From Candidatus Cryptobacteroides faecihippi (GTDB lineage: Bacteria; Bacteroidota; Bacteroidia; Bacteroidales; UBA932): a stretch of DNA of 33,650 nucleotides. Numbering within the stretch: the first letter of the stretch is position 1; each line of letters begins with the position of its first letter. Position numbers and translations under genes: made by a program. This document shows positions 1-33,650 of this stretch, one piece after another. The notes under the pieces are model-generated. The model saw only the letters and a program-made list of their open reading frames with translations. It searched no databases and was not told the origin of the DNA. The stretch lies in contig JAGHSC010000207.1 of the NCBI GenBank assembly GCA_018066065.1, positions 1-33,650 of the forward strand, given 5' to 3'.

Positions 1-1
1 G

Positions 2-1255
2 GATCAGGAACAGGCGTAGCTTCGCTATGATGCCGCCGCTATCCTCGCCCAGGGGTCAATCTTTGCACCGTGGGTCAAGATAATGAACTCCCGCGTCAAG
101 ATGGAGGGAGTCAAGAACCACGGAGTCATGAAGCCTCTGAGCAAGGACACGAAGAACAAGGACGGCCTCAACATTCACGCCGCCGTCTGTGATGAGCGCC
201 ATGCCTGGCCGAACACCGAGATGCTCGATGTCATCAAGACCGGCATGGGCGCACGCCTTCAGCCGTTCGTGCTCAGCATCAGCACCGCCGGCATTGACGT
301 CAGCAACCCTTATTTCGCTGACATTGAAGCATACAAGGAGGAGATGTCCGGGGTGAAACCTCTGGAGGACGATCACTTCTTCCTGCTGTACACACCGGAC
401 GAGGATGACGACTGGGAGGATGAGTCTGTATGGCAGAAAGTGAACCCGAACCTCGGAGTGTCTCTGGACTGGGAGTACATGCGTAGCACCTACAACGAGG
501 CCAAGACCAGAGGCGGCACGTACATCGTGAGCTTCAAGACGAAGAACCTCAACATGTGGGTGGACGCTCCGAAGGTGTGGGTACCTGACGAGGATGTCGC
601 ACTGTGCAACCAGCAGTTCGACGAGAGCCAGCTCGAGGGCGAGGACTGCTATGTCGGCATTGACCTCGCATCGAAGGGCGACATCAGCGCCACGGCCTTC
701 TTCTTCCCTCGTTTCAAGTATGTGAAGTTCCTCTTCGTGCTTCCGGAGGCAAAGGTGGAGAACCGTGACGACCGCGTGGATTATCGGCGCTGGGTGGAGG
801 AAGGCTGGGTCACAGTCTGCCCGGGCAAGGTGCTCGACGAGGACTGGTACATGGAGCAGCTCTTCCTGGAGATGGGTCACTACAACATCAAGAGCATCGC
901 CTTCGACCCTTGGGGCATGTGGGACTTGAAGACGAAGTTCGGCAAGTATGAGGAGGTCCTCATCGAGTATCAGCAGAACATCAGATACATGTCCGTCCCT
1001 ACGAAGCGCCTCGAGTCAGAGGTGCTCAAGCACAACATGAACTTCGGCTTCAATCCGGTGTTCAGATGGATGATGAGGAACGTGGTGGTCTACATTGATC
1101 CGAACGCGAACGTCAAGCTGGACAAGGCGAGAAGCCGTAACAAGATAGACGGAGTTGTGGCCACAGTTGACGCTGTCGGAGGTTGGTTGAACATCACCAA
1201 CGGAGAGACCGGCGAGATCTATGCGGACCACGAGCTTAGAACCTTTAGCATATAG
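2..1255 (+). CDS. terL: Phage terminase large subunit, 5'-truncated by the window; in-frame TAG at 17-19, ORF track begins at 83
   Basis: Nuclease-domain-like sequence (GIDLASKGD..., FDPWGMWDLK..., DKARSRNKIDGVVATVDAVGGW) followed by portal, protease and capsid genes. Frame is open from 20 to 1255. Confidence 0.85.
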
Positions 1256-1260
1256 CCAAC

Positions 1261-1473
1261 ATGGAAGAGATTCAGAGACTACTCGGTACCCGTTCGGGAT
1301 TCCTGAAGGCCTTCTGGGAAGAGTCGAAGCGACGCCTCAGAGAGGATGGCATCACCATCCAGGAGGATGTCTATGACTACCTTGAGGACATTTGCAGGGA
1401 AACCTTCGGAGAGTCACGCTTTCCTTCGTATGACGCCTTCAGGAAGTACCGCGACAGGCAAGTGAACAAATAG
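1261..1473 (+). CDS. Hypothetical protein, 70 aa
   Basis: ORF between terL and portal, same strand, tight spacing. Confidence 0.6.
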   Translation: MEEIQRLLGTRSGFLKAFWEESKRRLREDGITIQEDVYDYLEDICRETFGESRFPSYDAFRKYRDRQVNK

Positions 1474-1497
1474 TTCACACAAATGGACAAATGTCCA
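1462..1497. repeat. Two adjacent inverted repeats GTGAAC-aaata-GTTCAC and TGGACA-aa-TGTCCA
   Basis: Arms read directly at 1462-1478 and 1484-1497; the first spans the stop of the upstream ORF. Confidence 0.5.
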
Positions 1498-1500
1498 CTA

Positions 1501-1527
1501 TTTGCTCGTTACTTTGTTCTATATTTG
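1501..1527 (+). promoter_or_regulatory. Candidate Bacteroidetes-type promoter (TTTG ... TATATTTG)
   Basis: TATATTTG at 1520-1527 fits TAnnTTTG, upstream TTTG at 1501, in the gap before portal; spacing is shorter than consensus. Confidence 0.35.
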
Positions 1528-1553
1528 CGTACAATCACAGCAGGAACAGATAA

Positions 1554-2795
1554 ATGGGCGAAAGAAGACAAGGGTCCATATTTACTCGTCCCTTCTCCCG
1601 ATGGATGTCGGAGAGGAGGAGCGTGCGCGTAGGTAGCAAGGCCGACGTGGTGGGTGACTTGAGCACAGTGTCTCAGGGCATCGACTTCGGTGTGTCTGTG
1701 GACAATAAGTCAGCGCTCAAGATCACGGCGTTCTATGCCGGCATCCGTATCATCTCCGAGAACATCGCCAGCCTTCCGAAGGCTGTCACCAGGATGACAG
1801 AGACCGGACTCGCTTCGGCTTCGGATCATCGCGTGACAAAGTTGCTCAACGCACCGAACAGCTACACCAACAAGGAGAACTTCTTCGCTGTCCTCACGAC
1901 CTGGCTCAAGGATTGGGGCAACGCCTACGCCGTCATCAAGAGAGACGCCGCTGGAGTGTACCCTGTAGAACTTCATCAGGTGCATCCGAACAACGTCCGC
2001 GTCACTGTGGTGAACGGCAAGAAATACTACAAGGTGACCGTGCCGGATCCGGACTTCGACTTCCTCAACGGAGTCTACCCTGACTCAGAGATGATCCATG
2101 TCATGGACGTGAGCCTTGATGGTCTTGTCGGTGTGAACCCTATCGTGTACAACGCGATGGCGCTCTCGAAGTCACTCGCCACTGAGAAGTTCGCCGGTGA
2201 GTTCTATCGCAAAGGAGGCAACATCAAGGCCGTCATGGAGACGGACGGCAACCTGGGAGATGACAAGTACGAGGCCTTCATGAAGCACTTCGCGAAGGCA
2301 GCGCAGAACTTCGACACGCCTCTCCTGGAGTATGGTGTGAAGTACAAGCAGCTCTCGGTGAATCCGGTGGCAGCGCAGCTCCTTCAGTCGGAGACCTTGA
2401 GCATCCAGGATGTCTGCAGGATCCTCGGCATCCCGCCGCACATGGTGGCCGAGCTCTCGCATGCCACCTTCAGCAACATCGAGCATCAGACCATCCAGTT
2501 CGTACAGTACACACTCCGCCCTATCGTGAAGAAGTTCGAGGTAGAGCTGGAGCGTAAGCTTTTCTTCAGCGATGAGCAGGACAAGTTCAGCATCAAGTTC
2601 AGCCTTGACGGTCTTCTCAGAGGAGACACACAGGCCCGCAGCGCATACTACCACAACGCAATTCTCGACGGCTACCTCTCGCGTAACGAAGTGCGAGCCC
2701 TCGAGGGATACGAGCACAAGGAAGGCCTTGACGACATGCTTTATCCGCTCAACAGTGGAGTGGTAGGCAAGGAAAAAGACAACGATCAGAAATAA
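1554..2795 (+). CDS. Phage portal protein (HK97 family)
   Basis: SALKITAFYAGIRIISENIASLPKAVTR..., portal-like N-terminus and C-terminal region; position between terminase and protease. Confidence 0.9.
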   Translation: MGERRQGSIFTRPFSRWMSERRSVRVGSKADVVGDLSTVSQGIDFGVSVDNKSALKITAFYAGIRIISENIASLPKAVTRMTETGLASASDHRVTKLLNAPNSYTNKENFFAVLTTWLKDWGNAYAVIKRDAAGVYPVELHQVHPNNVRVTVVNGKKYYKVTVPDPDFDFLNGVYPDSEMIHVMDVSLDGLVGVNPIVYNAMALSKSLATEKFAGEFYRKGGNIKAVMETDGNLGDDKYEAFMKHFAKAAQNFDTPLLEYGVKYKQLSVNPVAAQLLQSETLSIQDVCRILGIPPHMVAELSHATFSNIEHQTIQFVQYTLRPIVKKFEVELERKLFFSDEQDKFSIKFSLDGLLRGDTQARSAYYHNAILDGYLSRNEVRALEGYEHKEGLDDMLYPLNSGVVGKEKDNDQK

Positions 2796-2806
2796 CACAG
2801 CATATC

Positions 2807-3499
2807 ATGGCAGAACAGAAGATCATGTTCAGGTGCCTGGAGTCACCGGAGATCCGAAAGGATGAGAAGGACGAAGCTCGCAAGATGACCTTCGTCGCTT
2901 CCGACGGTACCCGCGACTCTGCCGGCACAGTCCTCAATCAGGACAACTGGGACCTCAAGAGGTTCAACAGCAACGGAGTGATCGGCTACCAGCACAAGGT
3001 CTACGGAGGCTGGGATGATACCGACAACCCTGACAACATCATAGGAAAGGGCCACGCCTACATCGAGGAAAGCAACGGAAAGAAGCGCCTCATGGTGGAC
3101 GTAGAGTTCGAGCCGGAAGGCATGAACGAACTGGCCGACAAGGTCTACAAGAAGCTCCAGTTCGGCACACTCAAGGCCGTGTCTGTAGGCTTCCGTCCTG
3201 TAGGCAAGGGCGCATGGGGCAAGGGCGAGGAAGCCATCGGCGGAACTCGTGAGACCTACTACTATGCCGGACAGGAACTCCTCGAGGTGTCAGTGGTCAA
3301 CATACCGGCAAATCCGAACGCCCTCAAGAGGGGTCTCGATATGGCCGAAGAAGAGCTCAAGGCTCTCCGTGCTGAAGGCGTTGAGGAGCCAAAGGGTGGC
3401 GAGGACGAAGCAGCCAAGAAGGCCGCAGAGGAGACCGCAGCACGCCAGCTCGCTCTGGACAAAGCAACAAGTATTGCAAGGGCAGCCTTGCTTCAGTAA
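2807..3499 (+). CDS. HK97-family prohead protease
   Basis: FVASDGTRDSAGTVLNQDNWDLKRFNSNGVIGYQHKVYG..., LLEVSVVNIPANPNAL; position before major capsid. Confidence 0.9.
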   Translation: MAEQKIMFRCLESPEIRKDEKDEARKMTFVASDGTRDSAGTVLNQDNWDLKRFNSNGVIGYQHKVYGGWDDTDNPDNIIGKGHAYIEESNGKKRLMVDVEFEPEGMNELADKVYKKLQFGTLKAVSVGFRPVGKGAWGKGEEAIGGTRETYYYAGQELLEVSVVNIPANPNALKRGLDMAEEELKALRAEGVEEPKGGEDEAAKKAAEETAARQLALDKATSIARAALLQ

Positions 3500-3523
3500 T
3501 AACAACCAAAAAACAAAAACAGC

Positions 3524-4765
3524 ATGAGAACAATTGCAGAAATCCGCAAGGACCTGAACGCGAAGGTTGCCGAGGTTAAGGGAATCGACGCATCAAATGC
3601 AGAGGCAACTCAGAGGGGCCTTTCAGAGCTTGACGCTCTTGTGAAGGAACTCGATGCAGCCAACCAGGTGGAGGCTGCCGAGCAGAGGGCTGCCGAGCAG
3701 AAACTTGACCAGCTTCAGAAGAAGGCAGGTCGTTCTTTCAGCCTCGTGAAGTTCGTCCGTGAACTCTCCGAGGGACGTGGTCTCACCGGCCTCGAGGCAG
3801 AGGTCGCAGAGATGGGCGCAGAGGAGTATCGCCGTATGGGCCTCACCGCCAACGGTGCAGTGGTACCTTCAGCTTTCATCCGCGCAGCACAGGGCCAGAA
3901 CGCTGGCACAGCAGCTGAAGGTGGAAACCTCGTCGAGACTATGGCCGCTCGCTATGTCGAGGCTCTCAAGGAGAAGCTCGTCGTAGCACAGCTCGGTGCA
4001 ACCGTCCTCACCGACCTCCTCGGTGAAGTTCCTGTCATCACTTCCGCTGCCATCTCAGCAGACTGGGGTGCAGAGGCAGCCGTAGCCAACACCAAGAAGG
4101 CCAACTATGCGAAGGCTGTCATGAAGCCTCACCGCAACAGCGTCAACGTGGTCGTGACCAAGGACCTCCTCCGTCAGACTTCCTTCGACGTTGAGAACGA
4201 CCTCATCAACAAGATCACCGAGGCACACGCAGTGCTTCTCGAGTCAGCAGCTATCGCAGGCTCTGGTTCGGGTAACGAGCCTCGCGGTATCCTCAACACC
4301 ACCGGCATCGGTTCTGTCGCTATGGGTACCAACGGCGCAGCCATCGACTGGAAGAGCGTCGTGAAGCTCGAGACTGAGGTGAACTCAGTGAACGCAAACC
4401 GTGGCAAGATGGCCTACCTCACCAATGCAAAGGTGTTCGGTGCGCTCAAGACTACAGAAAAGGCAGCAAACTCTGGCCGCTTCATCATGGAGGACAGCGC
4501 TGCAGGTCGCTGCAACGGCTACATCGCCGAGTACAGCAACCTCGTACCTGCTAACCTCACCAAGGGCTCAGGCTCAAATCTCTCTGCGATGATCTTCGGA
4601 AACTTCCAGGATCTCTACATCGGCCAGTGGGGTGGTCTCGACATCGTTGTCGATCCATTCACCAGCAAGAAGACCGCAGAGATTGAGATCTGCCTCAACG
4701 CTTGGAACGACGTGCTCGTTGCTGAGCCTAAGAGCTTCGCAGCAATCAAGGACATCATCGCCTAA
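3524..4765 (+). CDS. Major capsid protein (HK97 family)
   Basis: 413 aa, N-terminal coiled-coil delta-like domain then typical HK97 fold sequence (AIAGSGSGNEPRGILNTTGIG...). Confidence 0.92.
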   Translation: MRTIAEIRKDLNAKVAEVKGIDASNAEATQRGLSELDALVKELDAANQVEAAEQRAAEQKLDQLQKKAGRSFSLVKFVRELSEGRGLTGLEAEVAEMGAEEYRRMGLTANGAVVPSAFIRAAQGQNAGTAAEGGNLVETMAARYVEALKEKLVVAQLGATVLTDLLGEVPVITSAAISADWGAEAAVANTKKANYAKAVMKPHRNSVNVVVTKDLLRQTSFDVENDLINKITEAHAVLLESAAIAGSGSGNEPRGILNTTGIGSVAMGTNGAAIDWKSVVKLETEVNSVNANRGKMAYLTNAKVFGALKTTEKAANSGRFIMEDSAAGRCNGYIAEYSNLVPANLTKGSGSNLSAMIFGNFQDLYIGQWGGLDIVVDPFTSKKTAEIEICLNAWNDVLVAEPKSFAAIKDIIA

Positions 4766-4771
4766 TCGACC

Positions 4772-5290
4772 ATGACTGAAAGAGACATCATCGACATCGC
4801 AATGCAGCCTGGGCTCCCTGAGCTCAAGCTGCACCTGCGTATCACTTCATCCGACCAGGATGCTCTTCTGCTTTCATACCTGAAGGCAGCGGCCCTGTCG
4901 GCGGAGCACCACATCGGAAGGTGTCTCCTCCAGTCTAAGTTCACCTACACCGGCAGCTTCAAGCCGTCCATCCTTCTGGACAAAATCAACACCAAGTTCT
5001 TCCCGATCATGGGGACTCCGATGGTGGAAGTGGATGGCAAGAAGGTGTCCGACTTCACCGTCAAAGGCCGCACCCTCACCTTCTCCGAGGGTGTGACCGG
5101 CGACCGTGTGAAGATTGTGTATGTAGGCGGGGGTCACAGGATTGAGGCGGACATCAAGACTGCCATCCTTCTGACAGCGTCGAAGTATTTCAACAATCCG
5201 GTAGACTCCGTTGAGACTCTGCCTTCAGTGGCGACCAATCTCCTCGGACAGTACCGCAGCTGGGGCGATGACGATGGAGAACAAGATTAA
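4772..5290 (+). CDS. Head-tail connector protein (gp6-like)
   Basis: LPELKLHLRITSSDQDALLLSYLKAAALSAEHHIGR... connector-like; position. Confidence 0.75.
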   Translation: MTERDIIDIAMQPGLPELKLHLRITSSDQDALLLSYLKAAALSAEHHIGRCLLQSKFTYTGSFKPSILLDKINTKFFPIMGTPMVEVDGKKVSDFTVKGRTLTFSEGVTGDRVKIVYVGGGHRIEADIKTAILLTASKYFNNPVDSVETLPSVATNLLGQYRSWGDDDGEQD

Positions 5291-5603
5291 CATCGGCGAG
5301 CTTGACACGCTTGTGGCAATCCAGTCCTGCGAACTCCGCATCGGAAGTCAGGGACAGAAGACCAAGGTGTTCGTGGACAAGGGCAAAGTCTGGGCGAAGG
5401 TAGACCGCAATGTCGACGAAGCAATCGGCGAGTCAAACCTCGAAGCCGGACAGAGCATCCTTCTCTCCTGCTACAAGATACCGGGCCTCACCACCAGATG
5501 GCGCGTCCTCGTGGAGGGCAAGCCGTATGAAATACGAAGCATCGACCCTGTCTCAAGGGTGTCACCTCTGAACATTCTCACACTCTTTGCAATAGACGGA
5601 TAG
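5268..5603 (+). CDS. Head closure / head-tail joining protein; start revised from the ORF-track start 5211
   Basis: MTMENKINIGELDTLVAIQSCELRIGSQGQKT...; position. Confidence 0.65.
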   Translation: MTMENKINIGELDTLVAIQSCELRIGSQGQKTKVFVDKGKVWAKVDRNVDEAIGESNLEAGQSILLSCYKIPGLTTRWRVLVEGKPYEIRSIDPVSRVSPLNILTLFAIDG

Positions 5604-5604
5604 C

Positions 5605-6120
5605 ATGGCAAACACGGGCAAGGGAATCACGATCTCCGGACTTGAGGACTGCACCCGTATGTTCGACCAGGCTCCGGAAAACCTTCTCAAGGTCTCCAAA
5701 ACTGCGGCTCGAGCTGCCGGAAGGGAGACTGCGAAGTACATCAAGAAGGGAGTGCCGGCCAGGTGGAAGAAGCTCACCCGGGCAAAGGTCACAACCACAC
5801 AAAACGGTTCGCTCAATGTAGGCATCGGCCTCTTCAACGGCCACCAGCAGAGCGGACATCAGAATAAGAAATCAAAGATTGACGACTGGTCCAAGGCCTA
5901 CTGGGCCAATTATGGAACCCTTCAGCACCGAGATCCGGCGCACGTGTTCCAGACGCCAGTGAAACACAACAAGACGGCAGCATCACAACGCCGCAGGAAC
6001 AAGGGCGGGCAGATGCACCAGAATTTCTTCGAGGGAGCCATCGCTGGCTTTGAGAAGACATTCCTCAGCGCCTTCGAGAGGTCGCTGAAGGAGCAAGAGG
6101 ACAAACTGTACGAACGATGA
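5605..6120 (+). CDS. HK97 gp10-like tail/head-tail component
   Basis: ISGLEDCTRMFDQAPENLLKVSKTAARAAGRETAKYIKKGVP...; position. Confidence 0.65.
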   Translation: MANTGKGITISGLEDCTRMFDQAPENLLKVSKTAARAAGRETAKYIKKGVPARWKKLTRAKVTTTQNGSLNVGIGLFNGHQQSGHQNKKSKIDDWSKAYWANYGTLQHRDPAHVFQTPVKHNKTAASQRRRNKGGQMHQNFFEGAIAGFEKTFLSAFERSLKEQEDKLYER

Positions 6121-6461
6121 ACGAGAGCATAGGCGCAAAGCTTACATCCATAGTGGGAGCAATTCTTCCGACCTTCTATTCGGAGGCCGAGACCGAGACG
6201 TATCCATACGCCGCCTATGACCAGATTCTGCAGTACCACCGCACCAAGGACGGAGTGTACAGAATCAGCTCAGATCTGAAGCTCGTGATAGTGTCCAACG
6301 ACTTCGATGAAGCTGACCGCTGCAGGGAGGAAGTTCTCGCAGCCATTGAGTCAGGCATGAAGGACGACCAGTACCAGGCAGAACTTCAGACAGTCAACAA
6401 GGACTGCATGGAGGGTGTCTGGGCAATTGAGATGAACTACAGAATAAACCAATACAAATAA
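6117..6461 (+). CDS. Tail completion/terminator-like protein (DUF3168-like)
   Basis: Size and synteny; MNESIGAKLTSIVGAILPTFYSEAETETYPYAAYDQ. Confidence 0.55.
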   Translation: MNESIGAKLTSIVGAILPTFYSEAETETYPYAAYDQILQYHRTKDGVYRISSDLKLVIVSNDFDEADRCREEVLAAIESGMKDDQYQAELQTVNKDCMEGVWAIEMNYRINQYK

Positions 6462-6465
6462 GCTT

Positions 6466-6882
6466 ATGGTACTCGGATACAACATCAAACTCACCATCGG
6501 GGGCAAGACTCTCGCTGGTAGGACTCAGGACAGCCTCAACATCGCGGCTATCACCAAGGAGTCAATCACCAAGGATGACAACGGCAAGAAGCAGGTCGCT
6601 GTCGTAGGTCATGACGTGACCTTCTCCGTCTCAGCGCTCATGGAGATCCTCTCTGCTACAGAGTCCACCAAAATGGACCGCGACGACATCATCGAGCTCG
6701 CTCTCAAGACAGGCGATGACGCAGTCGTTGCCATCGAGTATGCTGTGACTGGCGGCGATACCTACAAGGGCAACGCAGTCATCACCGGCTACACCGAGGA
6801 CTCATCAGCGTCAGCCGACTCTGACACCACCGTATCTCTCAATCTCCAGGTGACTGGCGACTTCACCAAGAAGAACGCATAA
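6466..6882 (+). CDS. Major tail tube protein
   Basis: GYNIKLTIGGKTLAGRTQDSLNIAA...; synteny upstream of chaperones. Confidence 0.75.
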   Translation: MVLGYNIKLTIGGKTLAGRTQDSLNIAAITKESITKDDNGKKQVAVVGHDVTFSVSALMEILSATESTKMDRDDIIELALKTGDDAVVAIEYAVTGGDTYKGNAVITGYTEDSSASADSDTTVSLNLQVTGDFTKKNA

Positions 6883-7205
6883 TGAGAGATACAATCGTAC
6901 TCAACGGACAGACCTTCCGTGTCGAGGCTAACTGGAACGCCCTCGTGGCGTTCTTCGAGGCTACCGGCAGGGATGACATGGCCGCCCTCTCCAACTTCGG
7001 GCAGCTCAAGCCTTCGGACATGGCAGCTCTCATGGCTGCCTGCATCAACGAGGGCGAGCGTCTTGACGGCCACGACTGCCAGCTCACAGCGAAGCAGGTA
7101 GGCGAGATGTCGGATCTCGGTGTCATCTCTGAGTTCTTAAGCATCTACGTCAAGCAGACCACCAAGGCGGGCTCGAAGTCTACGGATCAGCCAAAAAACG
7201 AGTAA
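6882..7205 (+). CDS. Tail assembly chaperone, zero-frame product
   Basis: Position between tail tube and tape measure; ends just after an A AAA AAC heptamer. Confidence 0.7.
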   Translation: MRDTIVLNGQTFRVEANWNALVAFFEATGRDDMAALSNFGQLKPSDMAALMAACINEGERLDGHDCQLTAKQVGEMSDLGVISEFLSIYVKQTTKAGSKSTDQPKNE

Positions 7206-7570
7206 AGCAGGAAGACGAGGCTCCGGTCTTGACCCTCGGTCAGGTCCGGGGCTGGGCCTTCGGCCTTCTCCATATCCCGCGCAGTGAGTTCTACCTCATG
7301 AGGCCGGGCGAGTTCTGGGAAGCCCTTGAGGCGCACCAACAGGAGAAGGATGCCGACCGCCGCCACATCGGTGAGCTTGTCAGAGGCGCAACGATGCTGC
7401 TCTTCAACCTGCAACTCAAGAAGAGCGACCGTATCAAAGACCCGGTCAAATTCTGGCCAATGCCGTGGGACCACACGGAAGAGGACGAAGTCCGCAGGCT
7501 CATGTCGCTGAGCGATGAAGAGCGACAGAAGGAGTTAACCAAATTTTTAGAGCGCATCGATGGCAAGTAA
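6882..7570 (+). CDS. Predicted tail assembly chaperone -1 frameshift fusion; downstream half lies in the 7229-7570 ORF frame
   Basis: A AAA AAC at 7193-7199 in zero frame, stop TAA at 7203-7205; the -1 frame is open into the 7229-7570 ORF. Confidence 0.65.
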
Positions 7571-9218
7571 CAGCCCAAATCTCAAAGTCAACGTCGGAGC
7601 CGACACCTCGCAGTTCACGAAGGGCATGAAGTCCGCAAAGTCGGACCTCAAGGACTTCAAGAAAGTATCAGAGGACGGCCTCGGCAAACTGGGTGACCTC
7701 CTTGGCATCAACACCAAGCAGGTCTCTCAGATCCAGGGAGCCTTCCGTGGTCTCGGCCAGCAGATGGCCTCGGCGGGTGGTTCGGGAAGCGACGCCCTGG
7801 GCAAGATAGTCGCGGGCGCGGGAAGCGCGGCGACAGGTATCGCTGCAATAGGTATCGGCGCAGCTGTGGCGGGCTTCAAGCTCCTCCATGGCGAGGCTGA
7901 GGCCTTCACCAATACAATCGACGGAGCCAATCTTAAGCTGGCGACCCAGGCCTATGTGGACACCTACAAGCAGGCGTTCCACTACTTCAACAGTGAGGTC
8001 GGAAAGTCCATGGCCGAGGCTGAGTCTACCGTCAAGAAGAAATTCACTGAGGCCTTCACTCAGGTCAAGGCCTTCGCGGTGTCCACCCTCGGAGACATCT
8101 TTGACGGAGGCGGCATGAAGTCGTCCGGTGAACGCTGGAACGACATCAAGCAGGCAGGACAGCAGGCCTCTGAAGTTGCCAGCAAGGCGGCAGAATATGC
8201 CAGCAAGGCCTACGATGTACAGAAGCGTCAGTCAAAGCACCTCGTGACAATTGCGAAGCTTGACGCGCAGATCGCGGAGCAGAGGCGCATTGCCGCAGAC
8301 TCTGAGGAGACCATCGAGGCAAGAGCAGCAGCCAACGCAAGAGCACAGGAACTCATTCATCAGAAGTATCAGATACAGCGAGGAGACCAGGAAGAGCTGG
8401 CGAAGTATGCCCGCCTCACCGCTGACCTCGCCGGTTCATCTTTTGCGGAGGTTCAGAAGGCCAACCAGCTGACCGCTCAGGCAATCCAACTCAAGGCGCA
8501 GGAGGAGAGCGAGATCAGAGCACTCCTCAAGCAGGAGAAGACCCTCAACACTGAACTGGAGAAGGAAAGGGCGGAGACGGAGCGCATCAAGGCCATGCGT
8601 GAGTCAATGGCTGGTCTCAACGCACTGCCGAAGCTTGACACCTCACTCCTTCAGACACAGGCGAAGCCGCTCGTGGAGAAGGGCATCATCCTCCCGGTGA
8701 AGCCGGTCCTTGAAGACAAAGCAATCACAGACATATCAGAGCAGCTGACATCAGCCCTGCAGATGGTGGCTGAGCAGACCTCGTCCATCGTAGGCGAACT
8801 CGTGGGCGACCTCGTCACCGGCGGAGACGCCTGGGGAAACTTCGCGAACGCAGCCATCTCGGCTTTCGGTCAGATGGCGGTCACCGTCGGAAACATGGCC
8901 ATCTCCACAGGTGTGGCAACTCTCGGCATCAAGGCCGCTCTTGAGAGTCTCAACGGCTACGCAGCCATCGCTGCCGGCGTGGCTCTCGTGGCTCTCGGTT
9001 CAGCCGTTAAGGCTGGCTTGAGCAATGTGGCAAGTGGCAACTACAGCACATCCTCCAGTGTAGCAAGTCAGGCAAGCTATGCGACATCCGCAGGCTCGTC
9101 TTCGATGTTCGAGCAGTCCAACATCCAGGTGGAAGTCACCGGCACCCTGAAGGCTCAAGGCTCGCAGCTTGTGGCTGTCATCAACAATGAGAACAAGCGC
9201 AAGGATCACACGACATAA
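7560..9218 (+). CDS. Tail tape measure protein (short, 552 aa)
   Basis: Long alpha-helical Ala/Lys/Glu-rich protein with central hydrophobic Gly/Ala segments; follows tail chaperones. Confidence 0.8.
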   Translation: MASNSPNLKVNVGADTSQFTKGMKSAKSDLKDFKKVSEDGLGKLGDLLGINTKQVSQIQGAFRGLGQQMASAGGSGSDALGKIVAGAGSAATGIAAIGIGAAVAGFKLLHGEAEAFTNTIDGANLKLATQAYVDTYKQAFHYFNSEVGKSMAEAESTVKKKFTEAFTQVKAFAVSTLGDIFDGGGMKSSGERWNDIKQAGQQASEVASKAAEYASKAYDVQKRQSKHLVTIAKLDAQIAEQRRIAADSEETIEARAAANARAQELIHQKYQIQRGDQEELAKYARLTADLAGSSFAEVQKANQLTAQAIQLKAQEESEIRALLKQEKTLNTELEKERAETERIKAMRESMAGLNALPKLDTSLLQTQAKPLVEKGIILPVKPVLEDKAITDISEQLTSALQMVAEQTSSIVGELVGDLVTGGDAWGNFANAAISAFGQMAVTVGNMAISTGVATLGIKAALESLNGYAAIAAGVALVALGSAVKAGLSNVASGNYSTSSSVASQASYATSAGSSSMFEQSNIQVEVTGTLKAQGSQLVAVINNENKRKDHTT

Positions 9219-11125
9219 TGGACCACAGACTTAAATACTACTTCCTCTTCGAGGCGGCCAACGGTGACGAAATGAGGATCAATCTGCTCCAGGATCACTG
9301 GGGTGGAGAGGCCGTCCTGCGTTCCATGGGGCAGGCTCCGGTGCTGCGTCGTGAAAAAAACGGCAATATCTGGGGCTCGTCACTTGAACTATATCCAGAG
9401 TGCAAGGTGGACCAGGAGTTCGCCGAGCTTTACACCTCCGATCCGTATGAGTGGAAGGTGGAGGTCCTTAATGTCAGCGAGCAGCAGACGGTGTGGACTG
9501 GTTATGTCAGCCCTGAACTCTACAGTGAGCCTGATGTCGCGCCTCCATACGATGTTCAGGTAATCGCGACTGATGGCCTTGGTGAGTTGAAATTCCATGA
9601 CTTTAGCGTGAAGGAACTGCGTGAACTTTCGCACACGTCTGTGCTTGACGAGACGGAGTTCAGCTGGCCACTCATTTTGACCTATATCTTCAGCAAGACG
9701 GGCTTCGACTTCTCGACAAACACTGACCCTGCGATGGTACTCAGCACCATGAGCTTCTCTGCCCCGTTCTATCTGTACATGGACTGCAAGGTGTACGACG
9801 GAGAGACCCTGTAAGACGTTCTTCAGTCTCTGCTCGGCATGCTTCATGCTTCGGTGTTCAGATGGCGTGAGAGTTGGTTCATTTTCCGTGAGACAGACTT
9901 TGCGGTTCGCAAGTGGTTCGACACGAACTACCTGAACAACGTCAAATATTGGACTGGTGCTGCGGCTCCTTACGCAGTCCCTATCAGAGACTTCGGATCA
10001 GTGAACAACGGCTGGTTTTGGCCTGTGGGTCGAATGACCACCAAGGTGCAACCCGCAAAGCGCAGAGTGATTGTATCAGAGGAGTGCAGATACAAGGAAT
10101 CCATCACTCGCAATCCGGAGTTTGAGAAGACGCTGGTGGAGGATCCGTATGAGGACTACTACACCCTCTTGGAATGGACTCGCAACAGCTACGCCTTGAT
10201 GTATGAGCTTAACGGCTCAGACCAGGGTGTATATCTTGATACTCGTGGACCGGGAGTCGTGTCGCAGACCGGAGATATTATTCCGTCTGGACTGACCAGC
10301 AAGTACGAGCTTAAGTTCAAGGCGTGCGCCCTGAGCAAGTGGACCCAAGCAACAAGTGACAATCGCTGCATATATGTGAAGCTGTACGTTAAGAACGGAA
10401 GCACATACAACTATTTGAACAAGGTGACGGATCTCCTGGGCGTTGTCACATATCAGTGGGCGAGCACGACCAATGTCAACCAGATAGGAAGTGTCCGTTT
10501 TGACCTTGCGGATACTTCGACAAGTGCCACAGGAAGACTTCCCGGCTCTGACATTCCGATTGAAGAGCTCAGTATGGACTTTTACGGTCTCCCTGCCGGC
10601 ACTCTCACCATCGAGTTCAGGAGTCATGCGTCAAGCTGGAACGTGTGGGTGGGCTCTTGCTATCTCAGGCAGGACCAGGAAGCCCAGCTGAAAAGCACAC
10701 GGTGCGTCGTTGATCTCAACAACTCTGCACGAGAGCCTCTTGACACCATAGAGGTGGATGCTCTGAACGGAACGAGCGCACAGTACCTCATGAGAGATGA
10801 CATCATCTCCGACATGGGACAGCCTATTGTAAGCTGGAGCTCATCGAAGATCACATCAACGAGGTCCATCGAGTTCCTTGCTTTGGACAACGCTCTGTCC
10901 TATGCTCTGCCGAGGCTCAAAATGGAGGGCACGCTGTCAGTTCCTGCTGCGGAGAGTCTCTATCCGATTGCTCTCAGGAGTTCTCACAACGGAGTATTCT
11001 TCATCATTGAGTCTTTCAATTGGAACCTGCTCGAGTCAGAGATGAAGGTGGAAATGATAAGCGCTCCAGCTGCAGACATAAGCATCGAAGACATGACCGT
11101 GAACATTATCGAAGACAAACAATAA
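9218..11125 (+). pseudogene. Tail/tail-tip protein interrupted by in-frame TAA at 9812-9814 (ORF parts 9218-9814 and 9839-11125)
   Basis: Both ORFs are in the same frame; sequence reads continuously as ...CKVYDGETL-*-DVLQSLLGMLHASVFRW... Confidence 0.7.
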
Positions 11126-11136
11126 AACCAGAAGCT

Positions 11137-11811
11137 ATGCCAAACATAACAATCAAAAAAGTCAGAACAGGCACTGACCTCCTGATGCACGTCACCCTGA
11201 AGGACAACGGCGTGAAGGTGAGCTGGAAGTCTGTCGAGGACATCTTCGCCTTCCTTTTCGCTGACGCTCAGGGCATCATGGCGGGCCGCGCTGAGACCAG
11301 CATCGACCCTGCTGATGAGTACACCCTCATCGTGACCTATGGCGTGAACGAGCCGGAATACCTTGGCGTGAACCGCCTCGTGGTCAGCTGCGTGTACGAC
11401 GGTAAGACCGCGACCTACGACCGCCCTGTTGTTGAGTTCGTTGAGACCTCATCAGAAGAGGGAGAGACCGAGGTGGAGGCCACACAGGTAGACATCGAAG
11501 TGTCCGCCGTGAGCACCTCACTCCTTGACGAGGCCATCTCAGCCTGCATTGCCGCCACAGCCGAGGCAGTTGACCCCGTGGCCGCCATCAACGCGAAACT
11601 CGCAGCGGGAGAGTACAAGGGAGACAAAGGTGACAAGGGAGACAAAGGTGACAAGGGAGACGATGGTAAGGATGGAAAAGACGGAGGGCTCCTCTTCCCT
11701 TCCTTCAGCTATGATGCGGCCACCGGAGTCTTCACCATCGAGGGCAAGGAGACCGAGGTCAGCCGTTTCGAGTACAACATCGACGAAGGAATACTCACTA
11801 TAAAACTCTAA
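11137..11811 (+). CDS. Tail-associated protein with short collagen-like repeat (start revised from 11020)
   Basis: MPNITIKKVRTGTDLLMHVTLKDNG...; GDKGDKGDKGDKGDDGKDGKDGG at 11620-11688. Confidence 0.7.
   Translation: MPNITIKKVRTGTDLLMHVTLKDNGVKVSWKSVEDIFAFLFADAQGIMAGRAETSIDPADEYTLIVTYGVNEPEYLGVNRLVVSCVYDGKTATYDRPVVEFVETSSEEGETEVEATQVDIEVSAVSTSLLDEAISACIAATAEAVDPVAAINAKLAAGEYKGDKGDKGDKGDKGDDGKDGKDGGLLFPSFSYDAATGVFTIEGKETEVSRFEYNIDEGILTIKL
11620..11688 (+). repeat. Collagen-like Gly-X-Y repeat coding sequence
   Basis: Near-identical 18-nt units GGAGACAAAGGTGACAAG. Confidence 0.85.
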
Positions 11812-11815
11812 AGAC

Positions 11816-13384
11816 ATGTCAGAGAACGTAAAGCTACAATTCAAAATCGGACCCGTCCCTCGTGGTCCGTACAGTGAGACCGCGACGTATGCGATGAACG
11901 ACACCGTGCAGACGGAGTCCGGAGTGTACACCAGCCGCCGAGACGGCAACGCGGGACATCCTGTGACTGACACCGACTGGTGGATCCTGACGATCGACCT
12001 GTCCAAGGTCAAGGAAGCCAAGGACGCGGCGAACGCTGCGGCTCAGAGGGCAGAAGACGGCGAGGCTGGCCGCGTAGGGGCCGAGGAGGCGCGTGAACGC
12101 TCGGAGGGTGCAAGAGTATCAGCCGAAGCTTCAAGAGCCTCTGAGGAGGAAAAGAGGGCCGAAGCAGAAGGTCACCGTGCAGAGGCTGAGCGTCAGCGCG
12201 TATCGCAGGAGAGCGCAAGGGAGACAGCAGAGGCTGCAAGAGCTGCTGCAGAGACTTCCCGTGTGACTGCAGATCAGCAGAGAACCGCTGCGGAGACCGC
12301 CCGCGCCACTGAGTTCGCAAGGCTCAAGACCGAGAGCCAGACCGCAACGCAGACTGCCAACACCGCCGCAGCTGAGGCGAAGACACAGGCCGACCGTTGC
12401 CAGGGATTTGCTGATGACGTGGACAGGACCAAGAAGACCCTCGGCCACTACAGCCCGAGACCCAACATCGTGCTCCGTGCGCTTGAGACAGGCGTGGCCA
12501 TCAGCAAGGCCGGCGTGAAGGTGGCGAAGACCGGATGGGCGATTGCTGAGTTCGTCGCTCAGAAGGGCAACGAGTACCTCTTCAAGCCTGGCACCATGGA
12601 CGGTGACGTCTGCATCTTCTCCGAGAAGATCACCAAGGAGGAGATCCGCAACATCGACTACACCTACACCTACGACCAGAACGGTCGCATCTCGAAGGCC
12701 GTGGCCACCTACGGCGGACAGCAGCACTCCTACACCTTCACCTACGAACTGAGTGAGGAAGGCTCCGTTGTCAGCGAGACCATCACAGATGATCAGACCG
12801 GAGCAATCGTGGCAGCTCTGCCATACCAGTACAAGACAAGCGTCGGTTCATATCAGCCGATGACCATCCTGAACGCATCAGCCGAGCTCCCTGCCGATGG
12901 CTACTGTCGTCTCGTGTCACACTTCCAGAATGACACCGACCTCACCGTCGTGGTCAGCTACAACACCGCGAACGCAGACCTCAACATGCTCGTGGTTCGT
13001 GACGGCTTCACAGCGTCCATCTGCACCCAGCTCTCGAACTTGGCAAAGCGCATCGCCAACACCACAGAGTATGTCTTCGTGACTGAGGTCGCAGTTGACA
13101 CCCTCCGTGCGGATGTTGACGGACTGCTTGCCGATGTTCAGACCCGCACCGACTTCTACGAGTTGCCGCTCCTGGGAGGTCAGCCGATGAAGCTCTTCGG
13201 CGCAGGCACTCCTCAGGAAGCAGTGGTACCGGACAACTGGATCGGACTGGACAAGGGTGGATTCGCTTGGAACGGTCAGCCGTCAATGCTCGGTCAGGAG
13301 TACATCAACACAGCGGTCACCAGCGGCGGTCACTACACTGCAGTGCGTGACGGAGAGTACAACCTCAAATGGATTAACAGCTAA
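11816..13384 (+). CDS. Tail fiber-like protein with Ala/Glu/Arg coiled coil
   Basis: N-terminal YSETATYAMNDTVQTESGVYTSRRDGNAGHPVTDTDWW, then long AERQRVSQESARETAEAARAAAETSR coiled coil. Confidence 0.7.
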   Translation: MSENVKLQFKIGPVPRGPYSETATYAMNDTVQTESGVYTSRRDGNAGHPVTDTDWWILTIDLSKVKEAKDAANAAAQRAEDGEAGRVGAEEARERSEGARVSAEASRASEEEKRAEAEGHRAEAERQRVSQESARETAEAARAAAETSRVTADQQRTAAETARATEFARLKTESQTATQTANTAAAEAKTQADRCQGFADDVDRTKKTLGHYSPRPNIVLRALETGVAISKAGVKVAKTGWAIAEFVAQKGNEYLFKPGTMDGDVCIFSEKITKEEIRNIDYTYTYDQNGRISKAVATYGGQQHSYTFTYELSEEGSVVSETITDDQTGAIVAALPYQYKTSVGSYQPMTILNASAELPADGYCRLVSHFQNDTDLTVVVSYNTANADLNMLVVRDGFTASICTQLSNLAKRIANTTEYVFVTEVAVDTLRADVDGLLADVQTRTDFYELPLLGGQPMKLFGAGTPQEAVVPDNWIGLDKGGFAWNGQPSMLGQEYINTAVTSGGHYTAVRDGEYNLKWINS

Positions 13385-13389
13385 AGATC

Positions 13390-14607
13390 ATGAACACGAA
13401 CATCATCACAAACAATCCAAAGATAGGAGACGCCGTAGTCGGCAATCTCCTCACAGGCAATGTTGAGTATATCAAGGGAGAGTCCTTCTCCCTTGCAGCT
13501 CTCAACTCGTCAGTCTACGAGACCATCGGTGCAGTCTACGGACGTAGAGGTCGTCAGGTCAAGGTGGCCTTCAAGGAGAACGCCAACAAGATCTGGTGCA
13601 CCAAGTACAGCTACCGCCTCTCCGGCTACACCCTCGACGGTACGAACCGCTCCGGCGTGATCTCCATCTGTGAGAGCTCGTCTGCTTCTGCCAACACCGA
13701 CTTCACGGTGAGCTACAACGCCACCACCGTCCAGGGCCTTGTTGACCAGCTCAACGCCTTCTTCCAGGCGACTGCAATCTTCAAGACTCAGAAGTGGGCC
13801 GCAGCCGTTGTTGACGGTGCGATTGACATCACCTTCGACTACACCTTCTGGCAGCAGGCATCCTACAACACCGCCAAGACCGGCTTCGCCTTCTCGGCTA
13901 ACCTCATGCCGGATGTGACTGCACTTGCAAACATCCGCCGCAAGAACGGATACACCGGAGGCGAAGGTGTCATCTCGTCCTTCCCTCGTGCGCTCGCGTA
14001 CTTCAGGGCTGACAACTCGTCAACCACCTACAACCCGAACACCGACGTCACCAACATCAAGAGGAACTATCCGATCTGTCTCCCTGGATACCTCGGTACA
14101 AGCCAGTATCAGAGCGACCACTGCGCGAAGCTCCGCGAGGTCTTCGGAGAGGGTGAGGAAGGCTGGCTCAAGTTCATGGCGTCCTGCATGCCGGTGAAGC
14201 CTTGCGACAACGGCAACATGGGAACTCGTGACGGACTCGAGAGGACCAAGGTGCTCGCATCCAAGCTCACAGCGGACGGTGCAAAGATGTGTCCGGCTGC
14301 TGACTACTGCTACAGCAAGGGCACAGTGACCGTCCCTCAGGGCAACTGGTACCTGCCAACCGTTGAGGACATCAGCGACCTGCTCGACACCATCCAGTAC
14401 GGCACGAACGGAAGCAGGACAGCCGACCCTGTGAACGCTACCCTCTACAAGATGGGCGGCAGTGCAATCAGCAATGGTTCGCACGTCTGGACCTGTTGTC
14501 GTAGCAGCGCCAGCGTCGCCTGGTACGCTAGCGGCTACTACGGCTTCTTCGGCTACGGCATGTTCAACAGCGTCCTCGCGGTGCCCGTTGCGCTCTTAAC
14601 TATTTGA
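13390..14607 (+). CDS. DGR target protein 1 (putative receptor-binding, C-type-lectin-like C-terminus)
   Basis: C-terminal 118-nt VR matching TR except at TR adenines; NWYLPTVEDISDLLDTI... preceding the VR; follows fiber genes. Confidence 0.88.
   Translation: MNTNIITNNPKIGDAVVGNLLTGNVEYIKGESFSLAALNSSVYETIGAVYGRRGRQVKVAFKENANKIWCTKYSYRLSGYTLDGTNRSGVISICESSSASANTDFTVSYNATTVQGLVDQLNAFFQATAIFKTQKWAAAVVDGAIDITFDYTFWQQASYNTAKTGFAFSANLMPDVTALANIRRKNGYTGGEGVISSFPRALAYFRADNSSTTYNPNTDVTNIKRNYPICLPGYLGTSQYQSDHCAKLREVFGEGEEGWLKFMASCMPVKPCDNGNMGTRDGLERTKVLASKLTADGAKMCPAADYCYSKGTVTVPQGNWYLPTVEDISDLLDTIQYGTNGSRTADPVNATLYKMGGSAISNGSHVWTCCRSSASVAWYASGYYGFFGYGMFNSVLAVPVALLTI
14475..14592 (+). repeat. DGR variable repeat VR1
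   Basis: 118 nt aligned to TR without gaps; 18 differences, all at TR adenines (10 A>G, 7 A>T, 1 A>C). Confidence 0.95.
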
Positions 14608-14618
14608 AATTAAACCTT

Positions 14619-14642
14619 GGGCACGGCCTCCGTGCCGTGCCC
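14619..14642 (+). terminator. Hairpin downstream of VR1 (GGGCACGG/CCGTGCCC) with T-rich 3' flank; terminator or DGR cis element
   Basis: Perfect 8-bp inverted repeat, 8-nt loop, followed by CTTGACTTTTT. Confidence 0.6.
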
Positions 14643-14658
14643 CTTGACTTTTTCTCCT

Positions 14659-15090
14659 ATGCAACTATCTGAGAGTTCCATCTACATCGGTCTGAAAAGA
14701 CTCAGGCGCATCCTCTACCAGGCACAGTTCCTCATGGGCAAAGCTGACCGTATTGTCTACGGCACACCGCTCATGCAGGAGTGCGCCAATGTCCTCCGCT
14801 ACTATATCCTCGCCTTCGACACGAAGAGCAGGAAGACGGAGTACATGGACGAGGCGATGGGCTGGTATGCCGTCCTTCGTGAGGACATCGAGTTCTGCAC
14901 CGAGCAGAACATGATCCACTACGCGAAGCGCAAACCGAAGACGTCAGATCCAACTCCTGACGAGTACATCAACAGCCAGATGATTGAACTCTTCGAGATT
15001 GTCGCAAGGATAGACGCGGATATGTGCAGGTATCGGGCGAGTCTCATAAAGGGCAAGACCGTAGTCGATTTTGAGGCTACGGCAGACTGA
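14659..15090 (+). CDS. avd: DGR accessory variability determinant (Avd-like, 143 aa); start revised from 14617
   Basis: Small helical protein (SSIYIGLKRLRRILYQAQFLMGKADRIVYGTPLMQECANVLRYYILAF...) directly between target and TR/RT. Confidence 0.7.
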   Translation: MQLSESSIYIGLKRLRRILYQAQFLMGKADRIVYGTPLMQECANVLRYYILAFDTKSRKTEYMDEAMGWYAVLREDIEFCTEQNMIHYAKRKPKTSDPTPDEYINSQMIELFEIVARIDADMCRYRASLIKGKTVVDFEATAD

Positions 15091-15101
15091 CAAGAATAGA
15101 G

Positions 15102-15143
15102 GAGCGCCGGTGTCTTTCACACCTACAACCAGGACAGGCGCTC
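15102..15143 (+). ncRNA. Structured 5' leader of the TR RNA
   Basis: Outer stem GAGCGCC (15102-15108)/GGCGCTC (15137-15143); inner hairpin GGTGT-ctttc-ACACC (15109-15123). Confidence 0.5.
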
Positions 15144-15155
15144 GTGAACTCCGCA

Positions 15156-15273
15156 TGGTTCGAACATCTGGACCTGTTGTCGTAACAGCGCCAACAACGC
15201 CTGGAACGCTAACGGCAACAACGGCTTCTTCAACAACAACATGTACAACAGCAACCTCGCGGTGCCCGTTGCG
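15156..15273 (+). repeat. DGR template repeat (TR)
   Basis: Shared 118-nt repeat located between avd and RT; 32 adenines; 13 AAC codons in the VR reading frame. Confidence 0.95.
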
Positions 15274-15302
15274 AACTATTCACAAATCAGAAATACAGAG
15301 CA

Positions 15303-16484
15303 GTGCTACTACTTCAGGACATAATTGACGCATACCGTCTCGCACGACACAACAAGAGACGGAGCCCCGACCAGGTGGAGTTCGAGCTTCACTGGCAGAG
15401 GAACTGTGTCCAATTATATCATGACATCGTAGAGCGCCAGCTCCGCCCGACTGCCTACACATTCATCGCACCTCACCCACGACCTCGAGAGGTCTTCGCC
15501 TCAGACATGGCGACCCGAGTGCTCCATCACTACCTTGACATCAGACTGCGTCCCTTACTCGAGAAGCGCATGAGCGACCACACGTTCAACAACCGCGTCG
15601 GCATGGGACAATCAGCCTGCCAGGAGGCCGTGATCAATGACATCTATGAGATGAGCAACGGCTTCACCTCGGATGCCTGGATCATCAAGGTCGACATGTC
15701 GGGATGCTTTCCTAACATAAGGCAAGACACCGCCTATCAGCAATTGCTCGAGGTCATCATGGAGGACTACGAAGGCCACGACAAGGACGAGCTGATATAC
15801 ATGCTTCAGGTGTGTATCTTCAGCTATCCGACGCACCACTGTACACGAAAGTCCTCCCTCGACAAATGGAAGGACATCCCGGACTCAAAGAGCCTGTTCA
15901 AGAAGCCGGACGGTATAGGCGCAGCCATCGGTCACCTCATCTGGCAGAACGCCGTCAACTATTACTTCCACGAGATTGACGAGTGGATGCTCTCCTTCCC
16001 GGAGCTTCGCTTCGAGAGGTTTGTTGACGACATCTATATAATCACCAGAAGCAAGACCGCTCTGCTGCTCATCCCTGAACTCAGACAGAGACTTGCTGAC
16101 CTTGGAGCGACTCTCCATCCGAACAAGTTCTACTGCCAGCACTACACCAAGGGCGTGGAGTGCCTCGGGGCTCACATCAAGATGGACCGGATCTACCCGA
16201 ACAACAGGATTGTGGACCGTGCCGTCATGAGGGCCAAGACCTTCAACGGCTGCGTCCGTCCCGAGAAGGTGAACGACCTGCTCTCTTCTCTCAACTCCTA
16301 CTTCGGGATATTCAAGCACGGGAACGGATTCAACCAGGCCATGAAGGTGGTCCGCGCTCTGGATCCGGCGTGGTTTAAGTACGTACACTTCAACGCCCGC
16401 CGTGTCTGCCTTGAGGCGAACGACGGCTACAAGTACCGACAGCTTCTGGCCAAAAGGTATCATCTAACACCAACAACAGCATGA
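15303..16484 (+). CDS. DGR reverse transcriptase (GTG start)
   Basis: RT motifs: DMATRVLHHYLDIRLRPLLE, KVDMSGCFPNI, GIGAAIGHLIWQNAVNYYF, FERFVDDIYII catalytic box, LHPNKFYCQHYTKGVECLGAHI; 30 nt downstream of TR. Confidence 0.95.
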   Translation: MLLLQDIIDAYRLARHNKRRSPDQVEFELHWQRNCVQLYHDIVERQLRPTAYTFIAPHPRPREVFASDMATRVLHHYLDIRLRPLLEKRMSDHTFNNRVGMGQSACQEAVINDIYEMSNGFTSDAWIIKVDMSGCFPNIRQDTAYQQLLEVIMEDYEGHDKDELIYMLQVCIFSYPTHHCTRKSSLDKWKDIPDSKSLFKKPDGIGAAIGHLIWQNAVNYYFHEIDEWMLSFPELRFERFVDDIYIITRSKTALLLIPELRQRLADLGATLHPNKFYCQHYTKGVECLGAHIKMDRIYPNNRIVDRAVMRAKTFNGCVRPEKVNDLLSSLNSYFGIFKHGNGFNQAMKVVRALDPAWFKYVHFNARRVCLEANDGYKYRQLLAKRYHLTPTTA

Positions 16485-16729
16485 CACAAAACGAAAAGTT
16501 AGAGCTGCTCCAGCAGCAGCATGAGGTCGTTCTCAAGGAGAGCGCATACCTCAACGAGACGGACTACGTCGCCGCGAAGATTGCCGAAGGCTCAGCCACA
16601 AAGACCGAGTACAAGAGCGTCATCGAGGAGAGACGTCTGAGCCGTGAACGCATCAACGCCGCACAGGCAGAGATTGAGCGCCTCAACAGCATCGAACCTG
16701 AAGAGGAGCCGAGACCTATGGAGGACTAA
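16481..16729 (+). CDS. Hypothetical protein, 82 aa
   Basis: ORF overlapping the RT stop by 4 nt; Glu/Arg-rich helical. Confidence 0.6.
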   Translation: MTQNEKLELLQQQHEVVLKESAYLNETDYVAAKIAEGSATKTEYKSVIEERRLSRERINAAQAEIERLNSIEPEEEPRPMED

Positions 16730-16732
16730 ACC

Positions 16733-16990
16733 ATGAGGAAGTTCTGGGACATCATCGTGGGATTCCTCTGCAAGGTTCCCTACGACAAGCTCATGCACTT
16801 CTGCGTGGGCCTCATCATCGCGAGCTTCTTCTGCATCACTCTGGGCATGAAGGCCTGCATCGTGCCGGTCATCTTCGCCGGTTTCGCGAAGGAGTTCTTC
16901 GACATCTGGACAACCAAACAGTGGGATTGGTTCGACTTCCTTGCTACCTGCGTGGGCGGTCTGATCATTCAGCTGTTCGCTATCTTCTGA
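16733..16990 (+). CDS. Small membrane protein, holin candidate
   Basis: 85 aa with several hydrophobic segments upstream of endolysin. Confidence 0.55.
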   Translation: MRKFWDIIVGFLCKVPYDKLMHFCVGLIIASFFCITLGMKACIVPVIFAGFAKEFFDIWTTKQWDWFDFLATCVGGLIIQLFAIF

Positions 16991-16994
16991 CGTC

Positions 16995-17255
16995 ATGGCA
17001 AGGGAAATCATCAACTCAATCCGTGGCTGCGCCTGGTTCTGGATCCTGTCCGGCATCGCAATCCTTCTGCTCATCGTCTCGCTCTTCATCCCTCCCACAG
17101 GGGTCATTGACGAGTCGGTGCTGAAGGCAGTCGGCGAGATCTTCGGCTTTGCGGCTCTGGGCACCGTGCTCTATGCCATCAACCGAGGCGTGGACGCAAA
17201 GCTCGCGAAGGGTGACACCTCGATAGAAATCAACTCGCCAGATGGGAACAATTAG
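16995..17255 (+). CDS. Small membrane protein, holin candidate
   Basis: 86 aa; FWILSGIAILLLIVSLFIP and second hydrophobic segment. Confidence 0.55.
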   Translation: MAREIINSIRGCAWFWILSGIAILLLIVSLFIPPTGVIDESVLKAVGEIFGFAALGTVLYAINRGVDAKLAKGDTSIEINSPDGNN

Positions 17256-17667
17256 CAAGCACTTCTCCTACCGGGAATTTGAGGCCAGCCCTACCGCTGA
17301 CCATCTCGGGATCTGCAACGTCATCGTCACCCCGGAGGTGCGTGATGCGGTCAAGGCTCTCGTCCTTGAGGTTCTTGAGCCGCTCCGCACCAAGTGGGGC
17401 GAACCTCTGCATGTCAACTCAGGCTATCGCTGCCCTGACCTCAACAAGGCCGTGGGCGGTGTGCCTACCTCTCAGCATCAGAAGGGTGAGGCCGCCGACA
17501 TCAAGGCGGACAATCCTCTCGAGCTGGCGAGGCTTGCCATGGTTCTCGGTCTCCCGTTTGACCAGATGATCCTCTACCCGACCTTCGTGCATTTCAGCCA
17601 CAAGCTGAACGGTAAGCAGCGCAGGCAGGTGTTGTACAACAAATCCTACAAAGGTCCGAAACTATGA
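17242..17667 (+). CDS. Endolysin, peptidase M15 family
   Basis: VNSGYRCPDLNKAVGGVPTSQHQKGEAADI ... FVHFSH zinc-ligand pattern. Confidence 0.88.
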   Translation: MGTISKHFSYREFEASPTADHLGICNVIVTPEVRDAVKALVLEVLEPLRTKWGEPLHVNSGYRCPDLNKAVGGVPTSQHQKGEAADIKADNPLELARLAMVLGLPFDQMILYPTFVHFSHKLNGKQRRQVLYNKSYKGPKL

Positions 17668-18143
17668 GACAAGCATTGAAAGGGCCAGTATTTGCGGCCG
17701 TTTTTCTGGTCCTTACGGCCTGCAGTCCTAAGATCTACCCGACACAGACCGACTCTATCAGGGTGGAATATCGCGACCGCATCGTGACCATTGTCGACAC
17801 CGTCACGTTCGAAGTGCCCGTCATCAGTGAGAAGGTCGTGACCAGGGACACCACGTCGCACCTTGAGAACGAGTGGGCGAGCTCGGACGCAACTGTATCA
17901 GAAGGACTGCTCTCTCATAGTCTCCAGACGAGACCGCACGTCGTGGAGATACCGGTGGAGACCCTTGTAGAAGTCCACGACACCCTTGTGGTGAAGGAAA
18001 AGGCTGAGACAATCGTGAAGGAGGTCGAGAGGCAGCCCACCAGACGGGAATCCTTCCTGATTGTCTGCGGAGAGATCTTCCTCGTCATGGTGGTTCTTGC
18101 TCTTCTCGGATTGCTTGTCAAGGCTTATCTAAAGCGCCGATAG
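17664..18143 (+). CDS. Putative unimolecular spanin (lipoprotein with C-terminal transmembrane helix)
   Basis: N-terminal signal with lipobox LTAC; C-terminal FLIVCGEIFLVMVVLALLGLLVKAYLKRR; directly after endolysin. Confidence 0.6.
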   Translation: MRQALKGPVFAAVFLVLTACSPKIYPTQTDSIRVEYRDRIVTIVDTVTFEVPVISEKVVTRDTTSHLENEWASSDATVSEGLLSHSLQTRPHVVEIPVETLVEVHDTLVVKEKAETIVKEVERQPTRRESFLIVCGEIFLVMVVLALLGLLVKAYLKRR

Positions 18144-18270
18144 TGTCACCATTGGTGTCACGGCTTTGTAAGTCCTTGATATTCAAGCTACATTGTGGAG
18201 ATGGGCGGACTATCACAACACTCAATCTAAGGCCGTAGGAGGCCACATACACGGCCAGAAGCTGGTCTTT

Positions 18271-18310
18271 GTGGGTCTGATTGGGTCTGTGAGGGTCTCA
18301 TTGGGTCAGT
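18271..18310. repeat. Four GGGTC direct repeats with exact 10-bp period
   Basis: GGGTC at 18273, 18283, 18293, 18303. Confidence 0.75.
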
Positions 18311-19592
18311 CTTTGGTGTCACGGTTCAGTGCATCGAAGCCAGCCATCGCCTTCTTCCTCTGCGAGTCTGTCACATCTATGTAGGGGCGCATCGCCCTGT
18401 AGTCATTATGTCCCGTCCACTGCATCACAACGGTGGGCGGGATTCCCATTTTCAATGCGTTGCACACGAAGGTGCGCCTACCCGCGTGCGTACCCATGAG
18501 CCCCCACTTCTCGCAGGTCACCTCGGAGCGCTCTGAGCCGTGATATTCCACCACCGTCATCTTGGTGTTGAGGCCGCAGTCCTTGGAGATCCTCTTCAGG
18601 TACCGGTTCATCACCTGGTTCGGTATCTGAGGAAGGCAGTGGCCGTCACCGTGGTCGCGGTCTATGTGACGCTCCAGGATCTCTCGGCTCCACTTGTTGA
18701 GATCTATCGTCAGGGCGCGTGCGGTCTTCTGCGTCACGAGCCTGAAGGAGTCCTCGCCCACATCGGTCCAGCGGAGATTCTGGGCGTCGGAGTATCGCAG
18801 AGAGGTGAAGCAGCAGAACAGGAACACATCGCGCACATCGTTGAGGTAGGTGTGGCCCTCTGGAGCTTCGTAGCTCCAGAACTTCATGAGCTCGTCCCAG
18901 TCGAGGAAGATGACCGGCTTGGCCGGACTCTTGAGCTTCGGACGGAAGGCGTCGTAGTCGTTGGTAGGCATGAGGCCCTTGCGGTCCGCCCAGGCGCAGA
19001 ACCAGCGCACATATCCGAGCTGGCGCTGGATGGTCGTGTCGTTGTGTCCTTCGGATGTTCGGAGGAACTCCACATACTTGGCGAAGTTGTACGAGGTGAA
19101 CCCATCGAAGGTCTGAAACGGCGCGAAGTCTCCCATGTGGCGCTTGACCGTCTTCATCTTCCTGATGGTCGCCTCACTCCATGCACGACGGACTGACTCC
19201 TCAGTCATGAACTGCCTGAAGGCCTCCCCCGTGGTATGGATGCCTGGAGCGTCAAGGCCGAGACGGACACGGAGTTCTGAGCGCACCTCGGAGACGGACG
19301 GCCACTTGTCAATGACTGCAAAGTCGGAGAAGACTGCCGCCGCCGTGTCGCGGTATCTGTTGATCTCGTTGTTGATAACCTGAGCCGGTATCTTCATAGG
19401 CCCATGAGTGGAGCGCAGCTTGCACATCTGTGTCGAGGTGTCCCACTTCTCCGGATCCACGAGGAAGCCGAGGTTGATGCTCACGATGGAGCGCGAGCCG
19501 TTCCACTTCGCACGACATACCAGGTGAGCGTGAAGGTCGTCCTCTTTCCTCTTGTGGGGGAAGAAGAACAGAGTGTACTTGAGCTGTATCAT
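18306..19592 (-). CDS. int: Tyrosine recombinase / phage integrase
   Basis: LFCCFTSLRYSDAQNLRW..., GTHAGRRTFVCNALKMGIPPTVVMQWTGHNDYRAMRPYIDV: R, HxxR, H/W, Y catalytic pattern. Confidence 0.95.
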   Translation of the reverse strand: MIQLKYTLFFFPHKRKEDDLHAHLVCRAKWNGSRSIVSINLGFLVDPEKWDTSTQMCKLRSTHGPMKIPAQVINNEINRYRDTAAAVFSDFAVIDKWPSVSEVRSELRVRLGLDAPGIHTTGEAFRQFMTEESVRRAWSEATIRKMKTVKRHMGDFAPFQTFDGFTSYNFAKYVEFLRTSEGHNDTTIQRQLGYVRWFCAWADRKGLMPTNDYDAFRPKLKSPAKPVIFLDWDELMKFWSYEAPEGHTYLNDVRDVFLFCCFTSLRYSDAQNLRWTDVGEDSFRLVTQKTARALTIDLNKWSREILERHIDRDHGDGHCLPQIPNQVMNRYLKRISKDCGLNTKMTVVEYHGSERSEVTCEKWGLMGTHAGRRTFVCNALKMGIPPTVVMQWTGHNDYRAMRPYIDVTDSQRKKAMAGFDALNRDTKD

Positions 19593-19981
19593 GACTGAAG
19601 CTTCTCGATGATGCCGAGAAGACGGTCTATCTGGGCCTGCTGCTTCTCGATGATTCGCTGGAGGGCAGCTGTGTCGGTTCCGCCCACCGTCTGGTTGTGC
19701 CCGTTGTTCACCACATTGTGATTGCCCTGTACATTGGTGGAGGACACCAGCATCTGGGTGTGTTCAGCATCCATCAGGAATAAAGGATCAATTTCTGGAA
19801 AGTATTCACTGACTGTGTACGCAAGGTCGCGAGTTACACGGCGTCTGCCGCACATATACTCCGACAACTGGCTGCGACTTTTACCCATCGTCTTCCCAAA
19901 TTCCGACTGATTACGGATTTTTCCTTGAGAGATCAAAAAATTTTGTACGTCTCTAAGTCTTTGATTCATAATATCTTTCAT
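19589..19981 (-). CDS. XRE-like HTH transcriptional repressor (start revised from 20056)
   Basis: SQGKIRNQSEFGKTMGKSRSQLSEYMCGRRRVTRDLAYTVSEYFP HTH; C-terminal coiled coil; divergent from early genes. Confidence 0.75.
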   Translation of the reverse strand: MKDIMNQRLRDVQNFLISQGKIRNQSEFGKTMGKSRSQLSEYMCGRRRVTRDLAYTVSEYFPEIDPLFLMDAEHTQMLVSSTNVQGNHNVVNNGHNQTVGGTDTAALQRIIEKQQAQIDRLLGIIEKLQS

Positions 19982-19996
19982 ACGCAAGCAAATAGT

Positions 19997-20008
19997 TTTT
20001 GTACAAAA
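19997..20008. promoter_or_regulatory. 12-bp perfect palindrome TTTTGTACAAAA, candidate operator
   Basis: Palindrome read directly between divergent repressor and early genes; half-site TTTTGTAC also at 19941-19948. Confidence 0.45.
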
Positions 20009-20033
20009 TTGATGGATTTTTCCTCTCGCAGTA

Positions 20034-20065
20034 TTGCATTTGAAGGAAAAATTCACTTATCTTTG
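20034..20065 (+). promoter_or_regulatory. Candidate Bacteroidetes-type early promoter (TTG-N21-TATCTTTG)
   Basis: TTG at 20034, TATCTTTG at 20058-20065, upstream of the early operon. Confidence 0.6.
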
Positions 20066-20104
20066 CACCGTTGTTACTAACAAAGTTAATAATAAACGGC
20101 AGAA

Positions 20105-20317
20105 ATGAAAGTACAAAAGACGAAATCAGGGAGAATCATGCTCCTCACCACACTGAGCACGATGGAGGTCGGCGAGAAGTGGAAAATCGACCCGCTCACA
20201 TACAAGACCGCGACGCTCAGAGTGACCTGCTCCAACTACGGAGCCGCAGTGAACAAAGTGTTCACAGTGAACAGTCCGGCAGATGCAAAGAAGATCATAA
20301 TAACAAGAACACGATAA
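20105..20317 (+). CDS. Small early protein, 70 aa
   Basis: First gene after the divergent promoter region. Confidence 0.6.
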   Translation: MKVQKTKSGRIMLLTTLSTMEVGEKWKIDPLTYKTATLRVTCSNYGAAVNKVFTVNSPADAKKIIITRTR

Positions 20318-20331
20318 AACGTCAAAACGCC

Positions 20332-20553
20332 ATGAAAAAGACACCGCTCCACTACATCATCACCACAATCCTCACAGTCATCGGCATGATTGCCTTCTGC
20401 GTCATGGTATCAGAGCCGGCCGAAGGTCACAAGTTCACCGTCCTGCCCAACCTCATCGCCATGGGCGTGATCTGGGCGGAGATAAAACTTGCCGAGTGGC
20501 TTGAGAAGAACAACATCATCCAGACCGATCTGTTTGACGACGAGACAGTATAG
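20332..20553 (+). CDS. Small membrane protein, 73 aa (start revised from 20071)
   Basis: MKKTPLHYIITTILTVIGMIAFCVMVSEPAEG hydrophobic segment. Confidence 0.55.
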   Translation: MKKTPLHYIITTILTVIGMIAFCVMVSEPAEGHKFTVLPNLIAMGVIWAEIKLAEWLEKNNIIQTDLFDDETV

Positions 20554-20622
20554 GGCGAGGCCCAGAGCAAGCAAGAACCCGCCACCGTCGTGAGGACGTA
20601 GGCACTTATACGCAAGCAGACA

Positions 20623-20737
20623 GCCGGGAGAGACCGGCACCTTGGAAAGCTCGGACACCTCCGGAGAGGTGATAGGCGTGAGTGAGATAATACTTGCTAA
20701 GCATTCCACGCCACAGGGTCCGACTCCCTGGCTTTCC
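20623..20737 (+). ncRNA. Structured RNA candidate with tRNA-like elements
   Basis: GGAAAGC(20644)/GCTTTCC(20731-20737) closing stem, hairpins CACCTC/GAGGTG and GGCGTG/CACGCC, CAGGG-TCCGACT-CCCTG T-arm-like hairpin, TTGCTAA loop; preceded by GCCGG-gagaga-CCGGC hairpin. Confidence 0.35.
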
Positions 20738-20740
20738 ACT

Positions 20741-21040
20741 ATGATCGCACTGAACACAAAGATAGCAGACCTCACCGTCGGGGAGTTTCAAGAGCTCCTC
20801 CGCTCGGCATTTACCCCGGGAGGGGGTATCCCGATTTACCCCGGGGGTAACAGGGAGTTTGCGACCGGAGTGACAGGACTCGCTGAGGCTCTCGGGGTCT
20901 CCTATTCCACAGCCAAGAGGCTCAAGGCGTCAGGCGTCCTGGACAAGGCAATCACCCAGACCGGCAAGGTCATCATCACAGACGTGGCGCTTGCACGACA
21001 GCTGCTCACAAGGGCCACACACGGAAGACATACCAAGTAA
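20741..21040 (+). CDS. DUF3853-like DNA-binding protein (start revised from 20642)
   Basis: MIALNTKIADLTVGEFQELLRSAF ... LAEALGVSYSTAKRLKASGVLDKAITQTGKVIITDVALARQLL. Confidence 0.6.
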   Translation: MIALNTKIADLTVGEFQELLRSAFTPGGGIPIYPGGNREFATGVTGLAEALGVSYSTAKRLKASGVLDKAITQTGKVIITDVALARQLLTRATHGRHTK

Positions 21041-21051
21041 AACTTCATAAT

Positions 21052-21471
21052 ATGGAACCATTGAAACTGAACATCGAAGTCACCCTGAGTGACGAGAGCA
21101 TCAACAAGCTGGTGACCGCCTTGGGAGCGGCCATCGGTGGCTCGTTCGCCGGTGTCCTCGCGAAGCTCGCAAACGGAGCCCTTGAAGAGGCACCAAAAGC
21201 CGAGGCGGTAGAAGAACCCGCCGCACCGGTTGAGGCCGCTCCTGCGCCACAGGAGAAGCCAGCAGACGACATCCCTGAAGACCTCCCGATTACCGACGAG
21301 GAAATGGCGGAGGCAACACGCGCAGCGGTCACCCGACTGAAGGCCGCAGGCAAGTCCATACTATTCATCCGTACCGAGATCTTCGCCAAGTACGGCTGCA
21401 ACAACAGCGCCGGCTGTCCTCTGAGCAAGAGACCAGCTCTCCTTGAAGAACTCCAGAACATCGAGAAGTAA
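21052..21471 (+). CDS. Hypothetical early protein, 139 aa
   Basis: ORF in operon; Ala/Pro/Glu-rich linker. Confidence 0.65.
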   Translation: MEPLKLNIEVTLSDESINKLVTALGAAIGGSFAGVLAKLANGALEEAPKAEAVEEPAAPVEAAPAPQEKPADDIPEDLPITDEEMAEATRAAVTRLKAAGKSILFIRTEIFAKYGCNNSAGCPLSKRPALLEELQNIEK

Positions 21472-22685
21472 TGCCAAGCCAGCACGCCATACTCGCACCG
21501 TCCGCCTCCAAGAGGTGGATGACCTGCACACCCTCAGCACGTCAGGAGGCCAAGTACCCGTCAAAGGACTCGGTCTTCTCACGTGAGGGTACGATAGCAC
21601 ATGCGCTCGCGGAGTTCACCCTCAACTACTTCCTCGAGGAGAAGGCCGTCTATGTGCCGGAGTTCGAGGTATTTCAGAAGAGGATGAGACAGGAGAACCC
21701 TTCCCTGCTGCTGGACCTCACCGTCCAGTGTACCGATGAGGGCTTCGACTTCTGGGACATCTTCGAGATTGTCTACAACAACTACGTCACCATCGTGTAC
21801 GAAGACTTCCTCAATGTCAAGAAGGAGTTCGAGGATGCAGAGCTGCTCGTTGAGGCAGAGTTGAACCTCAAGTCCTACATCCCGGAAAGCTTCGGCTCAT
21901 CAGATGCCGTTCTGATCTACGGAGAAATCCTCAAGGTTTACGACCTCAAGTTCGGCCAGGGAGTCAAGGTCGAGGCTGAGAACAACACACAGATGCTCTG
22001 CTACGCCCTGGGCGCACTCCTCGGTCCTGCGGAGCTCAACGGCATCGACACCGTCCAGATGACCATCATCCAGCCGAGACTCCAGCACATCAGCTCGTGG
22101 AGCATCAGCGCTGACAAGCTCATCCAGTGGGCGACATACGAACTCAAGCCGGCGGCCCTGAAGGCCTTCAACGGCGAGGGAGAGTATGTGCCGGGCGACC
22201 ACTGCAAGTTCTGCCGTATCGCTCCGAGGTGCCGCGCCTGCGCCCTCCGTGCTACTATCCTCGCAGAGTCCAACAGTGAACCGTCCGAGCTGACCGACGA
22301 AGAGCTCGCAGACCTTCTCTACAAGCTGGAGTCCATCAAGAACTGGACGAGCAAGGTCGAGGAGTACGCGCTGCAGCAGGCAGTCAGCGGTCACGCCATC
22401 CCAGGCTGGAAGGTTGTCGAGGGCAGGAGCATCAGCAAGATCCAGGACCAGCAGTCAGCGATGGCCGACCTGTTCAGCGCCGGCTTCGAGAAGGATCTGG
22501 TCTGCAAGCCTGTCGAACTCAAGGGCATCACGGATCTGAAGAAGATCCTCCGTCCGAAGGGCTTCGAGGAACTCCTCGGCAAGTACGTCGTCAAGCCTCA
22601 GGGCAAGCCGACCCTTGCACCGGTATCAGACAAGAGACCCGAGATGAACAACATCGAGGGAGATTTCAATAACGTCATTTTATAA
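21471..22685 (+). CDS. DUF2800-family protein (Cas4/PD-(D/E)XK nuclease-like)
   Basis: LAPSASKRWMTCTPSARQEA..., DLKFGQGV, C-terminal FCRIAPRCRACA Cys cluster. Confidence 0.85.
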   Translation: MPSQHAILAPSASKRWMTCTPSARQEAKYPSKDSVFSREGTIAHALAEFTLNYFLEEKAVYVPEFEVFQKRMRQENPSLLLDLTVQCTDEGFDFWDIFEIVYNNYVTIVYEDFLNVKKEFEDAELLVEAELNLKSYIPESFGSSDAVLIYGEILKVYDLKFGQGVKVEAENNTQMLCYALGALLGPAELNGIDTVQMTIIQPRLQHISSWSISADKLIQWATYELKPAALKAFNGEGEYVPGDHCKFCRIAPRCRACALRATILAESNSEPSELTDEELADLLYKLESIKNWTSKVEEYALQQAVSGHAIPGWKVVEGRSISKIQDQQSAMADLFSAGFEKDLVCKPVELKGITDLKKILRPKGFEELLGKYVVKPQGKPTLAPVSDKRPEMNNIEGDFNNVIL

Positions 22686-22713
22686 CCTCAAAACGTAAAA
22701 CGTCATGAACACA
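22686..22713 (+). repeat. 28-bp direct repeat, copy 1 (CCTCAAAACGTAAAACGTCATGAACACA)
   Basis: Identical to 23043-23070; contains the ATG of the downstream ORF. Confidence 0.9.
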
Positions 22714-22854
22714 AACATGTCAAAAGTCATCACGCTACTACAGCAGACCATCACGCTACAACAGCGGGCCATCGAACTGATGGAGAACATCGAGAGCCCA
22801 TCATTCCCTTCAAGCAATGGGGGGGGCAAAGTATCATCCGCATGCAAAGACTAA
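22705..22854 (+). CDS. Small protein, 49 aa (MNTNMSKVITLLQQTITLQQRAIELMENIESPSFPSSNGGGKVSSACKD)
   Basis: ORF read manually; leader identical to that of the DUF2815 gene; overlaps 22817 ORF across a G8 tract. Confidence 0.5.
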   Translation: MNTNMSKVITLLQQTITLQQRAIELMENIESPSFPSSNGGGKVSSACKD

Positions 22855-23041
22855 ATGGGTAGCCTTGAGCAAACTTCCCGATGTCATGAAGAAGTACAAT
22901 CCGGAGCAATTTGCAGCGCTTTCCAAAGCCGAGATCACCACGATGATTTCTGATTCGGCCCGGATAGTCACCGACCGCGACAACAGGAAATACATCAGCA
23001 TCAAGGACGTCGAAAAACTACAACAACAGTACAATTTTTAA
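22817..23041 (+). CDS. Hypothetical 74-aa protein, possibly the out-of-frame C-terminal part of the preceding ORF
   Basis: WVALSKLPDVMKKYNPEQFAALSKAEITTMISDSARIVTDRDNRKYISIKDVEKL. Confidence 0.55.
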   Translation: MGGAKYHPHAKTKWVALSKLPDVMKKYNPEQFAALSKAEITTMISDSARIVTDRDNRKYISIKDVEKLQQQYNF

Positions 23042-23042
23042 T

Positions 23043-23070
23043 CCTCAAAACGTAAAACGTCATGAACACA
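23043..23070 (+). repeat. 28-bp direct repeat, copy 2
   Basis: Identical to 22686-22713. Confidence 0.9.
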
Positions 23071-23646
23071 CAAGAAACCAAGGTAGTGGTAGGCGAAATC
23101 CGCCTCAGCTATGTCCACGTATTTGAACCCGTGGCAGTCGGCAACAGCGCAGACAAGAAGTACAGCGTGAGCCTCATCATCCCTAAGTCGAACACCAAGC
23201 TCGTGGAGGAGACCAAGGCCGCCATCAAGGCCGCATACACTGACGGCATCACCAGCAAGTGGCAGGGCAAAGAGCCTGCAAAGGGTACATGGAAGAATCC
23301 TCTCCGCGATGGCGACATCGAACGCAGCGAGGACGAGGCATATCAGGGAGCCTACTTCCTGAACGCCACAAGTAAGACCGCTCCAGGCGTGGTGAAGATG
23401 AACCCGACCGGCAATCCGAAGTATGTGGCCATCACTGCCCAGGAGGAGCTCTACAGCGGCTGCTTCGGATACGTGTCCGTGAACTTCTACCCGTTCGTGA
23501 ACACAGGCAACAAGGGAGTGGCCTGCGGACTCAACAATGTCCTCAAGACCCGCGACGGAGAGTTCATGGGTGGCCGTGCCAGCGCTGAGTCCGACTTCAA
23601 CGGGCTCGAGATCAATGCCAACCTCGACGACAACGACATCTTCTAA
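23062..23646 (+). CDS. DUF2815-family protein, putative phage ssDNA-binding protein
   Basis: VVVGEIRLSYVHVFEPVAVGNSADKKYSVSLIIPKSN... Confidence 0.85.
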   Translation: MNTQETKVVVGEIRLSYVHVFEPVAVGNSADKKYSVSLIIPKSNTKLVEETKAAIKAAYTDGITSKWQGKEPAKGTWKNPLRDGDIERSEDEAYQGAYFLNATSKTAPGVVKMNPTGNPKYVAITAQEELYSGCFGYVSVNFYPFVNTGNKGVACGLNNVLKTRDGEFMGGRASAESDFNGLEINANLDDNDIF

Positions 23647-23649
23647 GCC

Positions 23650-24171
23650 ATGGCAGAGATCATCTACAAGAAGGGATGCGACGGGCACAAGCCCGTCACC
23701 CTTTCAGACATCGAAGGCATCAGCCTCGAGCTTCTGAACGGTGAGACCATCGTGGTCTTCCCGAAGTACAAGGACGTGAAGTTCCTCGATAGGGAGAAGA
23801 TCAGCAAATACACCCGCAAGAACTTCTCCGAGTTCGATGCCCTCCATGTCAAGAGCACGGATGCGACCATCCTCACCGACGAACTTCTCGCCCTTGAGAG
23901 CCCAGCCGCAAAGCATGTCAGGGAGCAGGGAGCCTACGACCTCCCGTCCCTTCTCGCAGCTGGCGAGATCATGAAGCAGAGGGATGAGATCGACAAACTC
24001 GCGAGAACCATCGAAGGGGCTGACCTCTTCGACAATTGTGGTTCGAGCATCTGTACCTGTTGTCGTGACAGCGCCGGCTTCGCCTGGTACGCTCACGGCG
24101 GCAGCGGCTTCTTCAACGGCGGCATGTACAGCAGCTTCCTCGCGGTGCCCGTTGCGCTCTTGAAATATTAA
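23650..24171 (+). CDS. DGR target protein 2 (173 aa) in the DNA-metabolism operon
   Basis: C-terminal VR2 matching TR; CLec-like run AYDLPSLLAAGEIMKQRDEIDKLARTIEGADLF before VR; 3 nt after the DUF2815 stop. Confidence 0.88.
   Translation: MAEIIYKKGCDGHKPVTLSDIEGISLELLNGETIVVFPKYKDVKFLDREKISKYTRKNFSEFDALHVKSTDATILTDELLALESPAAKHVREQGAYDLPSLLAAGEIMKQRDEIDKLARTIEGADLFDNCGSSICTCCRDSAGFAWYAHGGSGFFNGGMYSSFLAVPVALLKY
24039..24156 (+). repeat. DGR variable repeat VR2
   Basis: 118 nt aligned to TR without gaps; 19 differences, 18 at TR adenines (12 A>G, 5 A>T, 1 A>C), one G>T at repeat position 16. Confidence 0.95.
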
Positions 24172-24183
24172 ATCTTAATCCTT

Positions 24184-24212
24184 GCCGGAGGCGCAAGACT
24201 CCGGCCCTTTTT
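24184..24212 (+). terminator. Hairpin GCCGGAG-gcgcaaga-CTCCGGC followed by T-run, downstream of VR2
   Basis: 7-bp perfect stem then CCTTTTT. Confidence 0.7.
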
Positions 24213-24218
24213 CACCTC

Positions 24219-24283
24219 GTTACTCTTTTCTCAGTAACAGCCCGAGACAGCCGTGATGGTGCCACCTCGAAGGTGACCTCGGG
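24219..24283 (+). ncRNA. Two further hairpins after VR2 (GTTACT/AGTAAC; CCCGAG/CTCGGG enclosing CACCT-CGA-AGGTG)
   Basis: Inverted repeats read directly at 24219-24238 and 24241-24283. Confidence 0.45.
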
Positions 24284-24307
24284 CGCAAAATCAAAACTTC
24301 AGATAAT

Positions 24308-24457
24308 ATGATCACATTTCTCAAAATCGTCGGCGTCATCGCCCTCATCCTTTTCTTCCTGGTTCTCGTCTTCATCGTGGCTGCATGTGTAGCCTTCCTC
24401 CTTGCAGCGCAGGAGAACGATCCGAGATTCTTCAATGATGACGACATAGACTTCTAA
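24308..24457 (+). CDS. Small single-pass membrane protein, 49 aa (not in the ORF track)
   Basis: MITFLKIVGVIALILFFLVLVFIVAACVAFLLAAQENDPRFFNDDDIDF. Confidence 0.6.
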   Translation: MITFLKIVGVIALILFFLVLVFIVAACVAFLLAAQENDPRFFNDDDIDF

Positions 24458-24460
24458 GCC

Positions 24461-25060
24461 ATGCTGACAGTCAAGAACGTCAAGGTGTACGATCTCAAGG
24501 AGTCCGTCATCGCATCAAGAAATGCCCTCAGGGTCGACCTTCCCGACTATTCCGAGGAAGAGTTCATCAGGTCGCTTGAGAGGGCCAAGAAGCTCGCAAA
24601 CGCCCCAGCAGGGAGTGGAGAGCAGACCTTCCTCTCTGGCATCCGTGTCAGCTTCGACATCATCTATCCGAACTACATCAGCCCCGAGCTTCAGAGATAC
24701 CACTGGATTGACATCGTGACCAGCTCGTCAAAGATGCACAAGATCATGAAGATGGACATGGACTACTGCTTTAATAAGTATGTGACCGCAGAGAGCAAGA
24801 TCCAGATGAAAGAGCTGGTGGAGAACTACAACAACGCCCCATGCTATGAGCACTTCATGCTGGTGATCAGCAACTGCCCTCAGGGCATCGAGCTCTTCAT
24901 GAGGGTCAGCACCAACTACCTCCAGCTCAAGACCATCTACAGACAGCGCAGACATCACAAGCTCAAGGAGGACTGGGGCGCGTTCTGCTCCTTCGTGGAG
25001 ACGCTTCCCTTCGCCAATGAGTTCATAATCGGAGAACGCAATGGGCAAGGCAAGCATTAA
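24461..25060 (+). CDS. Hypothetical phage protein, 199 aa
   Basis: ORF in operon; LSGIRVSFDIIYPNYISPELQRYHWIDIVTSSSKMHKI. Confidence 0.7.
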   Translation: MLTVKNVKVYDLKESVIASRNALRVDLPDYSEEEFIRSLERAKKLANAPAGSGEQTFLSGIRVSFDIIYPNYISPELQRYHWIDIVTSSSKMHKIMKMDMDYCFNKYVTAESKIQMKELVENYNNAPCYEHFMLVISNCPQGIELFMRVSTNYLQLKTIYRQRRHHKLKEDWGAFCSFVETLPFANEFIIGERNGQGKH

Positions 25061-25214
25061 GGTGGCGAGCAGCGATGACTACTGCTGCGGCAACTGCCAG
25101 TACATGGAGAACGAGGACGCCTACGGATATGGATGGTGCGCTGTCCATCAGGCTGAGACCTACTGCGGTCTTCAGTGTCCTCACCACATAACTGAAAAAG
25201 ACGACGAAGAATGA
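25041..25214 (+). CDS. Cys-rich small protein, 57 aa (not in the ORF track)
   Basis: MGKASIKVASSDDYCCGNCQYMENEDAYGYGWCAVHQAETYCGLQCPHHITEKDDEE; stop overlaps the polymerase start. Confidence 0.6.
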   Translation: MGKASIKVASSDDYCCGNCQYMENEDAYGYGWCAVHQAETYCGLQCPHHITEKDDEE

Positions 25215-27319
25215 AACACCTGCACATAGATATAGAAACCTACAGCCCCGAGCCGATTGCCGACTGCGGAGCCTACAGATACGCGATGAATCCCGAGTTC
25301 GAGATCCTGCTGGTGGCCTATGCCAAGGATGACGAGCCGACTCAGATCATCGACCTCGCAAGCGGCGAAAAACTCCCCGAGTGGTTCGTTCAAGCTCTCC
25401 TCGACCATCAGGTGACCAAGCATGCACACAACGCAGTGTTCGAGCGTGTCTGCTTCACCATGTGGTTGAGGCGTCACACCTGCATCATAGCAGATGACGA
25501 ATGGCTCAACCCGATGGACTGGGAGTGCAGCTCCGTCAAGGCCGGAAGGTGCGGTCTGCCTCTGAGCTTGAAGGGAGCCGGCGAAGCTCTCCGACTCTCG
25601 GAGCAGAAGATGGACGAGGGCAAGTCTCTCATCCAGCTGTTCTGCACACCTCGCAAGGTCCGCAAAGGATCCGAGAACGAGGGACTCTTCGGAGAACTTC
25701 CCAAGAGGGTGCAGCCGTCCGAGTATCCCGACAAGTGGGAAACCTTCAAGGCATACTGCATCAGGGACGTGGACGTGGAGCGCAGCATAGAGGAGGCGCT
25801 CAGCTGGTACGAGGTCAGCGACTTCGAGAAGGCTCTCTACGCCATCGATCAGCGCATCAACGACTACGGCGTCCGCATAGACCTCGACATGGTGACCGAG
25901 GCGAACCGCATGGACATCCTCACCAAGTCAAGGCTCTCGGCCGAGGCCGTGACCATCACCGGCCTGAGCAACCCGAACTCAGGACCGCAGCTCAAGGCGT
26001 GGCTCTCGGAGAGACTCGGCATCGACATCCCGTCACTCACCAAGACAACCCTTCCCGACATCGTCGGCGAAGCAAGAAGGCAGAGGGACACAGTTGCCCT
26101 CAGAGTCCTGCAGATCCGCGCGGAAATGGGCAAGACGAGCAACGCCAAATACGACGCGATGCTGTCGGTGGTAGGCCCTGACGGAAGGGCACGAGGACTC
26201 ACCCAGTTCTACGGATCACGCACAGGCCGATGGGCCGGACGACTCATCCAGATGCAGAACCTTCCGCAGAATCACATCGGCGCCCTGGACACTGCGAGAC
26301 AGATGCTCAAGGCCGCAGACTATGACAGCCTCGACCTCACCTTTGGCAACGTGCCCGACACCATCAGCCAGCTCATCCGCACATCGTTCATCCCGAGCGA
26401 TGGCAAGATCTACGCGGTCTGCGACTTCTCAGCCATCGAGGCACGAGTGCTCGCATGGATGGCCGGTGAGGAATGGGTGCTTGACACCTTCCGCCAGGGT
26501 GGTGACATCTACTGCGCGACTGCGTCTCAGATGTTCCACAAGCCTGTGGAGAAGCACGGCCAGAACGCACACCTCCGCCAGAGAGGAAAGGTCGCAGTCC
26601 TCGCCCTCGGATACGGTGGCGGAGTGTCAGCCCTCGACGAGATGGGCGGTGCCCGTCTCGGCATGACCGAAGAGGAGGAGGCCGACACCGTGAAGATGTG
26701 GCGCAACGCCAACCCCGGCATCGTGGCCTTCTGGGGCCTCGTGGAGAAAGCAGCGAAGGAGTGCATCGTCTACAAGACCACCCGCAAGGTGGAGACACCC
26801 CACACCAGTGTGACCTTCCGCATGGAGGACAGCACCATGACCATCGAGCTCCCTTCCGGCAGGAAGATCTGCTATCCTGAGGCCGAGCTGCACTTCGACA
26901 GGGAGTGGGCATGCACGGGACAGACAGCAGCCCAGGCGGCAACCGACTCAAGCTTCATCAAGAAGGAGAAGCCAGCTCTGCACCCTGAGCGACACTACAT
27001 GGACAAGGGAGCATCCATCCGCTTCATGGGAACCAACCAGACAACCCGCAAGTGGGAATGGATTGAGACCTGGGGAGGAAAGCTCACGGAGAACATCGTG
27101 CAGGCAGTAGCCCGTGACTGCCTCGCTGAGACAATGGTCAACTGCATGAAGGCAGACTTCCCTGTTGTCTTCCACATCCATGACGAGCTCGTGATGGAGG
27201 TCTCATCGGAGGACAAGCTCGAGGAGATCCAGGACATCTTCGCCATCGTGCCCTCATGGGCAAACATGCTCCCTCTGAGGGGCGCAGGATATACCGGAAA
27301 TTATTACTACAAAGACTAA
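25211..27319 (+). CDS. Family A DNA polymerase with 3'-5' exonuclease-like N-terminus
   Basis: MKHLHIDIETYSP; FYGSRTGRWAGRLIQMQNLPQ; CDFSAIEARVLAWMAGE; HDELVMEV. Confidence 0.95.
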   Translation: MKHLHIDIETYSPEPIADCGAYRYAMNPEFEILLVAYAKDDEPTQIIDLASGEKLPEWFVQALLDHQVTKHAHNAVFERVCFTMWLRRHTCIIADDEWLNPMDWECSSVKAGRCGLPLSLKGAGEALRLSEQKMDEGKSLIQLFCTPRKVRKGSENEGLFGELPKRVQPSEYPDKWETFKAYCIRDVDVERSIEEALSWYEVSDFEKALYAIDQRINDYGVRIDLDMVTEANRMDILTKSRLSAEAVTITGLSNPNSGPQLKAWLSERLGIDIPSLTKTTLPDIVGEARRQRDTVALRVLQIRAEMGKTSNAKYDAMLSVVGPDGRARGLTQFYGSRTGRWAGRLIQMQNLPQNHIGALDTARQMLKAADYDSLDLTFGNVPDTISQLIRTSFIPSDGKIYAVCDFSAIEARVLAWMAGEEWVLDTFRQGGDIYCATASQMFHKPVEKHGQNAHLRQRGKVAVLALGYGGGVSALDEMGGARLGMTEEEEADTVKMWRNANPGIVAFWGLVEKAAKECIVYKTTRKVETPHTSVTFRMEDSTMTIELPSGRKICYPEAELHFDREWACTGQTAAQAATDSSFIKKEKPALHPERHYMDKGASIRFMGTNQTTRKWEWIETWGGKLTENIVQAVARDCLAETMVNCMKADFPVVFHIHDELVMEVSSEDKLEEIQDIFAIVPSWANMLPLRGAGYTGNYYYKD

Positions 27320-27325
27320 AATGAT

Positions 27326-27508
27326 ATGGAACAGTTAAAACTCGGACAGAAGGTAGAAGTGCAAGATCCCACGGTAAGGGGGGAGGCTCGCAAGGGAATC
27401 ATCTCAGGTTATGCAAACTCAATGTTTGATGGACAGGAGCTCTACTTTGTAACCTTCAAGAACAAGCACACGAACACCTACTGTCGTGAAGCAATCACAC
27501 TCAAGTAA
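27326..27508 (+). CDS. Hypothetical protein, 60 aa
   Basis: ORF in operon, beta-rich. Confidence 0.6.
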   Translation: MEQLKLGQKVEVQDPTVRGEARKGIISGYANSMFDGQELYFVTFKNKHTNTYCREAITLK

Positions 27509-27535
27509 ATCAACAATTAAATCTATCAAAAACTT

Positions 27536-28063
27536 ATGGCAACAATGAAGAAAGGGGCATCAACAAGCCTCAATGATTTCCCCTACTACGGCACCCACCG
27601 TGTGGGTGACATCGTCATGGATCTCGACTCAGGCATCGAGTGCGAGATTGACCGCTACGGACGCGCTATGGACAAGTACGGCATCGATCGCAGCAAGAAA
27701 CGCCTGGGCATCGTCAAGCCTTGGAAACCGGGCGATGACGAGAAGAAAAAGAGAGACGCTGAGGAGAAGGCGGTCAAGGAGGCGGAAAAGGATTTTCAGA
27801 TGGACCAGTTCGAGGACCCCGAGGAGCTCGTGGTGGAACTCGCGGAGGAGACTTCTCCAGCTGGTGGACAGACGACCAACTCCGAGACCTCAGAAGCAAT
27901 GCAGTCCTCAACTGTAGAGGAGAACGCTATGACGGAAGAAGAGACCGCGGCTCCGACCCTCGTGAGCTTCACCGACCAGCAGCTCGCAGACGAGCTCAGG
28001 ACAAGGGGCTACGAGGTGAGCGCGTCGAAGATCATAATGGTACCGCAGGAAGTAACACTCTAA
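27536..28063 (+). CDS. Hypothetical protein, 175 aa
   Basis: ORF in operon; charged middle region. Confidence 0.6.
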   Translation: MATMKKGASTSLNDFPYYGTHRVGDIVMDLDSGIECEIDRYGRAMDKYGIDRSKKRLGIVKPWKPGDDEKKKRDAEEKAVKEAEKDFQMDQFEDPEELVVELAEETSPAGGQTTNSETSEAMQSSTVEENAMTEEETAAPTLVSFTDQQLADELRTRGYEVSASKIIMVPQEVTL

Positions 28064-28066
28064 GCC

Positions 28067-28531
28067 ATGACACAGCAGGGGACATCGATAGACAACGTGA
28101 ACATGAACCTCACGTACTACTACCTCGAGAACGCCATCTACCTGTCGGAGGTGATGAACAAGACAGCGAAGATCCTGCTCTTGGACGAGGACCTCACAAA
28201 GGAGCAGAAGAGAGCGTTCAAGGAGGACGCGGGATTCACGTCGAAGATGATGCAGAACCTGACAAGGGCGAGGGACCTGTGGCGGCAGTTCTGCTCGGTC
28301 TGCGATGTTTTGCTTGTGGACTTTGGAGCGAAGATAGACGTGAAGCTATACGACCAGGGACAAGCGACGGCAGCTGCCATGCTGGCCATGGATATGGTGT
28401 ACTTCACACTTGGGGAGCAGAACAAAGAGACAGCTCAGAAGATACACGAGTATCTGAAGACCTTCCAATGGCCGGAGGAACTCAAGGGGGAATACGAGAG
28501 ACTCATGAAACGATCAAGGCTTCTCCGGTAG
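28067..28531 (+). CDS. Hypothetical helical protein, 154 aa
   Basis: ORF in operon. Confidence 0.65.
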   Translation: MTQQGTSIDNVNMNLTYYYLENAIYLSEVMNKTAKILLLDEDLTKEQKRAFKEDAGFTSKMMQNLTRARDLWRQFCSVCDVLLVDFGAKIDVKLYDQGQATAAAMLAMDMVYFTLGEQNKETAQKIHEYLKTFQWPEELKGEYERLMKRSRLLR

Positions 28532-28621
28532 TATTGGAAGCATTGAAGGAGTTCGTCCGCAACCGAGGCCGAGAGCCTCAACCGGAGACGGTGGACTCCT
28601 TCTTCAAAACAAAGAGAAAAT

Positions 28622-31045
28622 ATGGAAACCTACAGTATATCAACAGGACGCTCACGACTGGAGCAGGAATGGAAGGCCAAGCAGGTCAGCTGGGAGAACC
28701 TCGTGCAGAGACTCTCCCAGGTCAAGAGGACCGCTGAGACCTTCAGAGAGTACCAGGCCATGAGCCGCACCGACAAAGGCAAGCTCAAGGATGTCGGAGG
28801 CTTCGTCGGTGGTGTCATCGAGGGAGGACAGCGCAAAGCTGGCAACATCGTCAGCCGTTCGCTCGTGACCCTCGACATCGACTTCGGAACAGCCGACACC
28901 CTCGGCATCGTGGAGGACATGATGGCAGGCACCGCGTGGTGTCTCTACTCCACACACTCACACAGCTCGGCATCTCCACGCTACCGACTCATCGTACCGT
29001 TGACGAGAGCTGTCACTCCGGACGAATACATCCCGATCGCGAGAAGGCTCGCGGAGACCATCGGCATCGACATCTTCGACGACTCCACCTATCAGCCGGA
29101 GCGCCTCATGTACTGGCCGTCAGCGGCACAGGACGGAGAGTTCGTCTTCAGATCAGGCGGGGGTGACCCCGCTGGCGTTGAGGCTCTTCTCGGCTCCTTC
29201 ACCGACTGGAGGGATGTCACCGAGTGGCCGGTCAGCAAGCGCGTCCAGAGGCTCGCACAGAGCCACGGAAACAAGCAGGAGGACCCAACCCTCAAGCCGG
29301 GCATCATCGGCGCCTTCTGCCGTGCGTATTCAATCAGCGAGGCCATCGAGACCTTCCTCCCAGATGTCTACGAGCCTACAGGCAAGGACGACCGCTACAC
29401 CTTCATCGGCGGAACGACCGAAGCCGGTGCGGTGGTCTATGAGGACAAGTACCTCTACAGCCACCACGGCACCGACCCATGCTGTGAGCGTGAGGTCAAC
29501 GCCTTCGACCTCGTCAGGATCCACAAGTACGGACACCTCGACGAACAGAGCAGCCAGGACACTCCGGTGAACAAGCTGCCGTCCTTCGTGGAGATGGACC
29601 GCTTCGCCAGAGCGGACCGCAAGGTGAACGGAGTCATCGTGAGAGAGAAGCTCGCGAGCCTTGACAGCGATTTTGCTGACGTCAGCAAAATAGAAGAGGA
29701 GAGCGACGAGAGCTGGAAGGACCTGCTGAAGGTAGGCAAGAACGGACTGCTCGCAACGCCGGCCAACTACAACCTCCTCCTGAGGAACGACGCCGGACTG
29801 AGGGACGCGGTAAGGCATGACAGCTTCCGTGGGCGCAATGTCCTGACACGCGATCTGCCGTGGAGGAAGATGGAGTCCAACCCATTCTGGGAGAACTCCG
29901 ACGACGTCAACCTCATCGGATATGTGTCCCGCTGCTATGGAGGTTCCGCAATCACCAAAACCGTGCTCCTGGACGAGTGGGATGCCGTTATCTCGCAGAA
30001 CTCCTTCCATCCGGTGCGGGACTTCCTCAACTCACTGCCTCAGTGGGACGGTGTTTCCCGTCTGGACACACTTCTCGTTGACTATTTAGGTGCCACAGAC
30101 TGCCCGCTCACGAGGGCAATGACCCGCAAGCACTTCACGGCTGCTGTGGCGCGTATCTTCGAGCCGGGCATCAAGTACGACTACGTGCTCACGCTCACCG
30201 GTCCTGAGGGAGTCGGCAAGTCCACCCTCATCAAGAGCCTGGCGGGCGAATGGTTCGACGACAGCTTCTCCACCGGCAGCATCGGAGACAAGGAAGCCAT
30301 GGAGCACGTGCATGGAAGGTGGTGCATCGAGATGGGCGAGCTCAAGGACTACAAGAAGAACACGGTGGAGGCCTTCAAGGCTTTCATCAGCAAGCAGGAG
30401 GACGCCTTCAGACCGGCATACGGACGCAAGACGGAAATCTACCGCAGGCAGTGTGTCTTCTTCGCCACAACGAACGAGAAAGCCTTCCTGAAGGGAGACA
30501 CGGGCAACCGCCGCTTCTGGGCCGTTGAGGTCATGGAGGACCTTCCTCAGAAGGACGTCTTCAACATAGACGAGGCGACCCGCCTGCAGATATGGGCTGA
30601 AGCTCTGAAGCGGTACCGTGACCGCGAGCCGCTCTTCCTGGATCCGTCGATGGAGAGGGAGGCACGCATCCGCCAGCAGGAGCACAACGAGATCACGACT
30701 GACGAGCGCATCGGCATCATCGACGCCGGGCTCAGGAGACACCTCCCGACCACGTGGTGGAGCCTCAACCGTCAGCAGCGGCGTGACTTCTACAAGGGTG
30801 CGTACATGGACGACAACGAGCCGTATCTGAGGCGCGAGACCATCTGCGTGGCTGAGGTGCAGGAGGAGTTCTTCGGGGCTCAATCCGACCGCTACAAGAA
30901 CCGCGAAATCGCGCAGATCCTTCGTGGCATGGGCCTCGAAGAAATCGGTGTGGCAAGGAACAAGGACGACCGCGAATACGGTGTCCAGATGAGGTTCAAA
31001 ATCCCGGACTCCTTTTGGTCAGTTACGGAGGTTTATCTCAAGTAG
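28622..31045 (+). CDS. VirE-like primase/helicase (P-loop ATPase)
   Basis: SLVTLDIDFGTAD ... LYSTHSHSSASPRYRLIVPL; GPEGVGKSTLIKSLAGEWFDDSF; FFATTNEKAFLKGDTGNRRFWAVEV. Confidence 0.9.
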   Translation: METYSISTGRSRLEQEWKAKQVSWENLVQRLSQVKRTAETFREYQAMSRTDKGKLKDVGGFVGGVIEGGQRKAGNIVSRSLVTLDIDFGTADTLGIVEDMMAGTAWCLYSTHSHSSASPRYRLIVPLTRAVTPDEYIPIARRLAETIGIDIFDDSTYQPERLMYWPSAAQDGEFVFRSGGGDPAGVEALLGSFTDWRDVTEWPVSKRVQRLAQSHGNKQEDPTLKPGIIGAFCRAYSISEAIETFLPDVYEPTGKDDRYTFIGGTTEAGAVVYEDKYLYSHHGTDPCCEREVNAFDLVRIHKYGHLDEQSSQDTPVNKLPSFVEMDRFARADRKVNGVIVREKLASLDSDFADVSKIEEESDESWKDLLKVGKNGLLATPANYNLLLRNDAGLRDAVRHDSFRGRNVLTRDLPWRKMESNPFWENSDDVNLIGYVSRCYGGSAITKTVLLDEWDAVISQNSFHPVRDFLNSLPQWDGVSRLDTLLVDYLGATDCPLTRAMTRKHFTAAVARIFEPGIKYDYVLTLTGPEGVGKSTLIKSLAGEWFDDSFSTGSIGDKEAMEHVHGRWCIEMGELKDYKKNTVEAFKAFISKQEDAFRPAYGRKTEIYRRQCVFFATTNEKAFLKGDTGNRRFWAVEVMEDLPQKDVFNIDEATRLQIWAEALKRYRDREPLFLDPSMEREARIRQQEHNEITTDERIGIIDAGLRRHLPTTWWSLNRQQRRDFYKGAYMDDNEPYLRRETICVAEVQEEFFGAQSDRYKNREIAQILRGMGLEEIGVARNKDDREYGVQMRFKIPDSFWSVTEVYLK

Positions 31046-31054
31046 TGCTTTAGG

Positions 31055-31303
31055 TGTAAAACAGTCTGTAAAACATGATTTACAACTTTGTAAAACACTC
31101 GAATGATTTACAACTGATTTACACTTTAATTTACAAGGTCTAAACGATTGGACTATAACGATATACACACTTTTGTAAATTATGTAAATCAAAAATGACC
31201 AACTTTTCGTCTAAGTGCATTTAGGTAACAATGGCCCTACCTACACCTGCCTAATCGCGTATGTAGAAAATATATAGGGATTTTGATTTACAAATTTACA
31301 AAC
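31055..31303. repeat. AT-rich intergenic cluster of about 11 TTTAC/GTAAA motifs, candidate origin or iteron region
   Basis: Copies read near 31056, 31068, 31079, 31090, 31107, 31118, 31130, 31175, 31184, 31287, 31296. Confidence 0.5.
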
Positions 31304-31317
31304 CAGAAAAAGACGGT

Positions 31318-31812
31318 ATGATTTTCAGCAAATTTATGACACGTAAACAGGAAAGCGAAAAAGACCTCGAAGCAAGGCTTGTCAAGGAGGTCGAAAAAAG
31401 AGGCGGCATGGCCATCAAGCTGACCAGTCAGTTCCACCGAGGTCTGCCGGACCGCCTGGTGCTCTGTCCGTTCCACACCTTGACGTTCGTGGAGATGAAG
31501 AGCACCGGCAAAAAGCCGACCGCTCTCCAGGAGGTGACCATCCAGCGCATCAAGAGCATGAGGTTCGCCACCAGAGTCATCGACACCACCGAGCAGCTTG
31601 ATGACTTCCTTGCAGAGCTTGACGAGAGACTGGAGCAGCAGGGCGAGCGCACCATGGAGTTCAGAGCCAAGAAGGCAGCAGCCATCAAGGCCGCAAAGCG
31701 CCAGCTGGTGAAGGAGCAGCAGGAGCAGTCCGACGATGAGAGACTGAAGGCTTCGGTGGATCGCCTCATGGCGAAGTGGACACCGGAGGAAGAGAGAAGG
31801 AGAAGAAAGTAA
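31318..31812 (+). CDS. VRR-NUC domain protein
   Basis: EKDLEARLVKEVEKRGGMAIKLTSQFHRGLPDRLVLCPFHTLTFVEMKSTGKKPTALQ. Confidence 0.85.
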   Translation: MIFSKFMTRKQESEKDLEARLVKEVEKRGGMAIKLTSQFHRGLPDRLVLCPFHTLTFVEMKSTGKKPTALQEVTIQRIKSMRFATRVIDTTEQLDDFLAELDERLEQQGERTMEFRAKKAAAIKAAKRQLVKEQQEQSDDERLKASVDRLMAKWTPEEERRRRK

Positions 31813-31816
31813 GACC

Positions 31817-33175
31817 ATGGAGTTCAGACCGCACACATATCAGACACGCGCCATCGACTTCGTCATGGACCACACCCACTGCGCCCTCTTCCTCGACATG
31901 GGACTTGGGAAGACGGTGAGCACCCTCACTGCCCTCGACCGCCTGATGTTCGAGGAGGCTGCGGTGGAACATGTTCTGGTCATAGCACCGAAGTCGGTGG
32001 CGCTGAACACATGGAGCGGCGAGACCTGCAAGTGGGACCATCTGAATCATCTGAAGCTCTCCATCGTGATGGGCACCCTGAAGCAGAGGACAGCAGCTCT
32101 CGATGTTGAGGCTGACATCTACGTGATCAATCGCGACAATGTGGTGTGGCTGGTGGAGTTCTTCCTGAACGCCGGCAAGGCGTGGCCCTTCGACACCGTT
32201 GTCATTGACGAGAGCAGCAGCTTCAAGAACTACGCCTCCAAGAGGTTCAAGGCTCTCTGGAAGATGAGACCGCAGATCCGCCGCATCATCGAACTCACAG
32301 GCACACCGGCACCGAACGGACTGATGGATCTGTGGAGTCAGGTGAAACTGCTGGACGGAGGCGAGAGGCTCGGCAAGTTCATCGGTCAGTACCGCGAGGG
32401 CTTCTTCCATCCGGGAGCAAGGTCCGGAGCCGTGGTCTACGACTGGGTACCGAACAAGGGAGCGCGTGAGAGGATAGCCGACAAGATCAGCGACATCTGC
32501 CTGAGCATGCAGGCCTCCGACTATCTGGAGATGCCGATGGTCATCGACGGCGGCATGACTCTCCAGCTGGCAGAACTGAAGCAGTACAGGAAGTTCGAGA
32601 AGGACCTGCTCCTGGACCTTGAGGACGGTGGCGAAATCATGGCACTGACGGCAGTGTCCCTCACCAACAAACTCCTGCAGTTTGCGTCCGGTGCAATCTA
32701 TGACACCGAGCACGACTGGCATGAGGTCAGCACTACAAAGCTCGAAGCCTTCTCCGACCTCATCGAGGCATCGACCGAACCCGTCCTGGTGTTCTACAAC
32801 TACCAGCACGAGAAGGAGAGAATCCTGTCGGAGTTCCCCGACGCTGTGCCGTTTAAGGGAGAACCGGAGATTTTGACACAATGGAACGAGGGAAAGATCC
32901 AGCTGCTGCTATGCCATCCTGCCTCGGTGGCTTATGGTCTGAACATGCAGCAGGGTGGACACATCATTGTGTGGTACTCACCGACCTGGAACCTTGAGCT
33001 GTACCAGCAGGCGAACGCCCGACTGCACAGGCAGGGCCAGACCAAGCCGGTGATCATATATCACCTGGTATGCAAGGACACAATGGACGAGGTCGTGATG
33101 GCAGCGCTGCACGGCAAGGGAGATACACAGGCAGCGCTGATGCAACACTTGAAACAATTGAAAGCAACGATATGA
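31817..33175 (+). CDS. SNF2-like DEAD-box helicase
   Basis: ALFLDMGLGKTVSTLTAL; VVIDESSSFKN; LTGTPAPNGLMDLWSQ; RLHRQGQTKPV. Confidence 0.92.
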   Translation: MEFRPHTYQTRAIDFVMDHTHCALFLDMGLGKTVSTLTALDRLMFEEAAVEHVLVIAPKSVALNTWSGETCKWDHLNHLKLSIVMGTLKQRTAALDVEADIYVINRDNVVWLVEFFLNAGKAWPFDTVVIDESSSFKNYASKRFKALWKMRPQIRRIIELTGTPAPNGLMDLWSQVKLLDGGERLGKFIGQYREGFFHPGARSGAVVYDWVPNKGARERIADKISDICLSMQASDYLEMPMVIDGGMTLQLAELKQYRKFEKDLLLDLEDGGEIMALTAVSLTNKLLQFASGAIYDTEHDWHEVSTTKLEAFSDLIEASTEPVLVFYNYQHEKERILSEFPDAVPFKGEPEILTQWNEGKIQLLLCHPASVAYGLNMQQGGHIIVWYSPTWNLELYQQANARLHRQGQTKPVIIYHLVCKDTMDEVVMAALHGKGDTQAALMQHLKQLKATI

Positions 33176-33342
33176 ACGAGAACAGATGTAGCAGCTGCCG
33201 ATACGCAGAGTTTGTCGGTACGCTGAGGGGACGATGCACAGCTGAGGTGCTGACCAAGGACGAGAGCAGAGACGATGTGCTGAAGTACAGGAGCGTGCTC
33301 CCGTGGTTCACATGTGAGAACGGAAAATATCAGAAGCGATGA
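33172..33342 (+). CDS. Cys-rich small protein, 56 aa
   Basis: MNENRCSSCRYAEFVGTLRGRCTAEVLTKDESRDDVLKYRSVLPWFTCENGKYQKR; 4-nt overlap with helicase stop. Confidence 0.6.
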   Translation: MNENRCSSCRYAEFVGTLRGRCTAEVLTKDESRDDVLKYRSVLPWFTCENGKYQKR

Positions 33343-33650
33343 GAAGACTTCCATGGGACTCAGCCACCAAGGTGGACAAGCATGACGGTGGGTACCACCG
33401 AGAGCAGTCGAACGAACTCTATCACACAGTGCGATGGACAAAGCTGTCGAAGAAGTTCAGAGCCAATCACCCACTGTGTGCGGAGTGCAACAGGAAAGGA
33501 GTGCTGAAGGAGTCGCAGTGTGTCGACCACATCATCCCGTTCCCTATCTGCACGGACTTCTTCGATGAGTCCAACCTTCAGGCTCTGTGCAACGAGTGCA
33601 ACATGCTGAAAGGCATCAAGGACCGAGAGCAGATCCAGAAGTGGAAGTGG
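33339..33650 (+). CDS. HNH endonuclease, 3'-truncated by the window
   Basis: HPLCAECNRKGVLKESQCVDHIIPFPICTDFFDESNLQALCNECNMLKGIKD. Confidence 0.88.
   Translation, partial: MRRLPWDSATKVDKHDGGYHREQSNELYHTVRWTKLSKKFRANHPLCAECNRKGVLKESQCVDHIIPFPICTDFFDESNLQALCNECNMLKGIKDREQIQKWKW

Follow-up and report, generated by a model that had tools for sequence, protein, structure and literature searches.

Within the window, by which we mean the whole 33,650-nt stretch of DNA analyzed here, a gut (rumen-type) phage carries a DGR with the following core features:

13390 to 14607, + strand: VR1 target, a 405-aa tail-module protein with a putative C-terminal C-type-lectin-like domain
14475 to 14592, + strand: VR1 (proximal variable repeat), at the 3' end of its target gene, with 3' end GCGCTCTT
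14617 to 15090, + strand: Avd-like accessory protein, 157 aa as listed, between the VR1 gene and TR
14619 to 14642, + strand: hairpin downstream of VR1, GGGCACGGC-CTCCGT-GCCGTGCCC
15156 to 15273, + strand: TR (template repeat), with 3' end GCGAACT (IMH*-type)
15303 to 16484, + strand: DGR reverse transcriptase (RT), 393 aa, intact, with an FVDD catalytic motif

The RT ORF, which begins 30 nt after the end of TR, matches Pfam RVT_1 (E=3.6e-12) and the PHROG reverse transcriptase family (E=4.8e-44) and is 64 to 69% identical to the RTs of other DGR contigs. The Avd-like ORF has only a weak PHROG match to Avd (E=0.078), its homologues occupy the same position in relatives, and its real start codon may lie further downstream than listed. 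Homologues of the VR1 target bear the proximal VR in related DGR contigs, and the hairpin that follows it in these relatives has variable stems and a recurrent loop, CTCCGT/TCCG. A search for a hairpin after TR gave none in the window, which also yielded no matches in Rfam and tRNA scans.

A second variable repeat lies outside the structural module, in a replication operon:

23062 to 23646, + strand: Enc34/gp2.5-type ssDNA-binding protein (SSB; Pfam PF10991, E=1.7e-63; phrog_112)
23650 to 24171, + strand: VR2 target, a 173-aa stand-alone protein with the VR at its C-terminus
24039 to 24156, + strand: VR2 (distal variable repeat), with 3' end GCGCTCTT (IMH-type)
24184 to 24205, + strand: GC-rich hairpin 28 nt after VR2, GCCGGAG-GCGCAAGA-CTCCGGC, then CCTTTTT; also terminator-like
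25211 to 27319, + strand: DNA polymerase family A (PolA; PF00476, E=2.9e-27)
28622 to 31045, + strand: VapE-type primase-helicase (PF05272, E=2.3e-74; phrog_256)

The stop codon of the SSB gene stands 3 bp ahead of the start of the VR2 gene, which in turn is located upstream of the polymerase and primase-helicase genes.

Direct comparison aligned TR, VR1, and VR2 over 118 nt without gaps, and a repeat search recovered all three in a longer form of 123 nt. TR contains 32 adenines and 86 other bases; all 18 mismatches of VR1 fall on TR adenines (hypergeometric p 6e-13), as do 18 of the 19 mismatches of VR2 (p 1e-11), the exception being a G-to-T change at 24054 (1 of the 86 non-adenine positions). 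The adenine-specific substitution from TR to both VRs, noticed in the preliminary description of this DNA, is thus borne out. The TR adenines sit in the codons AAC, AGC, TAC, ATC, ATG, and ACC, none of which can become a stop codon through changes at A when read in the shared frame. VR1-VR2 identity continues a few bases beyond the TR match, both VRs ending in GCGCTCTT as opposed to GCGAACT in TR, an IMH/IMH* contrast also seen in most relatives inspected. A scan of the whole contig with an adenine-tolerant ungapped score recovered VR1 and VR2 as the only VRs. Ten altered adenines are common to both repeats and eight are private to each, and a direct VR1-VR2 comparison shows 21 differences, which rules out VR2 as a simple copy of VR1 and agrees with the earlier claim that neither repeat simply copies the other. 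We therefore give practically no weight to the idea that VR2 reflects chance, an assembly artifact, or recombination from VR1, for which one can invoke only the general risk attached to a metagenome-assembled contig; besides the 21 differences and the distinct adenine sets, the flanks of VR2 are coding and syntenic, and the same arrangement has been assembled independently elsewhere.

Relatives of the VR2 target recur in at least 15 other phage or prophage contigs (G059, G206, G212 to G217, G221, G423 to G425, G110, G673, and G674), each of which combines one TR with a tail VR and a second, distal one, and the adenine restriction of the distal VR reached p values of 3e-5 to 7e-16 among the 13 relatives tested. 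Where complete, the distal ORF encodes a stand-alone protein of 150 to 210 aa, usually near replication genes: seven contigs share the layout from Enc34 SSB to PolA, and in other contigs the neighbors of the distal VR are OB-fold SSB, DnaB, Sak, primase, or DnaD-like genes. G372, a fragment, is the only contig in which a DNA methyltransferase was seen close to VR2. Among the 23 contigs found by RT similarity, nine have a distal VR, many of the negatives being fragments; G423, G424, G425, G110, G673, and G674 entered through a search with the VR2 protein and are excluded from any rate. The complete relative G002 has VR1 only, indicating that the second target is optional. A difference at the contig end of G423, considered as two VR2 alleles, was rejected and is not used as evidence, as this end is a chimeric, palindromic one.

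The collections searched yielded no relative close to the window phage, and the population evidence on VR2 comes from two close pairs of more distant relatives. The distal cassettes of G212 and G214 differ at 19 of 100 nt within the VR (17 at TR adenines) compared to 2 of 395 nt outside it, and the pair G221/G422 differs at 15 of 104 nt within the VR (13 at TR adenines) compared to 9 of 352 nt outside it. The check proposed in the preliminary description, when run in these relatives, thus showed distal-VR variation that is almost confined to TR adenines, with a nearly fixed gene body. Moreover, a C/G difference private to the G212 versus G214 TRs has been copied into both VR1 and VR2 of each phage. 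The G212/G214 cassette sits in unrelated flanks, which shows that it is mobile. Outside the VR, the VR2 gene is under purifying selection (dN/dS mostly 0.1 to 0.57). A fossil or passive sink, which received a TR copy once and now drifts without function, would account for the single non-adenine change in the window VR2, for the four such changes in G206, whose VR lies beside a contig end, and for those contigs that have a VR2-like gene and no RT, though these are fragments. This explanation is strongly disfavored and, in our view, very improbable: just 1 of 86 non-adenine positions is altered in the window VR2, the gene body is constrained while the VR is hypervariable in close pairs, and the acceptor end and hairpin are retained, with the target maintained across divergent DGRs.

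The position of VR2, the 15 contigs, and the close pairs support the original proposal that a single TR would diversify, in trans over ~9 kb, a second protein linked to replication. The distal location of this target holds as well but is less surprising than was implied, since distal second VRs near non-structural genes have already been published for Bacteroidota phages in 2021 (PMC8008677) and 2025 (PMC12629997). In Quimbyvirus and the "Quimbyviridae" phages of Bacteroides (Benler 2021, PMC8008677), the distal VR lies in a C-type-lectin ORF judged non-structural, and variation among near-identical genomes is adenine restricted. Quimbyvirus and the window phage agree in pairing one TR system with a VR on the tail side and a second, distal VR. 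Yet the second target of Quimbyvirus is on the opposite strand, among genes for methyltransferases, a MutY-like nuclease, and a tRNA ligase, in genomes of about 75 kb, whereas here a gene for 150 to 210 aa, often in an SSB-PolA operon and on contigs of about 34 to 42 kb, moves as a cassette. A search of the phage record collection gave no sequence relative of the VR2 protein. A second, distal VR has also been described in gut prophages (Nature 2025, PMC12629997); in the contigs studied here, its usual neighbors are replication genes.

Full-length relatives of the VR2 protein are found in G217 (43%) and G372 (39%). Its C-terminal half aligns with the VR1 tail domain beyond the VR itself, and the VR2 families could be aligned with the VR1 domain as profiles, in part on account of the VR they have in common; the C-type-lectin assignment follows from this VR1-domain homology only. 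No meaningful match was obtained in Pfam, PHROGs, or PADLOC, tblastn of type A and type B VR2 proteins against INPHARED gave no matches, and PADLOC on the ten window ORFs around VR2 returned no convincing defense or counter-defense match. The model of the window protein (pLDDT 57) is unusable and its PDB search meaningless; for the VR2 family model from alignment A5 (pLDDT 90), no PDB entry matched at E<=0.001. Among viral structures, the best matches were to an uncharacterized siphovirus protein of 107 aa (41% identity) and to two larger proteins of phages, aligned at TM 0.70 to 0.75.

These structure matches, together with the homology to the C-terminal domain of the tail protein, are compatible with the main rival to an intracellular role, namely, that the same two-target DGR diversifies a minor virion or surface adhesin (an accessory receptor-binding or decoration protein) whose encoding in the early region is incidental. 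Most of the known targets of phage DGRs are tail proteins (PMC8144416), and the tentaclin DGRs of gut phages also combine one TR with two targets, the second being of tail type (PMC10743442). That second target, however, is a larger protein, with its VR domain at the N-terminus and Ig domains after it, and has been described as a receptor-binding protein encoded within the DGR cassette. In the VR2 protein, neither a tail-attachment domain nor a signal peptide or other export signal is apparent, and its gene lies in the replication operon here and in early regions, not the tail module, in the contigs examined. We thus regard the adhesin explanation as rather unlikely, if worth serious attention. 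The site behind SSB in the replication operon, the lack of an obvious export signal, and the mobility of the cassette in relatives, where it brings along hardly any upstream sequence, suggest instead that the VR2 product is probably made early and is a putative intracellular ligand-binding protein.

We therefore favor, with a probability of roughly 0.85, a complete DGR with two targets, the tail protein through VR1 and a small C-type-lectin-like protein with a probable role in intracellular conflict through VR2. Reverse transcription of TR RNA would introduce errors at adenines, and the resulting cDNA would replace VR1 in cis, at 0.7 kb, and, as the repeats suggest, VR2 in trans, at 8.9 kb. 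Variation in VR1 would alter receptor binding, and the VR2 product, made early in the host cell, would be a ligand-binding protein whose variability serves phage-host or phage-phage conflict (counter-defense or superinfection control). Like the DGR of Bordetella phage BPP-1 (PMC3240598), this system features TR and VR, an adenine-mutagenesis pattern, an IMH difference, and a post-VR hairpin, which in BPP-1 has a variable stem and a conserved loop; it differs in that BPP-1 has a single target and a 4-nt GRNA loop, compared to mostly CTCCGT/TCCG here. The loop at VR2 of the window, GCGCAAGA, follows neither pattern and differs from the CTCCGT at VR1, and given that the loop is critical in BPP-1 (PMC3240598), the efficiency of VR2 could be low. 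In BPP-1, the IMH and hairpin suffice to target a heterologous gene (PMC3240598). More tentatively, and with somewhat less than even confidence, we propose that rumen Bacteroidales phages share a mobile target cassette made up of a lectin-like gene that stands alone, its VR, an acceptor end, and a hairpin, with hardly any upstream sequence. This cassette would insert into early replication operons and be continually rewritten by the DGR already resident there, yielding a hypervariable intracellular binder of host or rival-phage proteins rather than of cell-surface receptors.

Phage DGRs are usually explained by receptor switching. The recurrent second target described here suggests that phages diversify something besides host attachment: being selectively maintained and tied to SSB, polymerase, or primase genes, it represents diversification not obviously linked to adsorption. 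In G212 and G214, the moved cassette has acquired the sequence variant of the resident TR, a parallel in nature to engineered DGR retargeting. Thanks to the conserved SSB-VR2-PolA layout and to the cassette structure, the function of this target could be tested in an inducible prophage.

The window is an entire contig of 33,650 bases (G000:C270) from a metagenome-assembled genome (MAG) and looks like a temperate phage or prophage of siphovirus-like type that is cut within the terminase gene. It carries a diversity-generating retroelement (DGR), and its features run in this order:

portal, capsid and tail proteins
14475-14592, variable repeat VR1, in a tail protein gene
Avd-like ORF (accessory protein)
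15156-15273, template repeat TR
15303-16484, DGR reverse transcriptase (RT), intact
M15 peptidase, integrase, HTH repressor
replication operon, rightward, with a 173-aa ORF (23650-24171) that has VR2 (24039-24156) at its end

By RT, the closest named genome records are MAGs of Bacteroidales and Prevotella from the rumen or omasum. The RT has the motif IGHLIWQ, with an identical W in the RT of G059, a genome of the same genus; the usual DGR RT motif at this site is [IVL]GxxxSQ.

Direct sequence comparison reproduced exactly the repeat positions and difference counts of the preliminary description. VR1 differences are confined to TR adenines (18 of 18; hypergeometric p = 6e-13), and 18 of the 19 VR2 differences fall there (p = 1e-11). 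The view that VR2 is not a simple copy of VR1 also holds: the two differ at 21/118 positions and their adenine sets are unlike, so that each records a separate transfer history. Read in the frame that the repeats share, the mutable TR adenines lie in codons AAC, AGC, TAC, ATC, ATG and ACC, where changes of A cannot yield stops.

The VR2 ORF starts 3 bp past the stop of an Enc34/gp2.5-type ssDNA-binding protein (SSB) gene and is followed by DNA polymerase A (PolA) and a VapE primase-helicase. Its product received no Pfam, PHROG or PADLOC assignment. The alignment of its C-terminal half with the tail domain of VR1 begins upstream of the VR (profile match 84-178 of 180, E=2.6e-13; hhalign 98%; the shared VR adds to both scores), so the product probably bears the same kind of lectin-like domain. 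A 37-nt direct repeat (92%; 22677-22713 and 23034-23070) spans the SSB gene start (ATGAACACA); no long ORF starts at the first copy, which may be left over from the duplication of a gene start or leader.

Such distal targets recur. RT-based scans yielded 18 IMG/VR contigs and 5 genome contigs, and 9 of these 23 have a distal VR by an adenine-tolerant scan (G059, G206, G212-G217, G221). G002, whose genome is complete, with terminal repeats, has none. VR2-protein searches added six contigs, each with a DGR (G423, G424, G425, G110, G673, G674), and VR2-like genes in G422, G372, G168, G346 and G608, on whose pieces or genomes no RT was found. TR and distal VR lie 7 to 33 kb apart. The complete ORFs encode stand-alone proteins of about 150-210 aa with the VR at the C-terminus; that of G206 is truncated by the contig end. 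They form two families linked via the C-terminal region: type A (window, G217 at 43%, G372 at 39%, the G206 fragment) and type B, comprising all others ('MKIYIINPD..KPVTIDEWRKD'). Contigs end at the distal VR in G423 (L143 end, L142 start; the end is a chimeric palindrome) and G206 (L079 start), and VRs may break assemblies.

The gene lies between an Enc34-type SSB gene and PolA in the window, where the occupant is type A, and in G213, G214, G221, G422, G423 and G424, where it is type B. In other replication modules its neighbors are an OB-fold SSB and DnaB helicase (G217), a preceding Sak-like annealing protein and a following SSB (G425), or a primase (G059, G346), and in G212 it follows a DnaD-like gene. 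Near the VR2 gene, the SSB-PolA interval holds tRNA-Glu in G424 (L145:10112-10190), tRNA-Tyr in G214 (L094:10242-10324) and, in G221/G422, a tRNA-like sequence that ARAGORN did not call (L106 about 3740-3860), which suggests an insertion hotspot. In G110 (G110:C2, L148-L150) an IS3-type transposase pair lies immediately upstream of the gene, with the RT 33 kb away.

A cassette of about 530 bp, starting 3 nt ahead of the ATG and ending shortly after the hairpin, is common to G212 and G214, where it has unrelated flanks. Within it, 19/100 nt differ in the VR versus 2/395 outside (Fisher p=2e-12). One of the two VR differences not at TR adenines, a C/G difference, also separates both resident TRs and both VR1s; the VR2 of each therefore bears its own phage's template. 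G221 and G422, with near-identical flanks, show 15 VR differences plus a 3-nt gap and 9/352 nt outside. The preliminary description had looked to relatives for variation at TR adenines, and it is found there (17/19 and 13/15, respectively), the rest of the gene being nearly fixed. These contrasts, together with dN/dS outside the VR of mostly 0.1-0.57, show that the distal VR in this family has been rewritten from the TR and that the gene is under selection; for the window phage we infer the same by analogy.

The 3' ends of the repeats differ as acceptor and template types (IMH and IMH*): GCGCTCTT in VR1 and VR2 versus GCGAACT in TR, and in most relatives ...CTTT in both VRs versus ...AATT in TR. 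This contrast renders a VR an acceptor. GC-rich hairpins stand 3' of both VRs in the window. Downstream of VRs (window 14619-14642; L021, L089, L101, L106 and others), the GC-rich stem varies and the loop frequently reads CTCCGT or TCCG (also TCCT). This fits the rule from BPP-1, where both the structure of the stem and the sequence of the loop are important (PMC3240598); the GRNA loop reported for BPP-1-like phages is a different one. The loop of the window's VR2 hairpin is unlike the recurrent ones, a real caveat for its efficiency today.

Multi-target DGRs are common enough (PMC6642488, PMC10743442); Quimbyvirus (2021) has a distal second VR within a probably non-structural C-lectin ORF (PMC8008677), and in 2025 one was described near counter-defence genes in four gut prophages (PMC12629997). 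New relative to the literature searched are the stand-alone protein families, their repeated placement at a site in the replication operon, the mobility of the cassette and its template-specific rewriting once transferred. Sequence comparison shows the predicted VR2 product to be a hypervariable, probably lectin-like protein encoded in a replication operon. Its main rival role, that of a minor virion adhesin, is the less probable one; large phage proteins are among the best viral structure matches of the VR2 family model. We favor, with a probability of about 0.6, a protein that would be expressed early, act inside the cell and serve in conflict.

Follow-up and report, generated by a model that had tools for sequence, protein, structure and literature searches.

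The window analysed here, a stretch of 33,650 nt (contig JAGHSC010000207.1, our C270) from a 2.25-Mb metagenome-assembled genome of Candidatus Cryptobacteroides faecihippi, is a temperate, siphophage-like genome of a Bacteroidales phage in which a DGR serves two targets, one adjoining the tail genes (T1) and one among the replication genes (T2; 23650..24171, + strand, 173 aa, from an ATG). Our overall reading, to which we assign a probability of about 0.5, is that T2 is an early, cytosolic and probably non-virion hypervariable binder that acts most plausibly against host factors. T2 would be a free-standing, single-domain lectin-type protein of the SSB-PolA operon, mutated in trans from the template repeat (TR) by the reverse transcriptase (RT), made early and kept in the cytoplasm of the infected cell, outside the virion. 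Its variable region (VR) would present a surface for binding a partner that varies and lies inside the cell, most plausibly a protein of host defence or host replication, and the phage population would sample new binding surfaces inside the cell via T2, as T1 samples receptors outside.

The phage genome and its two-target DGR

In the left part of the genome, late genes (terminase, portal, tail) are followed by T1, an Avd-like gene, the TR and the RT. Beyond the RT lie a lysis-type gene, an integrase (18306-19592) and a repressor-like regulator (19589-20056), the latter two on the minus strand and read from the list of open reading frames, and then a rightward operon with the order DUF2800 exonuclease, DUF2815 SSB, T2, PolA, primase-like gene, VRR-NUC and SNF2-like helicase. 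Genes with no Pfam or PHROG match were named by resemblance to an annotated Bacuni genome or from sequence. The same putative operon as T2 holds, on the + strand, the DUF2800 PD-(D/E)XK exonuclease (21471..22685; PF10926, E=1.8e-115; phrog_69) and the family A DNA polymerase (DNA_pol_A, 25211..27319; PF00476, E=2.9e-27). The DUF2815 or Enc34-type ssDNA-binding protein (23062..23646, + strand; PF10991 Enc34_ssDNA-bd, E=1.7e-63) stops 3 nt before T2, so that the coordinates given by an earlier sequence-only reading, including the place of T2 upstream of the polymerase, were confirmed. That reading had also assigned T2 to an early module and seen no tail signature in it; the neighbouring SSB, exonuclease and PolA genes agree with this by position, and it is from this position, downstream of the divergent repressor, that T2 is presumed to be an early gene. 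A box of the Bacteroidetes promoter type (TATCTTTG) occurs at 20058, in the gap between the repressor and the early operon, but was left out as evidence because, by estimate, such boxes seem no commoner in the window than chance would give.

Two further features were seen in the operon. Near-identical copies of a 37-nt leader repeat (CCTCAAAACGTAAAACGTCATGAACACA), each with an ATG inside the repeat, lie at 22677-22713, 5' of a short frame behind DUF2800, and at 23034-23070, 5' of DUF2815. An unlisted 49-aa ORF (24308-24457) with one strong transmembrane segment (MITFLKIVGVIALILFFLVLVFIVAACVAFLLAAQENDPRFFNDDDIDF) lies between the VR2 hairpin and the gene that starts at 24461.

The DGR cassette is encoded on the + strand. 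T1 (13390..14607, 405 aa), homologues of which are present in related DGR phages, carries VR1 (14475..14597) at its 3' end, and all 21 mismatches between VR1 and the TR (15156..15278) fall at TR adenines. The Avd-like accessory gene (14659..15090; listed from a TTG at 14617, with an ATG at 14659) was named for its position between VR1 and the TR, its match to phrog_3206 'Avd protein of DGR' reaching only E=0.078, and the RT (15303..16484, 393 aa) matches PF00078 (E=3.6e-12) and phrog_1423 (E=4.8e-44). The second recipient, VR2 (24039..24161, core to 24156), forms the C-terminal end of T2 at a distance of 8.9 kb from the TR, with 21 of its 22 mismatches at TR adenines (hypergeometric P about 2e-13); when the last five nucleotides past the IMH-like motif are set aside, the counts are 18/19 for VR2 and 18/18 for VR1. 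The sole non-adenine change, at 24053, turns the Trp codon of the TR and VR1 (TGG) into Cys (TGT). Besides the TR, VR1 and VR2, no further TR or VR copies were found in the assembly to which the contig belongs.

Eight adenine sites are changed in VR1 only, eight in VR2 only and four in both but differently, so the two regions are independent products of mutation; gene conversion from VR1 to VR2 was ruled out by these patterns. A GC-rich, IMH-like motif (GTGCCCGTTGCG) is common to VR1 (14581-14592), the TR (15262-15273) and VR2 (24145..24156), and directly past it both VRs part from the TR in the same way (CTCTT against AACTA). VR1 is followed by a hairpin at 14619..14642 and VR2 by a GC-rich hairpin at 24184..24205, 27 nt past the IMH-like motif; the VR2 hairpin precedes CCTTTTT and is also terminator-like, and none follows the TR (z against mononucleotide shuffles of -5.2 and -3.9 for VR1 and VR2, and 0.8 for the TR). 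Retrohoming in BPP-1 needs a hairpin downstream of the VR (PMC3240598). With its mismatches at TR adenines and its motif and hairpin arranged as in BPP-1, T2 is by mechanism a DGR target and no chance repeat, and we regard its status as a true target as practically certain.

Fold and family of T2

No convincing family match for T2 was found in Pfam, PHROGs, NCBIfam or PADLOC, and with T2 alone as the query, 393 genomes of the order, IMG/VR, GTDB contigs and INPHARED yielded no relatives. When 399 genomes of its family were searched permissively, weak matches to the T2 C-terminus appeared beside DUF2815 in a congeneric genome (G629), and from this member the further members G797, G601 and G697 and the IMG/VR loci L092, L093, L094 and L098 were reached, L098 being counted as a T2 homologue without a demonstrated DGR.

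The body of the window T2 is very divergent and a plain family HMM did not tell it from shuffled sequences (not significant). The E-value of the window against the family-wide profile carries no weight, since that profile contains the window sequence and the comparison is circular. With the register anchored, the N-terminus of T2 (IYKKGCDGHKPVTLSD) resembles that of the family (IYIINPDNNKPVTIED), 22 of 20000 shuffles being as good. The segment before the VR, likened in the sequence-only reading to that of C-type-lectin-like DGR proteins, does align in register at residues 92-124, and 2 of 5000 shuffles scored higher, so that the resemblance holds in register and is weakly supported by sequence. 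T2 was placed in the family because of the shared slot, the VR, the anchored N-terminal similarity and the pre-VR segment, and homology of its residues 1-90 to the family appears likely.

The predicted C-terminal lectin fold was borne out in a homologue. The AlphaFold model of the window T2 has a pLDDT of 34, and that of the G797 homologue, which covers 157 aa, reaches a mean pLDDT of 83 and a pTM of 0.82, with the Lcl C-terminal domain (PF07603, PDB 8q4e) as the best solved structure (probability 1.00, TM 0.49/0.56). Homology to this modelled relative supports a C-type-lectin-type C-terminus for T2. Since the lectin-like model takes up essentially all of the homologue chain, little room would be left for a virion-anchoring domain. 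Lcl itself is secreted as an adhesin and includes a collagen-like region, in contrast to T2, which has neither a signal nor collagen repeats. As had been noted from the letters, the N-terminus of T2 is not hydrophobic (best 19-aa Kyte-Doolittle window within the first 40 residues, 0.87), but neither is that of the tail-type target T1 (0.61), and the lack of a signal peptide therefore does not tell a cytosolic protein from a virion one.

Placement among replication genes in other phages

About nine phage groups, the cultured Bacuni F1/F2/F4 and BS-TP1 among them, were found to have lectin-type targets of 143-242 aa located with replication genes. The DUF2815-T2-PolA slot of the window also occurs in G629, where a 151-aa VR-bearing ORF lies between DUF2815 and PolA, and in the IMG/VR loci L092 and L094; in L093, T2 lies beside a replication-type gene. 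T2 is likewise carried by G797, G601 and G697, and in the first and last of these it lies a long way from T1 and the RT. The order PolA, T2, DNA methyltransferase and VirE primase is shared by Bacuni F1/F2/F4, L130, L134 and L136; in the last two loci a sliding-clamp-like gene lies downstream. The T2-like gene of BS-TP1 lies 50 kb from the RT cassette on the opposite strand, and all 11 of its VR substitutions are at A. The crAss-like phage csAssE-Sib has a lectin homologue in its replication half, which was tested as a DGR target against the TR of that phage and gave no match; because of this relative, the data suggest that the lectin protein resides in early modules, where DGRs capture it.

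A DUF2815 search in IMG/VR returned no relatives, the neighbouring gene 24461-25060 was found there at 21 loci, none with T2, and among the contigs with related RTs (L028-L032) the DGR cassette is common and the replication genes of the window were matched in none of the three read whole. As an alternative, T2 might assist replication, its VR adjusting contacts with host replication or repair proteins that vary, and not with defence proteins. The consistent presence of SSB, PolA, primase and sliding-clamp-like genes nearby speaks for such an accessory role, but other phages with the neighbouring genes were not found to carry T2, and replication proteins, conserved among hosts, would make no demand for hypervariation; we consider it quite unlikely.

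Several loci showed other features near T2. A tRNA-like sequence that ARAGORN did not call lies between DUF2815 and T2 in L096 and L092, and a tRNA-Tyr with anticodon ATA, called by ARAGORN, lies in a similar place in L094 (9166-9248), directly behind DUF2815. In G697 (contig C2, 49680-48288, minus strand) the RT open frame has the TR fused to its N-terminus in the same reading frame. A second RT-like gene is found about 0.8-1 kb downstream of T2 in L123 (9476-10738) and L133 (7626-8945); the former, gp79 of BS-TP1, has a YSDD motif and is annotated as a tail protein. In L098, the T2 homologue comes after a primase-like gene and directly before a pair resembling the HicA/HicB toxin-antitoxin genes (6422-7050).

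A second DGR target outside the structural genes has a precedent. In Quimbyvirus, a second C-type-lectin target lies distal to the structural module and was proposed to be non-structural (Benler et al. 2021, PMC8008677), and T2 is a generalised variant of this case and no new category. Quimbyvirus and BS-TP1 share with the window a distal second target, probably of lectin type in the window, but there it stands on the opposite strand with nuclease, methyltransferase and RNA ligase genes as neighbours, whereas T2 is shorter and its gene, within the SSB-PolA operon, begins 3 nt past the end of the SSB gene. Methyltransferase, nuclease or RNA-ligase defence neighbours were not found at T2, the nearest identified genes being those for SSB, the exonuclease and PolA. 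The Bacuni phages F1/F2/F4 are closer in layout, with DUF2800 and DUF2815 genes, a similar genome order and a two-target DGR that has one VR by the RT and the other close to PolA in the replication module. Their VR in a distant gene has been reported (Hedzet et al. 2021, PMC8143477), and we find this gene at MT635598 22548-23222, flanked by PolA on one side and DNA-methyltransferase/primase genes on the other; the same genome encodes DUF2800 and DUF2815. Its product differs from T2 in its length of 224 aa, an extra N-terminal segment, a recognisable Lcl_C domain and a gene position downstream, not upstream, of PolA. With BPP-1 Mtd, T2 shares adenine mutagenesis between TR and VR, the IMH, the downstream hairpin and probably a lectin-type VR fold, but Mtd is a virion receptor-binding protein encoded by the tail genes, a role that falls to T1 here. 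According to Roux et al. (PMC8144416), most phage targets are tail proteins, and they are typically made of several domains. Relative to the open-access literature searched, what is new is the recurrent placement of a DGR target by replication genes across unrelated Bacteroidales phages, a short lectin-only family that has no library profile, and a contrast in selection between body and VR together with a dissociation from host tropism.

Variation, host tropism and the likely site of action

Diversification was seen in the relatives, the window T2 being a single allele, and near-identical pairs were compared by nucleotide differences in the body and in the last 41 codons. The body is identical between Bacuni F1 and F2, whose last 41 codons differ at 16 nt (15 nonsynonymous); the differences in body and last 41 codons are 9 and 15 (15) between G629 and L092, 2 and 19 (18) between L093 and L094, and 16 and 24 (20) between L134 and L135. 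None of the VR changes introduces a stop, and a dN/dS of about 0.13-0.28 among close family members indicates purifying selection on the body. Compared with the TR, the VRs of L093 and L094 have 19/23 and 14/20 of their changes at A, the remainder lying mostly in the flanking ends. The T2 gene and its hairpin are nearly identical outside the VR between L093 (6704-7195) and L094 (10001-10480), with unrelated flanks, so the gene and its homing site seem to move as one unit in an apparent cassette exchange.

These patterns weigh on the idea that VR2 is a decayed or passive copy, a store of variants with no protein function. The Trp to Cys change at 24053 and the divergent, poorly modelled body of the window T2 would fit such decay, but the frame is open, the retrohoming signals are intact, VR1 and VR2 have changed independently, and in the relatives the body is under purifying selection while VR changes are non-synonymous and free of stops. 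We hold it to be highly improbable.

A test of a different kind is offered by the cultured Bacuni phages, although with one pair in each direction. F1 and F2, which share a host strain, show 16 nucleotide differences in the VR of T2 and a single one in that of T1; F1 and F4, whose hosts differ (PMC8143477), do not differ in T2 and have 18 changes in the VR of T1. Within this small sample, host tropism follows T1 and not T2. Because tropism tracks T1, T2 sits in a replication slot and there seems to be little room for an anchor, a non-virion, intracellular T2 is favoured, and its non-virion status, taken singly, is fairly probable.

The contrary view is that T2 is a virion component, be it a decoration, tail-tip or ejected protein, that is loaded late and binds a surface ligand through its VR. 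The phage DGR targets understood experimentally are all receptor-binding proteins; both Bacuni targets were named fimbrial-tip-like adhesins by their authors (PMC8143477), Lcl-type lectins are adhesins, and T1 likewise has no signal peptide. The T2 gene, which is not in the structural module of the window, lies apart from structural genes in every relative with a readable context, T2 has no N-terminal virion-anchoring domain, and in Bacuni the T2 VR changed with no change of host and the host changed with no change of T2. Early-transcribed genes can encode virion proteins too. On balance we judge a virion role to be unlikely.

The suggestion in the sequence-only reading of a role in the cell or in the lysogen fared unevenly. 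Since the placement recurs in many phages and the homologue is essentially one lectin domain, T2 is best read as acting inside the cell. The lysogen half was weakened, as the gene is downstream of the repressor, apparently in a lytic operon under repression. A protein acting in the lysogen or against competitor phages, as in superinfection exclusion, would fit a phage that encodes an integrase and a repressor-like regulator, and DGR diversity could track competitors; however, T2, downstream of the divergent repressor in a presumed lytic operon, should be silent in a lysogen, and it has no membrane or export signal. Such a role seems very unlikely.

We infer that T2 is expressed early, stays in the cytosol outside the virion and acts against the host. 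Among such roles counter-defence is preferred because it would account for the hypervariation and accords with the view that Benler et al. took of the distal Quimbyvirus target in the light of its neighbouring genes (PMC8008677), yet binding to host defence factors in particular falls somewhat short of an even chance. PADLOC found no convincing defence or counter-defence genes among the tested neighbours of T2, the one hit being a weak ZorA match (E=0.0015) on 21052-21471. In general terms, we put forward only tentatively, with the odds against it, that Bacteroidales phages may possess dedicated intracellular hypermutating lectin-fold effectors, encoded in the replication operon, on which the tail-fibre DGR acts in trans and whose binding to proteins of host defence or replication evolves during infection.

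Phage DGRs are usually taken as devices for changing receptors. Bacuni F1/F2/F4 and BS-TP1 are cultured and carry the gene, and the question is therefore directly testable. If T2 works in the cell, phages would use targeted hypermutation inside the cell too.
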